The notes under the pieces are model-generated. The model ran no database searches and was not told the DNA's origin. It saw only the letters and a list, made by a program, of their open reading frames with translations. Shown here piece by piece: positions 1 through 64,000 of a DNA stretch of 64,000 nucleotides. The stretch lies in assembly GCF_001020565.1 (NCBI RefSeq), contig NZ_LDAS01000001.1:1459985-1523984 (forward strand), read 5' to 3'. The position numbers and the translations under genes are program-made. This stretch comes from Maribacter thermophilus. Lineage in GTDB: Bacteria > Bacteroidota > Bacteroidia > Flavobacteriales > Flavobacteriaceae. Each line of letters begins with the position of its first letter. Position 1 is the first letter of the stretch.

Positions 1-25
1 GCAACAATATGAAAAACCGAAAACT

Positions 26-475
26 TTGAGAATTAAAACAGTATTTTTCATATCATTCTTATTTTGCTTTTTCTCTGTATTTGGACAACGGACTATAAGA
101 GGAAAAACTATCGACCAATTTTCTGAAAGTGCAATTGGAATCACAATATTCGACAAAGACACAATCAAAATCGGACAAACTGACTTGAATGGGTATTTCC
201 AAATCAAACTACCCAAAGAAACGAATAAATTGATTTTTGCTGGAGTTGGTTATGAATGGGCAGTTGTTACAGTTCCATCGGAATGTGAAAATCTAGAGAT
301 AATTTTATTTTTGGCTTCTACTTACGATTTTATGTCTCCTAGAAAAGTTGACAGACTTCGGAAAAAAGAATTTAAAAAATTAACCGAATTGCACTATAAA
401 GCTTACAAAAAAGGAATTTTTGAAACCGAAAAGCCTTGTTTTATTCGAAAGTTCGAACCGAATTGGCCAAAATAA
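26..475 (+). CDS. Secreted carboxypeptidase-regulatory-like domain protein
   Basis: A 149-residue protein with an N-terminal signal peptide (hydrophobic stretch at about residues 5-20 ending in VFGQ) and one carboxypeptidase-regulatory-like beta-sandwich: GKTIDQ near the start, then DLNGYFQIKLP, the usual pattern of Bacteroidota CarbopepD_reg domains. The C-terminal third is lysine-rich and unrelated to that fold. It is probably periplasmic or surface exposed; no enzymatic motif is visible. The start is a TTG at 26. The ATG at position 9 is in another frame and reaches a stop after six codons, so a start beyond the left edge cannot be excluded. The gene seems to be the body of a cassette: the window opens with GCAAC and the sequence GTTGCCAAC follows the stop by 15 bp. 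Confidence 0.6.
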   Translation: MRIKTVFFISFLFCFFSVFGQRTIRGKTIDQFSESAIGITIFDKDTIKIGQTDLNGYFQIKLPKETNKLIFAGVGYEWAVVTVPSECENLEIILFLASTYDFMSPRKVDRLRKKEFKKLTELHYKAYKKGIFETEKPCFIRKFEPNWPK

Positions 476-490
476 TTGAATGAAAATACT

Positions 491-914
491 GTTGCCAACA
501 AAGAACTGAGGCAAAAAACAAATAAATTCTTCCTTAATCTGAGACAATATTATTCTAGGCCCTTAGATTCAAAAATCAAATTCCCCAGGCTTTTTTATTC
601 GATTCATCTTCTATTTATCTAGGCAATACCAAAACATACGATTCATCGTACGGGCTACCCGATTTTGCAATGGCAAAGGACTGTTTAAGCAGTTTGTTGG
701 CCACCGCTCAATGCCAGTTTTGCTCTTCCCCTTGTTCACGATCCGATTATATACTTCTTTACATGTCTTATTATGTTTACAGGCATTGAAAGAGCACAGG
801 AACAATAGATTGCGAAGCTTTCTGTTACCGACCAAAAAAGTACAAATGGCAGCCAAGACAATCAAGGTACTTGGAAAGGTTATTGATAAGGCAAGGGGCA
901 TAGGGGAAGACAAT
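491..914 (-). mobile_element. Decayed IS110-family element, copy 1
   Basis: The stretch holds the 3' end of an IS110-type transposase gene read on the minus strand plus its downstream IS end. About 170 bp of it (491 to about 665) recurs at 28817-28992 in the same orientation with a few point changes and single-base indels. Similarity between the copies starts exactly at GTTGCCAAC in both places, which marks the IS end or its target. The 5' part of the transposase and the other IS end are not recognisable, so this is a fossil and not an active element. Confidence 0.65.
615..850 (-). pseudogene. IS110-family transposase C-terminal remnant, frameshifted
   Basis: Read on the minus strand, the sequence gives GNRKLRNLLFLCSFNACKHN followed by a GKSK motif, the conserved C-terminal end of IS110/IS116/IS902 transposases. 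The natural continuation, NKLLKQSFAIAKSG then PYDESYVLVLPR and a stop at 615-617, lies in a different frame. A small deletion near 713-720 (TTGAGCGGTGG where TTGATAGCGGTGG would restore the frame) explains the shift. The catalytic DEDD N-terminal domain is absent. It cannot encode a functional transposase. Confidence 0.75.
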
Positions 915-970
915 GGCTACTGAAATCAATGGAGTAGGTTGCGCCCTATCATGTTTTGCTTTTTGCTTAT

Positions 971-1072
971 CTGCCGGAACGCTACAAAACCAATAGGATC
1001 CATGCGCAAAAGTTAGGGATAAGATTTGGTTATGTTTCGGAATTTATTGATTTCATGTTACGAAACAAATAA
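971..1072 (+). pseudogene. Possible coding remnant of unknown origin
   Basis: A short open frame reads LPERYKTNRIHAQKLGIRFG followed by about 13 more residues, then TAA at 1070-1072. The composition looks like a genuine protein C-terminus, but no start and no upstream partner are visible. It lies between the IS remnant and the kinase operon, and could be the tail of a gene cut by the element. I do not recognise the family, and chance remains possible. Confidence 0.2.
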
Positions 1073-1258
1073 ATGTCCTGCCCTTGCAAATATTTATTCA
1101 AACATTACGTATATGGATTGATAGTATTCCACCACCAAGAAATTTACGCTTATATTTTCTGAAGGAGATTAAAAACCCGTATTTTGTTTTATGTCAAGCC
1201 TTTCAGCCAATAAGAAAATGAGCAAACCATCCGTATTAAATTTTTTATTATTTTGATT

Positions 1259-3511
1259 ATGCATCTCTTATGTAAAATAGCTAACATAGGGATCAATAGA
1301 ATTACGTCGATCTTTTGGAATCAAAATTCTCCTATCCAAACTTTTATTCTCATTCTTTTGCTAACCACCAGCGCAGTAAGGGCACAGAACATTAAAATAG
1401 ACAGCTTAAAGAAAGAGTTGGCATTTCATACCAAAAAAGACACTGCAAAAGTTAATTTGTTAATCGAGCTTTCTAAAAGTTATTCTACATCAGATATAAA
1501 CCGATCCAACGAAAAGGCCCAAGAAGCCTATGATTTGGCCAAAAAGCTTAATTACAAAAAGGGAACTGCAAACAGTCTACTAAGATTAAGCAATAATGCC
1601 TTAAGAAACGGTGAACGAGATAATGCCGAAAACTATACGCTTAAAGCCTTCGAAATATGTAAGGAACTTAAGGACCCGGATTGTATTTATGCTTCCTATA
1701 CATCTTTGGGGAAAATAGCATACTTAAACGGTGAATTTGATAAGGCTACCGACTTTTATAAGACAGTACTTGAACTAAGCATTAAAAATGGTGACTCATT
1801 AGTTCAAGCAAATATGTATAACCATATTGGAACCTCCAGATACAGAAAAGGAAATTTTGATGAAGCTATCGAACTGTTTAAAAAGGCTGCTGATATAAGT
1901 GAACAATTAGGTGAGGAAAAATTAAACTTGGACATTTTAAATAACATTGGTGCAATTTGCCTTAATCAAGGTAGATATACAGAAGCTCTAGCTTATTTTA
2001 ATAAATGTTTGAGCATACATATTGCAAATGATGACAAGGAAGATATTGCCGTTTCTTCTTATAACATAAGTGCGGTCTATTATGAATTGAAACAGTACGA
2101 CAAAACACTTGATCATCTAGATATTGCACTAAATATTTATAGGGAATTAGATGATAAGAAACAGATTTCCAGAACATTGATCAACAAGGGGGCGGTTTAT
2201 GCAGATTTAAAAGATTTTGAAAACGCCTTGTTGTATATGACAAAATCTATAAACCTAAGTAAAGAAATCAATGATAAAACAGAATTAAGTGGGGGTAATT
2301 TTCAACTTGGGGATTTGTACTTTTTAATGGATCAACCTAAAAATGCTTTGAAACATTATAAAGCTTGTTTAGAGATAAGTGAATCTATTGAAGATAAGAT
2401 CTATAGCTGCCATGCCCATATTGGATTGGCAAAAACTTATGTTTCGCTCAAAAATTATTCAAATGCTCTAATACACGCCGAGAACGGGAAAAAAATAGCA
2501 AATGAACTAGAACTTCTGCCTCAGCAAATATTGGTATACAAAACAATGGCAACCATATATAGCGCAAAGGGGAACTATAAAAAAGCCCTTGAAAGTCATC
2601 AGCAATTCAAATTATTGAACGACAGCCTTTTTAATAAAGAAAATATCGAAAAAATTGCCCAGTTGGAATACGAATACAAATACAAGCAGGCATTGGACTC
2701 TGCTAGTATACGCGAATTAAAACTTACCAAAACGGTAATGAGCACTTCGCAAGACCTTGCAAAGACCAAACAAAATTACCTTTGGGCCGTTATCGGCATT
2801 TTGGTTATCTCTATCCTGTCAGGTTCTTTGGTATTCTATCAAAAATACAAGAACGTTAAAGTAAAAAACCAAAATATTATTACCGAACAAAGGTTATTGC
2901 GCTCGCAGATGACGCCACATTTTATATTTAATTCGCTTTCAGTCTTGCAGGGCATGATCTTGAACAAAGAAGAGAAAAAATCAATTACCTATCTATCAAA
3001 ATTCTCTAAACTACTACGACTTGTTCTAGAAAATTCAAGGGACAAAATAGTTCCCCTCATTCAAGAATTGGATGCCATAGACAATTATATGATCTTACAA
3101 AATATGGACGCCAATTCACCTTACGACTATAGTTTGGTGGTAGACGAAAACATAAATATCAATCTCTTTTTGGTTCCTCCCATGCTCATTCAGCCCTTTA
3201 TTGAAAATGCTATAGAACATGCTTTTTCTACTAATCAAGAACATCGGGAAATAGAGGTTCACCTTAGTTTCAACAATCAAAAGTTAAGCTGTACCATAAC
3301 GGACAATGGTGTTGGAATAGATGCCATGCTCCAAAAAACAAAAACAAAAAAGAAGTCGTTGGCCACCACCATTACCAGTGAGCGGCTAAACCTTTTGGCC
3401 AAAGATTTCAACATGCCAGGATCCGTATTTGTCGAGGATAGAAAAAAATATAATGAGCAAGGAACCAAAGTTACTTTGATCATTCCCTATAAAATAATAA
3501 AGAATTCATGA
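1259..3511 (+). CDS. TPR-containing LytS-type sensor histidine kinase
   Basis: A signal sequence (about residues 25-44, ending AVRAQ) is followed by roughly ten tetratricopeptide repeats to about residue 480. Then come a coiled-coil region, one membrane segment (about 505-525, LWAVIGILVISILSG), a His_kinase domain with the phosphoacceptor His in MTPHFIFNSL (about residue 554), and a HATPase with the N box FIENAIEH and G box DNGVGID. This is the usual Bacteroidota design: periplasmic TPRs sense an unknown signal and the cytoplasmic domain phosphorylates the LytTR regulator encoded next, which overlaps by 4 bp (ATGA). I chose ATG 1259 over the TTG at 1253. The target genes cannot be read from the sequence; the lipoprotein genes just downstream are candidates. 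Confidence 0.9.
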   Translation: MHLLCKIANIGINRITSIFWNQNSPIQTFILILLLTTSAVRAQNIKIDSLKKELAFHTKKDTAKVNLLIELSKSYSTSDINRSNEKAQEAYDLAKKLNYKKGTANSLLRLSNNALRNGERDNAENYTLKAFEICKELKDPDCIYASYTSLGKIAYLNGEFDKATDFYKTVLELSIKNGDSLVQANMYNHIGTSRYRKGNFDEAIELFKKAADISEQLGEEKLNLDILNNIGAICLNQGRYTEALAYFNKCLSIHIANDDKEDIAVSSYNISAVYYELKQYDKTLDHLDIALNIYRELDDKKQISRTLINKGAVYADLKDFENALLYMTKSINLSKEINDKTELSGGNFQLGDLYFLMDQPKNALKHYKACLEISESIEDKIYSCHAHIGLAKTYVSLKNYSNALIHAENGKKIANELELLPQQILVYKTMATIYSAKGNYKKALESHQQFKLLNDSLFNKENIEKIAQLEYEYKYKQALDSASIRELKLTKTVMSTSQDLAKTKQNYLWAVIGILVISILSGSLVFYQKYKNVKVKNQNIITEQRLLRSQMTPHFIFNSLSVLQGMILNKEEKKSITYLSKFSKLLRLVLENSRDKIVPLIQELDAIDNYMILQNMDANSPYDYSLVVDENININLFLVPPMLIQPFIENAIEHAFSTNQEHREIEVHLSFNNQKLSCTITDNGVGIDAMLQKTKTKKKSLATTITSERLNLLAKDFNMPGSVFVEDRKKYNEQGTKVTLIIPYKIIKNS

Positions 3512-4245
3512 AAGCACTTATCGTTGAGGACAAAGCCTATATTAGAAAAGGTTTGATAAATATTTTGGAAACGGTTGAAACCAATATAGAAATCATAGGT
3601 GAATGTGCTACGGTCAAGGAGGCCGTTGTGGTCTCTAATGCCTGTAAACCAGAATTGATATTTCTGGATATAAATCTCACAGATGGTACTGGATTCGACT
3701 TTCTTGACCAAACCGAGCACCTTAGCTTCAAAACCATATTCATTACCGCCTATGAAGAATATGCTTTGAAGGCACTTAAGGCTGGTGCCGTAGATTATCT
3801 TTTAAAACCTGTTGACGTTGAAGAATTGGATTTGGCCTTAAAAAAGATAAAGACCTTACCTATTACCGAACAAAAAGAGCAAATAAATACGGCAAAAAAA
3901 GTTTGGTATCAAGATGATGCCACTTTGGTGCTTTCACTCAGCGACAGTTTTCAGGTCATAAACCTGCAAGAATTATTGTACTGTGAATCCGACAAGGGGT
4001 ATACGACATTCTACTTGGCCAATGATAAAAAATACGTGGCTTCCAAACCCTTAAAGGAATACGAGGAGAAACTTGAAAAAGTCAATTTCACCCGGCCCCA
4101 CCAGTCTTTCATGGTAAACTTGAAATTCATAGACAAATACGATAAGTCGGGCGTCATCTATTTAAAGAATGGTCAAAAAATCCCTGTCTCCTCCCGAAAA
4201 AAGGAAGCTTTTGTAACCACTTTTTTGAATTACAATAGTCATTGA
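3508..4245 (+). CDS. LytTR-family response regulator
   Basis: A 245-residue two-domain regulator. The N-terminal receiver has acidic residues at VEDK, the phosphoacceptor Asp54 in IFLDINL, a Thr/Tyr switch in ITAYEEY and the conserved Lys in LLKP. The C-terminal LytTR DNA-binding domain (about residues 140-242) shows the typical LLYCESDKGYTTFY and FTRPHQSFMVNL patterns and ends IPVSSRKK. Its start overlaps the kinase stop by 4 bp, so the two proteins form a translationally coupled pair. LytTR proteins bind pairs of short direct repeats upstream of their targets; I could not identify such a site with confidence here. Confidence 0.92.
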   Translation: MKALIVEDKAYIRKGLINILETVETNIEIIGECATVKEAVVVSNACKPELIFLDINLTDGTGFDFLDQTEHLSFKTIFITAYEEYALKALKAGAVDYLLKPVDVEELDLALKKIKTLPITEQKEQINTAKKVWYQDDATLVLSLSDSFQVINLQELLYCESDKGYTTFYLANDKKYVASKPLKEYEEKLEKVNFTRPHQSFMVNLKFIDKYDKSGVIYLKNGQKIPVSSRKKEAFVTTFLNYNSH

Positions 4246-4476
4246 GAACTATTGTCCCAATGATCAATATCACCGGAAATAGCTATCTCTCCAAAAACGC
4301 ATATTTCCTTACTTCGCACGAATAATGATTCCCAGCTCACGAAAATAGATTGGCTATTTCATAGGAAATGCCACTGCCCCATCTTTACCCTGACCAAACC
4401 ATTTCTTACTTAAGCCCGCTTCGAAAATCACACTTTTCCAATGGTGCTTATCAAGAAATATTAATATCAAATATTA

Positions 4477-4686
4477 ATGGAAAACATCAAATCCAAACTA
4501 GGCCAAGGAGGCCTTGTGTTTGCAGCTATGGGCCTAATTTCTGCCCTTTTGTCAATTTTTAATTACAACATCAGATTACTTGCTTGGATAGATGGCTGGG
4601 GCAGTACCATGGGATGGGTGCTCAGGGCGGTATTGATTCTAGCAGGTGGCGCGCTGTTTTTCCTATTTGGAAGAGCAGAAGAGTAA
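4477..4686 (+). CDS. Small two-helix membrane protein
   Basis: A 69-residue protein with two hydrophobic segments (about 11-29 and 45-64) separated by a short charged loop, ending FGRAEE. It is preceded by the AT-rich leader ATATTAATATCAAATATTA and followed after 29 bp by a lipoprotein gene on the same strand. Its function is unknown; small inner-membrane proteins of this kind are common in Flavobacteriaceae. The reading frame and A-rich leader support a real gene. The other reading frame crossing its 3' half (from 4584) is a shadow that belongs to the next gene upstream of its real start. Confidence 0.6.
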   Translation: MENIKSKLGQGGLVFAAMGLISALLSIFNYNIRLLAWIDGWGSTMGWVLRAVLILAGGALFFLFGRAEE

Positions 4687-4715
4687 TAGTCAATCAACAT
4701 AAAAAAAGCATAAAA

Positions 4716-5276
4716 ATGAAAATACAGTTGATAATTTTAATGATAGCGATAACACTGGTTTCCTGTGGAGGAGACACGACAAAACTACCTGCCAACGCCG
4801 ATGGCTTTGCAGGCATTGAGAAAGAACTGAAAAGTGAATTTGGGGATAGTGCTTACTATACCGAATTGACCATCATATACAATGAATCGATCGGTAATAG
4901 CATTTCGACCACGGTAACCGATGCCCCTGAATCTTTAAAAATGGGGCAATGGACCTACTCGTTGGGCAACTGGAACCAAACTTCTGAAGTAACCTTGGAA
5001 ATACCAGAGGGTACCAAGGCGGCCGATTTTATGTTTCAATTGGGTGAAAAAATCAGTCTTGTGAAATTAGGAGAACTCGTTGAAAAATCGAGTGAGCAAT
5101 TAAAGGCCAAGAAAGACATCGAGAACCCCCGACTTGAAATGGCTTTTGTCAAATACCCAAAGAACGGTGATGTGAGTGATGCCCAATACATCGTAAAACT
5201 GCAGCCTGAAAATGGGGGGACTTCTTTTACTTTTTCATACAAAATGGACGGTTCATTAATTGAAATGGACTACTAA
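4716..5276 (+). CDS. Predicted lipoprotein
   Basis: A 186-residue protein starting MKIQLIILMIAITLVSCGGD, a clear type II signal peptide with lipobox LVSC, so the mature protein begins at Cys17 and is membrane anchored. The remainder is soluble, mixed alpha/beta and rich in Glu and Lys, with no motif I recognise. An open frame extends upstream to 4584, but that part overlaps the previous gene and lacks a signal. The ATG at 4716 has an A-rich leader and gives a perfect lipoprotein N-terminus. It may be co-transcribed with the small membrane protein before it. Confidence 0.75.
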   Translation: MKIQLIILMIAITLVSCGGDTTKLPANADGFAGIEKELKSEFGDSAYYTELTIIYNESIGNSISTTVTDAPESLKMGQWTYSLGNWNQTSEVTLEIPEGTKAADFMFQLGEKISLVKLGELVEKSSEQLKAKKDIENPRLEMAFVKYPKNGDVSDAQYIVKLQPENGGTSFTFSYKMDGSLIEMDY

Positions 5277-5322
5277 AATTCCGAACCTATTCCTCAATTA
5301 AATTAATTTAACCAAAACAATC

Positions 5323-7014
5323 ATGAACAATAAACTTAAAACTATTTACTTGGCCGTAAGTGTACTTTTTCTATGTGTTGCCTGCAACAATGATGATGAT
5401 GGAGCTGTAACCGTAACACTGTCAGATTTAGAGGTAACCCTAGATGAAAATCCCCAAGAAGGTGATCCCGTGGGCACCGTACAAACCGATGTTTCCACCA
5501 CAAATTTTAATATCGTCTCACAAGCACCTGCGGGAGCTTTGAATATTGACGGTTCTACTGGTGAACTTACTGTAGCCAATGCGACCTTATTCGATTTCGA
5601 GACTCATCCTACGATTACGGCAACCGTTACCGCGGACAATGCTGAAAATTCGGCAAGCATTACCATAAACCTGAATAATGTGAATGAGGTTTCCGGTCAG
5701 AATTTAGAGGTGACCATAGATGAAAATCCTGCCGAAGGGCAAGTTATAGGCAGTCTACAGACCATTGGAAATGCTTCGGGCTTTGCCATTACGTCCCAGA
5801 CACCGAGCGGCGCTATGGGTATTGATTTCAATTCGGGCGAACTTACCGTATTGGATGCTTCGCTATTCGACTTTGAAACCAATCCTATACTGACAGCGAC
5901 CGTTTCTATTGAAGATGCAGACAATCCGGTAACCGTAACCGTGAACCTTAATGATATTCTTGAAATAACCGTTCAGGATTTTATTGTTACGGTTGATGAA
6001 AATCCAACGGACGGACAGGTTTTAGGAACGGTACAGGCCAACAGCAATAGTACTTTAGCGTTTTCATTTACCTCGCAATCACCCATGGGCGCCATGGCCA
6101 TTGATGCCGCTACAGGAGAATTAACGGTAATTGACCCCAACCTATTCGATTTTGAGGCCAACCCCGTGATTACAGCTGAGATTTCAGTGACAGATGGTGC
6201 GGAAACAGCTACGGCCACGGCCACCATCAATCTAAACGATGTAGACGAAGTATCTGCCACAAATACGGATTTGACCATTGATGAAAACCCTTCCAATGGC
6301 GATGTTGTGGGAACCATACAGGCCAGTGGCTCAAATCTAACCTATACCATTACGTTCCAAAATCCGGCTGGTGCATTTGCGATAGATCAGAATACAGGTG
6401 AATTGTCCGTAGCGGATGAAACCCTTTTCGATTTTGAAACCAACCCCAATATGTTGGCCACCATTTCGGTAAGCAATGGTACCGAAACAGTTTCTGCCAA
6501 TGCGTTCGTAGAACTTAATGACTTGAACGAGATTGGGGAATTCAAGTATGGTGGTGTTATTTTTTGGATAGACCCTGCAAGTAACAATAGTGAAGGCTTG
6601 GTTTGTGCAATTTCAGGTCTAACCGTTAACGCCTGGGGTTGTTCAGGTATACTAACAGGGGCTTCTGGAAGCGGTATCGGAACAGGAGAAACCAATTCTG
6701 AGGCAATTATTGCCGCAGGTTGTATTCCATCTGCCGCATTAACTATTTCCAATTTGGATTGGAATGGTTATGATGATTGGTTTTTACCAAGTGTGGATGA
6801 ATTCAATGAAATAGCGATAAACTACGACGATTACATTGCACCAACGATACTCGCCAATGGAGGAAGCGCCCTTTTTAGTACAGTATGGACTTCTACAGAA
6901 GTTAATGCAAATGATGCTTATATAGCTTTTTTAGGGGGTAGTGCTCCCATAGCCCTTCCTAAAAATACTGCAAATTTCACGGTATTGCCAATCCGGTCTT
7001 TTACAGACTTTTAA
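5323..7014 (+). CDS. Surface lipoprotein with four cadherin-like repeats and a DUF1566-like C-terminus
   Basis: The start gives a lipobox (LFLCVACNNDDDG), with acidic residues after the Cys as expected for surface-exposed lipoproteins in this phylum. Four repeats of about 95 residues follow, each opening with a version of DENPxxGxxxGTxQ and containing a GELTV and a LFDFEtnP block (about residues 25-405). This is the cadherin-like fold common in Bacteroidota adhesins. The last 150 residues (YGGVIFWIDP, DWFLPSVDEF, VWTSTE, PIRSF) match the DUF1566/FGE-like C-type-lectin-related domain. It probably has a binding role at the cell surface. A strong hairpin terminator lies 13 bp after the stop. Confidence 0.8.
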   Translation: MNNKLKTIYLAVSVLFLCVACNNDDDGAVTVTLSDLEVTLDENPQEGDPVGTVQTDVSTTNFNIVSQAPAGALNIDGSTGELTVANATLFDFETHPTITATVTADNAENSASITINLNNVNEVSGQNLEVTIDENPAEGQVIGSLQTIGNASGFAITSQTPSGAMGIDFNSGELTVLDASLFDFETNPILTATVSIEDADNPVTVTVNLNDILEITVQDFIVTVDENPTDGQVLGTVQANSNSTLAFSFTSQSPMGAMAIDAATGELTVIDPNLFDFEANPVITAEISVTDGAETATATATINLNDVDEVSATNTDLTIDENPSNGDVVGTIQASGSNLTYTITFQNPAGAFAIDQNTGELSVADETLFDFETNPNMLATISVSNGTETVSANAFVELNDLNEIGEFKYGGVIFWIDPASNNSEGLVCAISGLTVNAWGCSGILTGASGSGIGTGETNSEAIIAAGCIPSAALTISNLDWNGYDDWFLPSVDEFNEIAINYDDYIAPTILANGGSALFSTVWTSTEVNANDAYIAFLGGSAPIALPKNTANFTVLPIRSFTDF

Positions 7015-7027
7015 AAACAAACTACCG

Positions 7028-7058
7028 CCACAGATGGTCAAAACCATCTGTGGTTTTT
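7028..7058 (+). terminator. Rho-independent terminator
   Basis: A perfect 11-bp stem CCACAGATGGT / ACCATCTGTGG with loop CAAA is followed by TTTTT. It ends transcription of the cadherin-like lipoprotein gene. It also shows that the next gene starts at ATG 7085 and not at the upstream in-frame codon at 7034, which lies inside the hairpin. Confidence 0.9.
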
Positions 7059-7084
7059 CATTTATATCCAAAATCATACAACCA

Positions 7085-7471
7085 ATGGAGAATTTAATTC
7101 AAATAAAACAACCATACAATTCTTTAGATAAACTCTGTGAAGTCTTAAAAAAAGAATCCGGTTTTGAGTGTTCAAAAGAATATGATGTTTGGGAACATCG
7201 CACGGACACCAGCGGACAAATGGCACCATGTATTGTACTTAAAAAAAGTGGCATGCACGCCGTTAAGTTACTTTTTGTGAATGAAAACACGGTGAAAGTA
7301 AACCATATCATTCCCAATAAACTAATGCATGCCTATTTCGGAAAAAGTGTAAAGGCTCGCAAAAGCATCTTAGAAGTGATTACTGGAGCCATAAAACAGG
7401 CCGTCTTGGTAAAATCGCAACAGCAAGCCTTTGAGGAATTGGAGGGCAAAATTAAAAGTTTAGCGGCCTAA
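7085..7471 (+). CDS. Hypothetical protein, 128 residues
   Basis: A soluble protein with no signal peptide and no membrane segment. It has an alpha/beta N-terminal part with repeated basic and hydrophobic strands (CIVLKKSGMHAVKLLFVNEN) and a helical C-terminus rich in Gln, Lys and Glu. I do not recognise the family. It opens the 12-gene run that ends with the LemA cluster and sits 36 bp before the next gene. The compact fold could be a small chaperone or adaptor for its neighbours, but this is only an inference from context. Confidence 0.6.
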   Translation: MENLIQIKQPYNSLDKLCEVLKKESGFECSKEYDVWEHRTDTSGQMAPCIVLKKSGMHAVKLLFVNENTVKVNHIIPNKLMHAYFGKSVKARKSILEVITGAIKQAVLVKSQQQAFEELEGKIKSLAA

Positions 7472-7507
7472 AATTAATAATGTAATCCAATTAATTACAT
7501 AACAATA

Positions 7508-8713
7508 ATGGATAAAAACAACAAGTATTTTCCACCAATACATCCTAAAAAATCATCGACAAGACAGGATGAAAAATGGGACGAGGCAGTAGCTCTTTTT
7601 AACAGTAAACAATATAACGAGGTAGTGCCTACCCTATTGGATTATGTCGGGAATCATCTTTCCGGCAAAAAAAAAGGTGACACCTACGAAATACCCCATG
7701 GGTCGGTAGTGGTATCCATTACCCAAACAACTGATGAACTGTTGATCAAATGTCCTTTTTTGAACATAAAAAATGCCAAAAAAGTACCCATGATGCGAAA
7801 ATTGGCAGAACTCAGAATGTATCCGCTCAATTTGACCAATATAGTCTTGGATAATCATTTGGTGTATTTTTCTTTTTCATGTCCAATAAGTCTTTGTGAA
7901 CCGTACAAAATCTATGGGGTGCTTCGGGAAATATGCTATTACGCAGATAGCTATGACGACGAGTTTATAGAAAAATTTGGTGCAGCCCACATACAAGAGC
8001 CTAAAACAACCCCTTTTCCAGAAAACAGCAAACAGGAAGCTTACGATAATTATCTAAAAATTTTGGCGGATGACCTTCAACGATTTGACCGGTACATGGA
8101 AAAACGGCATGGAAACAATGCATGGTACAGCTTGAACATCACCTTAAAAAAGATAGAGTTTCATGCAGAGCCCCAAGGATATGTACGTACCCTATTGGAA
8201 AAGGCGATAGACGGACTTTTTGATGGTAGGCTACCATTTCATGACCGATTGCTGAATGGAAAATCGGCCTTGGAAAAATTGAAAGAACTCCCTAAGGAGC
8301 AATTCATGGCCGACCTCTATCAGACAGAAACCTTTATTCCCTATAAATACAGCGGAAAAAAGGAAAACATCAGAGAAAATTGGCAAGAAAATTATGAAGA
8401 AGCGCAGGAAATGATCGCCAACTCCAGATTCGAGGATGCTTCCATTCTTATACAGTCCTGTTTTTACAACATGTTCTTTTACAATTTGGTGAACGAAGAA
8501 ATTAGCAAACCCATCACCGACGCCCTATCACAAGCCAGTGATTTGCCATGGAGCCAAGCGGCTCCCATCCTTTTAAAGGGCATGCAAGCCATCATGGAAG
8601 ATACGTTTATGGATGCCGATTACGGTATGGACCTTACAAAACTTATGGGCGAACAAATGCAGCAATCCATGGCGGCCATGCAAAAGATGATGGCAAACTT
8701 TAAAACCAATTAA
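7508..8713 (+). CDS. Hypothetical protein with a possible YbjN/CesT-like domain
   Basis: A 401-residue cytoplasmic protein with no signal peptide. After a short proline/lysine N-terminus comes a helix (about 22-50) and then a strand-rich region (about 55-130: VVVSITQTTDELLIKCPFL, LVYFSFSCPISL) resembling the YbjN/type III secretion chaperone-like fold. The C-terminal half is helical and ends in a Met/Gln-rich tail (QMQQSMAAMQKMMANF). The assignment is tentative. It is followed after 10 bp by a protease whose own C-terminal domain has a similar pattern (LSYRIHISDLY), so the two proteins may act together. Confidence 0.55.
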   Translation: MDKNNKYFPPIHPKKSSTRQDEKWDEAVALFNSKQYNEVVPTLLDYVGNHLSGKKKGDTYEIPHGSVVVSITQTTDELLIKCPFLNIKNAKKVPMMRKLAELRMYPLNLTNIVLDNHLVYFSFSCPISLCEPYKIYGVLREICYYADSYDDEFIEKFGAAHIQEPKTTPFPENSKQEAYDNYLKILADDLQRFDRYMEKRHGNNAWYSLNITLKKIEFHAEPQGYVRTLLEKAIDGLFDGRLPFHDRLLNGKSALEKLKELPKEQFMADLYQTETFIPYKYSGKKENIRENWQENYEEAQEMIANSRFEDASILIQSCFYNMFFYNLVNEEISKPITDALSQASDLPWSQAAPILLKGMQAIMEDTFMDADYGMDLTKLMGEQMQQSMAAMQKMMANFKTN

Positions 8714-8723
8714 GCAAGGAATC

Positions 8724-9788
8724 ATGAAGAATATAGAAAGTTCGGTATTTAAGATAAATACTTCAAATGGCACGGGCACAGGTTTTTACAACAAAGAAAA
8801 TGATATTATCATCACAAACTACCACGTGGTGGCGGGTTGCCATACCGTTAGCCTGGAAGGGAAAGATAAAAACAGGTACTTGACCCAAGTGCTTTATGTA
8901 AATCCGGGAAAAGACATTGCGTTTTTGCGAGCTAACGACCTTCCAAAACCTATTGAAACGGTGGTAATTGAACATCGGACAGAATCAAAATCAAGAGACA
9001 AGGTGATTGTCTTGGGCTATCCTTACGGTATGCCATTTACAGTTACCGAAGGTATAGTTTCAAATCCACGCCAAAGTATAGGAGGTAACTATTATATTCA
9101 AACGGACGCCGCCATCAATCCAGGAAATAGCGGTGGGCCGGTAATCAATGAAAAAGGGGAGTTAATGGGGATTGTGACCTCAAAATTTTCCGATGCCGAC
9201 AACATGGGTTTTGCCATTCCCATGGAAACCCTTCGGGAAGAATTAACGATAGTCAATGATATGTCGGATGCCTTTACCCTTGGTTGTTCCAACTGTGGGG
9301 GACTTATTGAAGAAAAGACCGATTACTGCCCCAATTGTGGCACACTTGTAGACGAAAAGTTATTCGAAGAAATGGAACTATCCGATTTCAGTCTAAAGGT
9401 GGAGGAAGCCATATACAAACTGGATATCAATCCCATTTTGGCAAGGTCGGGCAGGGAGCGTTGGTATTTTCACCAAGGCAGTGCAGAGATACGCATATTC
9501 GTTTATGACAACAATTATCTATTCGCTACCTCTCCCCTAAACGACTTGCCCAGTAAAAATTTGGCCGAGATTTATGAGTACATCCTAACCGCGGATATGG
9601 GTCCGCATCGATTGTCCATTTCCGATAATCAGATCTACTTATCGTATCGCATCCATATCAGCGATCTGTATTCCGACCATAAAAATGAAATTCTGGAATG
9701 TCTGGCCCAGCTTGCCACCAAAGCGGATGAATTGGACAATATATTCGTGAACGATTTTGGAGCGGAAATGACTCATTACAGCAAATAG
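8724..9788 (+). CDS. Trypsin-like serine protease (S1C/DegP-type) with zinc ribbon and C-terminal domain
   Basis: The catalytic triad is visible: His34 in TNYHVVAG, Asp64 in PGKDIAFLR, Ser136 in NPGNSGGPV. In place of PDZ domains the protease is followed by a zinc ribbon (Cys188, Cys191, Cys202, Cys205; CSNCGG then CPNCG) and a C-terminal domain of about 140 residues with a YbjN-like look. No signal peptide is seen, so a cytoplasmic location is likely, which is unusual for DegP relatives. It is tightly packed with the upstream gene (10 bp). The combination suggests regulated cleavage in which the zinc ribbon or the C-terminal domain recruits substrate; the substrate is unknown. Confidence 0.85.
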   Translation: MKNIESSVFKINTSNGTGTGFYNKENDIIITNYHVVAGCHTVSLEGKDKNRYLTQVLYVNPGKDIAFLRANDLPKPIETVVIEHRTESKSRDKVIVLGYPYGMPFTVTEGIVSNPRQSIGGNYYIQTDAAINPGNSGGPVINEKGELMGIVTSKFSDADNMGFAIPMETLREELTIVNDMSDAFTLGCSNCGGLIEEKTDYCPNCGTLVDEKLFEEMELSDFSLKVEEAIYKLDINPILARSGRERWYFHQGSAEIRIFVYDNNYLFATSPLNDLPSKNLAEIYEYILTADMGPHRLSISDNQIYLSYRIHISDLYSDHKNEILECLAQLATKADELDNIFVNDFGAEMTHYSK

Positions 9789-9840
9789 TGCTTCGAAAGC
9801 CAAAAATTATTACTTGAAACAGGTAAACTTGAAAGGATCA

Positions 9841-10929
9841 ATGGTTCCACAATATAATATTTCACAGCATGGCACATTCTTAATAAAGTTTAGTGCTATG
9901 CTGTTCATTGCCCTATTATTTGTTTCATGTAAAGCATTAGTACATACTTCTAGAGAAAAAGTAGTTTTTAAGACATTGGATTCCGTAATGTATCCATTTC
10001 AAGAAATCACGAATGAGAATGTTTCCAAATCATTTTCTGATTTGCTTGAAGAAAAAGAAATCGTGCTTTTAGACGATTGGAGAGAGTCAACATCAATTTT
10101 AGCAAATTTTATTCGAGCGGAATGCGCGGGCTGCTCCAACCGAACAGCAGACCTAAAACCCCTTTATAAAGCAGAAAAAGGAAAGTTTATCCATTTTGGA
10201 ATTCAAAACGAAATGGGTGTTGAAAATTGGGTTTTTAAGAAAAACGGACGATTTCTGACCCGTTTTTATATGTTTCAAGGCGAAAAACAAGACAAAATCA
10301 ACGAAGAACTAAAAGACTTTCGAAATATAGACTACACATTGGAAGGTGTTTATCCAATCGAAATCAATACTAAAAATGTTTACCTAGAACATGTATCATA
10401 TGCTCATGGTTTAGATGCCGACAATCAATGGTACAAGACCATATATCCAACAAAAATCGGCTATGCTATAGACTTAAAGCAAAAAAATTCCGTTTTAAGA
10501 TTTATGTTCAAGGGTGGACTATACTCGTATCAAAAACCTAATAAAAATGGGCAAAATCAAATCATCAACTTTGTGGAGCCCTCTTTTTACGCCAATGCTG
10601 TAACTATTGATGAGCCTCAATCCTATTCTTCCATTACCGACACCTTTTATGCCAATGCCACATTTTTCTTGTTCTTTTTGGAGGAAGATGCCAAAGTTTC
10701 TATCCGTATGAAGTCAAAGATAAAGGATATGGATTTCCGTTTCTCCGTGCTAGAAAACAATGGTTTTTATACCATGGAAGAATACCTCAACAAAAAGGGA
10801 AAATTGCATGGCCAATATCGAGAAAAATTAAAGAAGGGAGAATACTTGATCCGGGTTGCACATGAGAATGCTGATTTCATGCAAAACCCATTGTATACCG
10901 TTGAGATAGATAAAGAAAACGTGCATTAA
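9841..10929 (+). CDS. Predicted lipoprotein of unknown function
   Basis: A hydrophobic segment ending in LFIALLFVSCK gives a lipobox, so this is probably an envelope lipoprotein. ATG 9841 is preferred; the frame extends upstream to a TTG at 9814. The mature part is about 330 residues. It is beta-rich in its second half, with an AECAGC motif near residue 100 and a TFFLFFLEEDAKVSI strand region that resembles bacterial pre-peptidase-like sandwiches. No catalytic motif is recognised. It is AT-richer than its neighbours and is followed by a 45-bp gap to a GTG-started gene. Confidence 0.6.
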   Translation: MVPQYNISQHGTFLIKFSAMLFIALLFVSCKALVHTSREKVVFKTLDSVMYPFQEITNENVSKSFSDLLEEKEIVLLDDWRESTSILANFIRAECAGCSNRTADLKPLYKAEKGKFIHFGIQNEMGVENWVFKKNGRFLTRFYMFQGEKQDKINEELKDFRNIDYTLEGVYPIEINTKNVYLEHVSYAHGLDADNQWYKTIYPTKIGYAIDLKQKNSVLRFMFKGGLYSYQKPNKNGQNQIINFVEPSFYANAVTIDEPQSYSSITDTFYANATFFLFFLEEDAKVSIRMKSKIKDMDFRFSVLENNGFYTMEEYLNKKGKLHGQYREKLKKGEYLIRVAHENADFMQNPLYTVEIDKENVH

Positions 10930-10974
10930 CCCGAAGCTATGAAATCATTTGACCATTAAAAACAAACCAACGTT

Positions 10975-11592
10975 GTGTTCATACTAGTCATTACCATACT
11001 GGTTATTGTAGCAATTCTGCTATTGATCCTTGCCTTTAGGTTTTTCAAGTGGACCTTAAAAAGCAAAAGACGGGTTCAGGCAGTTTTGGCCGTGTTGGTA
11101 TTTGGTGCGACGGGACTGGTAATCCACCACTTCTTTTTTAAGGATATGCGGTTTATTCAGTCAAACGTATATCCCAATTTGTATTTGGTAAAATATCCGG
11201 ATAAAGATTATTCCGTAGTACAGAATGCCATACAAGAAAAAATAAAGGTGCACCTACGGACAGAACATAAAACCGGAAAACCACTTTCGTATACCGGCGA
11301 AAATGGGATTCATTTTTATGAATACGGGGGAATGTCATTTGGTTTTATTGGGGAAGCTGGTACGGGCTATTTTATTGACCATGAAGAGGATTTTGGGGGC
11401 TTTGTAAGCGAAGAACTGGGTATGTACCAGGATTACCGCTTGGCAGAGTTTTATTATGACCCATGCCTAAATGATTCAACCTTATACTGTGGCGAAATCA
11501 ATTATTTTAAAGAAGGTGAATTCTTCAAAGCCGACAGCCTAAAGAATATTTTTTCAAATGGTATTTATCCTAAAACAAAACATGTAAAATGA
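10975..11592 (+). CDS. Membrane protein of unknown function
   Basis: A 205-residue protein with two N-terminal transmembrane helices (about 2-22 and 34-53) separated by a basic loop (KWTLKSKRR), then a soluble domain of about 150 residues presumably in the periplasm. The start is a GTG at 10975. The stop overlaps the next start by 4 bp (ATGA), so translation is coupled to the following lipoprotein. Two Cys residues late in the domain (CLNDSTLYC) could form a disulfide. No family recognised. Confidence 0.6.
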   Translation: MFILVITILVIVAILLLILAFRFFKWTLKSKRRVQAVLAVLVFGATGLVIHHFFFKDMRFIQSNVYPNLYLVKYPDKDYSVVQNAIQEKIKVHLRTEHKTGKPLSYTGENGIHFYEYGGMSFGFIGEAGTGYFIDHEEDFGGFVSEELGMYQDYRLAEFYYDPCLNDSTLYCGEINYFKEGEFFKADSLKNIFSNGIYPKTKHVK

Positions 11593-12761
11593 AGTATCAA
11601 TTTGTATTTCTAGCACTCTTATTACTGTCTTGTGGTCAGGAGAACAAGCGCGTTGAAAAAGAGCAAAAAGCTAAAGATTCGGTGAATACCCTCTTTATGG
11701 AAGCTTCAGAAAACTTAAACGCGGACGAATGGGAAGCTCCAGCCGAGAAAAGTACCCAAGAGCCCAAGGACATCAGCATCCATAACCTATATATTGCTAT
11801 GGCAGATAAGGATGAAGAAGAGTTTCTACGGCAGTTTCCTAAGGATTTCGAAGAATTTCAAAGCTATTTTGGCTGGGATGCACCAAATGACGCTCCCCAT
11901 GAACTTTACGAACACAGTGTACATTATATCGAATACTTGTTTTATCTGCTGCGAACCAACAAATACCCCAGCTATGAAAAAAACATTATCCGTATTTGTG
12001 AGAACGGACAATGGGAAGCAGATGGGGTTAACTACTTTCAACATCATGTGCTAAACTATGTAAGGGAATACAAAAAATATTACCTGATGAACGAGCTAAG
12101 TAACGAAAAGGCAAAATTGGTGCTATTCTTTCTCTTTGACGGGCCACATCCAAAATTTGATGCTGATTTTGCATCCCATTTAACTACTTCGAAAAAACAG
12201 ATTTTAGAAGATTTATTTGAAACAGCGTTTTTTGATGACAATGAAAATCCGGACCCATTTCCAGATGACCAAACCAATAGCACCTACACCTTATCGGATT
12301 ACATGGAAAACGAGCACTTTTTTATCAGGGAAATTGACATCAACAACGATGGTGTACTAGATAAAATAGTAAGTGCAGGGCCTTATCAAGGAGACGAACT
12401 ATTGCTCTTTACAAATGAAGGGGAAGCATACCAATTCGCTTTAAAAACCACCAATTTTTCTGAAGATGGAGGCAATCAAATTGTTGATGTGGTCGCAGAA
12501 CCCGATGGTTTTTTCATTAAAACTGCCTTTCCTGATGGCGGACTAAACGAGGCCTACCATCACATAGCCTTTAAAAAGAATAGTTGGATACTGACCAATT
12601 CGGTCTACAGAACCCGAAGCAGCAATCAAAAAGATGCTTTTATCTATGTATGCGATGTAGCGCAAGGACTAAATATGGCCGGCACCCATTTTTTTGAGAA
12701 ACTAAAGGGGATGCCCGATGAAGTTGAAAAAGACACTGTTTGCACGAAAGAAATGTTATAG
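11589..12761 (+). CDS. Lipoprotein with a calcium-loop-like motif
   Basis: The N-terminus MKYQFVFLALLLLSCGQ carries a lipobox (LLSC). The middle is helical and acidic. Near residue 250 there is a DINNDGVLDKIV motif, the loop of FG-GAP/VCBS or dockerin-type calcium sites, followed by beta-rich sequence. It probably lies in the periplasm or on the outer membrane. It overlaps the previous gene by 4 bp and abuts the next with no gap, so it sits inside one transcript. The same motif appears in the secreted protein at 15033, so the two may share a fold. Confidence 0.65.
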   Translation: MKYQFVFLALLLLSCGQENKRVEKEQKAKDSVNTLFMEASENLNADEWEAPAEKSTQEPKDISIHNLYIAMADKDEEEFLRQFPKDFEEFQSYFGWDAPNDAPHELYEHSVHYIEYLFYLLRTNKYPSYEKNIIRICENGQWEADGVNYFQHHVLNYVREYKKYYLMNELSNEKAKLVLFFLFDGPHPKFDADFASHLTTSKKQILEDLFETAFFDDNENPDPFPDDQTNSTYTLSDYMENEHFFIREIDINNDGVLDKIVSAGPYQGDELLLFTNEGEAYQFALKTTNFSEDGGNQIVDVVAEPDGFFIKTAFPDGGLNEAYHHIAFKKNSWILTNSVYRTRSSNQKDAFIYVCDVAQGLNMAGTHFFEKLKGMPDEVEKDTVCTKEML

Positions 12762-13103
12762 ATGCGAATTTTAAAATACATATTGGCCTATCTATTTTGG
12801 ACGCTGTTGTGCCTGTTCATAGGCATTGGCTATATGCGTTTGGTTTTAGGAGCCAATACGGTAAGCGAAGAAGGATTGGGCTATTTGCTACATCTATTTT
12901 ATGATATAGGGATGATTCAAGTTGGTCTGTGGGTTGGGAGCGCCATTGCATTATGCTTCGTGTTGTTAGATATTTTTTACCTACGAAAGAAACTAAAAAA
13001 CAACCCGAAAAGGACGGTTATCCGTTTGGCGGTATTGCTAATGATCACTGTACTCGTTGCCATAGTGCATTATTTACTCGAAAAAGTCATTGACGTAATA
13101 TAG
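12762..13103 (+). CDS. Small membrane protein with three helices
   Basis: A 113-residue hydrophobic protein with predicted transmembrane segments at about 4-26, 51-73 and 88-109, with a basic loop (YLRKKLKNNPKR) that should face the cytoplasm. It starts immediately after the stop of the preceding lipoprotein gene, which indicates translational coupling. The family is not recognised. It may anchor or assist the neighbouring lipoproteins, an inference from position only. Confidence 0.6.
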   Translation: MRILKYILAYLFWTLLCLFIGIGYMRLVLGANTVSEEGLGYLLHLFYDIGMIQVGLWVGSAIALCFVLLDIFYLRKKLKNNPKRTVIRLAVLLMITVLVAIVHYLLEKVIDVI

Positions 13104-13152
13104 CATAAGAAACTAAAAACAGTGGATTTATATAAACCATAATCGGCATTAA

Positions 13153-15030
13153 ATGAAAATTCAATATCACATAGCCTTACTAGTACTTACAATCTCCTGT
13201 GGCCAAGGCTCCAAAACGGATAAAGAACCGGAGATCGAAACCCAAAGCGCCGTTGAAATCATTGAAACGGCTTTGGACACCTTACCTAAGAGCGTGCATT
13301 TAGATTTTGCCGAAGTAATTGCCAACAGCCAAACCAAAAAATTGCCACACATCGAAGACACAAATTTTGACAGTTTTATCGATGAAGACGATTATGATGA
13401 GGTAGATGCCAAAGCTTTGAAACTGGACCAAATCTATCCTGATTTTAATTCGGAAGGTCATAATTACAGAGCGATCACCATCTATAAGCTACCTGTGAAT
13501 ACAAATTTTCACACCATTGTAACAACCATTCAACACGGGGACCATGAAATGGAGACGATTATAATCAATTATGATACGGAGGGGAACATCATAGATCACA
13601 AACAAGTAGCTTTCGATGAAATAGCCGAAGGCATGTCCAGGACAGTCTCCCGAATTAGCGAAAGCAAACTAACGATAAACAAAATATTTTGGGGCAACAC
13701 CAAAGAAGTAGAAGAAATTGAATATGAAATTAGGGGTAATGGCACCATTATAAAAATAGATGCCAAAAGATTGAATGATTCCTTTAAAAATTTTGCACTG
13801 ATCAATGGCGTTTTAACGGACCTGAATTTGGATTGGGTGCAAACAAAGACCGATTTGATTACTACTCTGGAACACCCAGACAATCCCAACGAAAGCATTG
13901 TGGTCATTCCAGAAGTCGTGGATGAAGGCGAACAGTATTTTGACCTCAACAGCCACATTGTTATTGCGGACAACCGTTCTGGAAAAATAATGAACAAGTA
14001 CTTTGAAAGTCACCAGACCAACCAATGGATTTCTGATGCCATTGAGTTAACTGAAATTCAGATTGCCCCAAATTTACTTGAGATTACTGAAAACAAAGTG
14101 GCTTTCGGTTTGTACGTTTCCTACTACGGACACTCAAGGGTAAATCCATACCAAAATAAAACACTGTCCCTTTTCATGAAATCAAAAGATAGTTTGATCA
14201 AGGTGCTTGCCAATTATACTGTTGCCATGAATCGTGGAGAATGGGATGGGGATTGTGACGGAAGATTTAAAGATGAAGAAAAAGCGGTGGTGATAAGCAC
14301 TAAGAAGACCAATGACCATTTTGATATTCTGATAAACAACAAGATAACCGAAACCAAGATGTTTAAAGATAATGATGGGGAATGCCAAACAGAAAAATCC
14401 TTTCATGTTAAAAACAATGTCTTGAAATTTAATGGAAGTACGTATACCGAACATGATTCTGGGGCTATTTTGTTTTCCGAGTACGATCCAGAAAAATTGG
14501 AGGACATTCACATAGACAGGTTTGATGTAGATTACGCCTATCAGTTGGAGGCATTCAAAATAGCAGCAGGAAACTATAAACCAGAAGACGGACGAACCGT
14601 AGCCCCAGATACTGAAACGGATTGGGGCGATAGGCTTTTAATGTTGGATGCATCCAACAAAATAGTATACCGATCAAAAGGTATAGGTGACGCCTATCTA
14701 TTTGAGCTCCATTTTTACAAAAGCAACGCATCGGACAAAGTCATTATTATTTGTCAAATGGCATTTGAATATCCATTTGGAGGTGAGGCTTTTATTCTTG
14801 AAAACGGAACCCTGAAGTCTATGGGAACCCTTGACATTGAACCCTATGATGAAAATTTGGATACTTATTTGACAGATGTTTTAGAGATAAATGAAATAGA
14901 AGGTAGCCTTGTTTTCGCCCTCAAATCTGAAGAAGTAATTCTAAAGCCTGGTTCAGAAGACACACTTAAGACCAACAAAAATGTCATTTACGTGTATCAA
15001 AACAACGAATTGGCGTTGAAAACAAATTAG
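13153..15030 (+). CDS. Large lipoprotein of unknown function
   Basis: A 625-residue protein with a lipoprotein signal (ALLVLTISCGQ). The mature protein is acidic at the N-terminus and beta-rich after residue 90, with an Asp-rich segment DEDDYDEVD (about 75-84) and a DGDCDGRFKDEEK stretch (about 362) that may bind calcium. The strand pattern resembles a beta-propeller or repeated sandwich, but I cannot count the blades. It ends 2 bp before the next gene. A scaffold or substrate-binding role in the envelope is possible; no enzyme motif is seen. Confidence 0.6.
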   Translation: MKIQYHIALLVLTISCGQGSKTDKEPEIETQSAVEIIETALDTLPKSVHLDFAEVIANSQTKKLPHIEDTNFDSFIDEDDYDEVDAKALKLDQIYPDFNSEGHNYRAITIYKLPVNTNFHTIVTTIQHGDHEMETIIINYDTEGNIIDHKQVAFDEIAEGMSRTVSRISESKLTINKIFWGNTKEVEEIEYEIRGNGTIIKIDAKRLNDSFKNFALINGVLTDLNLDWVQTKTDLITTLEHPDNPNESIVVIPEVVDEGEQYFDLNSHIVIADNRSGKIMNKYFESHQTNQWISDAIELTEIQIAPNLLEITENKVAFGLYVSYYGHSRVNPYQNKTLSLFMKSKDSLIKVLANYTVAMNRGEWDGDCDGRFKDEEKAVVISTKKTNDHFDILINNKITETKMFKDNDGECQTEKSFHVKNNVLKFNGSTYTEHDSGAILFSEYDPEKLEDIHIDRFDVDYAYQLEAFKIAAGNYKPEDGRTVAPDTETDWGDRLLMLDASNKIVYRSKGIGDAYLFELHFYKSNASDKVIIICQMAFEYPFGGEAFILENGTLKSMGTLDIEPYDENLDTYLTDVLEINEIEGSLVFALKSEEVILKPGSEDTLKTNKNVIYVYQNNELALKTN

Positions 15031-15032
15031 AA

Positions 15033-15755
15033 ATGAATTTTAGGAACATCCCATTTTTGATGGCATTCTTTTTGGTTCAGGTGTTTTACGCCCAAAGCGG
15101 ACCTATGTTGCCTGAGCTGCCCGCCAAGGGAAGGTCAATGCAAAATATAATCCCGACCAATTGGAAAATTTTGTCAAAAGCTTCAGGAGATCTAAACGGA
15201 GACGGTTATGAAGACATCGTATTTGCGATCGAAAGTCCCATAGAGAAAAAATATGTCTACGAGGACGGTTCAGATAGCGATACGCTACACATTAACCCGA
15301 GGGTATTGGGTATCTACTTGGGCAAACGCAATGGAAAATTGAAAAAAGTACTTCAATCCAACGCGTTTATCATCAACCGAAATACACCCACGATGGAAGA
15401 ACCTTTTAAAGGGCTTCAAATTCTTCCAAATGGAGATTTGCAAATTGAGTTTTTTATATGGCCATGTCGTGAATGTACAACATGGTCTTCCCACGAATAT
15501 ATTTTCAGGTTTCAAAATAGCGCTTTTGAATTGATTGAATATAAGAAAAGTGCAGCCCAAAGGGTGTCGGGCGATGAAATGAATTATAGCATCGATTTTC
15601 AAAATAAAACACTGAAAATGATAACCGAAACTCGCAATGAAGACGATGAACGTCAATATAAGGAGACCTTACAAAAATTTGAGTTAGATCACTTAAAAAC
15701 AATCCAGTCTTTGGGTAAACCTTTTGAGTGGGAATTTCAACAGTTACGCATATAA
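15033..15755 (+). CDS. Secreted FG-GAP/VCBS-like protein
   Basis: A signal peptide (about residues 1-21, ending FYAQSG) precedes a 220-residue domain. Near residue 52 is SGDLNGDGYEDIVFAI, the classic FG-GAP/VCBS calcium loop, and CRECTTWSSHEYIF may form a local disulfide. Such repeats usually occur in series, so this is a short single-repeat relative. It is packed 2 bp after the lipoprotein gene and 17 bp before lemA, and belongs to the same transcript by position. Confidence 0.65.
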   Translation: MNFRNIPFLMAFFLVQVFYAQSGPMLPELPAKGRSMQNIIPTNWKILSKASGDLNGDGYEDIVFAIESPIEKKYVYEDGSDSDTLHINPRVLGIYLGKRNGKLKKVLQSNAFIINRNTPTMEEPFKGLQILPNGDLQIEFFIWPCRECTTWSSHEYIFRFQNSAFELIEYKKSAAQRVSGDEMNYSIDFQNKTLKMITETRNEDDERQYKETLQKFELDHLKTIQSLGKPFEWEFQQLRI

Positions 15756-15772
15756 CCATTTAAAAAAGTAAT

Positions 15773-16333
15773 ATGAAAATCATTATCGCCATTGCAATTC
15801 TAGCGCTTATCGCGCTAACTGGCATTATTGTCAACAACCGGATAATTGGTAAAAAAAATCAAATCAAACAAGCCTTTGGCAGCATTGAGATTTATCTTAA
15901 AAAAAGGTTTGATTTGATTCCGAACCTTATCGCCATGCTCAACAAATATCTGGCGCATGAAAAGGAAACCTTGCTAAAGATCACAGAACTACGCAGTGCT
16001 GCTGAAAAAGCCTCTGGGGCGAACGAAAAAATAAAGGCCTCAAACGAGCTAACGCATATTATTGGCGGGTTGAACATCAACGTGGAAAACTACCCTGATT
16101 TAAAGGCCGACAAGCAATTCACGAACATCGAATATGAACTTTCTGATATTGAAGACCAGATATCCGCGGCACGACGTGCCTATAATGCGGCGGTCACCAG
16201 CTATAACAATACCATAGAAATGTTTCCCGCAAGTATTATCGCGGGTATTCGAAAAGACCAACCCGGTACGCTATTGGAAATTCCTAAAGCGGAACAAAAA
16301 GAAATCAACGTTAATCAATTTTTAAATTCATAA
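15773..16333 (+). CDS. lemA: LemA family protein
   Basis: A 186-residue protein with an N-terminal transmembrane helix (about 2-22) followed by a short basic segment and a long helical bundle. The conserved LemA features are visible: the IYLKKRFDLIPNL block after the membrane helix, and AARRAYNAAVTSYNNTIEMF with P and A residues near residue 150. LemA proteins are membrane anchored and often sit beside DUF3137 or TPM-domain proteins in envelope-related operons; the biochemical role is not settled. Here the DUF1266 and DUF3137 genes follow directly, matching that context. Confidence 0.92.
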   Translation: MKIIIAIAILALIALTGIIVNNRIIGKKNQIKQAFGSIEIYLKKRFDLIPNLIAMLNKYLAHEKETLLKITELRSAAEKASGANEKIKASNELTHIIGGLNINVENYPDLKADKQFTNIEYELSDIEDQISAARRAYNAAVTSYNNTIEMFPASIIAGIRKDQPGTLLEIPKAEQKEINVNQFLNS

Positions 16334-16336
16334 ATC

Positions 16337-17143
16337 ATGCAAATGTTCGAAAACTTACCCTGGTACGGTTATGTGATACTGGCCATCGCTATTGCTTCTT
16401 ATGCCATTCGTTATTTTAAAATTGGAAAGAAAGAATACGATGCCCCGGCCAAGACGAAGGCAAAATTTAGAAAGTCGCCAAACAGTGACCTCAATCAAGA
16501 ACAATTATTTGGCTTGGCCCTGTATACGCCCATAGCCGAATGGTGGAAAGCCAACACCAACACCCTATCATTTCTCACTGCCAAAGATGTTAAACCCTAT
16601 CTGGAAGGTTGGGGCATTGATACCGTGGAAGGGTATTGGGATTTGACCGAGTATTTTATGAAAGATGGTCGCCGATGGTACTTTGATTTTATCCAAGGAA
16701 TGATTGAAAACGAGCCTCAAGAAAAATGGGGCGAACTAATGGATCAAAAATTCGGCAGTAATGAGCGGGCCCATCGTTATTTGAAAACGTTAAGTTCTGG
16801 AGAAGCCCTAAACAGTTTAAAGCAAAAAGGCATCATCCTTTTTGATTCCGAATTAAAGCTTGGTGTGGCAGGTTATGATGCGGCAGTATTGGTCGGGCAG
16901 GCACGTAAAGCCTATACCGGCAATCTTATTTCTGAGGAAGAAGCCTGGAAGGTCATCAATTTTGCCAAAGCATTGGCCTTGCAACATTTTTCTTCTTGGG
17001 AAGATTTTGGAAAAAGCTTTGCCCTTGGTTTTGCCATAGATATGAGTGCCAATTCCAATACGTACAAAGAAGAAGTATTCCACCTTTACAAACAGGTTTT
17101 GGAAAGCCCAGACAGTCCGTGGAACACCATAAAATGGCCCTAA
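16337..17143 (+). CDS. DUF1266 domain-containing protein
   Basis: A 268-residue protein with one N-terminal membrane helix (about 8-24) and a DUF1266-type helical domain: LFGLALYTPIAEWW near residue 55, the central region ending near GYDAAVLVGQARKAY, and EEEAWKVI with FALGFAIDM near the C-terminus. The domain is of unknown function and is found in many bacteria, often in stress or polymorphic-toxin neighbourhoods. It lies 3 bp after lemA and 9 bp before the DUF3137 gene. Confidence 0.75.
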   Translation: MQMFENLPWYGYVILAIAIASYAIRYFKIGKKEYDAPAKTKAKFRKSPNSDLNQEQLFGLALYTPIAEWWKANTNTLSFLTAKDVKPYLEGWGIDTVEGYWDLTEYFMKDGRRWYFDFIQGMIENEPQEKWGELMDQKFGSNERAHRYLKTLSSGEALNSLKQKGIILFDSELKLGVAGYDAAVLVGQARKAYTGNLISEEEAWKVINFAKALALQHFSSWEDFGKSFALGFAIDMSANSNTYKEEVFHLYKQVLESPDSPWNTIKWP

Positions 17144-17152
17144 TAGTAGATA

Positions 17153-18220
17153 ATGCAAGAACGCATAGTAACGGCCTATACCGAAACCAGCAAAGTGTTG
17201 GATACGCTTTATAAAAAAAAGAAGCGCACCCTTTTTTTGCAAAGAGTCATGTGGGGCATTACCGGTGTGTACCTCATATTTATGCTTGCATTGTTGGGCA
17301 TACAATACATACCAATGCTCCAAAATACTTCTTTGGCTTTTTTGAATGTTTTCAAGAACAGTCACACCGATCCCTACGCATCGCTCTATCCAATAATGGG
17401 GCTGATGGTCCTTTTGTATCCGACCACCATCTTTTTTACCAGGACATTTCAAAAATTCAAAACCATTGAACAGAAAACCATTGCTAAAATGGTCATAATG
17501 CTGTTTCCACAGGTTGAGTTTACCCAAGGTGCAATGGCCCCATCCAATGAAGTGGTAAAAAGCAAATTATTCCCTTGGATAAAGGAAGAAGCACCAGTTT
17601 ATAGTTACGGACAGATTAGAAGAAAAACCAATAATACAGAAATAAACATAACGGATTTGGGCATTGTGGAAAACAATGTAGCCAACAAGTTTTTGGGTAT
17701 ATTAATGCGTATTCCCGTTCTAAATATGATAGGCGTTATGTACCAGACCGTATTCAAGAATATGGTAACCAAAAAATTAGCTGACAACACCAACTATTCT
17801 TTCCGAGGTATGTTCTGTTGGTTGCGGTTTAAAAAGAAATTGAACGGCCATACGGTGGTATTGTCCAAAAACCAAATGACAAAATTGGACCGCTTGGCCA
17901 GTTTTAATTTTAAGGAAGAGCAGAAAATACATTTGGAAGACCCAAGGTTTACCAGCAAGTTTATGGTGTACGGTACCGACCAAGTGGAGGCCCGTTATGT
18001 TCTATCCGCTTCAATCATGGAAAAAATTGTTGCTTTAAAAGAAGAATTTGACCGACCCATATCGATGTCTTTTCAAAATAGACAAATGTATGTGGCCGTA
18101 AAAAATGAGAATGGGCTGTTTTCATTTCCATCAGGAAAGCTGGACAGTATGAAGCTAGTGGAAGAATTGGCCAATGACATTGAAACTGCCTTGGAGATTT
18201 CCGAAGAATTAAAATTGTAG
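17153..18220 (+). CDS. DUF3137 domain-containing membrane protein
   Basis: A 355-residue protein with two membrane segments (about 30-52 and 80-100) and a C-terminal cytoplasmic domain. It has the order expected of DUF3137: helical N-terminus, two transmembrane helices, then a beta-rich part with FRGMFCWLRFKKK, EDPRFTSKFMVYGTDQVEAR and a late MYVAVKNENGLFSF strand. DUF3137 proteins typically neighbour LemA, as here. It is the last gene of the run that starts at 7085. No obvious terminator follows, only AT-rich sequence up to the recombinase remnant. Confidence 0.8.
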   Translation: MQERIVTAYTETSKVLDTLYKKKKRTLFLQRVMWGITGVYLIFMLALLGIQYIPMLQNTSLAFLNVFKNSHTDPYASLYPIMGLMVLLYPTTIFFTRTFQKFKTIEQKTIAKMVIMLFPQVEFTQGAMAPSNEVVKSKLFPWIKEEAPVYSYGQIRRKTNNTEINITDLGIVENNVANKFLGILMRIPVLNMIGVMYQTVFKNMVTKKLADNTNYSFRGMFCWLRFKKKLNGHTVVLSKNQMTKLDRLASFNFKEEQKIHLEDPRFTSKFMVYGTDQVEARYVLSASIMEKIVALKEEFDRPISMSFQNRQMYVAVKNENGLFSFPSGKLDSMKLVEELANDIETALEISEELKL

Positions 18221-18445
18221 ATTGTGTATTCACCTGATAATATGGGAATTTCTTGGTAAAACCGACGCTTTAAGAACTAGCTCCAATAAGCTAATTATTA
18301 TTAATTCTACTTTTCAAAACACCCAAAAGTTTTGCCACTGAATGTACTGTTTTGAATACAGTTTAAAGTTCGGTTAATCCGTTTTTTTAGATTAGTGTAA
18401 AATTTGGACTGTAAAGACATTGTGGTTTTCTATTTGCACCGTTGA

Positions 18446-18721
18446 AAAAAAGGAACACCGAAGGTAATCCGTACCAAAAAGATAGCACCACATACATTAC
18501 GGCACTCTTTTGCCACCCACTCGATAGAAAACGGTGTTGGTTTAAGGTACATACAAGAACTATTGGGCCACACAAAGCCAGAAACAACCATAATCTATAC
18601 ACATGTTGCACAAAAAGATCTATTACAGGTACGAAGTACGCTGAACATTGTCGTAAAAAAAATAACGACACCCGCTAAGCGAGAACAAAATGTCTCGATA
18701 GCCCGGCACAAAAAAGGATAA
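18446..18721 (+). pseudogene. Tyrosine recombinase (integrase) C-terminal remnant
   Basis: The frame is open from 18446 (after a TGA at 18443-18445) to TAA 18719-18721. It encodes the C-terminal half of a tyrosine recombinase: [17 protein letters not shown] (HxxR box), RYIQELLGH (third catalytic His) and TIIYTHV (nucleophilic Tyr), then LLQVRSTLN and a basic tail. The first catalytic Arg and the whole N-terminal arm-binding region are missing and no start codon is present, so the fragment is inactive. XerC-like, phage-type and IntI-type recombinases all carry these boxes, and the segment that distinguishes IntI lies in the lost part. It sits directly upstream of the cassette array. The rest of 18221-18445 holds no gene that I can see. 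Confidence 0.8.
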
Positions 18722-18748
18722 AAGTGTAAATTAGGGGTGATATAACAA

Positions 18749-18757
18749 GTTGTACGC
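18749..18757 (+). repeat. Lone core-like site (GTTGTACGC) at the array entrance
   Basis: GTTGTACGC lies 27 bp after the recombinase remnant's stop and is the exact reverse complement of GCGTACAAC at 22844-22852, the end of the restriction-modification cassette. No large palindrome precedes it, unlike the other four core sites. This is what an attI-type site or a decayed attC right half would look like. The preceding GATATAACAA weakly resembles the TATACGAGACC that precedes the core of the first complete site. Confidence 0.5.
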
Positions 18758-18879
18758 AAGCTGAAAAAAGCCACCCCACGTTCAAGCACATTTGGTTTTT
18801 GCCAAAGCTCAATAGCCAACGCTGAAAAACCAAAAGAGCTTTCACTTCCCCACCACCACCCGAAAATATTTTGACCAAC

Positions 18880-18913
18880 TTGATATATAAACTGCAAATT
18901 ATTTTTACATTTG
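18880..18913 (+). promoter_or_regulatory. Bacteroidota-type promoter of the restriction-modification unit
   Basis: A -7 box TACATTTG (18906-18913) matches TAnnTTTG exactly, with a TTG (18880-18882) 23 bp upstream as the -33 element. It is 40 bp before the XRE gene start. ACTTGA (18879-18884) and TCAAGT (18925-18930) form an inverted pair around the -7 box and may be the regulator's operator. Confidence 0.5.
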
Positions 18914-18953
18914 CTAAAAATAGGTCAAGTCATAATTTGATTAAATTATAAAA

Positions 18954-19286
18954 ATGGCAAGTTTCGGACATTACATAAAAACGGAAAGAGAAAGGCGAGA
19001 ATGGACACAAACTGAATTCGGTGCGAAAATCGGAATTAATACAAGTGCCATTAGTCGAATTGAAAACGGAAGTCAAAAATTCAGTAAATCAAAGCTGAAA
19101 AAATTGGCTGAACTATTTAAAACCGACTTGCAGACCGTTACGGATTTATTCTTTGCTGACAAATTTGCAAGAGAAGCCTTTAAATATAAATGTTCAGAAT
19201 CCATTTTTACAGTAGCAGAAGATACAGCCAATTATTTAAGAAATACGAATTCCAAACAAGGAACATTCAACTTTGAAAATGAGTAA
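18954..19286 (+). CDS. XRE-family helix-turn-helix regulator (controller-like)
   Basis: A 110-residue protein with a Cro/C1-type HTH at about residues 7-62 (RERREWTQTEFGAKIGIN, then TSAISRIENGSQKFSKSKL) and a short C-terminal extension. It is placed first in a restriction-modification operon and its end overlaps the first methyltransferase start by 8 bp, a position typical of controller (C) proteins that delay nuclease expression until methylation is complete. C proteins are usually about 80 residues and this one is longer, so a different regulatory mode is possible. Autoregulation through the inverted ACTTGA/TCAAGT pair is plausible. Confidence 0.85.
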   Translation: MASFGHYIKTERERREWTQTEFGAKIGINTSAISRIENGSQKFSKSKLKKLAELFKTDLQTVTDLFFADKFAREAFKYKCSESIFTVAEDTANYLRNTNSKQGTFNFENE

Positions 19287-20319
19287 AAAATATAACGTAA
19301 TAGACCTATTCTGTGGTTGTGGAGGTCTTTCTCAAGGATTTATTGAAGCGAACTACAACGTAATTCTAGGAATAGACCATTGGAAAGATGCAATTGAAAC
19401 TTTTAACTATAACCATAAAAATTCAAAAGGAATTGTTGCTGACTTGCTAAACCTAGACCCTCAAGAAATAAAGACAAAATATGATATTGAAAGTGTCGAT
19501 TTAATTATAGGCGGTCCACCCTGTCAAGGTTTTTCTATTGCTGGCAAAAGAATCATTGATGATGAGCGAAACCAACTTTACAAATCCTTTCTTCGATTTG
19601 TAAATTATTTCAAACCCAAAGCATTTGTTATGGAAAATGTTCCTAACATACTTTCAATGGGCAATGGTGCTATCAAAAATCAAATTTTAAAGGACTTTGA
19701 AGATATCGGATATAAAATAACTTATAATAAACTATTAGCATCTGATTTTGCCGTACCTCAGAATAGAAGGAGAGCTTTTTTTGTTGGCTTAAAAGATAGC
19801 TTGGAGTTTGAATTTCCGAAACCAACAACAACTGATAATAAAATCACGTCTGAAGAAGCCATTTCCGACCTGCCAAAAAATAGTTTAGAAGATGGATGTC
19901 AATATCCCATTAATCCAAAAAGTGTTTTTCAAAGAGAAATGAGAAATGGGAATAAGGTAGTTTTCAATCATCAAATCACAAACCATAGTGAAAAAACGGT
20001 TGAAATTATTGCTATGGTTCCAGATGGAGGTAATTACAAAGACTTACCAAAAGAACTTCACGAAACGAGAAAAGTAAATATCGCTTGGACTAGACTTAAT
20101 AGCAAAAAGCCGAGTTTTACCATAGATACTGGTCACAGACATCATTTTCATTATGAATTTAATCGTGTTCCTACAGTTAGGGAAAGTGCTAGAATTCAAT
20201 CATTCCGAGACGAATTTATTTTTTGTGGTAGTAAAACAAGTCAATATAAGCAAGTAGGTAATGCAGTACCGCCATTATTAGCTAAAGAAATAGCTTTAGA
20301 AATCAAAAAATATTTATGA
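19279..20319 (+). CDS. DNA (cytosine-5)-methyltransferase 1 of the R-M unit
   Basis: A 346-residue m5C methyltransferase with its motifs in order: I DLFCGCGGLSQGF (residues 10-21), IV GGPPCQGFS with catalytic Cys82, VI ENV, VIII QNRRR, and X QVGNAVPP near the C-terminus. The target recognition region lies at about 190-275. I chose ATG 19279; an in-frame TTG six bases upstream is less likely. It overlaps the HTH gene by 8 bp and the nuclease gene by 4 bp. It should methylate one strand or one half of the recognition site; specificity cannot be read from the sequence. Confidence 0.93.
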   Translation: MSKKYNVIDLFCGCGGLSQGFIEANYNVILGIDHWKDAIETFNYNHKNSKGIVADLLNLDPQEIKTKYDIESVDLIIGGPPCQGFSIAGKRIIDDERNQLYKSFLRFVNYFKPKAFVMENVPNILSMGNGAIKNQILKDFEDIGYKITYNKLLASDFAVPQNRRRAFFVGLKDSLEFEFPKPTTTDNKITSEEAISDLPKNSLEDGCQYPINPKSVFQREMRNGNKVVFNHQITNHSEKTVEIIAMVPDGGNYKDLPKELHETRKVNIAWTRLNSKKPSFTIDTGHRHHFHYEFNRVPTVRESARIQSFRDEFIFCGSKTSQYKQVGNAVPPLLAKEIALEIKKYL

Positions 20320-21755
20320 GTAAGCCTTTAAAATATAAAATCCCTGACGAATACTTCTTTAGGCTTCATCACGTTAGACCTCGCTTCAAAAATGATGTTG
20401 AAGAGGTTTTACTTTATGTTGCAACTTCTATTTCGGAAATGCCAATATTGGACAAAGAAGTATTTAGAGATGAATTAAATAAAGTTCTTTTTGGCTTCAA
20501 GAAAAATTCCACATCTACTCAAAAAACAATTGACAATTGGAGAACTGAAATATCAGCATTATTTGGTTTTATTCAAGAATCTAACGGAAAACAATATCCT
20601 GGATTAACTGCAAAGAGATTAGCCAATAATCAATATTTGGATGAATTTTTTAATTACTTCTTGTTCAGTTTTCAATATCCAGGAGGACATATAAAACCTC
20701 AAAATGTAATTAAACAAATTGAAGCTGGTGTACGATTCAAACCGTGCCAATTCATCTTACAACTTCTTATTGAAGGAGAAAAAATATTAGGCAAACCTTT
20801 TAGTTTCACCGCAGAAGAATTAACTCAATGTGCATATTTTGATTTAAGAGTTACCCGGGATGGCAGACACCCAAAAGAAGTTGCTGAACTAATATTGTCC
20901 AACAGAAATCAAAAGATTGAATATGAACACAAGTATGAGCAACTAAAAAACTCTAGAACTGGAACTTATCCATCCAGAGGTGATGTATATCGCTATGCAG
21001 GAGATATTTTAGATTATATGGTGTTGGCAAATTTGTTACAGCATAAAGGTACAGGTTATTATTATTACCTAAATGATGAAAATAAAGAAGCTATCAATTT
21101 TCATTTGAAAAACTCGGTTTGGTTTAATGAGTATGACCAATTCTATGATAAAGAATCAATTACAAATCCTGAGGTTAGTTCTCTCGAAGAATTATGGTTT
21201 GATTTTGTTAATAGCTTTGATGAAATAGAAGAATTTAAACCTCAATTAGATTCTAATGAAGTTGAAAGCATTTCCGCTTTGATTCAAGAGTATTATTCAA
21301 GAATGACTGGAGATGCTAAAGTTCCAACCAAAATTTTTGGAGACTACGGAGAAACTTTAGTATTAGCTCACGAATATCTACGAACCAAAGAAGGTTCAAA
21401 CAGACAACATTTGATAAATAAAATTCCAACACCTTTAGGAGTTGGATATGATTTACAAAGTATTGAGATTGAGAAAAAGAAAAGATATATAGAGGTTAAA
21501 ACCACAAAATCGAGAAAAGCCATCAATAGCAATCGATTTAAGTTGACCCCCAACGAATGGGATACAGCTGAAACACTAGGTGACAATTACTATGTTTATT
21601 ATTTGGTCATTAATGACTCTGGAAAAAACATATTTATCATTAATAATCCTGTAAAGGAATATGAAAAAGGCAACTTAAAAGTTGATAAAAATTTAGTAGT
21701 AGAATTTTCAAAAGAATCTGGACAATGGCAAGAGTTAATGGAAATAAGAAATTAA
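20316..21755 (+). CDS. Restriction endonuclease-like protein with C-terminal NO VEIN/DUF3883 domain
   Basis: A 479-residue protein between two cytosine methyltransferases. The C-terminal about 130 residues fit the DUF3883/NO VEIN domain, a PD-(D/E)xK-like nuclease fold: GDYGETLVLAHEYL, GVGYDLQS with the Asp, RYIEVKTTKS giving the ExK pair, then the NEWDTAETLGDNYYVYYLV strand. The N-terminal part is helical and may hold the target recognition function. It overlaps the preceding methyltransferase by 4 bp and the following one by 31 bp. The context makes it the nuclease of the unit; cutting mode and specificity are unknown. Confidence 0.8.
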   Translation: MSKPLKYKIPDEYFFRLHHVRPRFKNDVEEVLLYVATSISEMPILDKEVFRDELNKVLFGFKKNSTSTQKTIDNWRTEISALFGFIQESNGKQYPGLTAKRLANNQYLDEFFNYFLFSFQYPGGHIKPQNVIKQIEAGVRFKPCQFILQLLIEGEKILGKPFSFTAEELTQCAYFDLRVTRDGRHPKEVAELILSNRNQKIEYEHKYEQLKNSRTGTYPSRGDVYRYAGDILDYMVLANLLQHKGTGYYYYLNDENKEAINFHLKNSVWFNEYDQFYDKESITNPEVSSLEELWFDFVNSFDEIEEFKPQLDSNEVESISALIQEYYSRMTGDAKVPTKIFGDYGETLVLAHEYLRTKEGSNRQHLINKIPTPLGVGYDLQSIEIEKKKRYIEVKTTKSRKAINSNRFKLTPNEWDTAETLGDNYYVYYLVINDSGKNIFIINNPVKEYEKGNLKVDKNLVVEFSKESGQWQELMEIRN

Positions 21756-22861
21756 GGGCTGCATCATTTTTTTGTGGTTGTGGCGGTATGGATTTAGGTC
21801 TAACTGGTAATTTCAGTTATCTGAATAAAAACTACCCTTCCCTGCCATTCGAGGTAGTATATGCTAACGACTTTGATAAATATGCTACAGAAATTTACAA
21901 TGATAATTTTGAACATAAATGTATCACTAAAGACATCAAGGATGTTACAATGGCTGAAATTCCCGAACACGATATTCTTTTGGGTGGTTTTCCGTGTCAG
22001 TCCTTTTCGATTAGTGCACAAAATCCGCCAAGATTAGGTTATAAAGACGAAAGAGGTATGCTATTCTTTGAAATGGTCAAAATTCTTAAAAAGAAACAGC
22101 CTAGATTCTTTATCGCGGAAAATGTAAAAGGAATTTTGTCTGCCAATAAAAAGAAAGCGTTTCCAATGATAATCAAAGAGTTTGAAAAAGCTGGTTATCA
22201 CGTAAAATATCAGCTTTTTAATGCGTCAGAATATGGTGTTCCACAAAAGCGAGAACGAGTTTTTATAATTGGGTTCAAGAATTATGAGGACTTCGTTTAT
22301 TTTAATTTTCCCAAACCAACCACTTTGAACGGCTCAAAAGTTAAATTGAAAGAGGTAGTTGACAAAAAAGCTAATAAGGATGAAAAATGGTTCTTTAGCC
22401 AACGTGCGGTTGATGGAATGATGAGAGTACAAAAGAAAATGAATAAGGGAAGAGACCAAAACTTGGAAGAACCTTGCAATACAATTAGTTCGCATCTTGC
22501 AAAGGTCAGCCTGAACAGTACTGACCCTGTTTTAAAAATTGACGGTAAATACAGGAGATTCACACCACGGGAAGCAGCAAACATTCAATCTTTTCCTGAC
22601 AATTTTAAATTGGATTCTGTTTCTGATGCTAGACAATATCGAGCAATTGGAAATGCTGTTCCACCAGTATTAATGTGGCACATAGCAAATTCATTAGGAC
22701 AACTTATTGAAAAAGGTATAAAACAAGCCAACCCTGAAAGCCATACACATTTGCAGTTCGCACAAGCCAACGCTTCACCAAAAACTGCAAAAGAGTATGT
22801 CTTTTCCAACGCTGATAAAAACGAACTGAATGAAAAAAAGCCAGCGTACAACATTGTATAA
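21725..22861 (+). CDS. DNA (cytosine-5)-methyltransferase 2 of the R-M unit
   Basis: A 378-residue m5C methyltransferase: motif I FFCGCGGMDLGL, IV GGFPCQSFS with catalytic Cys91, VI ENVKG, VIII QKRER, X AIGNAVPP. It is only distantly similar to the first enzyme, and a pair like this usually means an asymmetric target with one enzyme per strand. The core ends near residue 330. The last 45 residues are a low-complexity tail translated from repeat-like DNA, and the gene takes its stop from the GTATAA of the first palindrome, so the tail probably reflects cassette junction sequence. The start overlaps the nuclease gene by 31 bp. Confidence 0.93.
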   Translation: MARVNGNKKLRAASFFCGCGGMDLGLTGNFSYLNKNYPSLPFEVVYANDFDKYATEIYNDNFEHKCITKDIKDVTMAEIPEHDILLGGFPCQSFSISAQNPPRLGYKDERGMLFFEMVKILKKKQPRFFIAENVKGILSANKKKAFPMIIKEFEKAGYHVKYQLFNASEYGVPQKRERVFIIGFKNYEDFVYFNFPKPTTLNGSKVKLKEVVDKKANKDEKWFFSQRAVDGMMRVQKKMNKGRDQNLEEPCNTISSHLAKVSLNSTDPVLKIDGKYRRFTPREAANIQSFPDNFKLDSVSDARQYRAIGNAVPPVLMWHIANSLGQLIEKGIKQANPESHTHLQFAQANASPKTAKEYVFSNADKNELNEKKPAYNIV

Positions 22862-22979
22862 AAATAATAGCGGTTTAATCGTTAAAATGAAAGTGAGTAA
22901 ATAAAAAAAGGTCTGTATTTATCTGAAAAATAAGTGCTTCAAAATCCGCTACTATTCTTATACGAGACCGTTGGCATTA
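22844..22979 (+). repeat. Cassette-junction palindrome, site 1 (attC-like)
   Basis: Left core GCGTACAAC (22844-22852), spacer ATT, left arm GTATAAAAATAATAGCGG (22856-22873), a 72-base loop, right arm CCGCTACTATTCTTATAC (22946-22963), spacer GAGACC, right core GTTGGCATTA (22970-22979). The arms pair at 16 of 18 positions; both mismatches become T-G pairs on the bottom strand. There is no T-run, so it is not a typical terminator. The left core belongs to the restriction-modification cassette, the right core to the serine hydrolase cassette. Confidence 0.75.
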
Positions 22980-22989
22980 ATTAGACAAA

Positions 22990-24108
22990 ATGATTAACAA
23001 ATCAAGTTTCACATTAATACTTCTACTACTACTTTCGTTTACTACGAGAGCCCAACTATTAGTAGATGATGAAGAATTTATAGCGGAATACATAATTGAA
23101 AATAATATCCCGGGACTAAGTATTGCAATAGTCGAAAATTCTGAACTAGTTTATTCGAAAGGATTTGGGGTAAAAAATAGCTCAACCCAAGAAAAAGTTA
23201 CCAATGAAACTTTATTTCAAGCAGCCTCACTAAGCAAAAGTCTAACAGGGGCCTTAATTTTAAAAAATGTTGAAAAGCAAAAAATCAACTTAGATACCCC
23301 TGTCAACAGATATTTAACCAATTGGAAACTTGAATCCAAAAGTAAGGGAAACAAGTTCGAACCAACCGTTTTTCAATTGTTAACGCATACTGGAGGAACT
23401 AACATTCACGGATTTCGGGGATATAAAAGCACAAAAACACCACCAGATTTGTTATCGATTCTAAACGGTGAGGTATTTCTTGAACCTAAAATTGTTGTCA
23501 AGAAAAAACCTAATACCGAATTCGACTACTCTGGTGGAGGATATGTCGTATTACAAAAAGCTCTGATTGACATCAACAATAAAGGTTTTAACGAACAAAT
23601 GAATGAAGAGATATTGCAACCTTGCGGAATGGTTTCAAGTTTTTATTCGGTCAATCTAAATGAATCACAGCTGAGTCAGATTGCAATTGGTCATAAGAAA
23701 AATGCTACTCCCTTAGAATCGGATTATTTTCTATATCCTCAATATGCAGCTGGAGGATTATGGTCTACACCATCTGAAATAGCAAAATTCTTAATAGCAA
23801 TCCAAAACTCAATTAACTCGGATAATACAGAGAACTTATTATCAAAGCAAAGTATAAAGAGGTTGCTCGAACGACCTACTTTAGAAACCGGAAAAAGACC
23901 AACTTATGGATTGGGGTTTGGTTTTAAGATAGACTCAACAACGAATGAAATTATTTCGTTGCGTCATAGCGGAGCAAATGTTGGATATAGTTGTTTTATG
24001 GAAGCTAGTAGAGATGGAAAATATGCATATATAATTATGAGCAATCGGGACTTTGCCAAGTTATCGGGCATAAGACAAAGAATATTGGACCATTTAAAAA
24101 ATAACTAA
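22990..24108 (+). CDS. Secreted serine hydrolase, beta-lactamase/DD-peptidase fold
   Basis: A 372-residue protein with a signal peptide (about 1-22, ending TTRAQ). The class C/DD-peptidase fold is shown by the nucleophile motif SLSK (Ser80, Lys83), a YSGGGY motif at the YxN position and HSGANVGYSC at the KTG-equivalent position. The substrate is unknown; this family includes esterases, D-aminopeptidases and peptidoglycan-acting enzymes, and true beta-lactamase activity should not be assumed. It forms a one-gene cassette: GTTGGCATTA 11 bp upstream and TAATGCCAAC beginning at its own stop codon. Confidence 0.88.
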   Translation: MINKSSFTLILLLLLSFTTRAQLLVDDEEFIAEYIIENNIPGLSIAIVENSELVYSKGFGVKNSSTQEKVTNETLFQAASLSKSLTGALILKNVEKQKINLDTPVNRYLTNWKLESKSKGNKFEPTVFQLLTHTGGTNIHGFRGYKSTKTPPDLLSILNGEVFLEPKIVVKKKPNTEFDYSGGGYVVLQKALIDINNKGFNEQMNEEILQPCGMVSSFYSVNLNESQLSQIAIGHKKNATPLESDYFLYPQYAAGGLWSTPSEIAKFLIAIQNSINSDNTENLLSKQSIKRLLERPTLETGKRPTYGLGFGFKIDSTTNEIISLRHSGANVGYSCFMEASRDGKYAYIIMSNRDFAKLSGIRQRILDHLKNN

Positions 24109-24306
24109 TGCCAACACAACCTATAAACAATACGGGACTTTGGGCTGGAACGAAAGGTTTGCGTATTATTATGAAGTCCGCAAAATCTTTTGGATTTTGC
24201 TCTGGACAGGAAAAAATAAATCAAAACAAAAAGATTTCGCTATGTGCGTGGTGGAAAGCAAACGCCAGTTTGCTCCCGTACTGTTCATAGCTAAACCGTT
24301 ACCTGC
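24106..24306 (+). repeat. Cassette-junction palindrome, site 2 (attC-like, long loop)
   Basis: Left core TAATGCCAAC (24106-24115), spacer ACAAC, left arm CTATAAACAATACGGGA (24121-24137), a 136-base loop, right arm TCCCGTACTGTTCATAG (24274-24290), spacer CTAAACC, right core GTTACCTGC (24298-24306). The arms match at 15 of 17 positions and both mismatches are T-G on the bottom strand. The loop contains a second hairpin, GCAAAATC/GATTTTGC (24180-24200). The left core contains the stop codon of the upstream gene. Confidence 0.75.
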
Positions 24307-24318
24307 AAGCCAAACCGA

Positions 24319-25461
24319 ATGAAAAAAACAATGATTTATGCAATAATTACTTTAATTCTGATTTTCGCTGTTTGGATTATTCTAAAATCTTTAACTAATA
24401 AATTTGGCAAAGATATTAATGAATTTTACGAACCCTTCCGAAAACAGAATAGTGATTCATTTTTGGGTGATGTTGATTTTTCTGATGGCAATTATGTTCT
24501 GTATATTAAACACAAAGAATTAGGAGAATTTGCTGTAGTTAACAAAGAAAGCCTAAAAGCAAATAGAGATTCTTTGAAAGTTAAGGTTAGTTGGGCTAAC
24601 TATCTTCCTGGAGAAGGAAACAGAAGTTTTGGGGTAATGCTTTTTAAGGATAATAAGCTAATCAAAAGAAGAAATGGAGGAGTATTCAAAATTTTTGAGA
24701 TAGGAAATTTAAAACAAGGTTCTGTTTCCGTAAAGGAACATAGATTAAATGCTGTTAAAAGAGATATTCAAAACAGAATCGATTCACTTAATGCAAGTAA
24801 AAATATCTTTATAATATCCCAATCCGATTTACCAAAAGAAGACAAAGAATTTCATTTTCGTATTTATTTTCCAAGTATTGCTGTTCCAGTCACACGAGGA
24901 AAAGATGACAATGGTTATCAAAGAATATTAACCATAAACGGGATTGATTATTCCGAATGGCAGAATGGAAAAGACAATGGTTTTGATGAAAAGTGGACAA
25001 CCCAAATTGATAAGTGTATCAAAATGAAGGCTGGAGGAATAACTGACTTTGATGTATCCATATTAAACGGAACATTGTCAGACGCCTACTTATTTGATGT
25101 GAGCCAAGACTGGGGAGAATTACATAGCACTGACCATCAAATTTTATACTTGAAAGATTTTATGTATTATCACTACCAAGCATATATTGGTGCAAATAAA
25201 GAAGATGCTGAAAAATTGCTAACAATAGATTATAGCGATTGTATCAGCGAAACCGACCGAAACCGACCAAAGCTCATAGCCAAAATGAAAGACTTGGTAA
25301 AACAAAGCACCAAGCCAAGTTTATCTGTAGAAAAAGGAGAAGTTGGATTATCTGATTATAAAGATTCTGTTACCAAAAGTAAAACACTTTATGAGCAAAA
25401 ATATCAGCTTAATTGGTTAGAAATTGAGAATGAGCCAGCAGGTAACACGGTGTATAAGTAA
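24319..25461 (+). CDS. Membrane-anchored orphan protein (single-gene cassette)
   Basis: A 380-residue protein with one N-terminal transmembrane helix (about 4-24) and a large extracytoplasmic part. I do not recognise a family. The first half is strand-rich (NYVLYIKHKELGEFAVVNK), followed by a Lys/Asp-rich alternation and a C-terminal helical region with few hydrophobic clusters. Codon use and AT content resemble the other cassette genes. The final residues GNTVYK are read from inside the next palindrome, whose GTAATA supplies the stop. Its start lies 12 bp after the core GTTACCTGC. Confidence 0.65.
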   Translation: MKKTMIYAIITLILIFAVWIILKSLTNKFGKDINEFYEPFRKQNSDSFLGDVDFSDGNYVLYIKHKELGEFAVVNKESLKANRDSLKVKVSWANYLPGEGNRSFGVMLFKDNKLIKRRNGGVFKIFEIGNLKQGSVSVKEHRLNAVKRDIQNRIDSLNASKNIFIISQSDLPKEDKEFHFRIYFPSIAVPVTRGKDDNGYQRILTINGIDYSEWQNGKDNGFDEKWTTQIDKCIKMKAGGITDFDVSILNGTLSDAYLFDVSQDWGELHSTDHQILYLKDFMYYHYQAYIGANKEDAEKLLTIDYSDCISETDRNRPKLIAKMKDLVKQSTKPSLSVEKGEVGLSDYKDSVTKSKTLYEQKYQLNWLEIENEPAGNTVYK

Positions 25462-25575
25462 TAGCGGTTTAAGTTATAAGAACGAAACTGTAAATATAAA
25501 ATAAAGGTCAGTATAAAACTGAAAGGTTTGTGAGTAGAAAACTGCTACTACTTATACACTTGACCGTTGGCGGTA
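25438..25575 (+). repeat. Cassette-junction palindrome, site 3 (attC-like)
   Basis: Left core GCAGGTAAC (25438-25446), spacer ACG, left arm GTGTATAAGTAATAGCGGT (25450-25468), a 72-base loop, right arm ACTGCTACTACTTATACAC (25541-25559), spacer TTGACC, right core GTTGGCGGTA (25566-25575). The arms match at 17 of 19; one mismatch is T-G on the bottom strand and one is G-T on the top. Arms and loop are clearly related to site 1, including an AAAGGTCnGTAT segment and an equal loop length. Confidence 0.75.
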
Positions 25576-25608
25576 ATAAGAAAAAACCATAGAACAAATT
25601 AATAACAT

Positions 25609-26718
25609 ATGAAAATATTAAAGAAAATAGGAAAGTGGTTTTTGATTTTACTGGGAGCAATTGTTGCGTTTATTTTAGTTGTATTACTAATAATTCGAAT
25701 CAATAGTTCTGGAAACGAAGAACCTTTTTTAGACGAAAACGGTAATGTTCTTCCGAATAGTATCGCTATGCACGAGGATATGACAATCAATGGAGTACCT
25801 CAAAGGATTACCATAAGAGGAAAAGACAAGAATAATCCCGTACTACTAATAGTTCACGGAGGACCAGGCGCACCAATTTTACCTGTAATTTACAAATTGA
25901 CAAGAACTGATTTGGAAGATATTTTTACGGTTTGTTACTGGGAGCAAAGAGGCTCTGGGCTAGCTTTTAATGATAGCATACCTGATTCATCCATTACCTT
26001 ATCACATATAGTTGATGATGGTTTGGAACTATCCAATCATTTAAAAAAGACGTTCAAAAAAGACAAAATTTACATTGAAGGTTTATCGTGGGGAACAGCG
26101 GTAGCAGCTTATATGGTTCAAAAACAGCCTGAATTATATCACACCTATATTGGTAGTGGTCTTATGGCGAATCTATCACTTTCAGAAGAATTATCTTATG
26201 AATTTGCAATGTCAGAATCCCAAAAACACAATGATACCATTTCAATCAATCAATTAAAACAAATTGGAAGACCACCTTATGTTAAAAACTCAAAAAATTC
26301 AGTAACTGAAGCCTTTGAAATAGAACGAAAGATTGTAATGAAGTATGCACCGATAAAATTAGAAACCGATTTTAATTTTATTAAAAGTATGTTTTTAGAT
26401 AATGGATTAACGTTTAGCGAAAAATTTACTGATATGATAAATAGTCCTGAATCCTACTATCCTGCAGCTAAAATTTTACAACCTACTGCAATCAATATGA
26501 ATTTAATGCGTGATATTCCTGAATTGAAAGTGCCAGTTTATATATTACAAGGAGACAATGACCATTTTACCGAAACGTCAGTAGCAAAAGCGTATTTTGA
26601 TTCACTTATTGCGCCATCTAAAAAATGGTTTTTATTTGAAAACGGAACACACGGAGTACAAGTTGAATATCCTGAAAAATATCGTTCAATTTATATCAAT
26701 GAAATACTTGGAAAATAA
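25609..26718 (+). CDS. Alpha/beta hydrolase, proline iminopeptidase-like
   Basis: A 369-residue protein with an N-terminal membrane helix (about 9-31), then an alpha/beta hydrolase: oxyanion motif HGGPG, nucleophile elbow GLSWG with the catalytic Ser, the acid in QGDNDHF, and a C-terminal His in NGTHGVQ. The HGGPG box and the short cap are typical of the proline iminopeptidase group (peptidase S33), so it may act on small peptides or esters at the envelope. It is a single-gene cassette, bounded by GTTGGCGGTA upstream and TACCGCCAAC just past its stop. Confidence 0.88.
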   Translation: MKILKKIGKWFLILLGAIVAFILVVLLIIRINSSGNEEPFLDENGNVLPNSIAMHEDMTINGVPQRITIRGKDKNNPVLLIVHGGPGAPILPVIYKLTRTDLEDIFTVCYWEQRGSGLAFNDSIPDSSITLSHIVDDGLELSNHLKKTFKKDKIYIEGLSWGTAVAAYMVQKQPELYHTYIGSGLMANLSLSEELSYEFAMSESQKHNDTISINQLKQIGRPPYVKNSKNSVTEAFEIERKIVMKYAPIKLETDFNFIKSMFLDNGLTFSEKFTDMINSPESYYPAAKILQPTAINMNLMRDIPELKVPVYILQGDNDHFTETSVAKAYFDSLIAPSKKWFLFENGTHGVQVEYPEKYRSIYINEILGK

Positions 26719-26722
26719 TTAC

Positions 26723-26858
26723 TACCGCCAACACCGTATATAATTTATTGCTACTTCTAGCCTACTTACGAAAATCCTTGCGGATTTTCTATTCGGTTTT
26801 TATTTACTAAATTATGTGCTTAAACACGCAACAAACCATATACAAACACGTTAGCAAC
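26723..26858 (+). repeat. Cassette-junction palindrome, site 4 (attC-like)
   Basis: Left core TACCGCCAAC (26723-26732), spacer ACC, left arm GTATATAATTTATTGC (26736-26751), a 76-base loop, right arm GCAACAAACCATATAC (26828-26843), spacer AAACAC, right core GTTAGCAAC (26850-26858). The arms pair at 13 of 16; all three mismatches are T-G on the bottom strand. The loop holds a separate hairpin GAAAATCC/GGATTTTC (26770-26789). The right core is followed by GCTAAC, which makes a small extra palindrome with it. Confidence 0.7.
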
Positions 26859-26882
26859 AAGCTAACAAACCCATAATGAACA

Positions 26883-27476
26883 ATGAAAAATTCTTTTTTC
26901 GAAAGCACATACAATCACCCTAATATTAAAAAAGAGGATTATAAAAACATTATGGATGCCCACACCAAAGTTGAGTTTTCAAAAAATGAAATCATACTTA
27001 ATGAAGGTAAGATTAGCAACGAATATTTCCTAATTAAAAAAGGTTTGTTTCGTTCATTTGTTATTGACTATAAAGGCAACGAAATTACGACCGGTTTTTT
27101 TGGCCCTAATGATATTCTCATTGAAGTAGCTTCTTTATTTCTTCGTATACCTTCAGAAGAAACCATTCAGGCATTAACGGACTGTGAAGTCTATAAAATT
27201 GAATTCAACGATTTCCAGAATTTATATAGAACCATTGAAGGCTTTACCGAATGGGGGCGCAGCTGGATGTCCCAACAACTTTTCATGGCAAAACACCGTG
27301 CCGTCACTATGCATACGCAAAGTGCCTCACAACGATATTTAAATCTGATTCAAGAAAAGCCCCAAATTATTAAAGAAGTACCCTTAAAATATATTGCTAC
27401 TTATTTAGGGATTACCGATACTTCTTTGAGCCGGATAAGAAAAGAAGTGTTATCTCAAACAGAGAACTTGCCATAG
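26883..27476 (+). CDS. Crp/Fnr-family transcriptional regulator
   Basis: A 197-residue regulator with a cyclic-nucleotide-binding-type beta-roll at about residues 20-120 (FSKNEIILNEGKISNEYFLI, GFFGPNDILIE) and a C-terminal HTH (VPLKYIATYLGI then TDTSLSRIRKE). The roll lacks the RxS phosphate-binding pattern of true cAMP receptors, as in many Bacteroidota members, so the ligand is unknown. It heads a four-gene cassette with VOC, SnoaL-like and DUF1569 proteins and probably regulates them or itself. The 64-bp gap to the next gene could hold a promoter. Confidence 0.88.
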   Translation: MKNSFFESTYNHPNIKKEDYKNIMDAHTKVEFSKNEIILNEGKISNEYFLIKKGLFRSFVIDYKGNEITTGFFGPNDILIEVASLFLRIPSEETIQALTDCEVYKIEFNDFQNLYRTIEGFTEWGRSWMSQQLFMAKHRAVTMHTQSASQRYLNLIQEKPQIIKEVPLKYIATYLGITDTSLSRIRKEVLSQTENLP

Positions 27477-27540
27477 GACAAGTTTTTATTGACTTGCTTT
27501 TTTCACTTTTGTAATCATAACAATTTAAAAGATTTAAAAG

Positions 27541-27924
27541 ATGAAAAAATTTAATCCCGTGGTGTGGTTCGAGATTTATGTAAACGATATGGATAGGGCC
27601 GCAACGTTTTACGAAAAAGTACTTCAAGTTGCGTTAGAAGATATGAGCGATCCAACAGATTCATCTGTACAGATGAAATGCTTCCCAAGTGATATGGAAA
27701 ATTACGGTGCAGCTGGTGCTTTGGTAAAAATGGAAGCCGTAAAACCCTCAGCCAATGGAAGTCTCGTTTATTTTGGTTGTGAAGATTGTAAGGTCTTAGA
27801 AAATAGAGCATCGGAAAACGGGGCCGAAGTTATTCAACCCAAAATGGCTATTGGGGAACACGGATTTGTTTCCATTATTAAAGATACAGAAGGGAACTCC
27901 ATTGGATTTCATTCGATGAACTAG
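27541..27924 (+). CDS. VOC-family (glyoxalase/bleomycin-resistance fold) protein
   Basis: A 127-residue single-domain protein with a VOC fold: VWFEIYVNDMDRAATFYEKV at the N-terminus, LVYFGCEDC in the middle, GEHGFVSIIKDTEGNSIGFH at the end. Many relatives bind metals, antibiotics or reactive aldehydes, but no metal triad is complete enough to predict a reaction. It lies 64 bp after the Crp/Fnr gene and is followed after 20 bp by the SnoaL-like gene. Confidence 0.85.
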   Translation: MKKFNPVVWFEIYVNDMDRAATFYEKVLQVALEDMSDPTDSSVQMKCFPSDMENYGAAGALVKMEAVKPSANGSLVYFGCEDCKVLENRASENGAEVIQPKMAIGEHGFVSIIKDTEGNSIGFHSMN

Positions 27925-27944
27925 AGAATATTAAATGACTCTAA

Positions 27945-28322
27945 ATGACCAAAATAATATCCAGTCCCAATTGTGGCAATTCGCCCAAAATGGAATTTTT
28001 AAAACAGTTTAATATTGCCTTTGCCAAAGGCGATATAGCCTTTTTAATTGAAAATGTTACGGATGATATAGTTTGGAACATTATTGGCGACAAAAAATTA
28101 GAAGGAATAAAAGCGTTTACGGAAGAATTAGCAAAAATGCAATCTGTAAAAGCATCTAATTTGATATTAAATCAAATCTTATCCCACGGTAAAGAAGGTG
28201 CAGCAAATGGGGTAATGACAATGGAAAGTGGAAAACAGTATGCATTTTCTGATTTTTATCTGTTTCAGAGTGCTAAAGGAGAGAAATTAAAAGAAATAAC
28301 ATCATACTGCATAAAATTATAA
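27945..28322 (+). CDS. SnoaL-like / NTF2-fold protein
   Basis: A 125-residue protein with a cone-shaped NTF2-like fold: an N-terminal helix (MEFLKQFNIAFAKGD), a VTDDIVWNIIG strand, an LEGIKAFTEEL helix and a long beta-sheet to the end. These proteins bind small hydrophobic ligands or catalyse isomerisation; the active residues are not clear here. An internal ATG at 27990 would give the classical start and is an alternative. Only 2 bp separate it from the DUF1569 gene. Confidence 0.75.
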   Translation: MTKIISSPNCGNSPKMEFLKQFNIAFAKGDIAFLIENVTDDIVWNIIGDKKLEGIKAFTEELAKMQSVKASNLILNQILSHGKEGAANGVMTMESGKQYAFSDFYLFQSAKGEKLKEITSYCIKL

Positions 28323-28324
28323 AG

Positions 28325-28780
28325 ATGAAAACCATTTTTGACCCAAACATCAGACTACAGCTAACCAAACGAATTGAACAAATCAATGCAGACAGTAAAG
28401 CGCAATGGGGCAAAATGAATGTTTACCAAATGATAAAACATTTGAATATTTGGAATCAATGGGTGTTAGGTATTGATAACAATATACCTTATAAACAAGA
28501 CTTTCTTGGTAAACTTATTGGAAAAATGGTCTTAAAGGCCAACACCAAAAACGACAAACCAATGGGTAAAGGTGCACCAGCAGGTTCTAACTTTACCATC
28601 AAAGAGAAAAATGGAGATTTTGAGAAGCAAAAACAAAAATTGTTTGATTTAACTGAACATTACGGGCGCTATAACAACCCAGATTTTATTCACGGTTTTT
28701 TCGGTAAAATGACCAAAGAACAAATTGGAATTTTCGCTTATAAACATTATGATCATCATTTAAGGCAGTTTGGAGTTTAA
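28325..28780 (+). CDS. DUF1569 (DinB-like) protein
   Basis: A 151-residue protein with the DUF1569 pattern of the DinB superfamily: an N-terminal helix with KAQWGKMNVYQMIKHLNIW, a central loop region and a C-terminal helix with a His pair (KHYDHHLRQFG). In DinB-like proteins His residues bind a metal, and some members are thiol or epoxide transferases. It is the last gene of the Crp cassette, 36 bp before the core-like GTTGCCAAC at 28817. Confidence 0.82.
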   Translation: MKTIFDPNIRLQLTKRIEQINADSKAQWGKMNVYQMIKHLNIWNQWVLGIDNNIPYKQDFLGKLIGKMVLKANTKNDKPMGKGAPAGSNFTIKEKNGDFEKQKQKLFDLTEHYGRYNNPDFIHGFFGKMTKEQIGIFAYKHYDHHLRQFGV

Positions 28781-28816
28781 TAATAAAAAATGAATGAAAC
28801 ATAACGAAGAAAGCCA

Positions 28817-28992
28817 GTTGCCAACAAATAACTGAGGTAAAGAACAAGTAAATCCTTCCTTAATCTGAGACAATACTATTCTAGGCCCTTAGATTCTAAA
28901 ATCAGGTTCTTCGGGCTTTTTTATTCGATTCATCTTCTATTTATCTAGGCAATACCAAAAACATACGATTCATCGTACCGCCTACCGGATTG
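28817..28992 (-). mobile_element. IS110-family remnant, copy 2
   Basis: About 170 bp match copy 1 (491 to about 665) with scattered substitutions and single-base indels. It contains the last codons of the transposase on the minus strand (RYDESYV) with the stop near 28941, plus the IS end. The match begins at GTTGCCAAC, as in copy 1, right after the DUF1569 gene. The rest of the element is gone, and 28993-29340 holds no gene that I can identify. Confidence 0.7.
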
Positions 28993-29347
28993 TGTATCAG
29001 TTCACCAATTCCAATTATTAACAATAAAGGCCTCTATTGCATCTAAAAAGAAAAGCAGGGTCAGCCCTGGAAAATGAAATAAAATGAATTACAAGGTGTC
29101 TTTTTGCGCGAAAACGTAATTTTCATTGCGCATTGGAAATTCAATAAAACAATGACGCACTTGACCTTCATGAGCATCCTCAGAACTTGGAAAACATGAT
29201 ATAATCAAAGTCAAACATTGATGTGTACCTCATTTGCACCTCTAACTCCCCTACCCCTAATATTTATTAATGTTGATACTTTCTGCATCGGGGGAAAATA
29301 AAGACATAAAAAGAATCTATTTTTAAACCACGTCGCAAAGCCTTATG

Positions 29348-29376
29348 TTGAATCCCAGACACAAGTGGTATCTTTG
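29348..29376 (+). promoter_or_regulatory. Bacteroidota-type promoter
   Basis: TTG (29348-29350) and TATCTTTG (29369-29376) are spaced by 18 bp, matching the -33/-7 promoter of this phylum. Transcription would start about 55 bp before the M20 amidohydrolase gene. Confidence 0.65.
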
Positions 29377-29432
29377 TACAAGCAAATTCGACGTCACCAT
29401 TTTTAAATACAACCTTTAAAAAAGGGAATAAA

Positions 29433-30572
29433 TTGATCAATACGGAAATACTTAAATTTAGAAAGGAGCTTCACGAAAATCCTGAATTATCAGGATTTGA
29501 ATACGAAACCGCCAAGAAAATTCAGAGATTCATCAATAAGCACAACCCAACACATATTCTTGAAAATGTTGGTGGAACTGGCGTAGCCGCTATTTATAAA
29601 TTTCCCAAAAAGGGGAAATCCATTACGATCAGATGTGAGCTGGATGCATTGCCAATACAAGAGGAAAACCAATTTGACCACAAATCGAAAAAAGACGGGG
29701 TATCCCATAAATGTGGACATGATGGTCATATGGCCATCGTTTCCGGATTAATTTTTTGGCTAAAAAACCAATCATTTAATTCTGGTGAAATTATTCTATT
29801 GTTTCAACCGGCGGAAGAAAATGGAAAAGGTGCCTACCGCATTGTTAACGACCCCAAATTTAAAAGTCTAAAAACCGATTACGTATTTGCGCTTCACAAT
29901 ATCCCCAAAGAACCGCTACACGATATCATTGTGATCAATAAAGGATTCTCTGCAGAAGTACAAAGTTTTATCGTAGAACTAAAAGGAAAAAAATCGCATG
30001 CATCAGAACCTGAAAATGGAAAAAACCCGGCATTGGCACTTGCCAGTATTATAACATCGTTATCGCAGTTGGAGGTAACAAAACCTGAAGATGAAAATTT
30101 TACCTTAATAACCCCCGTGCACATCAACATGGGGCAAATAGCTTACGGAATTTCACCGGAAAATGCGGAGTTGCATTACACCATGAGAACCTGGGACAAG
30201 GAAAACACCACTAAGGTAAAAGCCCAAATAAATACTCTTATAGCCGAAACCTGCCAAACACACCAATTAAGATATAAAATAGAATGGCTAGAATATTTTC
30301 CCGCTGCGACCAATGATATTGAAAGCAATAATTATATTGTAAAAGCGGCCAAAGAAAACAATTACCGCATTGTTGAAAGGCCCTACCCTTTTAAGTTCGG
30401 GGAAGATTTTGGCTGGTTTTCAAGGGAATACAAAACAGCAATGTTTGGCCTAGGGGCCGGTGTCGAAACCCCGGCTTTACACAATTCCGATTACGATTTT
30501 CCCGATGAAATACTGGAAACGGGAATAGCAATGTTCAAATCCATCGTTTCAAATATTCTGAAAGAACAATAA
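29433..30572 (+). CDS. M20-family amidohydrolase (N-acyl amino acid/peptide hydrolase)
   Basis: A 379-residue metallohydrolase of the M20D group. It begins with the LKFRKELHENPELSG motif, has the metal-binding HKCGHDGHM near residue 92, PAEENGKGA around residue 131, the dimerisation domain in the middle and a C-terminal GAGVETPALHNSDY His motif. The family removes acyl groups from amino acids or opens indole-acetyl and hippurate conjugates. The start is a TTG; no ATG fits the conserved N-terminus. It is probably monocistronic under the promoter at 29348. Confidence 0.85.
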   Translation: MINTEILKFRKELHENPELSGFEYETAKKIQRFINKHNPTHILENVGGTGVAAIYKFPKKGKSITIRCELDALPIQEENQFDHKSKKDGVSHKCGHDGHMAIVSGLIFWLKNQSFNSGEIILLFQPAEENGKGAYRIVNDPKFKSLKTDYVFALHNIPKEPLHDIIVINKGFSAEVQSFIVELKGKKSHASEPENGKNPALALASIITSLSQLEVTKPEDENFTLITPVHINMGQIAYGISPENAELHYTMRTWDKENTTKVKAQINTLIAETCQTHQLRYKIEWLEYFPAATNDIESNNYIVKAAKENNYRIVERPYPFKFGEDFGWFSREYKTAMFGLGAGVETPALHNSDYDFPDEILETGIAMFKSIVSNILKEQ

Positions 30573-31018
30573 CCCGGTTACCTCATATTATTCGCACCTT
30601 GTAAAAATTGTTTGCTCGAAAAATATTGTCGATTTTTAGTTTGGTATGCCCGCGCCGATCCATTGACAAACGACGCAATTGCCCATAAACCAAACCTTTC
30701 TAGATAAGGTAGGAATCGTTCTGAAATGAATCGGGGCATGAAATTTTATAATCGATATCTAATGGTTACTAACAGGCCATTGATGATGACCGATATAAAA
30801 AAACAAAAAACCATGCTCTGTTACGGCTGTATTTTAACAGGGTTTTGGCGCATAACCCAAAGTTTAACGTATTTTTATAACATCTGCCATTTTTTTTGAC
30901 TTGGCTTTATATAAAGAAAATTTAACTAACATATGTAACACGTGCAAATGATGGTAACGAAACACCAAAATTTGTATAAGAGAATCCTTGGTTCTTATAA
31001 ATTTCATTTTTTTAGTAG
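30573..31018 (+). other. Intergenic region, no gene seen
   Basis: 446 bp separate the amidohydrolase from the AraC/TPR regulator. No open frame has protein-like composition and no hairpin with a T-run is obvious. Presumably it carries the regulator's promoter and leader. Confidence 0.5.
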
Positions 31019-32791
31019 ATGGGCAACACACAATCCATAGCAGTTTTACCCTTTGTTAATATGAGTAATGATGTTGAAAATGAATATTTCTGCGATGGAA
31101 TCACTGAAGAAATTATAAATGCCCTAACAAAAGTAAATCAACTAAAAGTAATTGCAAGAACCTCTTCATTCGTCTTTAAGGGAAAAAATATAGACATTAG
31201 AAATATAGGCCAGCAATTGGGCGTAAATACGATTCTTGAAGGAAGTATCAAAAAATCTCAAGATCGGGTTAGAATAACCGCTCAGTTAATAGACATTGAA
31301 GATGGATCGCACTATTGGTCCAAAAGGTTTGATAGGGAATTGACCGACATTTTTGAATTGGAAGATGAGATCAGTCTTGCCATAGCGGACGAGGTGCGAA
31401 ACAATTTTGGCCATTTCGAAATTCAAGATCATTTAATAGACCAGCCTACAAACAACGTTGATGCCTATCAATTGTACTTAAAAGGACGGTCATTTCAATT
31501 AAAATGGACCCCTGAAAGTCTAGAGCAGGCCATATCCTATTACAATCAGGCCATTGCCCTCGACAAAAATTACGCCAGGGCCTACTATGCCAATTTACAA
31601 TGCTATGGGTTATCGGCAATGTGGGGGTATATGCCTTATGAAGAGGCTATGGAATCAGCTATAGGCAATTTACTCATAGCCAAGGAACTGGATACCTCGT
31701 TGCCAGAATACCCTCTCTCTTATGTAGGCCGATTTTTTTGGCAAGAATGGGACTTTAAAAATGCCTATATTCATATAAACAAGGTATTGGCCATAAACCC
31801 AGACCATATTGACGGTCTGGAAGCTATGGCAGAACTGTTCATTGCGCTCGGTTTTTTTGATAAAGCCTTAATATATGCCAACAAGCTCATAGAAGTAGAT
31901 CCACTTTCTTCCAATAACCATTATACGTTGGCACATATTTACTATTACCAACGTAAATTTGACAAAGCCCTTGAAACCGTAGAGTATGCCCTGACCCTTA
32001 ATCCTGAACTGGAGTTGGCACACCATTTAAAGTGCTTTTGTTTAATATGGCTGAACAAAAAGCAACAGTTTAAAAAATTTATACACAACACCCCGCTGAT
32101 AGCGGAGAAACACCTATTGTTTGACCTCATCAACGATAAGCATATTGAAGTTCAGGACCCCATTATAAAAAACTGGTCGGAACAAGGTTACAACGAAACC
32201 ACACTGGTGCCTTATGACCTGTTTATCTTAAGTAATTCAGGTCACATAGAATCGGGATTTTCCCGCCTAAAAGAGATGATCGACCAAAGACGAGGTCAGA
32301 TCATAAACTACAGGCAAGAACCCTTTTTACAACCTTTGCACAAAGTAAAGGGCTTTACAGACCTACACGGTTCCAATTTGTCCCTTTCCGATATTACAAG
32401 CCCTCGGGCGGATGATGGGAAACCGATCGCGAACATCTTGGATGATGGCCAAATTGAAACCTTAAAAAAAGAATTGCTTAGTTATTTCAACGAGGAAGAA
32501 CCTTTTTTAAATCCTCAATTAAGTTTAAAAATTGTTGCGGACGTTTTAGGGTTAAACACCAATAAAATGTCATTTCTGATCAATCAGGCGTTTAATGCGA
32601 ATTTTAACGACTTTGTCAATTCATACCGTTTAAAGCATTTTAAAACCATAGCCCTAGACCCCAAAAATTCGCATTTGACCATTCTCGGGTTGGCCTATGA
32701 CAGTGGTTTTAACTCCAAAAGTGTATTTAATACCTATTTTAAAAAAATAGAAGGTGTAACCCCTAGGGCCTGGATGAAGGCCAACCCTTAG
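31019..32791 (+). CDS. AraC-type regulator with FlgO-like and TPR domains
   Basis: A 590-residue cytoplasmic protein with three parts. The N-terminus (about 1-125: SIAVLPFVNMSNDVENEYFC, ILEGSIKKSQDRVRITAQLI) is the FlgO/TolB-N-like domain seen in many TPR-containing regulators. TPRs cover about 145-400. The C-terminal AraC HTH (about 485-588: LSLKIVADVLGLNTNKMSFL, GLAYDSGFNSKSVFNTYFKK) binds DNA. No kinase or signal peptide is present, so it is a one-component regulator with an unknown input. The serine hydrolase at 32892 is the nearest candidate target. Confidence 0.88.
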   Translation: MGNTQSIAVLPFVNMSNDVENEYFCDGITEEIINALTKVNQLKVIARTSSFVFKGKNIDIRNIGQQLGVNTILEGSIKKSQDRVRITAQLIDIEDGSHYWSKRFDRELTDIFELEDEISLAIADEVRNNFGHFEIQDHLIDQPTNNVDAYQLYLKGRSFQLKWTPESLEQAISYYNQAIALDKNYARAYYANLQCYGLSAMWGYMPYEEAMESAIGNLLIAKELDTSLPEYPLSYVGRFFWQEWDFKNAYIHINKVLAINPDHIDGLEAMAELFIALGFFDKALIYANKLIEVDPLSSNNHYTLAHIYYYQRKFDKALETVEYALTLNPELELAHHLKCFCLIWLNKKQQFKKFIHNTPLIAEKHLLFDLINDKHIEVQDPIIKNWSEQGYNETTLVPYDLFILSNSGHIESGFSRLKEMIDQRRGQIINYRQEPFLQPLHKVKGFTDLHGSNLSLSDITSPRADDGKPIANILDDGQIETLKKELLSYFNEEEPFLNPQLSLKIVADVLGLNTNKMSFLINQAFNANFNDFVNSYRLKHFKTIALDPKNSHLTILGLAYDSGFNSKSVFNTYFKKIEGVTPRAWMKANP

Positions 32792-32873
32792 TCGCACTTC
32801 ATTAGTTCGTTTCAGATTATAATTTAGAACGATTGCCTGGCATATATGGCAAATCTTTGCATCAAAATTATTG

Positions 32874-32890
32874 ATCAAAAAACGAACAAT
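32874..32890 (+). promoter_or_regulatory. Shared leader motif, copy A
   Basis: The 17-base sequence ATCAAAAAACGAACAAT lies directly before the ATG of the serine hydrolase gene and is preceded 15 bp upstream by CTTTGC, a -7 box-like element. Identical 17-mers occur at 36622-36638 and 37390-37406. It probably represents a common leader or translation-enhancing A-rich site. Confidence 0.55.
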
Positions 32891-32891
32891 C

Positions 32892-34001
32892 ATGCATCTA
32901 TCAATTCTACCCTTCAACACGTATTCGGTAAACAGATTATCGGCAGCCCTTTTGTTGGCTTTAACCATATGGGCATCGTCGTGCTCAAAGAACGATGATG
33001 GCGATCCCCCGATAAGCGACTACACGACCCTTGAAAATTTATTGACCGAAATCGATTTTCAAGGTTACGCCATCGTTACTAAAAACGGGAGCGATGTCAT
33101 ACGCCAAGGTTTTGGATCGGCAAACAAAAACTCCAATTTACCACAGGGCTACCACCTTGCCTATCGCATAGGTTCCGTTACCAAGACTTTAACGGCCGCG
33201 GCTATAGTGCAACTAAAACGGGATGGTCTGATCCACGGTTTCGACCAAACTTTAGATGAATTTGACCCCGAATTTCCAAACGGCGACCAAATTACCATTG
33301 CCCAGTTACTATCGCATCAATCCGGTATTCCGGAGTACCAATCGGTGGTAGAACAAGCTTACGAAGCGGGATCGGTCTTGGACGAAGTAGATATTTATGA
33401 GCTTATTAAAGACCTGGTTTCTGAAAATGGACTCCATTTTACACCGGGTTCAAACAAGCAATATTGCAACTCAAACTATCTTATTGCGGCCTTATTGGTT
33501 CAGCAATTATCGGGTGTGCCCTACCATCAGTACGTTCAACAGAAAATTTTTGGTCCGCTCGGTATGGCAGATTCATTTAAGGGTACCGATGAAGTAGATG
33601 TTGACACCCACGCCCAAGGCTATTTGAACGGGCATGCCAACAGTACGTATCCCATGGGTATTGCCTTTGGTGCGGGCGACTTTAGCAGCAGCCCAAAGGA
33701 TATGGAAACATGGACCAAGGCCGTAAAAACCGATTGGTTTACCGAAGCCGAAAAAGTAGAGCTATTTGCCCAAGATGTGCCCAGTGGATTTGTAGACTTT
33801 GGATTGGGATGGTTTACCACACAAGAAGGCAATACCACAATGTATTGGCACGGAGGCGATATCAATGGCTATTGGAGCATGATCGGCTTTATACCACAAT
33901 ACGATGCCACCCTTGTTATATTGAGCAATCAACAAGACGATACGGGATCACAACGCAATACCATTATCCAACAATTACTAACGCACGAATTCATTCAATA
34001 A
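32892..34001 (+). CDS. Lipoprotein serine hydrolase, beta-lactamase/DD-peptidase fold
   Basis: ATG 32892 gives a lipoprotein signal (LALTIWASSCSKNDD, Cys31); an in-frame TTG at 32871 is not needed. Motifs: SVTK in RIGSVTKTLTA (nucleophile), YCNSNYL (YxN), and WHGGDINGYW (HGG in the KTG place). The whole is about 370 residues, the usual length of class C-related esterases and peptidases in Bacteroidota. Its substrate is unknown. It is the second of three serine hydrolases in the window and is preceded by the shared leader motif, which suggests common control with the outer membrane proteins at 36.6 and 37.4 kb. Confidence 0.87.
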   Translation: MHLSILPFNTYSVNRLSAALLLALTIWASSCSKNDDGDPPISDYTTLENLLTEIDFQGYAIVTKNGSDVIRQGFGSANKNSNLPQGYHLAYRIGSVTKTLTAAAIVQLKRDGLIHGFDQTLDEFDPEFPNGDQITIAQLLSHQSGIPEYQSVVEQAYEAGSVLDEVDIYELIKDLVSENGLHFTPGSNKQYCNSNYLIAALLVQQLSGVPYHQYVQQKIFGPLGMADSFKGTDEVDVDTHAQGYLNGHANSTYPMGIAFGAGDFSSSPKDMETWTKAVKTDWFTEAEKVELFAQDVPSGFVDFGLGWFTTQEGNTTMYWHGGDINGYWSMIGFIPQYDATLVILSNQQDDTGSQRNTIIQQLLTHEFIQ

Positions 34002-34030
34002 TAGAAAACGATTATAAAAACCATATACCC

Positions 34031-34501
34031 ATGAAAAAATTACTATCAATTTTCACATTGTTCGCACTATTGGCGACAAATGCCTATAGCCAAGAAACAA
34101 CCGAACAAGCTTTTGAGATCAAGGTCATCACCAGCGTCGAATCCATCGTTCCGAGCGGCTTGGGCCGATCGCGCATCATTTCGTCGAACGATGAAAGGGA
34201 TTACGAACAGTTTACCTCTGCCCGAACCGAGAAAAATACAACCCGGAACAAATCAAAAAGAAAGGACATTAGACTTAAAAATTTTGAAGAGACCAAATTA
34301 TTGAACCTTTTTAACCTAGGCGGAATTCGGTTTCAGAATATTGCGGCCAATGACGCCCTGATTGCTTCCAAATTGACGGCCATGGTTTCGGAAGGTTGGA
34401 ATTTGATGTTCGTGACCAGCGCGGTGGAAAGCAATGCAGGCAAAGACGATGACAACGGAATTTTTATCACACGCTATATTTTTAAAAGAAGGCTAAACTG
34501 A
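34031..34501 (+). CDS. Small secreted protein of unknown function
   Basis: ATG 34031 starts a 156-residue protein with signal peptide MKKLLSIFTLFALLATNAYS. The mature part is basic in the middle (RTEKNTTRNKSKRKD) and ends IFITRYIFKRRLN, and includes an SVESIVPSGLGRSRII segment near residue 40. I do not recognise the family. A longer frame from 33710 overlaps the preceding gene and is a shadow. It lies 29 bp after the serine hydrolase and 26 bp before the SDR gene, so it is probably co-transcribed. Confidence 0.7.
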   Translation: MKKLLSIFTLFALLATNAYSQETTEQAFEIKVITSVESIVPSGLGRSRIISSNDERDYEQFTSARTEKNTTRNKSKRKDIRLKNFEETKLLNLFNLGGIRFQNIAANDALIASKLTAMVSEGWNLMFVTSAVESNAGKDDDNGIFITRYIFKRRLN

Positions 34502-34527
34502 AAAATGGCCCTATAAATCAATCGATA

Positions 34528-35388
34528 ATGAAACATACCAACGTTTTATTGGCAGGTGCCACAGGATATTTGGGCCGTTACTTGCTAGAGGTGCTCACCG
34601 AACAACAAAACCAGGTAATCGCCATTGCACGCAACCCCGACAAATTGCAGAACAGCAACGAAAACTATTTGGAGGTAAAGCAGGCCGAGGTAACAAAGCC
34701 CGAAACCTTACGCGACATATGTAAAGGCGTACACACCGTAATATCAACGGTGGGCATTACCAGGCAAAAAGAGGGGCTAACCTATATGGACGTAGACTAT
34801 GGGGCCAATATGAATTTGCTTAAAGAAGCAAAAAAGGCCGGGGTAAAGCACTTTGTTTACGTTTCGGCCATTAACGGCGATAAACATCGAGCTTTAAAAA
34901 TTTTTGAAGCCAAGGAAAAGTTTGTCGATGCGTTAAAATCTTCCGGCCTAAACTACACGGTAATAAGGCCTAACGGTTTTTTCTCGGATATGAAAGATTT
35001 TTTACAAATGGCCAAATCGGGCCGGGTCTATTTATTTGGATCGGGCCATCAAAAATTCAACCCCATACACGGTGAGGATTTGGCAAGGGCCATTGTGGAT
35101 TCATTGGACATGGACACCAAGGAATTGACCATCGGGGGCCCAGATGTTCTAAGTCTTAACGATATAGGCGAACTCGCCTTAACCGCATTGAACAAACCCA
35201 TAAGAATCAGTCATTTACCCGAATGGACTCGAAAATTGACCCTCTGGTGCCTAAGAAATTTTACCAGTGTCAAGACCTATGGGCCCATCGAGTTTTTTTT
35301 AACCTTAATGGCAGAGGACAATATTGCCCCATCGTATGGAAACCAACATCTTAAGGATTTTTATTTGGCACAGGCCAAAAACCTTTAA
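34528..35388 (+). CDS. NAD(P)-binding oxidoreductase, NmrA/atypical SDR
   Basis: A 286-residue protein with an N-terminal Rossmann motif LLAGATGYLGRYLL (GxxGxxG) and an SDR-like order of strands (VISTVGI, HFVYVSAING, NYTVIRPNGFF). The catalytic YxxxK of typical SDRs is absent, placing it with NmrA-like or atypical SDRs that sense or reduce NAD(P). It sits between a secreted protein and a small membrane protein on the same strand with short gaps. The substrate is unknown. Confidence 0.82.
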   Translation: MKHTNVLLAGATGYLGRYLLEVLTEQQNQVIAIARNPDKLQNSNENYLEVKQAEVTKPETLRDICKGVHTVISTVGITRQKEGLTYMDVDYGANMNLLKEAKKAGVKHFVYVSAINGDKHRALKIFEAKEKFVDALKSSGLNYTVIRPNGFFSDMKDFLQMAKSGRVYLFGSGHQKFNPIHGEDLARAIVDSLDMDTKELTIGGPDVLSLNDIGELALTALNKPIRISHLPEWTRKLTLWCLRNFTSVKTYGPIEFFLTLMAEDNIAPSYGNQHLKDFYLAQAKNL

Positions 35389-35407
35389 GACCTTAAAGGT
35401 ACTATAA

Positions 35408-35791
35408 ATGAAAACCTCGGAAAAAATCGTTGTAACCATCGCAGTAGCCTACGCCGTCTTACATTTATCGGTGCTATTTAAATTGGTACCCCATACTATT
35501 GTTTGGGGCGGTAAAATAGCATCGATCCAGACCATTTATGTTTTAGAAATGGTGGCCTTGGTTACCATGCTGTTCTTGGCAATGGTTATACTAATGAAAA
35601 ACAGAATTATTAAACCTATTTTTACAAGTAAGGCGATAAAGGGGATACTGTTCGTATTTGCCGTATTTTTTATGTTGAATACCCTTGGCAACCTTTTGGC
35701 GGAGACCAAAATAGAGAAAGTCCAAGCCCTAATAACCCTGTATTTGGCCTTTGTACTGTTCAAAACATCAAAACATATAGCACCTTTATGA
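35408..35791 (+). CDS. Four-helix membrane protein
   Basis: A 127-residue hydrophobic protein with segments at about 8-26, 44-64, 75-95 and 103-121, and few charges. It is related in length to small uncharacterised flavobacterial membrane proteins. Its end overlaps the acetyltransferase start by 4 bp (ATGA), so the two are co-translated. Confidence 0.6.
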
Positions 35792-36405
35792 AAATTCCTG
35801 ATCCCACTACAGTTTTTCCTTTGGCCCATTATAAAAACCTTTGTTTTTTAAAAAGTTATATCAACAATCCCAATATCATTGTGGGCGATTACACCTATTA
35901 CGATGATTTTGAGGACGTATCCAACTTTGAAAAAAATGTCAAATACCATTTTGATTTTATTGGGGACAAACTCATCATCGGCAAGTTTTGTATGATCGCT
36001 TCGGATGCCACCTTTATCATGAATGGCGGCAACCATCTCACAGAAGCCACAACGGCCTATCCGTTTGCCATCTTTGGGGGTGCATGGCAAGATGCCATGA
36101 AGGGCAAAAGCTATCCCTCAAAAGGGGATACTGTTATCGGTAATGATGTGTGGATAGGCCATGCCGCAACCATTATGCCGGGGGTACATATAGGCGATGG
36201 CGCCATTATTGCCACAAAAGCGGTTGTCACCAAAAATGTGGAGCCTTATACCATTGTTGGGGGAAACCCGGCGAAACCCATCAAAAAACGGTTTTCGGAA
36301 GATCGTATCGAAAAACTGTTGGCCCTTCAATGGTGGCATTGGAGTATTGAAAAAATTACCCAAAACCTAGATCTACTGACCTCAGGACCGGAGTCGCTAC
36401 CATGA
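35788..36405 (+). CDS. Vat/CatB-type xenobiotic O-acetyltransferase
   Basis: A 205-residue left-handed beta-helix acetyltransferase. The xenobiotic acetyltransferase signatures are visible: [29 protein letters not shown] with the family's loop and His, [20 protein letters not shown], the [16 protein letters not shown] coil, [16 protein letters not shown] and ALQWWHW. The order and spacing fit streptogramin A acetyltransferases (Vat) and CatB-type chloramphenicol acetyltransferases. Whether it confers resistance cannot be judged from sequence; sugar or environmental substrates are equally possible. It lies downstream of a membrane protein gene with a 4-bp overlap. Confidence 0.88.
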
Positions 36406-36449
36406 AATAAGAAAGAGTATCTTAAACAAGAAGAGACCTAAATTCCGGT

Positions 36450-36482
36450 AAGGCTTAACACGAAAAATGTTAAGCCTTTTTT
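36450..36482 (+). terminator. Rho-independent terminator
   Basis: A perfect 11-bp stem AAGGCTTAACA / TGTTAAGCCTT around the loop CGAAAAA is followed by a T-run. It ends the acetyltransferase transcript. Confidence 0.9.
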
Positions 36483-36621
36483 CTTGGCACGCATGAAACA
36501 CGACACTTTCCGAAAATAGCGGGAATACCTTTTGGCCACAGAGGCAAAAGGTTTGAAATCATAATTCAGGACGAAGCGCCCTTACTTACCACGTTTCTTT
36601 GCACCAGTAAATTCATTGTAA

Positions 36622-36638
36622 ATCAAAAAACGAACAAT
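36622..36638 (+). promoter_or_regulatory. Shared leader motif, copy B
   Basis: ATCAAAAAACGAACAAT again, 15 bp before the ATG of the gene at 36654 and 20 bp downstream of a CTTTG -7-like element. Copies A and C place it 1 bp before the ATG, so the spacing is not strict. Confidence 0.55.
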
Positions 36639-36653
36639 TAAAAACAAATCAAA

Positions 36654-37298
36654 ATGAAAAAACTGTTGATCATCGGCTTTGTCTTTTGCTCCTTGAACGT
36701 ATGGGCACAGGGCAACAAGGAATCTTTAAGGAATAATGCTACGGATTATAAATACAGGGTCAGTTTTCCTGCAATTATCCTAAGCAATATTGGAAAAGGA
36801 GGCGAAAGAACCAATACCCAGCACATTGAGCTTCACGTAAAGCGCGAATTGGATTCTAAAAACATCATTGGCGTCAAACTTGCCACGTGGAGGCTATTTC
36901 AACCTATGGGCATTCAGTGGTGGGACGGACTTAAAGACAAAATAGATTCTGAAACGGAATTTTACCCTGGCTATCTGCGAGAAACGGGAATAGGAATATC
37001 GTATCAACGAATGCTGTGGAAGGGACTATTTGCCTCAGTGGAAGTTTTGCCCCAGTACAAGACCTATTTGGACCTGAACGATAAGAAAATAGCCAACGGT
37101 TTTAAGCTCTACACATCGTACCACCTTGGGTATCACATTGCTTTCGGAAAAAAGAAGCGCATCTTCGTAGAACCCCAGATTCATTGCCAAAATTGGATGT
37201 TTGACACCAATACTCCTGAAGAATTTAAACAATTGGACAATAAATGGAAATCTTATTTCCTGTTTGAACCTAACCTTTATGTGGGGATTAAATTTTAA
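36654..37298 (+). CDS. Outer membrane beta-barrel-like protein
   Basis: A 214-residue protein with a signal peptide (about 1-19, ending VWAQG). The mature chain alternates hydrophobic and polar residues (RVSFPAIILSNIG, HIELHVKRELDSK, ISYQRMLWKGLFASVEVLPQY) and ends LYVGIKF with a terminal Phe, as in outer membrane barrels. It may have eight or fewer strands. No ligand is predicted. A shared leader motif precedes it. Confidence 0.65.
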   Translation: MKKLLIIGFVFCSLNVWAQGNKESLRNNATDYKYRVSFPAIILSNIGKGGERTNTQHIELHVKRELDSKNIIGVKLATWRLFQPMGIQWWDGLKDKIDSETEFYPGYLRETGIGISYQRMLWKGLFASVEVLPQYKTYLDLNDKKIANGFKLYTSYHLGYHIAFGKKKRIFVEPQIHCQNWMFDTNTPEEFKQLDNKWKSYFLFEPNLYVGIKF

Positions 37299-37389
37299 AT
37301 ACAAATCAAATGCAATAAAGTTCTTATTTATAAATCGAGACGACCTGCTTCAATATGTACCCCAACTTTGTAACATCAAATTAAGAACA

Positions 37390-37406
37390 ATCAAAAAACG
37401 AACAAT
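37390..37406 (+). promoter_or_regulatory. Shared leader motif, copy C
   Basis: ATCAAAAAACGAACAAT 1 bp before the ATG of the gene at 37408, with CTTTG at 37366-37370, 19 bp upstream. The 17 bases are identical to those of copies A and B. Confidence 0.55.
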
Positions 37407-37407
37407 C

Positions 37408-38013
37408 ATGAAAACAATCAAGAAAAAATTTATCATTAAAATGGCGTTCATCGCCTGTACACTAATGTCTACAGTGGCATTTTCACAAAACAGTTCTACC
37501 GACCAAACCATATCGCAACGCAAAGGTTTTATGCTAGAAATAGGACTTGGAGGAGGTATTATAAGTATAGAGGATAGTAATGGCATACCATCTTTCGACG
37601 AATCGCAAGGTGCTATCAGTTTTCCCGAACTAAAGTTTGGTTATATGCTAAACGATAAGTTGGCCATTACTGCATCTACGCCCGGCATGATCTATGAATT
37701 TCAGGACAACGACAGACATTTCGGAGGCTTTATTCCATCTGTACAATATTGGGTAAAAGACCGGTGGTGGATTCATGGCGGCCTAGGCTTGGCAATTGAC
37801 TCACCCGCACTTTACGACATAGAGGACAACGTGAACGATGATTGGAATTTTGGCTGTGCAGTTATGGCCAGCACCGGATACGAAGTTTATAAAAAGAAGA
37901 ACTTTGCCATTAACATTCAGTCCAAACTAGTTATGGGAAGAGCTTTTCTAGAACAAGATGCCCACAGAGACGTTGTCACCTTTAACCTAGGGCTAGGGTT
38001 TAGCTGGTTCTAA
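37408..38013 (+). CDS. Outer membrane beta-barrel protein
   Basis: ATG 37408 gives a 201-residue protein with a signal peptide (MAFIACTLMSTVAFSQ). The rest shows alternating strands with aromatic girdles (FGYMLNDKLAITASTPG, WWIHGGLGLAID, NFAINIQSKLVMG) and ends FNLGLGFSWF with a terminal aromatic, so an outer membrane barrel of the OmpW/OprF-like small type is likely. An open frame further upstream lacks a signal and overlaps the leader motif. Function unknown. Confidence 0.72.
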   Translation: MKTIKKKFIIKMAFIACTLMSTVAFSQNSSTDQTISQRKGFMLEIGLGGGIISIEDSNGIPSFDESQGAISFPELKFGYMLNDKLAITASTPGMIYEFQDNDRHFGGFIPSVQYWVKDRWWIHGGLGLAIDSPALYDIEDNVNDDWNFGCAVMASTGYEVYKKKNFAINIQSKLVMGRAFLEQDAHRDVVTFNLGLGFSWF

Positions 38014-38075
38014 TTAAGCTATAAGAACAAACAGCACTAATTCCAACTTTTTAAAGAACAGTAAAAAAAGAAACT

Positions 38076-39173
38076 ATGTTTAAAAAATACCGCATCGTGA
38101 AATGGGTTTTGACCAGTATGGCCATTGTATTTGCCATCATTATTATTACGGGTATATATATTGTAAGTTTATTACCACCAGACGATACTGCATTAATAAA
38201 TAGTAAAGCAAGTGACATTGCTTATATCACAGAAAATGTACCAGCATATAGAGGAAAAATACTGGCTGTTGTAACCAGTACAGATACGATGGACGCCAGC
38301 GAAAAGAGCACCGGTTATGAACTTACCGAATTAGCAAGGGCCTATTATGTTTTTAAGGCCAACGGCTTTGATGTTGATATTGCCAGTCCCTTAGGTGGCC
38401 TCCCCCCAGTAGTTCTGGACGATGACGACATGGGCAAGTTCGATTATGCCTTTTTAAATGACGATATACCTCAAAATAGATTAAAGAACACATTGTCGTT
38501 AAAAGATGTAAATACCAAACTATATAAAGCCGTCTATTTTGTTGGAGGCAAAGGCGCTATGTTCGATTTTCCGAACAATATCCATATACAAAACTTAGTT
38601 CAAAATTTTTATTTTACGGACAGAGTTATCGGAGCCGTATGTCATGGCCCTGCAGCCCTAGTAAATATAAGGCTAAACAACGGAGAATGGTTTGTGAAAA
38701 ATAAAAACGTAAGTGGTTTTACCAATAGGGAGGAGCTTTTGTTGATACCAAAAGCAGCCTCTATTTTCCCTTTCTTATTACAAGATAAGTTAATTGAACA
38801 AGGCGCAGAATTTAATGAAGGAACCATGTACTTGGAAAAAATAAGTATTGATGAAAATTTAATAACCGGTCAAAATCCGTGGTCGGTTTGGGTGTTGGCA
38901 GAAGCCATGGTAAAACAAATGGGATATACACCCAAACAAAGACCCATAACCGCCGAAGAAAATGCTGTTAAAGCCTTACAAGCATACGAAACCGGAGGAC
39001 TAGAAAACTCTAAAACCGTAATCGAAGAAATAATCCATGAAAAAAAACAAATCGTTTCTAGAGGATTATTGGTAGACCATAGCTTTATTTCGGTATTGCA
39101 GGGCGATTTTATTAAATTTTATAATATGTTGCAACTGGCATCTTATGTAAAAGGATACACAATTAACCAATAG
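38076..39173 (+). CDS. Membrane-anchored DJ-1/PfpI-family protein
   Basis: A 365-residue protein with one N-terminal transmembrane helix (about 13-33) and a type 1 glutamine-amidotransferase-like fold. The nucleophile elbow AVCHGPAAL has the Cys near residue 189, and GYELTELARAYYVFKANGF resembles Hsp31-type DJ-1 proteins. The C-terminal 80 residues are an additional domain. DJ-1 relatives act as glyoxalases or protein-repair enzymes. The membrane anchor suggests a periplasmic face, which is unusual. It is followed after 58 bp by a serine hydrolase. Confidence 0.82.
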   Translation: MFKKYRIVKWVLTSMAIVFAIIIITGIYIVSLLPPDDTALINSKASDIAYITENVPAYRGKILAVVTSTDTMDASEKSTGYELTELARAYYVFKANGFDVDIASPLGGLPPVVLDDDDMGKFDYAFLNDDIPQNRLKNTLSLKDVNTKLYKAVYFVGGKGAMFDFPNNIHIQNLVQNFYFTDRVIGAVCHGPAALVNIRLNNGEWFVKNKNVSGFTNREELLLIPKAASIFPFLLQDKLIEQGAEFNEGTMYLEKISIDENLITGQNPWSVWVLAEAMVKQMGYTPKQRPITAEENAVKALQAYETGGLENSKTVIEEIIHEKKQIVSRGLLVDHSFISVLQGDFIKFYNMLQLASYVKGYTINQ

Positions 39174-39231
39174 AATATGGCAAGACACTGTTTATAACTA
39201 GAGAACTATTAAAAACAATAAATTTCTACAT

Positions 39232-40371
39232 ATGAAAAACAACGCAATACTATGTCTGCTGCTTTTTATCTCAATATCTTGCCTCGGTCAACATACCATA
39301 GATGAAGATATAGAAAAACTGTTTAGGACCCAATTGGAAAAAGAATCGATTAAAAGTGCTTTTCTGCATATACATTCTAAAACCAACGGTATAGATATTC
39401 AATTAGCCGATAGTAAAATTAACTCGGAAGACTCTATCTCGACCAACAATCCCTTTTACACGGCCAGTATCACCAAAATGCTGACTGCCAGCTCCATTGG
39501 AATCTTACAAGACCTCGGTAAGTTGAATTTTGATGATAAAATAGTTGAACATCTACCAGAACTACTTACCGAACATCTGCATGTAATGGACGGCAAAGAA
39601 TATTCAAAAGACATAACCATAGCTCATTTATTACAACATACTTCGGGTTTACCAGACTATTTCACAGATACCACCATTGATGAAAGCCCAAATATTATCA
39701 ATCAATTACTTATTGATACAAATAAGTCTTGGTCCCCCCAAGAAATGATTCTATTCACCAAAGAAAAGATGAAACCCCACTTTGTTCCTGGCCAAGGCTA
39801 TCATTATACCGATACCGAATATGTGCTTCTGGCATTAATAATTGAAAAAATAAGTGGTATAACGTTACATGAATTCTTTCAGCGATTCATTTTTCAACCG
39901 TTGGAAATGAATAGTTCTTATATCAATTTAAAATCATCACCAATAAATACCAACCTTAAAATAGCTGATTTTTATGTGGGCGATATAGAACTTTCCTCGT
40001 TCAAAAGTTTAAGTGCCGATTGGGGTGGCGGCGGCTTGGTATCGACCACACGAGATTTAATTCAATTTTTTAAAGCATACAATGAAGATAAAATCATAAA
40101 AAAAGAAACACGCCTACAAATGCAAAATTGGATGCATGAGACCATAGGTATGCAATACGGGTTTGGAATACGAAAAGTATCTTTTAAAGATCTGTTAAAT
40201 ATTGAAACAGACATACAACTTATTGGTCATACAGGTAGTACAGCTGCTTTTTTATGGTACTGTCCACAATTAGACACCTATGTCGCGGGCACCTTAAACC
40301 AATTGGAAGCTTCGAAAAGCACGCTAAACTTGGTATATGACATACTTAAAACAATAGAAAAGAAATCGTAG
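39232..40371 (+). CDS. Secreted serine hydrolase, beta-lactamase/DD-peptidase fold
   Basis: A 379-residue protein with a signal sequence (ILCLLLFISISCLGQ; the Cys may make it a lipoprotein). Motifs: SITK in TASITKMLTAS (nucleophile), YTDTEYVLL at the YxN position with Asp in place of Asn, and HTGSTAAF at the KTG position. The YxN variation is common among esterase-like members. It is the third enzyme of this fold here. No terminator is obvious downstream. Confidence 0.87.
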   Translation: MKNNAILCLLLFISISCLGQHTIDEDIEKLFRTQLEKESIKSAFLHIHSKTNGIDIQLADSKINSEDSISTNNPFYTASITKMLTASSIGILQDLGKLNFDDKIVEHLPELLTEHLHVMDGKEYSKDITIAHLLQHTSGLPDYFTDTTIDESPNIINQLLIDTNKSWSPQEMILFTKEKMKPHFVPGQGYHYTDTEYVLLALIIEKISGITLHEFFQRFIFQPLEMNSSYINLKSSPINTNLKIADFYVGDIELSSFKSLSADWGGGGLVSTTRDLIQFFKAYNEDKIIKKETRLQMQNWMHETIGMQYGFGIRKVSFKDLLNIETDIQLIGHTGSTAAFLWYCPQLDTYVAGTLNQLEASKSTLNLVYDILKTIEKKS

Positions 40372-40762
40372 CAGGTACCCATCTTAAAAAAATAATGATG
40401 AGTTTTTATTGTATCGGGCATATGGCCCAGTACAAAAACAATTCATTTTTCAGACACTACAAACAGTCCAATCAAAACAGAAGAAAGGCACTCGAGATTA
40501 CATTGGTTTCATAGAAACCACCATAATTAAATCAACCATTTGTTCCCGTCTCATCAATATTCTACTAGAATCACAGGGAAGAAAAAGGTCGTTCCACTTC
40601 TTCCCTTTTCTTACCCTTTCCCCTACTCGCTACCTCTATTTCCAAATGTTCAAGAGAAGCATCCAGATAAAACAACACTCGAAAAAACAACCCCCAATAT
40701 CCGCAATAAACATGGTTGATTTCTTACTTTAGCCTACTCAAATAACATCGAGTTCCCCTTTC
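40372..40762 (+). other. Intergenic region, no gene supported
   Basis: 391 bp before the second kinase. One 107-codon frame (40409-40732) has poor protein composition (many Gln, Ser, Lys and Phe runs, no start context) and I do not call it a gene. A T/C-rich stretch (about 40580-40640) may be part of the kinase promoter region. Confidence 0.5.
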
Positions 40763-42616
40763 ATGATGATAAGACACAAAAGCCTTTGGCAGCTAGGGTT
40801 TTGCATTTTATTCTTGGTATTTTTTACGGCCTGTGGGTATCAGGATACCGTACGCCCAAGTATAGAAAAGAGACTCGCCGTATTGGACAGTACAAGACTG
40901 ACACAACCTGAAGAATCACTTTTTGAGCTGGACAGCTTATTGCAAAACAACCAAGACCTAAGCGACCTAGAGCGGGCCCTGTTATTGTTCAATAAAGGAG
41001 AAGCCTTATACTTAAACGATAAATATCCCGAGGCATTCAACACCCATCTCGAAGGCTATACATTGTTTGTGGAGCTAAAGGACAAATACAACCAAGGCCG
41101 TTCACTGATTACCTTAAGTGGTGCCGCCCTCCACATGGGAGATATCGAAACCTCACAAAAATATGCCCTGCAAGCCTTGGAATTGGCACAGTTGATCGGA
41201 GATAAGCGCATGGAAGGTAAGGCATACAACCAATTGTTCAAACTTCATTTTGGCCTAAAGGACTACGACAAGGCCTTGGCTTATGTGCAATTGACCGACA
41301 GCTTGTATTCCCAAGAGGCGGATACCACATCCATAATTTCAATAAAGAGCAATAAGGCCAGTGTGTACCTAAAATTAAAGGAGTACAACAAAGCTTTGGC
41401 CAGTTACTCGGAAGCCATGACACTGAGCCAGACCAAAAGAGACCCCAAAACATTGGTCAGTGTACTGAATAATATAGGTTACACCTATATGGAAGCAAAG
41501 GAATACGAGAGTGCCGAGAAATTTCTGCGGGGTGCCATTACCTTGAACAAAAATATAAAAGCCATAAACGCAGCTCCCTACAAAGGTCTCGGAAATCTAT
41601 TTTTACTGAAGGCCGAAAAAGACTCTGCCAAAGTAAACTTCAACAAAGCCCTTAGTATTTATAAAGCTACAAAGAACACAAAGGAAGAGATCGATGTAAG
41701 GGATAAATTGATTGCCCTGTCCATTATGTCAGGAGATTACACCAAAGCATTGAACCATCAAATTGTGAGGGACAGTTTACGGAAAGACTTAAATAAGCTC
41801 GAAAAAGATAGGCTTTTGAATTTCGCCAATGTCAATTATGAGGTAAAGCGAAAGGAGACCGAAATTAAACACCAGAAAGAAATAAACCGTAGAAACACCT
41901 GGCTTTTGATCAGTACGGTCACCCTCTTCATACTCTTACTCATAATAACCGCCTTTTATAGTTACAATACCAAATTACGGGCGGCGAACAGGGCTTCAAA
42001 ATTAGAACAGCGCCTGCTGCGCGTACAGATGAACCCGCATTTTATTTTCAACACCTTGGCCGCCATTCAAAATATCACCCTAGAAGGCAATCCTATAAAA
42101 TCATCGAACTACATTGCCAAATTTTCCAAACTGATACGACAAAATTTCGATTACGTAAGAAAGGAATCCATTCCATTGGACAAGGAAATTGAAATGGTCA
42201 CCAATTATATAGAAACCCAACAATTACGCTTTAACAAGGCGTTTTCCTATTCGATAGCAATGGAAGGCATAGACGATCCCTCGGGCATACAGGTACCTCC
42301 CATGTTATTACAGCCTTTTATTGAAAATGCCATAGAATATGGCTTAAAGGAGAAAAAGAAAGGCGGCGAACTACGGCTTAAAATAGAAAGGAATCGGAAC
42401 GAATTGTCCTTCGTCATTTCCGATAACGGGGTAGGACGATCGGCCAAGGCCAAGGACGAAAAAATAACCGAAGAACTGCACGCAACAAGTATATTTAAAG
42501 AACGTTTAAAAATGAGAAAAAAGGGAGAGGAAAAAACCTTTGTAATCGAAGATCTATACGACAAGGATAATAAGCCCGCAGGAACAAAAGTGTTTTTTAA
42601 ATTGAAAATTCAATGA
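40763..42616 (+). CDS. TPR-containing LytS-type sensor kinase (second pair)
   Basis: A 617-residue protein with a lipoprotein-like start (FLVFFTACGYQ), TPRs across about 60-340, a coiled coil, a membrane segment (about 375-395, NTWLLISTVTLFILLL), a His_kinase domain with phosphoacceptor His in MNPHFIFNTLAA (about residue 426) and a HATPase with FIENAIEYGL and DNGVGRS. The overall design matches the kinase at 1259 but the TPR part differs, so it senses something else. It overlaps the regulator start by 4 bp. The promoter at 43414 marks the likely target genes next door. Confidence 0.9.
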   Translation: MMIRHKSLWQLGFCILFLVFFTACGYQDTVRPSIEKRLAVLDSTRLTQPEESLFELDSLLQNNQDLSDLERALLLFNKGEALYLNDKYPEAFNTHLEGYTLFVELKDKYNQGRSLITLSGAALHMGDIETSQKYALQALELAQLIGDKRMEGKAYNQLFKLHFGLKDYDKALAYVQLTDSLYSQEADTTSIISIKSNKASVYLKLKEYNKALASYSEAMTLSQTKRDPKTLVSVLNNIGYTYMEAKEYESAEKFLRGAITLNKNIKAINAAPYKGLGNLFLLKAEKDSAKVNFNKALSIYKATKNTKEEIDVRDKLIALSIMSGDYTKALNHQIVRDSLRKDLNKLEKDRLLNFANVNYEVKRKETEIKHQKEINRRNTWLLISTVTLFILLLIITAFYSYNTKLRAANRASKLEQRLLRVQMNPHFIFNTLAAIQNITLEGNPIKSSNYIAKFSKLIRQNFDYVRKESIPLDKEIEMVTNYIETQQLRFNKAFSYSIAMEGIDDPSGIQVPPMLLQPFIENAIEYGLKEKKKGGELRLKIERNRNELSFVISDNGVGRSAKAKDEKITEELHATSIFKERLKMRKKGEEKTFVIEDLYDKDNKPAGTKVFFKLKIQ

Positions 42617-43350
42617 TCGAAGCCATTATAGTTGAGGATGAATTCAATGCCCTTAACACGCTTGACAAACTTATTAAGTATACCCAAAAAGACATTGAGG
42701 TAGTTGCCAAAATAGACAATGTTGAAGACGCCATTAGCTTTTTAAAAAAGCGCACCCCAGACTTGGTTTTTCTCGATATAGAGCTCATTGGCGGTAACGC
42801 CTTTCAAATCTTGGAGGCCTTGGACAGCATCGCCTTTAAACTTATTTTTATTACCGCTTACGATGAATTTGCCATAAAGGCCATCAAGTTCGATACCATA
42901 GACTATTTGCTAAAACCGATAGACTCCGATGAACTGTCCGCATGTTTGGATCGGTTCAGGGAGGTTTTTAAGAAAGAGCAAGTCTATAAAAGTGCACTGG
43001 ACAAAGTTGCAGAGATCAATGACAAGGAAATTCAGAAAACCTTATTGATCAAAACCGCAGATGCCCAATATTTTCTTCAAATCAAAGATATTGTACGCTG
43101 CCAATCGGATGGTGCCTATACGGTGTTCCATACCGTGGACAAAAAAATCATGAGCGCCCGCAACCTAAAGTACTATGAGAACATTTTAAGCGAACATACC
43201 TTTGTACGCGTGCACCAATCGCACTTGGTAAATATTAAATACATAAAGACGATTGGCAGCAACAATACCGTTTGCCTAACGAACGACGAAAAAATACCCG
43301 TGGCCACACGAAAAAAATCGTACCTAAAACAGGTTTTGGACAGCCTATAA
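42613..43350 (+). CDS. LytTR-family response regulator (second pair)
   Basis: A 245-residue regulator with a receiver domain (phosphoacceptor Asp55 in VFLDIEL, Lys in LLKP) and a LytTR DNA-binding domain (IVRCQSDGAYTVFH, FVRVHQSHLVNIKY, IPVATRKK). It has the same length and layout as the regulator at 3508, so the two are paralogues. The start overlaps the kinase stop (ATGA). It probably controls the divergence-free gene set beginning at 43458. Confidence 0.92.
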   Translation: MIEAIIVEDEFNALNTLDKLIKYTQKDIEVVAKIDNVEDAISFLKKRTPDLVFLDIELIGGNAFQILEALDSIAFKLIFITAYDEFAIKAIKFDTIDYLLKPIDSDELSACLDRFREVFKKEQVYKSALDKVAEINDKEIQKTLLIKTADAQYFLQIKDIVRCQSDGAYTVFHTVDKKIMSARNLKYYENILSEHTFVRVHQSHLVNIKYIKTIGSNNTVCLTNDEKIPVATRKKSYLKQVLDSL

Positions 43351-43413
43351 AAGCAAATACAAAACAGAAAATAGCAAATGTAAAACGGTTTTAAAATCCC
43401 CCTTTTCCCGTCT

Positions 43414-43421
43414 TAGTTTTG
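43414..43421 (+). promoter_or_regulatory. Predicted -7 promoter element
   Basis: TAGTTTTG matches TAnnTTTG, 36 bp before the gene at 43458; no clear TTG sits at the usual -33 distance, so an activator such as the LytTR regulator may be needed. Confidence 0.45.
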
Positions 43422-43457
43422 AGGTAAATAAACAAATAACCCTTAAAACAAAAGATC

Positions 43458-43868
43458 ATGGGATTAAAAGAAAAAAGATTTACCCAAACATTTCAAGAAG
43501 AACAATTTCCAGAATTAAAGGCACAAATCATATCCGCAGCAGGTTTTGACGTAGCCTTGAATATTGAATGGGAAACCTTATTCGAAGACCGTTTTTTACA
43601 TCTTTATAACGACTCGTATCCAAAAATATACTTCTTGCCCCTTATCGAAGCCTTCAAAGCCATTACCGCCGACGAAATGGGGAAAGAAGCTTTGGCCGAA
43701 AGTTTAAAGGAAGTACACATTACCAACACAAAAGATCATCACAACCCTAAAAATGCCTATTCATTTGCCGAAGGCGTTCTAACCGTTGACCATAGCCCCA
43801 TACTCAATGCCGACAACGTAGAAGAGAGGGTAACGGTGTTGACCGATCTATTGGAAAGCAAGCTTTAA
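43458..43868 (+). CDS. Hypothetical protein with repeated locus domain, copy 1
   Basis: A 136-residue cytoplasmic protein beginning MGLKEKRFTQTFQEEQFPEL. The same domain opens the gene at 44591 (about 45 percent identical by eye: YPKIYF, AFKAI, DEMG, EEGVL or AEGVL, DHSP, NADN). It has no signal or membrane segment and no motif that I recognise. A second, weaker relative forms the C-terminus of the gene at 43926. Three copies in consecutive genes suggest that they bind each other or a common ligand. Confidence 0.65.
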   Translation: MGLKEKRFTQTFQEEQFPELKAQIISAAGFDVALNIEWETLFEDRFLHLYNDSYPKIYFLPLIEAFKAITADEMGKEALAESLKEVHITNTKDHHNPKNAYSFAEGVLTVDHSPILNADNVEERVTVLTDLLESKL

Positions 43869-43925
43869 ACTTATTCCTGTTAGAGCTTTATTACGCATTG
43901 ATATTCGATTACAACACTTCTTGTT

Positions 43926-44579
43926 ATGACAAATACACCCTACTATAACACCTTTGTGGCGCAAACGCCCGAACAGGTTTTACAAAGCGTCCATAAAAAT
44001 GAAAAACCTGTTCTTATAGGTGTTTCCCTTAGCAACGGAAACTACTTGGAGGGCATTGTGCTAGACATTAAAGAAGCGAATAACCAAAAATCGGTCTGTC
44101 TGCTATCGTCCGATGAGCAGGTATCGTTTTTCAACTTGTATAGTCTGGTATCCATTACGGTAAAACAGCCCAAAAAAATGGTCGTAGCCCTATCTAAAGG
44201 GACTATTAGCAGACCCTTGGAGCCAGCAAACGAAACGCTTACCGTATTGCAGCTGAAACGTTGGTTGCAGACCGAAAAGCCACAATTGGGAAATCAGATC
44301 AAGGAAGTGAACATAGACCAACTTCCCCTTAATGAATTGAACAATAGGTTGAACATTAAGGATGTATTCAAGGCATTAAAAGACGTCGTGTCACTAATCA
44401 CCATAGATGAAATAGGTCAAAAAGCTTGGCAGGCCATCGATACCATCGTCCTACAACAGGCAGATGCACTAAGTATTAATGTTCAAGATACGACACTTAC
44501 CATTTCATTGGCGATCGACAGGGCATTGCCAAAAGAACTGTCCAAAATCTTAGAAGAAAAATTATTACAACAACTATAA
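43926..44579 (+). CDS. Hypothetical protein with a related C-terminal domain
   Basis: A 217-residue soluble protein. The N-terminus (about 10-85: EKPVLIGVSLSNGNYLEGIV, LLSSDEQVSFF) has the strand pattern of an Sm-like or PRC-type small barrel. The C-terminal part (ITIDEIGQKAWQAIDTIVLQ and the EKLLQQL end) can be aligned with the ITADEMGKEAL and LESKL parts of the neighbour at 43458. It may act as an adaptor between the others. Confidence 0.6.
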   Translation: MTNTPYYNTFVAQTPEQVLQSVHKNEKPVLIGVSLSNGNYLEGIVLDIKEANNQKSVCLLSSDEQVSFFNLYSLVSITVKQPKKMVVALSKGTISRPLEPANETLTVLQLKRWLQTEKPQLGNQIKEVNIDQLPLNELNNRLNIKDVFKALKDVVSLITIDEIGQKAWQAIDTIVLQQADALSINVQDTTLTISLAIDRALPKELSKILEEKLLQQL

Positions 44580-44590
44580 AAACCAAAAAT

Positions 44591-45799
44591 ATGGGCCTTA
44601 AAGAAAAAAGAATAATCAAAGCCTTTCAAAACGACCAATATCCCGCTTTGGAAGCGGAGATCAACAAAGCAGCAGGTTACGAAGTTCCCATGGATATTAA
44701 GTGGGACACCCTAATGGAAGACCGCTTTTCGCACCTGTATCAAGACACTTTTCCCAAAATATATTTCCAGCCCTTGATCCAAGCGTTTAAGGCGATCTGT
44801 ATCGATGAAATGGGAGTTGAACTTTTACAAGCGGGATTAAAAAAAGTTATTATCGTCAATGAAAACAATGAGCATAGTCTCGGAAAGGCCATCACTTTTG
44901 AAGAGGGGGTGCTGAAAATTGACCATAGTCCCGTTATCAATGCCGATAATGCAGAAGACAAGGCAAATCGTATTATCGAGTTGTTGGAAAACAAACTGGA
45001 AGAATTTGCCGAGGCAGCAACGGGTCAAGCACCGGCAGCGGCGGCAACGACCGTTACAGAAACGCCAAGAACCTCGGAAAAAACGGAAACACCGCAAAAT
45101 CAACAAGTACAATCCGACTCACTTGCCAACGTCTCCATGGCGGAACTGTACGACCAATCTTTTGTATTGGCTTGCGAAAAGCAAGAAATTTTCGGGGAGA
45201 TGGTAGAAGGTTTGAACTGGAGTTGTGATATTCTCGAAGGTAAATTAACCTATGGTGACGACAAGGTTTTTGACATTCAGGTTATTGGAACATACTCAGA
45301 GAACGAAAAAAGCTGGTTATGGGCCTGGGCCAACAACCAAAGCGGAATTCCAGAGACCTTTCTTGACACCTCCATACGAATGAGAGAATTGGGAACCGCC
45401 CATAAGTTAGAGGACCTGACGACTCCTAAACTGGAAACCGATACAGATCCAGGTGCATATTTTTCTACGATAGCTTCAGTGATTCTACAAGACAGTTGTT
45501 ACGTACCGCTAACTTTTAAAGGCCTAAAGGTATATGTGACCGTAAGGTCCGCTGAACTGGATAACAAAGCAAGAACCGCACCTGCATTGATCTGTTCCCA
45601 TTTCACCAACCTTGCGGCAAGCTTTCGGTTTCCCCATAAATACTGCCTGCATTATTACTTAATGGCAAAAGGATATCAAGTAGAAAACTGTGGCAATAAC
45701 ATTTTGGCCAAAAACGGGGAAGATCAAATTCTGGGCATTTTCGACCTAAAGGGAAACCTCATGAAAATTTCAAATTCAAAAACAGCCGTTCAAGCTTAA
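44591..45799 (+). CDS. Two-domain hypothetical protein (shared domain plus DUF6882-like)
   Basis: A 402-residue protein. Residues 1-140 are the same domain as the gene at 43458. A low-complexity linker rich in Ala, Thr and Gln (about 140-175) follows, then a DUF6882-like domain (about 185-395: SFVLACEKQEIFGEMVEG, SWLWAWANNQSGIPETFL, GNNILAKNGEDQILGIFDL). DUF6882 proteins are uncharacterised. There is no signal peptide. It lies 14 bp before the M48 peptidase gene. Confidence 0.68.
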   Translation: MGLKEKRIIKAFQNDQYPALEAEINKAAGYEVPMDIKWDTLMEDRFSHLYQDTFPKIYFQPLIQAFKAICIDEMGVELLQAGLKKVIIVNENNEHSLGKAITFEEGVLKIDHSPVINADNAEDKANRIIELLENKLEEFAEAATGQAPAAAATTVTETPRTSEKTETPQNQQVQSDSLANVSMAELYDQSFVLACEKQEIFGEMVEGLNWSCDILEGKLTYGDDKVFDIQVIGTYSENEKSWLWAWANNQSGIPETFLDTSIRMRELGTAHKLEDLTTPKLETDTDPGAYFSTIASVILQDSCYVPLTFKGLKVYVTVRSAELDNKARTAPALICSHFTNLAASFRFPHKYCLHYYLMAKGYQVENCGNNILAKNGEDQILGIFDLKGNLMKISNSKTAVQA

Positions 45800-45812
45800 A
45801 AAAAATAATACT

Positions 45813-47303
45813 ATGTCATACACATCAACCACCTTAGCGGATTTACAAAAGGAACACCAAGACGCCATTAATGCGGCCCAAGAAGAAATGATGGCCAATT
45901 TAAACGCGGCACAGGCATCGGGCGATTTTCAAAAAATACAAGAAGTAAGTGTTGCATTTCAAGATACAACCACAAAATTGGCCGATGATTATACCAAACG
46001 TATTGAGGAGATCAACGCCTTGAACGAAAAGGCGATCACGGAAAAAGTGGCCGATATCTATACCGATAAAAGAGCTGGAATAAATCTGAACCACTTGGTA
46101 TATGATGGCGATAGGGACTATGTTATCGAGTTTCAAAACAACGAATTGATACAACAGACCTTGGAAAGGGTCAACGAAACCAACGGCAAGTTCAAATCGA
46201 GAAAGCATTTGTTAAAATCCAGTTTAAGGTTGACCAAAACCTTGGCCCCCATGCTTCACGAAATCGGTGAACATTGCAAGGAGATTTTAAGACTAAAGGC
46301 AGACATTGAATTTTTCGTCTACCAGAGCGACCAATTCAATGCTTCTTGCTACCCGCCGGATGACAATAGACTTTATATCATTTTGTCTTCGGGAATGTTG
46401 GAGCGTTTTACAAAGGAAGAGCTGACTTTTGTGATAGGTCATGAAATCGGCCATGTACTTTTTGAACATTTTGATTACCCGGTACGTCAGATCTTGGATA
46501 TTGGCCAAAATGACCTGGCCCCCATACACGCCATGAAATTGTATGCATGGAACAGAAATGCCGAAATTAGTGCCGATAGGGTCGGCTTGCTTTGTTGCCA
46601 AGATTTTGAAACCGCTGGCCGTACGTTCTTTAAGCTATCTTCTGGGGTAACCACAGATTCGCTGGATTTTCAACTAAACGCTTACATAGAGCAATTTGTA
46701 GATTTGGAAGAAGCCTTGAACGATGCCAACCACGATCCATCGGATTGGTACAGTAGTCACCCTTTTAGTCCTTTACGCATCAAGGCCTTGGAACTTTTTA
46801 ACAAGAGCGAAACCTATGCCTCTTTTAACGACAGTATTAGTGGAGAGATCAGCGAAGAGGCCATGGAACTAGAAATTAAGCGCATCATGTCGTTGATGGA
46901 GCCCGAGAACTTGGAAGAAAACGGTGAGTATTCGGAAAAAATACAGCGTTTTATGTTCTTGGGAGGCTACTTGATATCGAATGCCGATGGCGTTGTCGAC
47001 GACTCGGAAATACAGGCATTGAGCAGTATTGTACTCCCTAAGGTTTTTGCCAATTGCATGATGACGATCAAAGGCCTTACCGAAAAGGAAATGATCGAAG
47101 AAGTACAACAACTGTCCAACGATCTGGATCTGGTACTGTCCGTAATGCAAAAGTTGAATATTCTAAGGGACCTATCGATTATATCGTACGCCGACGGGCA
47201 GATAGACGACAGTGAAGTAAACGTACTCTATAACCTAGCCAGGCTCTTGCGTATCAACACCGATTTTATAGATCGCGTAATTAGCGATGCACAGGGAGTT
47301 TAG
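45813..47303 (+). CDS. M48-family metallopeptidase with a TerB-like domain
   Basis: A 496-residue protein. A coiled-coil N-terminus (about 1-90, Ala/Gln-rich) precedes a peptidase with the zinc motif GHEIGHVLFEH (HExxH) near residue 210 and a third ligand in AEISADRVGLL. The C-terminal domain carries ISNADGVVDDSEIQALSSIV and ISYADGQIDDSEVNVLYNLA, two acidic TerB-like motifs that bind metal in tellurite-resistance-type proteins. The lack of a signal peptide suggests a cytoplasmic zinc peptidase. With the preceding three genes and the LytTR pair it forms one locus that may be a stress or quality-control system. Confidence 0.85.
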   Translation: MSYTSTTLADLQKEHQDAINAAQEEMMANLNAAQASGDFQKIQEVSVAFQDTTTKLADDYTKRIEEINALNEKAITEKVADIYTDKRAGINLNHLVYDGDRDYVIEFQNNELIQQTLERVNETNGKFKSRKHLLKSSLRLTKTLAPMLHEIGEHCKEILRLKADIEFFVYQSDQFNASCYPPDDNRLYIILSSGMLERFTKEELTFVIGHEIGHVLFEHFDYPVRQILDIGQNDLAPIHAMKLYAWNRNAEISADRVGLLCCQDFETAGRTFFKLSSGVTTDSLDFQLNAYIEQFVDLEEALNDANHDPSDWYSSHPFSPLRIKALELFNKSETYASFNDSISGEISEEAMELEIKRIMSLMEPENLEENGEYSEKIQRFMFLGGYLISNADGVVDDSEIQALSSIVLPKVFANCMMTIKGLTEKEMIEEVQQLSNDLDLVLSVMQKLNILRDLSIISYADGQIDDSEVNVLYNLARLLRINTDFIDRVISDAQGV

Positions 47304-47332
47304 ATTCTAAAATTTTTTTAGGACCTTTTAAA

Positions 47333-47364
47333 AAAAGGGGAACATTTTATGTTCCCCTTTTTGT
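47333..47364 (+). terminator. Rho-independent terminator
   Basis: A stem AAAAGGGGAACA / TGTTCCCCTTTT with loop TTTTA and a following T-run ends the M48 peptidase operon. Confidence 0.9.
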
Positions 47365-47552
47365 TTTTTATGAATATAAGCAGTGGATTTATTCCAAAGA
47401 ATGGGATACCTTATTTCATCTACTTTTAATTCAAAAACCTGATCAAAATCATGTTTTAAGAATATCTGAAATCCCATTTTTGTTAGCTACAGTTTTTTTC
47501 AATCCATGAACAAATACGTTCAATGCGATTAAACCATCACAAAAAACAATTT

Positions 47553-49367
47553 ATGACGTACGCACATTCCTTTCACATTCCCGTTATGGGTATAGGGTTC
47601 ACTATCGATTCCCCATTAAAAGTTTCAAAATTCGGTATCGACTCCGTTATCTCATTGGTCGATGATATTCTGTTGGAAAAACTTCGCAAAATGTATGCTG
47701 GCAAACACAACCTTCCTTACACGGAAATTACGGAGAGTATGGAAGATTTTAGGGCCAAACGCATTAGTTCTTATCTTAATACGATTCATGATCTTGCTCA
47801 TGAAAAATTCGAGGAATTCAAGAATTCCACCACCGAAACTGCCGCTGGTATTAAATCGTATTTCAACCTACTGCCCGATACCTCTTCTTTAAAAAAAGAA
47901 TTCTTTCAGCTTACCCAAAATGGCCTTAGTATGACCGATATAAAAGATTGGGTAAAGGAACACATGCCAATGGGAAGTATTGATGTGAACATTATGACCA
48001 AGGTGGACAAGGACAACTATGTAAAGAAAGAAAAGCTTGGTACAGAATTTAATGACGCCCATGCGGCCCTTAGAGGTTTTGCAAAAAGCAAACTACGCTC
48101 TTCCGTTATCCTATCGGCTGGAATGAATCCACGTTTATACAGTTACCTGGAAAAATTTGATGATTTTTATCCTGATGCGGACGGAAACCTCAAAAAGAAA
48201 GTGGTACTCAAGGTTAGTGATTATAGATCAGCCCTGATTCAAGGAAAATTTTTAGCAAAAAAGGGAATCTGGGTTTCAGAATACCGAATAGAATCGGGAC
48301 TCAACTGTGGTGGTCATGCCTTTGCTACGGATGGCTATTTGATGGGGCCGATTCTTCAACAGTTTAAAGAAAACCGACGAGAACTGATCAATATCGTGCA
48401 CGAACTTCTTATTCATGCACTTGAACACCAACAACGCCCTTTTCCCAAAAAGCCTTTGCCTCTAAAAATCACTGCTCAAGGCGGTGTAGGTACAGCAGAA
48501 GAACACCAATTTTTACTTGACGAATATGACGTGGACGCTATAGGTTGGGGATCTGCATTCCTATTGGTGCCAGAGGCAACTACAGTGGATCAAGGTACTT
48601 TGAATAAATTGGTCAAGGCCAAAGAAGAAGATCTCTATTTGAGCAATATTTCCCCTTTGGGTGTTCCTTTTCATAGTTTAAAAGGAAATACAAAAGACAT
48701 GGAAAAACTAAAGCGTATCTCCGATGGCAAACCCGGTAGTCCGTGTCCGAAGAAGTTTGTTGCGCTGAACAAAGATTTTAACGAGAAAGGCCTTTGTACC
48801 GCATCACGACAATATCAACATCAAAAACTGAAAGAACTTAAAGCTCTCAACCTTTCGAAAGCCGAATACGATTATCATTTTAAAAAGATTACCGAAAAGT
48901 CATGTACTTGTGTAGGCTTGGGCACTTCTGCCCTATTGGCCCACGATTTGGATACAAAAATCGAGGGAGATGGAGTATCTGTTTGCCCAGGGCCCAACAT
49001 GGCCTATTTTTCGAAGATTGCTTCTTTAAAAGAAATGATCGACCATATATATGGCAGAACAAACATAATTACACGTACCGACAGACCTCATATGTTTATT
49101 AAAGAATTACATATCTACCTTGATTATTATAAGAACCAGATTTCAACATATCGAAGATCACCGACCGGCAAACACAAAAAACAATTAGTATCGTTTGGCA
49201 AGCATCTAAATGAAGGTATATCCTATTACGAAAAATTGTTCCGGTCAAAAAACAATGTAGTACCCCCTACATATAACGGTGTACTAAAACAATTAAAAAC
49301 ATATAAAGACAAATTAATACAACTAGCCAGTGTGGTTAACATCTACGAAGACAACTTAGCTTCGTAA
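47553..49367 (+). CDS. Large orphan protein, possible TIM-barrel (nitronate monooxygenase-like) fold
   Basis: A 604-residue protein (614 from the upstream in-frame ATG at 47523). I chose 47553 because it has an A-rich leader and begins the conserved-looking TYAHSFHIPVMGIGFT. The central part has ITAQGGVGTAEEHQFLLDEY and IGWGSAFLLVPEATTVD, which resemble the flavin-binding glycine loop and following strand of nitronate monooxygenase/FabK barrels. It has Cys-rich C-terminal sections (KSCTCVGLG) not found in that family. It stands alone between a terminator and a long leader. No signal peptide. Function unknown. Confidence 0.6.
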   Translation: MTYAHSFHIPVMGIGFTIDSPLKVSKFGIDSVISLVDDILLEKLRKMYAGKHNLPYTEITESMEDFRAKRISSYLNTIHDLAHEKFEEFKNSTTETAAGIKSYFNLLPDTSSLKKEFFQLTQNGLSMTDIKDWVKEHMPMGSIDVNIMTKVDKDNYVKKEKLGTEFNDAHAALRGFAKSKLRSSVILSAGMNPRLYSYLEKFDDFYPDADGNLKKKVVLKVSDYRSALIQGKFLAKKGIWVSEYRIESGLNCGGHAFATDGYLMGPILQQFKENRRELINIVHELLIHALEHQQRPFPKKPLPLKITAQGGVGTAEEHQFLLDEYDVDAIGWGSAFLLVPEATTVDQGTLNKLVKAKEEDLYLSNISPLGVPFHSLKGNTKDMEKLKRISDGKPGSPCPKKFVALNKDFNEKGLCTASRQYQHQKLKELKALNLSKAEYDYHFKKITEKSCTCVGLGTSALLAHDLDTKIEGDGVSVCPGPNMAYFSKIASLKEMIDHIYGRTNIITRTDRPHMFIKELHIYLDYYKNQISTYRRSPTGKHKKQLVSFGKHLNEGISYYEKLFRSKNNVVPPTYNGVLKQLKTYKDKLIQLASVVNIYEDNLAS

Positions 49368-49410
49368 AAGTGATGTAGAAAGAAGATTTTACATACTTAA
49401 AACTAGATTT

Positions 49411-49481
49411 TTTTGATACCGCCCGATTTTGAAGTAACCACTTTAAGCAAAAATACATAGCCCAAACCGGGCGGATCAAAA
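49411..49481 (+). repeat. Imperfect inverted repeat upstream of the exopolysaccharide locus
   Basis: TTTTGATACCGCCCG (49411-49425) and CGGGCGGATCAAAA (49468-49481) pair along 14 bp with one bulged A. The loop is 42 bases. It stands 42 bp after the orphan gene and far from the next start, so it could be a terminator without a T-run or a regulatory hairpin. The rest of 49368-50006 shows no gene. Confidence 0.55.
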
Positions 49482-49911
49482 ACTAAATAGAACTTGGCTT
49501 TCTGGAAATCTATAACTTGAAAAGTTAAAAAGTTAGACCCTACTTCCAAAAATCAAGGTTCTATCGATAGCTAATCAACATAATTAAAATTTCTATGGAC
49601 ACGCTTCATGTACATCCATAGTTAAACATAACGTTCTCTAGTGGGCAACTTGTGTGCCAATATGCCCATTCTTTTATGATCCATCCATAAATCACTGAAA
49701 ACCAATAAAAAGTATTTTGAGCAGTAAAAGACTGCACTTATTTAGTATGGGGCATTTTGTATCGTTGGGGTATTTTTACCCATTTTCGCGGGTACTTTAA
49801 TAAGTCTAAAACCTATTATTCTTTTTTAAAAACAAAGAATAAAAGGGCCATGCAAACAAACGTACTACATCTAAATTTTCTAAAAGTCAAAATCAACAAA
49901 ATGCTAAGTTC

Positions 49912-49919
49912 TATATTTG
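49912..49919 (+). promoter_or_regulatory. Predicted -7 element before cpsB
   Basis: TATATTTG matches TAnnTTTG exactly, about 90 bp before the phosphatase gene; no TTG is seen at the -33 distance. Confidence 0.4.
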
Positions 49920-50006
49920 CACCATTGCATGGCAAAATTTTGAAACCTATTTGTTGTTTTACCGTAGGAATAAAAACAATGCCGTTAAAGATTAAACAGT
50001 ATATAC

Positions 50007-50750
50007 ATGTTCAACTTTTTTACAAAGAAGAATTTTTTAATAGATTATCTAGAAGGTTTTGTAGACATACACAACCACTTGCTACCCGGTATAGATGATG
50101 GGGCTAAAAGTGTGGAAGATTCCATTGAATTGATTAAGGGATTTGGAGAATTTGGCGTCTCTGACTTTATATGTACGCCGCATATTATGGAGAACTATCA
50201 TCCCAATACACCGGGTACCATATCCAATTCATTTGCCTTACTTCAAAATGGTTTAAAAATGAATAATTTAAACCATGTAAATATAGATATGGCCGCTGAA
50301 CATATGATCGATTCCAATTTTGAGAATATTTTGGAAAAGGACGAGGTGATGCCTTTGGACAAACGGTATTTATTAATTGAGATGTCCTATTTACAACCCT
50401 CTTTAAACTTGCTTACAGCAGTGGAAAAAATAGCGGACAAGAACCTTTATCCCATTCTTGCACATCCAGAACGTTATGCCTTCTTACATGGCAAAACCAG
50501 AACCTATCAAGAATATAAGGACAAAGGCATGTTAATGCAGCTCAACATACTTTCATTATCCAATTATTATGGAAAAGAAGTACAGAAATCGGCATTGAGC
50601 CTTTTAGATAGTGGATTATTGGATTTTATATCGTCTGATGTACACAACGCACGGCAATTAAAAGCAATAAGGGAAATACAACTTAGTACTTCCCTTATTG
50701 CCAAAGTAGAACCTTTAATACAAAAAACAGCTTATAATTTTAGAGGGTAA
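50007..50750 (+). CDS. CpsB/YwqE-type tyrosine-protein phosphatase (PHP domain)
   Basis: A 247-residue PHP-fold enzyme. The metal-binding motifs are visible: DIHNHLLPGIDDGAK, CTPHIMENYHPN, HPERY near residue 155 and SSDVHNAR near residue 208. It dephosphorylates the C-terminal tyrosine cluster of the kinase encoded on the opposite strand just downstream (convergent, 9 bp apart), so the two form the switch that sets polymer length and export. The frame from 49757 overlapping its start is a shadow. Confidence 0.92.
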   Translation: MFNFFTKKNFLIDYLEGFVDIHNHLLPGIDDGAKSVEDSIELIKGFGEFGVSDFICTPHIMENYHPNTPGTISNSFALLQNGLKMNNLNHVNIDMAAEHMIDSNFENILEKDEVMPLDKRYLLIEMSYLQPSLNLLTAVEKIADKNLYPILAHPERYAFLHGKTRTYQEYKDKGMLMQLNILSLSNYYGKEVQKSALSLLDSGLLDFISSDVHNARQLKAIREIQLSTSLIAKVEPLIQKTAYNFRG

Positions 50751-50759
50751 ACAGCCCCT

Positions 50760-53126
50760 CTATAATTTCCACCACTTTTTGGTTGTCTTTCCGTAGCCGT
50801 ACCCGTATTTACCTCCATAACCAAGGTTATCTAAGGTTACATCGTTCACTACAAAAGACACATTCTTAATTTTACCTTCTTCCCTTAACTGTAATGGGAA
50901 CTCCACAGCCTTTTTCTCGGTAACACCGGCACGGGTTACATAAATAATATGATCAGCATGTGGGCTTATCAATAGGGTATCACTGACCACCATGAGCGGA
51001 GCGGTATCAACAATAACATAATCGTACATATCGGCCACCTTGTCAAAAAGTTCCCCTACCCTATCGCTCATTAACAATTCTGCAGGGTTTGGTGGTATTT
51101 TACCTGAATAAATAACATCGATGGTGTTACTATGTACCAGCATAGGATTAATTATATCCGCTACTTCAATATTCTCGTTGAAGATATAATCTGTAAGTCC
51201 GGCATCCTTATTCCTTTCCGATCTTTTCATTTTATCCACAGAATCTCCCACAAAGAAAGAATAGAATTTCGGGTTACGAATATCCGCACCGATCAACAAT
51301 ACTTTTTTATTGGTACTGGCCAATATCATGGCCAAATTGGTAGAGGTAAAAGTTTTACCCTCTCCAGGTACACTAGAAGTAATAAATATTTTATTGTTCT
51401 TGCCATTTTCAGCACCTTTCTTGGCCTTTATCATATAGTCCAGATTGGTCCTTAAAATCCTAAGGGCCTCTGCCAAGACAGAACGGTCATCCTTTACAAT
51501 TAGCTTCGAATCCTTTTTACCTAAGCTTGGCAGCTCACCCAAAACGGGTACATCTTTGGTGATGTCCTCGAGGTTGTGTTTGTTATGTATTTTGGTATCC
51601 AATAAATCTTTGGCATAAATTACCCCAAAAGGAACCAACATACCCAACATTAAAGCAGCAAGATAAGTAATAGCTTTTTTAGGCTTCACCGGTGTTGGGC
51701 TAGCTACATAAGCTTTATCTATCACATGCGATTTAGGCTCTGCGGAAGCAAACGCAATTTGAGATTCTTCACGTTTTTGTAGTAAATAGAGATACAACGA
51801 TTCAGTAGTTTCTTGCTTCCTGGTAATATTCCTCAATTCACGTTGGTTTTCGGGAGCCGAGTATATGGTTCCCTGAATTCGGCCTAATTGACTCTGTAGG
51901 GTACTTACGTTCATCCCCACGTTGCGCTCCAAAGAGGTCAAACTAGATTTCATCGTGTTTTTTAACCCCTCCAATTGCTCATCCAAATTAACGATCATCG
52001 GGTTTTGCTCATCCGCACTTTTCAATAATCGTTTACGTTCCGCTACCAAGGTATTATATTGCATCGTAGCTTGGTTTAAAGCACTACTTCCTACATCTAC
52101 TACGGGCATTTCCTCATACCCCGTTTCTCCACTTACATATTCCTTAAGCCCACTTACCATTTGTAACTGCACCTTGGCACTTTCCAAATTTTGACGACTA
52201 CCGGCACTTACCTGTACAGCCGCACCAACCTCAAGGCCTGATCCCGTCATTCCTTTTTCGGTCAATAATTCCTGGGCATCTTGATCTACAGAACTAAGTG
52301 TTCCCGAAATCATTTTTATTCTATTGTTGATAAACTCAGAAGTAGCATCCGCAACACGTTTTTTCTCTTCTACTGCATTCCTGTTATATACCTCTACCAA
52401 CTTATCTATAATATCCTTTGCCTTTTGTGGTATGGCACTGGTCATGGACACATCTAGAATATTCGAATACTCTTGGGTCGCCGAAATGGAAACGGTCGAC
52501 TTTAAAGAGCGTGCCACATTTTCCACCGGATTAATAGAAACATGGTACTCATTACCAATTAGACCTTTGGGGTCCTTTACATTGGGGGTTATGACCATAT
52601 CTCCCATAGGCGTCGGAATCCCGTTCCCGTATGAATACACTTTTGATGGCGAGTTTTCATCTTCAGCAAAACCAAAGGTAGTTGCCGAGGTAAACTCTAT
52701 AAAAAAGCTATACTTGGCATTATTGACAATAGAATCGGCCGCAATAAAATTTATTTTGATAGGTTGATTCCCATATATCTCAGAATTAATAACCTTCCCC
52801 AAGGCCATCATTTTAACATTGAGCCCCAATTCTTTCACCACTTCTATAAAATTGGATCTTGAGGACAATATTTCAATTTCATCCTCTACTTGCTTATCGG
52901 CACCTCCCATAATGTCAAGATCCTGAAAGATACTCATACCATTAGAAGTATTTTGTTCTTGTACGATCTGTATCTGCGACTGCACGGCATATTCTGGTAT
53001 CGTATATCTTATATTCAGGTATGCGAAGACCAAGGCCAAGAACCCACATAGTACAAACCATTTCCATTGCTTGGCATAGGTGCTAATAATGTTCTTTATA
53101 TCCTCTTTTTTATCGGAAAAATTCAT
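50760..53126 (-). CDS. Wzc-type polysaccharide co-polymerase/tyrosine autokinase
   Basis: A 788-residue protein with an N-terminal membrane helix (about 18-38), a Wzz-type periplasmic domain with a long coiled coil, a second helix near 490-510 and a BY-kinase domain: Walker A in VPGEGKTFTSTNLA, Walker A' in LLIGADIRNP and Walker B in YVIVDTAP. The C-terminus is a tyrosine cluster (YGGKYGYGYGKTTKK) that is autophosphorylated. It works with the Wza-type lipoprotein encoded 34 bp downstream of its start in the operon's order. Length is normal for the family. Confidence 0.95.
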   Translation of the reverse strand: MNFSDKKEDIKNIISTYAKQWKWFVLCGFLALVFAYLNIRYTIPEYAVQSQIQIVQEQNTSNGMSIFQDLDIMGGADKQVEDEIEILSSRSNFIEVVKELGLNVKMMALGKVINSEIYGNQPIKINFIAADSIVNNAKYSFFIEFTSATTFGFAEDENSPSKVYSYGNGIPTPMGDMVITPNVKDPKGLIGNEYHVSINPVENVARSLKSTVSISATQEYSNILDVSMTSAIPQKAKDIIDKLVEVYNRNAVEEKKRVADATSEFINNRIKMISGTLSSVDQDAQELLTEKGMTGSGLEVGAAVQVSAGSRQNLESAKVQLQMVSGLKEYVSGETGYEEMPVVDVGSSALNQATMQYNTLVAERKRLLKSADEQNPMIVNLDEQLEGLKNTMKSSLTSLERNVGMNVSTLQSQLGRIQGTIYSAPENQRELRNITRKQETTESLYLYLLQKREESQIAFASAEPKSHVIDKAYVASPTPVKPKKAITYLAALMLGMLVPFGVIYAKDLLDTKIHNKHNLEDITKDVPVLGELPSLGKKDSKLIVKDDRSVLAEALRILRTNLDYMIKAKKGAENGKNNKIFITSSVPGEGKTFTSTNLAMILASTNKKVLLIGADIRNPKFYSFFVGDSVDKMKRSERNKDAGLTDYIFNENIEVADIINPMLVHSNTIDVIYSGKIPPNPAELLMSDRVGELFDKVADMYDYVIVDTAPLMVVSDTLLISPHADHIIYVTRAGVTEKKAVEFPLQLREEGKIKNVSFVVNDVTLDNLGYGGKYGYGYGKTTKKWWKL

Positions 53127-53160
53127 AGACTACTTTTGAATATGATTGCGTGTATTTATC

Positions 53161-53940
53161 TTAATTTCTAGTGATTAGAAGTATCGTTGTAGTGATAACA
53201 AGTGATGCTATAGACACTGCCAAACCAGCCCTATTATCTAAAGTAGATTGGCTTACGGCCGATTTATTAGGCTCTACATACACCACATCGTTTTGGGTAA
53301 GGTAATAAACCGGTGAGTTTAAAATATCCTTGCTCGTCAAATTAACACGGGTATACACTTTGGTCCCGTTAAAATCCCTAATTACCAATACATTGTCCCG
53401 TCTTCCCTTAATACCAAGGTCATTAGCAAGACCAATAGCCTCCAAAACAGTAATCTGTTCACCATTCACCTGGTAGGTTCCGGGGCGGTTTACCTCTCCC
53501 AATACCGTAATGGTAAAATTGGACAATCGAATGTTAATAATAGGATCTTTTAAATACGGCTTTAATTTTTCACGTAATAATTCTTTGGTTTCCTCCGGGG
53601 TAAGTCCCACCACCTTAATTTTGCCCAATACCGGAAAATCGATCTCTCCATTCTTATCCACTAGGTAATCCAATTGCTGAGGGTTCGACACAGCTCCTTC
53701 CGGCATACTAGAAAACAGGTTAAAGGGCACACTGGCCGCGGGATCCAAGGTAGACACATTAATTCTTAAAATATCATCTACCTTAAAGGTATTTACATGG
53801 CTATTATCGCTTACGATAGTTTCATAATCGGCCGCATCCTGAAAATAAACGATATCCTTTTTAGACCCACAAGAGGTCAGTAAAGCTCCTATGAACCCTA
53901 TTACAAATACTCCTTTGAAAATACCTTTGCTTCTTAACAT
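53161..53940 (-). CDS. Wza-type polysaccharide export lipoprotein
   Basis: The ATG at 53940 gives a clean lipoprotein signal (VFVIGFIGALLTSCGSKKD); the longer frame to 53997 overlaps the upstream gene. The mature protein has the Poly_export domain (VDDILRINVSTLDP, FPVLGKIKVVGLTPEETKEL) and an SLBB domain (FTITVLGEVNRPGTYQVNG), and ends in a short hydrophobic helix (about 235-255, ASLVITTTILLITRN) that fits in the outer membrane. It forms the export channel for the polymer. Confidence 0.92.
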   Translation of the reverse strand: MLRSKGIFKGVFVIGFIGALLTSCGSKKDIVYFQDAADYETIVSDNSHVNTFKVDDILRINVSTLDPAASVPFNLFSSMPEGAVSNPQQLDYLVDKNGEIDFPVLGKIKVVGLTPEETKELLREKLKPYLKDPIINIRLSNFTITVLGEVNRPGTYQVNGEQITVLEAIGLANDLGIKGRRDNVLVIRDFNGTKVYTRVNLTSKDILNSPVYYLTQNDVVYVEPNKSAVSQSTLDNRAGLAVSIASLVITTTILLITRN

Positions 53941-53983
53941 AATTATATTGAATGGATTAGTGTACCACAAGGATACTAAAAAT

Positions 53984-55927
53984 TTAAGATTGAACAATTT
54001 TTAAATTTGAGTTGCTTTTTGAGCCGTCAACGGTATCCTCCGATTTTTCATCAAACTCGCACAGGTCCGAGTTTTTAGAAACATATTCGGGCACAATTTC
54101 TTTCATCAGTTTAACGGTATTGCCATTAAAGAACATGTTGGTTATACATAGTTCATCGATTTTAGAGCGCACCTTGGCATAATCCAACTCACGTACCTTA
54201 CTAATTTTAATTTTTTGATGGTAGGTAGGCATGGTATTTTCACCATTGGCCAACAACTCCTCATACAATTTTTCCCCTGGGCGCAGACCGGTAATTTTTA
54301 TATCGATATCTTCGGGATACCTCAATCCTGAGAGCTTGATCATATTCTTGGCCAAATCGAAAATTTTTACCGATTCTCCCATATCAAAGATAAAAATCTC
54401 ACCTCCTTCACCCATGGCCCCAGCTTCCAATACCAATTGGGAAGCTTCCGGTATAGTCATAAAATAGCGGGTAATATCTTTATGGGTCAAGGTCAAAGGC
54501 CCACCTTTTTCTATTTGTTTTCTAAATAATGGTATAACAGATCCGTTGGATCCCAATACGTTCCCAAATCTAGTGGTTATAAATTTAGTCTTATTTTCTT
54601 TTTGCATACAACTAATGTACATTTCGGCAATACGCTTAGACGCTCCCATTACATTGGTTGGGTTTACGGCTTTGTCCGTAGATACAAAAACAAATTTCTC
54701 CACTCCGTGAACCAATGAGAGGTCTGCCACGGTTTTGGTTCCTGCAATATTAATTTTTATGGCCTCATACGCATTGTATTCCATAAGAGGTACATGTTTA
54801 TAGGCTGCCGCATGAAAGACCATGTTGGGGCGATGCTCCATAAACAAGGCGTTCATTCGGTTTTTATCTCGAATATCGCTTACAATGGGAATAAAATTGT
54901 GACACCCGTTCTGTTTTAATTCTTGCTGTAAATCGTACAAGGCAGACTCCGCAGAGTCTATTATAATCAAAGATTTATACGAATAGGAACAAATTTGACG
55001 CACTATTTCACTACCAATAGAACCAGCCCCTCCTGTTACCATAATCGTTTTGTTCAACAGCTCCATCTCTATTTTACTGTTCTTTATTTTTATGGGAGGC
55101 CTGTCCAACAAATCTTCTATCTGTACCTGTTTGATCTGTGAAACCTTTAACTCACCATTGATCCAATCTTCAATGGGCGGTACAATTTTAACCACAATGG
55201 GAAGATCCACCAAGCCCTCTACAGTTTTACGAAGTCTGGTAGCATCTATATTTTGTATAGAGAAAATAATCTCCGAAATATTGTTCTTGGCTATAAAAGA
55301 CTCTGTCAATGATTTTCTTGAAAAAACAGGTACCCCATTAATATTTTTACCCATTTTTTTAGGATCTCTATCCACATATCCCACGACCTTGTATTTACTT
55401 TGTGCATGGTTGGTAATGGCACCATGTGTAAGCACTCCCGAATCTCCAGCACCATATATCAACACATTCTTGTAGGCCTTGTCAATGCTGTGCATTCTGT
55501 TGTAAATGGATTTGAATACAAATCTTGAAGCCGTAAGCCCTATAAAGGTGATAAGACTGTTAATGATTATAATGGATAAGGGAATGGTAAAGACATTTAG
55601 AATACCAAACATTCTATTGGCAAGCACCACAAAAATGACCAAGATACTTGATAAACAAACGGCATTAAAAATATTATAGACATCCCTTACCCCTGTGTGA
55701 CGTACAACCCCCTTATAGGATCCAACTATAAGAAAAGCGATCAAGGCCGTTACCAAAACCAAAGGCAATTGCACCAATAAATTCTCAACCTCAAAATTCA
55801 AGGTTAGGTTAAATCGAATCAAATACGACAATACAAACGAGCAACCAATGGTAGCCAGGTCTATAACCAGCACCAACCATTTAGAAGCGTAACGTTGACT
55901 ATTATAAGTTAAGTATTTTTGTATCAT
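53984..55927 (-). CDS. Polysaccharide biosynthesis protein, nucleotide-sugar 4,6-dehydratase (FlaA1/CapD/PglF type)
   Basis: A 647-residue protein with four N-terminal transmembrane helices (about 17-135), a nucleoside-binding CoA-like domain (VLIYGAGDSG) and an extended SDR domain (MVTGGAGSIGSEIVRQ near residue 293). The dehydratase uses a modified active site (STDKAVNPTNVMGASK) typical of PglF. It makes UDP-4-keto-6-deoxy-sugar for 4-amino sugars and is paired with the aminotransferase encoded directly upstream (4-bp overlap). It lies in the minus-strand operon. Confidence 0.93.
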   Translation of the reverse strand: MIQKYLTYNSQRYASKWLVLVIDLATIGCSFVLSYLIRFNLTLNFEVENLLVQLPLVLVTALIAFLIVGSYKGVVRHTGVRDVYNIFNAVCLSSILVIFVVLANRMFGILNVFTIPLSIIIINSLITFIGLTASRFVFKSIYNRMHSIDKAYKNVLIYGAGDSGVLTHGAITNHAQSKYKVVGYVDRDPKKMGKNINGVPVFSRKSLTESFIAKNNISEIIFSIQNIDATRLRKTVEGLVDLPIVVKIVPPIEDWINGELKVSQIKQVQIEDLLDRPPIKIKNSKIEMELLNKTIMVTGGAGSIGSEIVRQICSYSYKSLIIIDSAESALYDLQQELKQNGCHNFIPIVSDIRDKNRMNALFMEHRPNMVFHAAAYKHVPLMEYNAYEAIKINIAGTKTVADLSLVHGVEKFVFVSTDKAVNPTNVMGASKRIAEMYISCMQKENKTKFITTRFGNVLGSNGSVIPLFRKQIEKGGPLTLTHKDITRYFMTIPEASQLVLEAGAMGEGGEIFIFDMGESVKIFDLAKNMIKLSGLRYPEDIDIKITGLRPGEKLYEELLANGENTMPTYHQKIKISKVRELDYAKVRSKIDELCITNMFFNGNTVKLMKEIVPEYVSKNSDLCEFDEKSEDTVDGSKSNSNLKIVQS

Positions 55928-57045
55928 GCTATAACGTTTTTGATGTTAGAAACAACGCGCTCTAAATCTTCTGTTGTTAAATTGGAACCACTGGGCAAAC
56001 AAAGCCCCCTTTCAAAAAGGGTTTCCGAGGTTCCATCCATGAACTGTTCGTAATCGTTAAAAATAGGCTGTAAATGCAAAGGTTTCCATAAGGGCCTTGA
56101 CTCAATGTTCTCTTCTAAAAGAGTTGTCCTTATTTTCTCTCTCATTTCATAAGAAGGTGTTAAGATACAACTTAACCATCTATTTGAAAAACAACCATCT
56201 GGCTCCGGCAAAAACGTAATTTTCTTATGGCCGTTCAAGGCATCAAAGTAAAATGCATGATTTGCCCTTCTTGCGGCTACCCTATCGGCCAAAACCTCCA
56301 TTTGCCCCCTGCCAATACCGGCAAGTACATTGCTCATTCTATAATTATACCCTACATGACTGTGTTGGTAGTGGGGTGCGTCGTCTCTGGCCTGGGTGGC
56401 CAAGAACACTGCTTTTTCCTTATATGTCTTATTCTTTGACACCAAAGCCCCTCCTCCAGAAGTAGTGATGATCTTATTTCCATTAAAAGATAAGATTCCG
56501 ATATCGCCAAAGGTCCCACATCGATCCCCTTTATAGGTACTCCCCAAAGCCTCCGCACTGTCTTCCAAAACGGGAATCTCAAATTCGTCCGCAATTTCAC
56601 GGATTTCATCTACCTTATAGGGCATACCGTACAAATGCACGGCAATGATCGCTTTGGGTTTTTTATAATTTTTTATTCTATGTACGATAGCCTCGCGCAA
56701 CAATACCGGAGACATGTTCCATGTATCGGCCTCACTATCTACAAAAACAGGTTTTGCTCCTAAATAAAGAATGGGATTGGCGGAAGCGGAAAAAGTAAAA
56801 CTTTGACAAAGAACCTCATCACCGGCCCCAACACCCAACAGTTCCAAACCCAAATGAATGGCACCCGTACCCGAACTCAATGCGGCCACGTGCGCTCCGT
56901 TCCCCAAGTTTTCCTCGATCGCCTTTTCAAAGGCGTTCACGTTGGGTCCCAATGGGGCAATCCAATTGGTATCGAAGGCTTCGGCTACGTATTTTTGTTC
57001 GGCACCGCCCATGTGTGGGGACGAGAGCCAAATTTTGGTAGGCAT
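55924..57045 (-). CDS. DegT/DnrJ/EryC1/StrS-family aminotransferase (PglE-like)
   Basis: ATG 57045 gives a 373-residue PLP enzyme. The frame extends to a TTG at 57060, but the start MPTKIWLSSPHMGGAEQKYV is conserved in relatives. The catalytic Lys is in GILSFNGNKIITTSGGG, with NWIAPLGPNV and LSSGTGAIHLGLE at the substrate and PLP sites. It should transaminate the 4-keto-6-deoxy sugar made by the dehydratase encoded next, giving a 4-amino-4,6-dideoxy sugar such as a bacillosamine precursor. No acetyltransferase is seen in the window. Confidence 0.92.
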   Translation of the reverse strand: MPTKIWLSSPHMGGAEQKYVAEAFDTNWIAPLGPNVNAFEKAIEENLGNGAHVAALSSGTGAIHLGLELLGVGAGDEVLCQSFTFSASANPILYLGAKPVFVDSEADTWNMSPVLLREAIVHRIKNYKKPKAIIAVHLYGMPYKVDEIREIADEFEIPVLEDSAEALGSTYKGDRCGTFGDIGILSFNGNKIITTSGGGALVSKNKTYKEKAVFLATQARDDAPHYQHSHVGYNYRMSNVLAGIGRGQMEVLADRVAARRANHAFYFDALNGHKKITFLPEPDGCFSNRWLSCILTPSYEMREKIRTTLLEENIESRPLWKPLHLQPIFNDYEQFMDGTSETLFERGLCLPSGSNLTTEDLERVVSNIKNVIA

Positions 57046-57300
57046 TAAAGTGGTTTTCAATGGTTCAAGTGTTTAGGGTTACAAATATAGAACTCAAAAT
57101 TAACTATCCCACTCCTTAATCACGAGAATTAAGAACATAATTCGTTTAATACATGCAAATTATCGGTTAAAGGATTTAACAGGTCCATTTTAACGGTGCT
57201 TCACGTTTTTCACCCCTTCAAATAACAAATACATCTAAAATACATTTTCTAATTGTAGGTTATTTTTTAACCTTTGTCTTTTTAACTCCTAGCCGTATAG

Positions 57301-58698
57301 ATGAAAAAGATTACAAAAATATGCTGTATCGGTGCCGGCTACGTTGGTGGCCCCACCATGTCCGTCATCGCCAATCAATGCCCTGAGATACAGGTAACCG
57401 TAGTAGATATCAATGAAGACAGAATAGCGCAATGGAATACGGAAGACTTGGATAAGCTTCCCATATACGAACCTGGACTCAAAGAAATTGTAGCAGCGAG
57501 CAGAGGGAAAAATCTTTTCTTTTCTACTTCTGTGGACCAAGCTATCGATGAGGCGGAAATGATCTTTATATCGGTCAACACCCCTACCAAAACCTACGGA
57601 AAAGGAAAAGGGCAGGCAGCCGATCTTAAATTTATAGAGCTTTGTGCCCGTAACATTGCCAGGGTAGCCAAAGACGATAAAATCGTGGTCGAGAAATCGA
57701 CCCTACCGGTAAGAACGGCCCAGGCCATACAGAACATCTTGGACAATACCGGCAATTCGGTAAACTTTGAAATACTATCCAATCCCGAATTTTTGGCCGA
57801 GGGTACTGCTATAAACGATCTTTTAAATGCAGACCGCGTATTGATCGGTGGTAATGACACTCCTTCTGGACAAGAAGCAAAGGACGCCTTAAGTTGGGTA
57901 TACGAACACTGGCTTCCAAAAGAACGTATTTTACAGACCAATGTATGGTCGTCAGAGCTTTCTAAATTGGTAGCTAATGCCTTTTTGGCACAGCGGGTCT
58001 CTTCCATTAACACCATTTCTGCCTTGTGCGAAAAAACAGATGCTAATATCCAAGAAATTTCCAAGGCCATTGGTTACGACAGCCGTATCGGACCTAAATT
58101 CTTAAATGCCTCCGTTGGTTTTGGGGGATCATGCTTTCAAAAAGACATCCTTAACCTCGTGTACATAGCAAGGTCATATGGACTGGAAGAAGTAGCGGAT
58201 TACTGGGAACAGGTCATCATCGCCAACGACTACCAAAAAAGTAGGTTCGCCGAAAATATCATTGCTACCCTATACAACACTATTTCAGGAAAAAAAATAG
58301 TGCTTTATGGCTGGGCATTTAAAAAGGACACGAACGATACCCGAGAGTCTCCGGCCATCTCTGTAGCCGATGCGCTTTTAGAGGAAAAAGCAGAAATTCT
58401 GGTATACGATCCCAAGGTTACCGAAGAACGCATTTATGCCGATTTGGATTATCTGAACACGCGCTCACCCGAAGAGAACAGGGCTTTGCTAAAGGTCACC
58501 AACGCCCCCATAAAGGCAACGGAAGATGCCCATGCCATTGCCATTTTAACGGAATGGGATGAATTTAAAGGGTACGACTGGAAAAAAATTTACGATCAAA
58601 TGCTAAAACCCGCCTTTGTATTTGATGGTAGACGCTTGCTGGATACCGAAAAAATGAACAGCATTGGTTTTAATTATTACAAAATAGGCCAATCATGA
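57301..58698 (+). CDS. ugd: UDP-glucose 6-dehydrogenase
   Basis: A 465-residue UGDH with Rossmann motif [33 protein letters not shown] (the insertion of eukaryote-type enzymes), the catalytic Cys in [11 protein letters not shown] and C-terminal [17 protein letters not shown]. It oxidises UDP-glucose to UDP-glucuronate. Its length fits the animal-type group rather than the shorter bacterial Ugd. The next gene overlaps by 4 bp and supplies a 4-epimerase, so the product is probably UDP-galacturonate. Confidence 0.93.
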
Positions 58699-59717
58699 AA
58701 ATTTTAGTAACAGGTGCCGCAGGTTTTATAGGTTTTTATGTGGCCAAATCCCTTTTAGAGAAAGGCCATACCGTAGTAGGCTTGGACAACATCAATGATT
58801 ACTACGATGTGAACCTTAAATATGCACGGCTACAACAATTGGGAATAAAAAAAAGCGATGCGGAACCATTCAATGTAATAGCAAAAAGTGAAAGCCAGCC
58901 CGCTTTCTCTTTTGTTCGAATGGCTTTGGAAGATCGGGAACAGCTTCCCAAATTATTTAAGAACGAGGCTTTCGACAAAGTCTGTAACTTGGCGGCACAG
59001 GCCGGCGTTCGTTATAGCTTGGAAAATCCCGAAGCCTATGTAGACAGTAACTTGGTAGGTTTTTTGAATATTTTGGAATGTTGCCGTAACTATAAAATAA
59101 AGCACTTGGTATATGCCAGTAGCTCTAGCGTATATGGGCTTAATGAAAAAATACCTTTTGAAACCACCGATTCTGTGGATTACCCAGTGAGTTTGTATGC
59201 AGCTACCAAAAAAAGTAACGAATTAATGGCTCATTCATACGGGCACCTATACGGTTTTAAAACAACAGGTTTACGCTTTTTTACGGTATATGGCCCATGG
59301 GGAAGACCCGATATGGCGATGTTTTTGTTTACCGATGCCATTATCAACGATCGACCTATTAAAGTCTTCAATAATGGAAAATTGGAACGCGACTTCACCT
59401 ATATCGACGATATTACCGAAGGGGTCGTACGTATTATGGAAACCCCTATAACCGATACCGTTTCTAAAAAAGACCATTATAAGGTCTATAATATCGGCAA
59501 TAGCAAATCGGTAAAATTGATGGACTTTATAACCGCCATAGAGGAAAGCTTGGGTAAAGTCGCTAAAAAAGAAATGCTACCCATGCAGGCGGGGGATGTA
59601 GAAAGAACCTGGGCCAACGTAAATGATTTGATAGCCGATTACGGATATAGCCCCAATACCTCCATAAAAAAAGGGGTACAGCGTTTTGTAGATTGGTATA
59701 AGGAATATTATTCGTAA
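58695..59717 (+). CDS. UDP-glucuronate 4-epimerase-like NAD-dependent epimerase
   Basis: A 340-residue extended [19 protein letters not shown], then SSSSVYG, the catalytic YAATKKSNE (YxxxK) and [14 protein letters not shown], the signature of UDP-glucuronate 4-epimerases (UGlcAE, also CapI). It converts UDP-glucuronate to UDP-galacturonate. It overlaps the dehydrogenase by 4 bp, so the two act in sequence. Confidence 0.92.
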
Positions 59718-59776
59718 AAGAAAAAAACATTTTTTTAGCTCCCCAAGCATTAATATAATTTTAATTAAGGATAGCC

Positions 59777-61195
59777 ATGCTTTTTAATTCTATAGAATTT
59801 CTCTTATTTTTCCCTACGGTTTTTGTACTGTATTGGTTGTTGAACAAAAACTTGGGCTATCAGAATCTTTTATTATTAGTTGCCAGTTATATTTTTTACG
59901 CCTGGTGGGATTGGCGCTTTTTATCTTTGATCATTATCAGTTCCATTATAGATTATAGGGCCGGCTTGTCCATACACAATGCAACATCGCCAAAAGCCAG
60001 AAAATCATGGCTGCTAGTAAGTTTGATAGCAAATCTCGGCTTTCTTTCTATTTTTAAGTATTACAACTTTTTTGCGGAGTCCTTTACACAAGCGATAGGT
60101 GTTTTTGGTTGGCAACCCAATGATTTAACGCTCAATATTATTTTACCCGTAGGTATTAGTTTCTATACTTTCCAAACCTTAAGTTACACGATAGATATTT
60201 ATAGAAAGCAGTTTAGCCCAACTACGAATATCATTAATTTCTTTACCTATATCGCTTTTTTTCCACAATTGGTAGCTGGCCCTATTGAGCGGGCTTCCAA
60301 TCTTCTTCCTCAAATTGAAAAGAAACGAATATTTAAAAAGGAATGGTTCAACGAAGGGATTTTACAAATTTTAATCGGGCTATTCCGAAAAATTGTGATT
60401 GCGGACACCCTTGCCATCTATGTAGATACCATCTATGGGGATACTGGTCTATATAATTCCAGTACAATTCTTTTGGCCACTATCTTTTATGCATTTCAGA
60501 TATATTTCGATTTTGCAGGCTATTCCGACATAGCCATTGGTACGGCCAAATTATTAGGCTTCAAATTTCATCAAAATTTTAATCTCCCTTATTTTTCAAG
60601 GTCCTTGACAGAGTTTTGGCGTAAGTGGCACATGTCGTTGTCTTATTGGTTACGAGATTACCTGTACATTTCTTTAGGAGGGAACAGAAAGGGCATAAAA
60701 ATCACGTACAGAAACCTAATGCTCACCATGCTTTTAGGAGGTCTATGGCATGGCAGTTCTTGGAATTTTATTATATGGGGAGGGATTCATGGCGTGGTTT
60801 TAAGCTTAGAAAAATTCATAAAATCAAAACCACAGTTCAAATTTTTGGATAAACTAGCATTTTTAGGAGGGCCTATTACCTTTTTAATAGTAATAATAGC
60901 ATGGATATTCTTTAGGGCCCAGACTTTGGATGCGGCAATGACCGCTCTTAAAAAAGTTATTTTCTTTAAACCAGGCATGCCTTTTATGGGTGATTTAAAT
61001 GTTCTAGCTAACTCTATGATTATTTTATTCATAGGACTATGTTTTGACTATTACCTTTTAAAGAGCAAAACGAAACTAGAAGAATTTGGGAAAAATTTCA
61101 GCATTGCCAAGATTTCAATAGTCATTGGTTTTATGATTTTATTCATAAACCTTTTCTATTCATCGTCCAACAATTTCATTTATTTTCAATTTTGA
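59777..61195 (+). CDS. MBOAT-family O-acyltransferase (AlgI/DltB-like)
   Basis: A 472-residue polytopic membrane protein with about ten helices and the MBOAT motifs: PVGISFYTFQTLSYTIDIY, FFPQLVAGPIERA and the catalytic His in GGLWHGSSWNFIIWGGIHG. AlgI-like proteins transfer acetyl groups to extracellular polysaccharides. The following gene is a DltD/AlgX-like partner, so the two probably acetylate the exopolysaccharide. The 60 bp before it hold the only gap in this part of the operon. Confidence 0.93.
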   Translation: MLFNSIEFLLFFPTVFVLYWLLNKNLGYQNLLLLVASYIFYAWWDWRFLSLIIISSIIDYRAGLSIHNATSPKARKSWLLVSLIANLGFLSIFKYYNFFAESFTQAIGVFGWQPNDLTLNIILPVGISFYTFQTLSYTIDIYRKQFSPTTNIINFFTYIAFFPQLVAGPIERASNLLPQIEKKRIFKKEWFNEGILQILIGLFRKIVIADTLAIYVDTIYGDTGLYNSSTILLATIFYAFQIYFDFAGYSDIAIGTAKLLGFKFHQNFNLPYFSRSLTEFWRKWHMSLSYWLRDYLYISLGGNRKGIKITYRNLMLTMLLGGLWHGSSWNFIIWGGIHGVVLSLEKFIKSKPQFKFLDKLAFLGGPITFLIVIIAWIFFRAQTLDAAMTALKKVIFFKPGMPFMGDLNVLANSMIILFIGLCFDYYLLKSKTKLEEFGKNFSIAKISIVIGFMILFINLFYSSSNNFIYFQF

Positions 61196-61198
61196 AAT

Positions 61199-62137
61199 AT
61201 GAAAAAAGATTCATTACTATATATCATCAAAGTCACTTTTTTTGTGGTTTTAGCAGCCTTTCTGTTGGACAAATTAACCTACCTAGGTTTAACCGAATTG
61301 AACAGTCATGTATTTACCGGGCAAAGCGGTGGAAAGACCAACACTTTTTTGAGCAAAAAAAATAACTTGGATCTTATAGTGTTTGGGAGTTCTAGGGCAA
61401 ATCACCATATAGACCCTCTAGTCATTTCCAAAAATTCTTTTAACATTGGCGTAGACGGTTCTAAAATAGCTTTTTCGGGGACACTTATAAAAACCTTGCC
61501 AAAAAATAAAGAACAAACCGTTTTACTGCACATCTCTCCCAAAAATTCATTTGAAGATAGTTATAAAGGGGAAGACATTACTACACTTTCCAAATACTAT
61601 CATCAAAACGAAACCATAAGAACAGAGATGGTCTCGTTACACCAAAATAGCCCAATAAAAAACTTTTTTTGGTGTCTAAACTATAATGGTTCCGTTCTTG
61701 GGTTATTAAAAAATTATTTTTTTCCAAAACATAGTTCTGAAAAGTATCATGGTTACGACCCCTTACATACTAATAAAGAACAACAGCAGGTATTCGAAAA
61801 AGTTTTAGCCAAAAGAAAACCCAATCCTTGTAAGAAAAAGTTATCCTTAAACATTGTATATAAGAAATACATCACCGAATTAAAAGAGTTCTGCGAAGCT
61901 AACAACAAAAGACTAATACTCTTTACTGCACCAATTTATCAAGATGACTGTAAAAACGATGATGAAACCCTTTCTCAACTATTAAAAAAAGAAAAAATTG
62001 AATACTGGAATTTTACTGACTTCTTTGCAAATGACCGATCATTGGAGAATTGGCGTGACAATTCACATTTATCCAACATTGGAGCAGAAAAATTGACCCA
62101 AGAAATCAAAACCCTATTAAACAATGATCAAAATTAA
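61199..62137 (+). CDS. DltD/AlgX-like SGNH-type acyltransferase partner
   Basis: A 312-residue protein with an N-terminal membrane helix (about 8-26) and a periplasmic part. LIVFGSSRANHHIDP gives a GxSR-type nucleophile and RDNSHLSNIGAEKL the catalytic DxxH pair of SGNH hydrolases. Such proteins take the acyl group from the MBOAT partner and pass it to the polymer. It lies 3 bp after the MBOAT gene. The overall sequence is divergent, so the fold assignment is based on these motifs and the context. Confidence 0.8.
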   Translation: MKKDSLLYIIKVTFFVVLAAFLLDKLTYLGLTELNSHVFTGQSGGKTNTFLSKKNNLDLIVFGSSRANHHIDPLVISKNSFNIGVDGSKIAFSGTLIKTLPKNKEQTVLLHISPKNSFEDSYKGEDITTLSKYYHQNETIRTEMVSLHQNSPIKNFFWCLNYNGSVLGLLKNYFFPKHSSEKYHGYDPLHTNKEQQQVFEKVLAKRKPNPCKKKLSLNIVYKKYITELKEFCEANNKRLILFTAPIYQDDCKNDDETLSQLLKKEKIEYWNFTDFFANDRSLENWRDNSHLSNIGAEKLTQEIKTLLNNDQN

Positions 62138-62239
62138 TTCAGCAACAATTAATTTTGGTCGAATTTATCAATGGTTTCATATAATATCTAACCTTATATC
62201 AAGTTCTATTATACATATTTGCAAAATCAAAACAAATAC

Positions 62240-63241
62240 ATGAATTTATACGACCTTAATTCAGCATATCACATTTTAGTGACCGGGGGTGCCGGTTTTA
62301 TAGGATCTAACCTCTGCACCGCATTGCTAGAGAATGGCAACCAAGTCACCTGCTTGGATAACTTTGCGACCGGAAAACGAGAAAACTTGGCTCCGTTGAT
62401 GGACAATCCTAAATTCACCTTGATAGAAGGGGACATTCGCAATATAGAAGACTGTAAAAAAGCCTGTGAGGGCGTCGATTACATTTTACACCAAGCAGCG
62501 TTGGGATCCGTACCAAGGTCTATTAACGATCCTATTACCAGTAACGATGTAAACGTTTCCGGCTTCTTGAATATGTTGGTAGCGGCACGTGATGCAAAGG
62601 TCAAACGTTTTGTGTACGCCGCCAGTTCATCTACTTATGGCGATTCTAAAAACATGCCCAAGGTTGAGGACATTATCGGGAAACCTCTTTCCCCCTACGC
62701 CATTACAAAATATGTGAACGAATTATATGCCGATGTATTTAGTAAAACTTACGGAATCGAAACCATAGGATTGCGCTATTTTAATGTATTCGGCCGTAAG
62801 CAAGATCCCAATGGGGCCTATGCGGCAGTGATTCCAAAATTTGTAATGCAACTAATGAAACATGAATCGCCCGTTATAAACGGTGATGGCACCTACTCAA
62901 GAGACTTTACCTATATAGACAATGTGATCCAAATGAACGTTCGTGCCTTGGTCACCGAAAACCAAGACGCGTTAAATACCGTATATAATGTGGCTTTTGG
63001 GGAACGTACCGATTTAAACGAGCTGACCCAGTTGCTTAAAGAATACCTAAGCGCCTATGACGAAAAGATCGCCTCTATCGAAAACACCTACGGCCCTACC
63101 CGAGCCGGGGATGTTCCGCATTCTTTGGCCTCTATCGACAAAGCAAAGGAATTATTGGGCTACGACCCGAAGTACGATATTAAAACGGGACTGAAAGAAG
63201 CGGTGGACTGGTATTGGAAAAATTTAAAAAATGAATCGTAG
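62240..63241 (+). CDS. UDP-N-acetylglucosamine 4-epimerase-type SDR (WbpP/TviC-like)
   Basis: The ATG at 62240 gives a 333-residue extended SDR: ILVTGGAGFIGSNLCTAL, CLDNFATGKREN, HQAALGSVPRSIND (the WbpP-type loop), AASSSTYGDS and SPYAITKYVNE (YxxxK). It should interconvert UDP-GlcNAc and UDP-GalNAc. Together with the partial dehydrogenase that follows, this is the WbpP-WbpO/TviC-TviB pair leading to UDP-GalNAc uronic acid. The upstream frame extension to 62219 is not needed. Confidence 0.92.
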   Translation: MNLYDLNSAYHILVTGGAGFIGSNLCTALLENGNQVTCLDNFATGKRENLAPLMDNPKFTLIEGDIRNIEDCKKACEGVDYILHQAALGSVPRSINDPITSNDVNVSGFLNMLVAARDAKVKRFVYAASSSTYGDSKNMPKVEDIIGKPLSPYAITKYVNELYADVFSKTYGIETIGLRYFNVFGRKQDPNGAYAAVIPKFVMQLMKHESPVINGDGTYSRDFTYIDNVIQMNVRALVTENQDALNTVYNVAFGERTDLNELTQLLKEYLSAYDEKIASIENTYGPTRAGDVPHSLASIDKAKELLGYDPKYDIKTGLKEAVDWYWKNLKNES

Positions 63242-63403
63242 TTTTGACTTCGTTCTATCCAACCACAAAATAACGTGGGCATTGAACGGGCTTATATGTA
63301 AAACCCAAAAGAAACAAAGCATAATACTGATTAAATCGTAATAAAAATATAAAACAATCGAATGCTGCACATCGCAAAGCATCCGAACAAGGAACTTTAA
63401 AAT

Positions 63404-64000
63404 ATGAACAACATTAAAATTGCCGTTATAGGATTGGGGTATGTAGGCCTGCCACTTGCTAGATTATTTGCTACCAAATACCCTGTTATTGGGTTCGATA
63501 TCAATGCCGGGCGTGTTGCCGAACTAAGAACGGGCCATGATAGCACGTTGGAAGTGGAAGATGATATACTACAAGGGGTGTTAAAAGAGTCAGCACACAT
63601 GGAGACTGGACTTTTCTGTACCGATCAACTGGACGATATTGCCGATTGCAATTATTACATTGTGACAGTCCCTACCCCGGTAGACCGCACCAACCGACCT
63701 ATTCTGACACCTCTTTACAAAGCAAGCGAGACTGTTGGAAAAGTATTAAAAAAAGGAGATACGGTTGTTTATGAATCGACCGTATATCCGGGGGTAACCG
63801 AAGACGAATGTATTCCTGTATTGGAGAAAGTAAGTGGTTTGACCTATAATAAAGATTTTTATGCAGGTTACTCCCCCGAACGTATCAATCCGGGAGACAA
63901 AGAACATACCGTAGAAAAAATATTAAAAGTAACTTCTGGATCTACTCCTGAAGTAGGTAAAAAAGTAGATGCCCTGTATGCTTCGGTAATTACCGCAGGT
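63404..64000 (+). CDS. Nucleotide-sugar dehydrogenase, partial (WbpO/TviB-like)
   Basis: The gene begins at ATG 63404 and runs off the right edge after 199 codons with no stop. It encodes IAVIGLGYVGLPLARLFA (Rossmann GxGxxG), VTVPTPVDRTNRPI and YSPERINPGDKEHTV, signatures of UDP-N-acetylgalactosamine/N-acetylmannosamine dehydrogenases. It probably oxidises the UDP-HexNAc made by the preceding epimerase to a uronic acid. The leader from 63242 is 162 bp, longer than the other gaps in this operon. Confidence 0.9.
   Translation, partial: MNNIKIAVIGLGYVGLPLARLFATKYPVIGFDINAGRVAELRTGHDSTLEVEDDILQGVLKESAHMETGLFCTDQLDDIADCNYYIVTVPTPVDRTNRPILTPLYKASETVGKVLKKGDTVVYESTVYPGVTEDECIPVLEKVSGLTYNKDFYAGYSPERINPGDKEHTVEKILKVTSGSTPEVGKKVDALYASVITAG

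Follow-up and report, generated by a model that had tools for sequence, protein, structure and literature searches.

Integrons are defined by the integrase IntI, and the hallmark of their attC sites is a bias of mismatches that favors folding of the bottom strand; dif-like sites are short and double-stranded. In the available text of Smyshlyaev et al. 2021 (PMC8138268), the IntI patch is called essential for integron function, and the authors describe an integron-like YR subgroup in which the IntI insertion is not fully conserved. The recombinases described here resemble that subgroup as simple YRs near Xer, and no mention of a flavobacterial cassette system was found in the sections of the paper available. 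In the part of its text available, the IntegronFinder 2.0 survey mentions one complete integron from Bacteroidetes proper (PMC9024848).

The flavobacterial system shares with integrons a recombinase accompanied by an attI-like site and a co-oriented cassette array, sites biased to bottom-strand folding, an expected cut at G|TT, and cassettes with a median length of 806 bp that mostly carry a forward ORF. In contrast, its recombinase lacks the IntI patch, falls outside the IntI clade and carries an extra N-terminal domain, the array lies at the 3′ end of the recombinase gene on the same strand, and the cores seldom match GTTRRRY/RYYYAAC. As in a CALIN, the arrays of the window from Maribacter thermophilus have sites and no intact recombinase, whereas relatives have a different, intact recombinase beside the sites, which points to a complete system elsewhere under its own recombinase. 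The core fold and catalytic residues are those of XerA, XerD and XerC, the best solved sequence relatives being the archaeal Xer 4a8e and XerA 5hxy, but the flavobacterial recombinase stays under the NCBIfam cut-offs of all three, that of XerA narrowly (212–218 versus 220 bits), and differs from them in its extra N-terminal domain and cassette-array context.

Organization of the array in M. thermophilus

The window, a 64,000-nucleotide stretch of the M. thermophilus genome (NZ_LDAS01000001.1, 1,459,985 to 1,523,984), contains a cassette array at 18749–28825 with four complete attC-like sites and a fifth half-site, all on the plus strand. Cassette 1 (18749–22969) carries BpuJI-like restriction-modification genes, namely an HTH regulator (18954–19286), a first C5-methylase (19285–20319), a BpuJI_N/NOV_C endonuclease (20316–21755) and a second C5-methylase (21731–22861). 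It is followed by attC-like site 1 (22844–22978), with R″ GCGTACAAC, R′ GTTGGCATT and arms at 22856–22876 and 22943–22963. Cassette 2 (22970–24297) encodes a serine hydrolase of beta-lactamase fold (22990–24108) and is followed by site 2 (24106–24306; arms 24121–24137 and 24274–24290), which has a long loop and was missed by the R1 model search. Cassette 3 (24298–25565) encodes a 380-aa protein (24319–25461) for which a Pfam scan at E ≤ 0.001 gave no match, and site 3 spans 25438–25575 (arms 25450–25470 and 25539–25559). Cassette 4 (25566–26849) holds an alpha/beta hydrolase (25609–26718) and is followed by site 4 (26723–26858; arms 26736–26751 and 26828–26843). The four ORFs of cassette 5 (26850–28825) encode a protein with a cyclic-nucleotide-binding domain (26883–27476), a glyoxalase-like product labeled by eye (27541–27924), a SnoaL-like protein below the Pfam cut-off (27945–28322) and a DUF1569 protein (28325–28780). 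The fifth site is truncated to its left half, R″ (28814–28825), and no right half was found.

All ten core coordinates of the original prediction are correct, and the cassette ends are reverse-complementary as it described, exactly in four cassettes and at 8/9 positions in the fifth. Its core pair per cassette stands for all five cassettes, but only four of the sites are complete. Left of 18749 lie two features that it did not mention, a tyrosine recombinase C-terminal remnant of 91 aa (18446–18721, plus strand; PF00589, 55.2 bits) and an attI-like motif GATATAACAA|GTT (18739–18751, plus strand).

Site anatomy and core complementarity

The sites are imperfect hairpins of ~135 nt. Counting identical stems once and dropping five stemless sites, 171 distinct stems contain 350 mismatches that pair in the bottom strand only (A:C-type) against 15 that pair in the top strand only (G:T-type); counted by stem, the balance favors the bottom strand in 162 and the top strand in none, with nine tied. 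This pattern suggests folding of the bottom strand in the manner of attC. Loose arm patterns in the window occurred near chance (18 matches versus 13.6 expected, and 8 versus 3.0), and a MAFFT alignment that included the trimmed long site was set aside as its 3′ arm was mis-aligned. The R1 model was derived from three window sites, and the site set therefore leans towards sites of the window.

Complementarity resides within one cassette and not within one site, as originally proposed: on average, 5.1 of 6 variable positions match between the two ends of a cassette (104 intervals), versus 2.1 of 6 between the two cores of a site (143 sites). These counts exclude intervals outside 150–2500 bp and sites lacking AAC or GTT near the expected place. 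Own start and end pairings match at 6/6 in 76 and at ≥5/6 in 84 of the 104 intervals, whereas mismatched pairings drawn from this set do so in 1.4% and 5.5%. In a second set of 92 intervals, whose species may overlap with those of the first, the corresponding figures are 68 and 78 for own pairings and 0.9% and 5.1% for mismatched ones. The 20/104 and 14/92 intervals that fail are in many cases long, and a site may have been missed there. Core complementarity, whose disappearance on aligning more sites was to have counted against the prediction, still holds with many more sites, in 84 of 104 and 78 of 92 intervals at ≥5/6. The predicted poor fit to GTTRRRY is likewise apparent, with 19 of 287 sites matching it and 18 of 287 matching RYYYAAC, although AAC and GTT themselves were required for placement of these sites; the cores are thereby set apart from the IntI type. 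Among 167 confirmed cassettes (intervals of 150–5000 bp scoring ≥5/6), 149 have a longest ORF of at least 50 aa, which is forward in 147.

Cassette sharing between genomes

Cassettes recur across genomes, their left boundaries lying at GTT. The left ends of all 15 between-locus matches fall within 26 nt of GTT. On the right, only 5 matches come to within 14 nt of the following GTT; another 8 stop about 100–150 nt short, where the site begins or earlier, and the remaining 2 stop about 540 nt short. Window cassette 1 has a counterpart with matching ends in another genome (G108, locus L107); their alignment of 4250 columns (76% identity) starts at GTT and stops 5 nt inside the following core. The first cassettes of L219 and L220 were dropped as breakpoint evidence because the homology continues leftwards into the recombinase. 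A fixed gene order in related genomes would have spoken against a cassette array, and the order is not fixed: in the congener G460 the left flank is 97% identical up to 18264, including a gene of 355 aa (17153–18220, plus strand; 96% identical), and a different cassette array follows.

The recombinase and its genomic association

The window remnant keeps HxxR, LGH and YTHV and has lost ~300 N-terminal residues. A second remnant copy lies in the same genome (G000:C1:3658430–3658609, minus strand), and the remnant plus attI segment common to the two loci is 93.7% identical over 331 columns, ends at 18751 and is followed by different first cassettes. Since its recombinase is truncated, the window copy is probably inactive. 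Relatives encode intact recombinases of ~370–410 aa, with the array usually after the gene on the same strand. Among 34 rows, the R, K, H, R, H and Y columns, which we take to be the catalytic residues, are invariant. When one recombinase was searched against plasmids and phages, all relatives found were under 60% identity.

The intact proteins do not score as IntI. Three of them reach 195.1, 193.6 and 194.3 bits with TIGR02249, each match in two stretches, below the 265-bit cut-off, and the IntI patch is missing, the catalytic Lys-HxxR spacing being 58–63 residues in 41/41 new-type proteins versus a median of 100 in 23 IntI rows (range −129 to 100, negative values reflecting a mis-placed motif; in six other IntI rows the motif was not matched). 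In a tree of 72 rows, 20 IntI rows form a clade at 100/100 and 40 new-type rows lie outside it, joined at 83/72. L228 falls outside the 40-row group, and a single clade of all 41 new-type rows is not rejected by an AU test (p 0.351). This tree left out IntI rows L083, L088, L095 and L099 and nine close copies, with long rows trimmed to the last 360–420 residues; it also omitted XerC and another integrase, whose very long rows had disturbed the root of a first tree. Gene capture in this system appears to depend on a recombinase that does not belong to the known family of integron integrases.

The extra N-terminal domain weakly resembles HARP/XPB domains and may be of this kind. Pfam HARP (PF07443) gives at best 19.6 bits against the N-terminal 70 residues, under the gathering score of 25, and is the top Pfam match in three of five N-terminal segments and missing in two. 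Foldseek ranks SMARCAL1 HARP 4o66 first and second (probability 0.97, E 0.025) and XPB third to fifth, with nothing at E ≤ 0.001. By VIA, the domain matches XPB with Z 7.2 (1.9 Å over 61), a value also reached by the presumably unrelated CASTOR1, and 4o66 with Z 4.5 (1.8 Å over 49).

Eighty named loci were chosen by recombinase alone. Of the 76 eligible loci, 65 carry the attI-like pattern after the stop codon of the recombinase gene and 11 lack it, four loci with under 60 bases past the stop codon having been dropped; control stretches have it in 0/76 and 0/33. The motif would presumably serve as attI. At the 80 loci, 194 of 195 site matches are on the recombinase strand, 193 of these downstream. 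The single minus-strand match overlaps a plus match. No site match was found at 27/80 loci, and 23/80 have under 1 kb downstream; at L063, with an intact recombinase and attI-like motif, about 18 kb gave no R1 match. A contig end lies within 5 kb downstream at 51/80 loci and upstream at 5/80, an excess such as repeats would cause. Recombinases of a different group (L226, L235) also have R1-type sites nearby. Site matches are present in 128/149 genomes of Flavobacteriaceae (127/148 genera sampled in that family); the integron-like system is widespread in the family and present elsewhere in Bacteroidota.

Discussion

The original prediction of an integron-like cassette array is strongly borne out. 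It is supported by the anatomy and strand bias of the sites, by their genomic association with the adjacent recombinase and the attI-like motif, by the sharing of cassettes among genomes, and by two congeners in which the same flank leads into different arrays. We regard it as very probable that the locus is the cassette array of an integron-like system with a patch-less tyrosine recombinase and its own attI-like and attC-like sites. In this system, the recombinase gene (Xer-like core without the IntI patch, extra N-terminal domain) stands just before an attI-like site ATATAACN[AC]|GTT, and a presumably circular cassette would comprise a single attC-like site together with a gene or an operon. 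In its bottom strand, the site would fold into a core pair, unpaired spacers of 3/6 nt, a ~18-bp stem and a ~75-nt loop, perhaps recognized with help from the N-terminal domain. The recombinase would cut at or beside the first base of GTT and join the cassette either to attI or to a further attC-like site, and because joining splits the circular site, complementary cores would come to lie at the start and end of each linear cassette.

Could a classical IntI have made the array, with the neighboring recombinase incidental? An ordinary IntI-type integron remnant (CALIN) with divergent attC would share the attC architecture of the sites, true IntI genes over the cut-off are found in 84/296 genomes of the phylum, and R1-type sites lie at one of ten true IntI loci. 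Moreover, according to the available text of PMC9892861, a Polaribacter-phage attC site predicted with HattCI plus Infernal is recombined by IntI1; sites of this sort may therefore be open to enzymes other than the new-type recombinase. We nonetheless judge this origin improbable: R1 found no site at the other nine IntI neighborhoods, the M. thermophilus genome has no TIGR02249 match at E ≤ 1e-30, the best match among the family-f1 rows listed (E 8.6e-41, 141 bits) is far under 265, and the sites lie downstream of a patch-less recombinase and attI-like motif in many genera.

We give very little credence to Xer/dif-type modules, in which chromosomal XerC/XerD would use the cassette-flanking sites. 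XerC- and XerD-like proteins are present (labeled by eye) and the recombinase core is Xer-like, but ~135-nt imperfect hairpins with a strong strand bias are unlike short double-stranded sites, and they come after a dedicated recombinase rather than XerC/D. It is equally hard to credit that the sites do not recombine and serve instead, between genes of one orientation, as RNA elements or as structured terminators of transcription. Intergenic hairpins and cassette genes nearly all in one direction would suit such elements, whereas the mismatch bias favors the strand opposite to the gene-direction transcript, an Rfam scan of 18200–29400 at E ≤ 1 gave no match, and own-cassette complementarity and cassette sharing would be left unexplained.

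For the integron-like system with its own recombinase, the claim of an undescribed type holds up, as no description of such a flavobacterial cassette system was found in the literature searched and the recombinase fails the IntI tests. The claim of function divides: judged from sequence, arrays are likely functional in relatives with an intact recombinase, and function in cis is unlikely in M. thermophilus, where the recombinase is a remnant and the array, barring a recombinase that acts in trans, is therefore probably fixed. More tentatively, folded-site gene capture could have arisen twice from Xer-like recombinases, with the hairpin recognized in IntI through insertion of the patch and in a Bacteroidota lineage through fusion of a junction-binding domain of HARP/XPB-like type. 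The flavobacteria would then have an independent integron system that spans the family, a scenario we take seriously while leaning slightly against it. A lineage that lacks the patch but has arrays, sites and an attI-like site of its own would represent a second solution, and the origin of integrons would become testable by comparison. If active, the system would be a large, so far unrecognized route of gene exchange in common environmental bacteria, including that of restriction-modification systems.

attC-like sites and cassette boundaries

The ten core coordinates of the original prediction all proved correct on re-checking. Integron attC sites consist of a left core, spacer, stem arm, loop, second arm, spacer and right core, and the same anatomy is found in all four complete sites of the window, each running from a left core that ends in AAC through a 3–5 nt spacer, an arm, a loop, an arm and a 6–7 nt spacer to a right core that starts with GTT. 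The arms of sites 1, 2, 3 and 4 are 21, 17, 21 and 16 nt long and 81–90% complementary. At 28814–28825 the left core alone is present, and the array terminates (28826–29400) in a half-site lacking a right arm. The sequence leading up to 18749 encodes the C-terminal end of a tyrosine recombinase (18446–18721) and continues with GATATAACAA and the GTT.

Complementarity of the cores within a cassette, and not within a site, is borne out across relatives. In a first set, all six variable positions matched in 76 of 104 intervals between consecutive sites and at least five in 84, against 1.4% and 5.5% of mismatched control pairings. The corresponding counts in 80 named recombinase loci, which may overlap the first set in species, are 68 and 78 of 92 intervals (mismatched pairings, 0.9% and 5.1%), while the halves of one and the same site agree at a mean of just 2.1 of six positions. 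Among 171 distinct stems, A:C-type mismatches, which become T-G wobbles in the bottom strand, number 350 and G:T-type mismatches, which pair in the top strand, number 15; 162 stems lean to the bottom strand, none to the top, and 9 are ties. The first set alone gives 89 versus 0 (sign test 3e-27, the related stems not being independent). An RNA hairpin in the direction of the genes would be expected to show the opposite bias.

Probable exchange of cassettes

Among 167 confirmed cassettes the median length is 806 bp. An ORF of at least 50 aa occurs in 149; the longest one reads forward in 147 of these and reverse in the other 2, with forward ORFs starting a median of 33 bp past the GTT. Matches covering at least 70% of a cassette were found elsewhere in 26 cases, of which 15 join different loci and 11 stay inside a single locus; some of these are one pair counted from both sides. 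The left end of the between-locus matches lies within 26 nt of the GTT in 15/15; the right end comes within 14 nt of the following GTT in 5/15, and stops ~100–150 nt short of it in 8/15 and ~540 nt short in 2/15. In those eight, therefore, the gene is common to both loci and the site not alignably so. Cassette 1 (18749–22969), a BpuJI-like restriction-modification unit, has a counterpart in genome G108 (L107, 1878–6090), where it heads the array of a different recombinase (group C of our grouping); the two are 76% identical over 4250 columns, from the GTT through 5 nt of the next core. Between genera, this unit moves from genome to genome as a single 4.2-kb cassette. A further cassette is common to L105, L145, L062, L120 and L198. 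Near-identical cassettes are also repeated inside single arrays in L059 (~440 bp, core GTTATGTACAA), L120 and L180 (an 800-bp duplicate, 100% identical), suggesting recent duplication or re-insertion.

The same genes in fixed order in a related genome, the arrangement named in the original prediction as evidence against exchange, were not what the congener G460 contains: it has the conserved left flank and another array. Up to 18264 its flank is 97% identical to the window; six matches to R1, a covariance model built from window sites 1, 3 and 4, come next. The window array has only four matches in G460, of 126–186 columns, at or around window sites. The right flank (30603–32754) lies on another G460 contig, preceded by five R1 matches, and a new-type recombinase was not found in the two G460 stretches examined.

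In the window's own genome R1 missed site 2 and matched a second array at ~3.65 Mb of contig C1 and further places at 1.33, 2.01 and 2.05 Mb. The second array (L008, G000:C1:3645000–3661000, minus strand) begins at a second recombinase remnant and attI-like motif. The two remnant copies share 93.7% identity across 331 columns, the match stopping at 18751, with the GTT of cassette 1, and their first cassettes are not the same; such a pattern would be expected if a single attI had taken up different cassettes. PF00589 matches at seven positions of this genome; both of those that belong to the cassette system are fragments, and TIGR02249 gave no match at E ≤ 1e-30, so the arrays are probably inactive in cis.

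Recombinase and array in relatives

Of 149 Flavobacteriaceae genomes, 80 contain a match at E ≤ 1e-15 to a 73-residue piece of the remnant, the weaker matches including XerD-like proteins of ~300 aa; the 41 best among those listed (E ≤ 2e-21, 40 genomes) lie mostly within open frames of 389–469 aa. R1 matches occur on the recombinase strand, overlapped by opposite-strand matches, in 13 of 16 downstream regions examined. Two of the three regions without one stop within ~200 bp of the gene, and L063 had no R1 match in ~18 kb downstream. In 15 of the 16 loci TATAACNAGTT comes after the stop codon, and L072 carries, by eye, a variant with extra A's.

A recombinase-alignment search returned at least 577 relatives, from which the 80 named loci were kept. 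By title these are mostly Flavobacteriaceae (Polaribacter, Lutibacter, Bizionia, Algibacter, Winogradskyella, Maribacter, Gillisia, Mesonia, Christiangramia and others), with a few Bacteroidales and Cyclobacteriaceae MAGs. R1 (E ≤ 1e-3) gave 195 matches in 53 of the 80; of these, 194 share the strand of the recombinase and 193 of the 194 are downstream, the exception being L144:5270. The attI pattern is present in 65 of 76 eligible loci and in 0/76 and 0/33 control stretches. A contig end falls within 5 kb downstream in 51/80 loci and upstream in 5/80; we read the downstream ends as assembly breaks at repeats. R1 matches were found in at least 128 of the 149 family genomes (E ≤ 1e-5; up to 21 candidates per genome scored) and at least 64 of 198 Bacteroidota genomes (E ≤ 1e-6; up to 16). 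More distant recombinases from other families of the phylum (L219, L220, L221, L224, L225, L227) likewise have same-strand R1 matches downstream. Shorter recombinases of another group, in L226 (G184, 319 aa) and L235 (G302, 285 aa), lie near opposite-strand R1 matches, an arrangement that recalls the divergent layout of classical integrons.

A recombinase distinct from IntI

Three of the proteins scored 212–218 bits with the NCBIfam XerA model (cut-off 220), 194–195 with IntI (cut-off 265), the latter match being split into two, and far under the cut-offs for XerD and XerC. The NCBI name of the XerA model includes "integron integrase", and a public label of that kind therefore does not show IntI. 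The spacing from catalytic Lys to HxxR is 58–63 in 41/41 new-type proteins versus a median of 100 in 23 IntI rows; the former therefore lack the IntI-specific patch. A 72-row tree rooted on XerD places 20 IntI rows in a single clade (100/100) and groups 40 new-type rows at 83/72; the separation of the new type from the IntI clade is well supported, the unity of the 40 rows modestly so. Two proteins that by eye lack the patch, L230 (G382) and L232 (G315), adjoin the IntI clade (95/89). The AF2 model of the recombinase (mean pLDDT 84.7, pTM 0.56) matches XerA, IntI4 (TM 0.70 by target) and others.

The first ~70 residues form a separately folded domain in the predicted structure (pLDDT 86). Pfam HARP is the top match in 3/5 proteins, under the gathering score (E 7e-4, 0.003 and 0.026); a profile search of the PDB placed the SMARCAL1 HARP structure 4o66 second (E 0.17) behind an unrelated-looking protein (0.027); in a Foldseek search 4o66 led the ranking (prob 0.97, E 0.025), ahead of XPB; and VIA gave XPB a Z of 7.2, with CASTOR1, presumably unrelated, just as high. 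These individually weak lines agree on a HARP/XPB resemblance. HARP and XPB domains recognize forked or damaged DNA, which makes binding of the folded site an attractive role that the domain might have. By eye, the L220 and L228 recombinases (open frames of 459 and 602 aa) apparently carry at least two HARP-like copies in their N-terminal part.

R1 matched one of ten true-IntI neighbourhoods from other families of the phylum, L210, with three matches. Since R1 is no general attC detector, this result marks a difference from R1 and not an absence of attC. In L210 (G153:C1:1201001–1220500) the matches share the strand of the true IntI gene and lie ~4–6 kb upstream of it, and the two systems may be mixed there.

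Relation to integrons

Judged by title and the start of the abstract, none of the open-access papers returned by literature searches describes the cassette system; a subscription journal or preprint may contain a description. For Bacteroidetes proper, the IntegronFinder 2.0 survey gives earlier In0 only and then one complete integron, in Salinibacter (PMC9024848). Other papers report intI in the Bacteroidetes/Chlorobi group, the proteins being selected by the additional domain (2008 survey, PMC2426708); that domain as the defining mark of IntI (archaeal integrons, PMC9668308); attC sites, one recombined by IntI1, carried with methylase genes by a Polaribacter phage (PMC9892861); and no integron by IntegronFinder in a Chryseobacterium genome (PMC13063519). 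PMC8138268, PMC8618304 and PMC8876359 were also consulted. Tested for membership of the IntI integrons, the system falls outside them on its recombinase. Strong comparative evidence from the sequences argues that it works like an integron. How IntI arose might be illuminated by the genomic context of L230 and L232. The integron way of life may have had one origin or two, and integron-like gene capture may have been invented independently.
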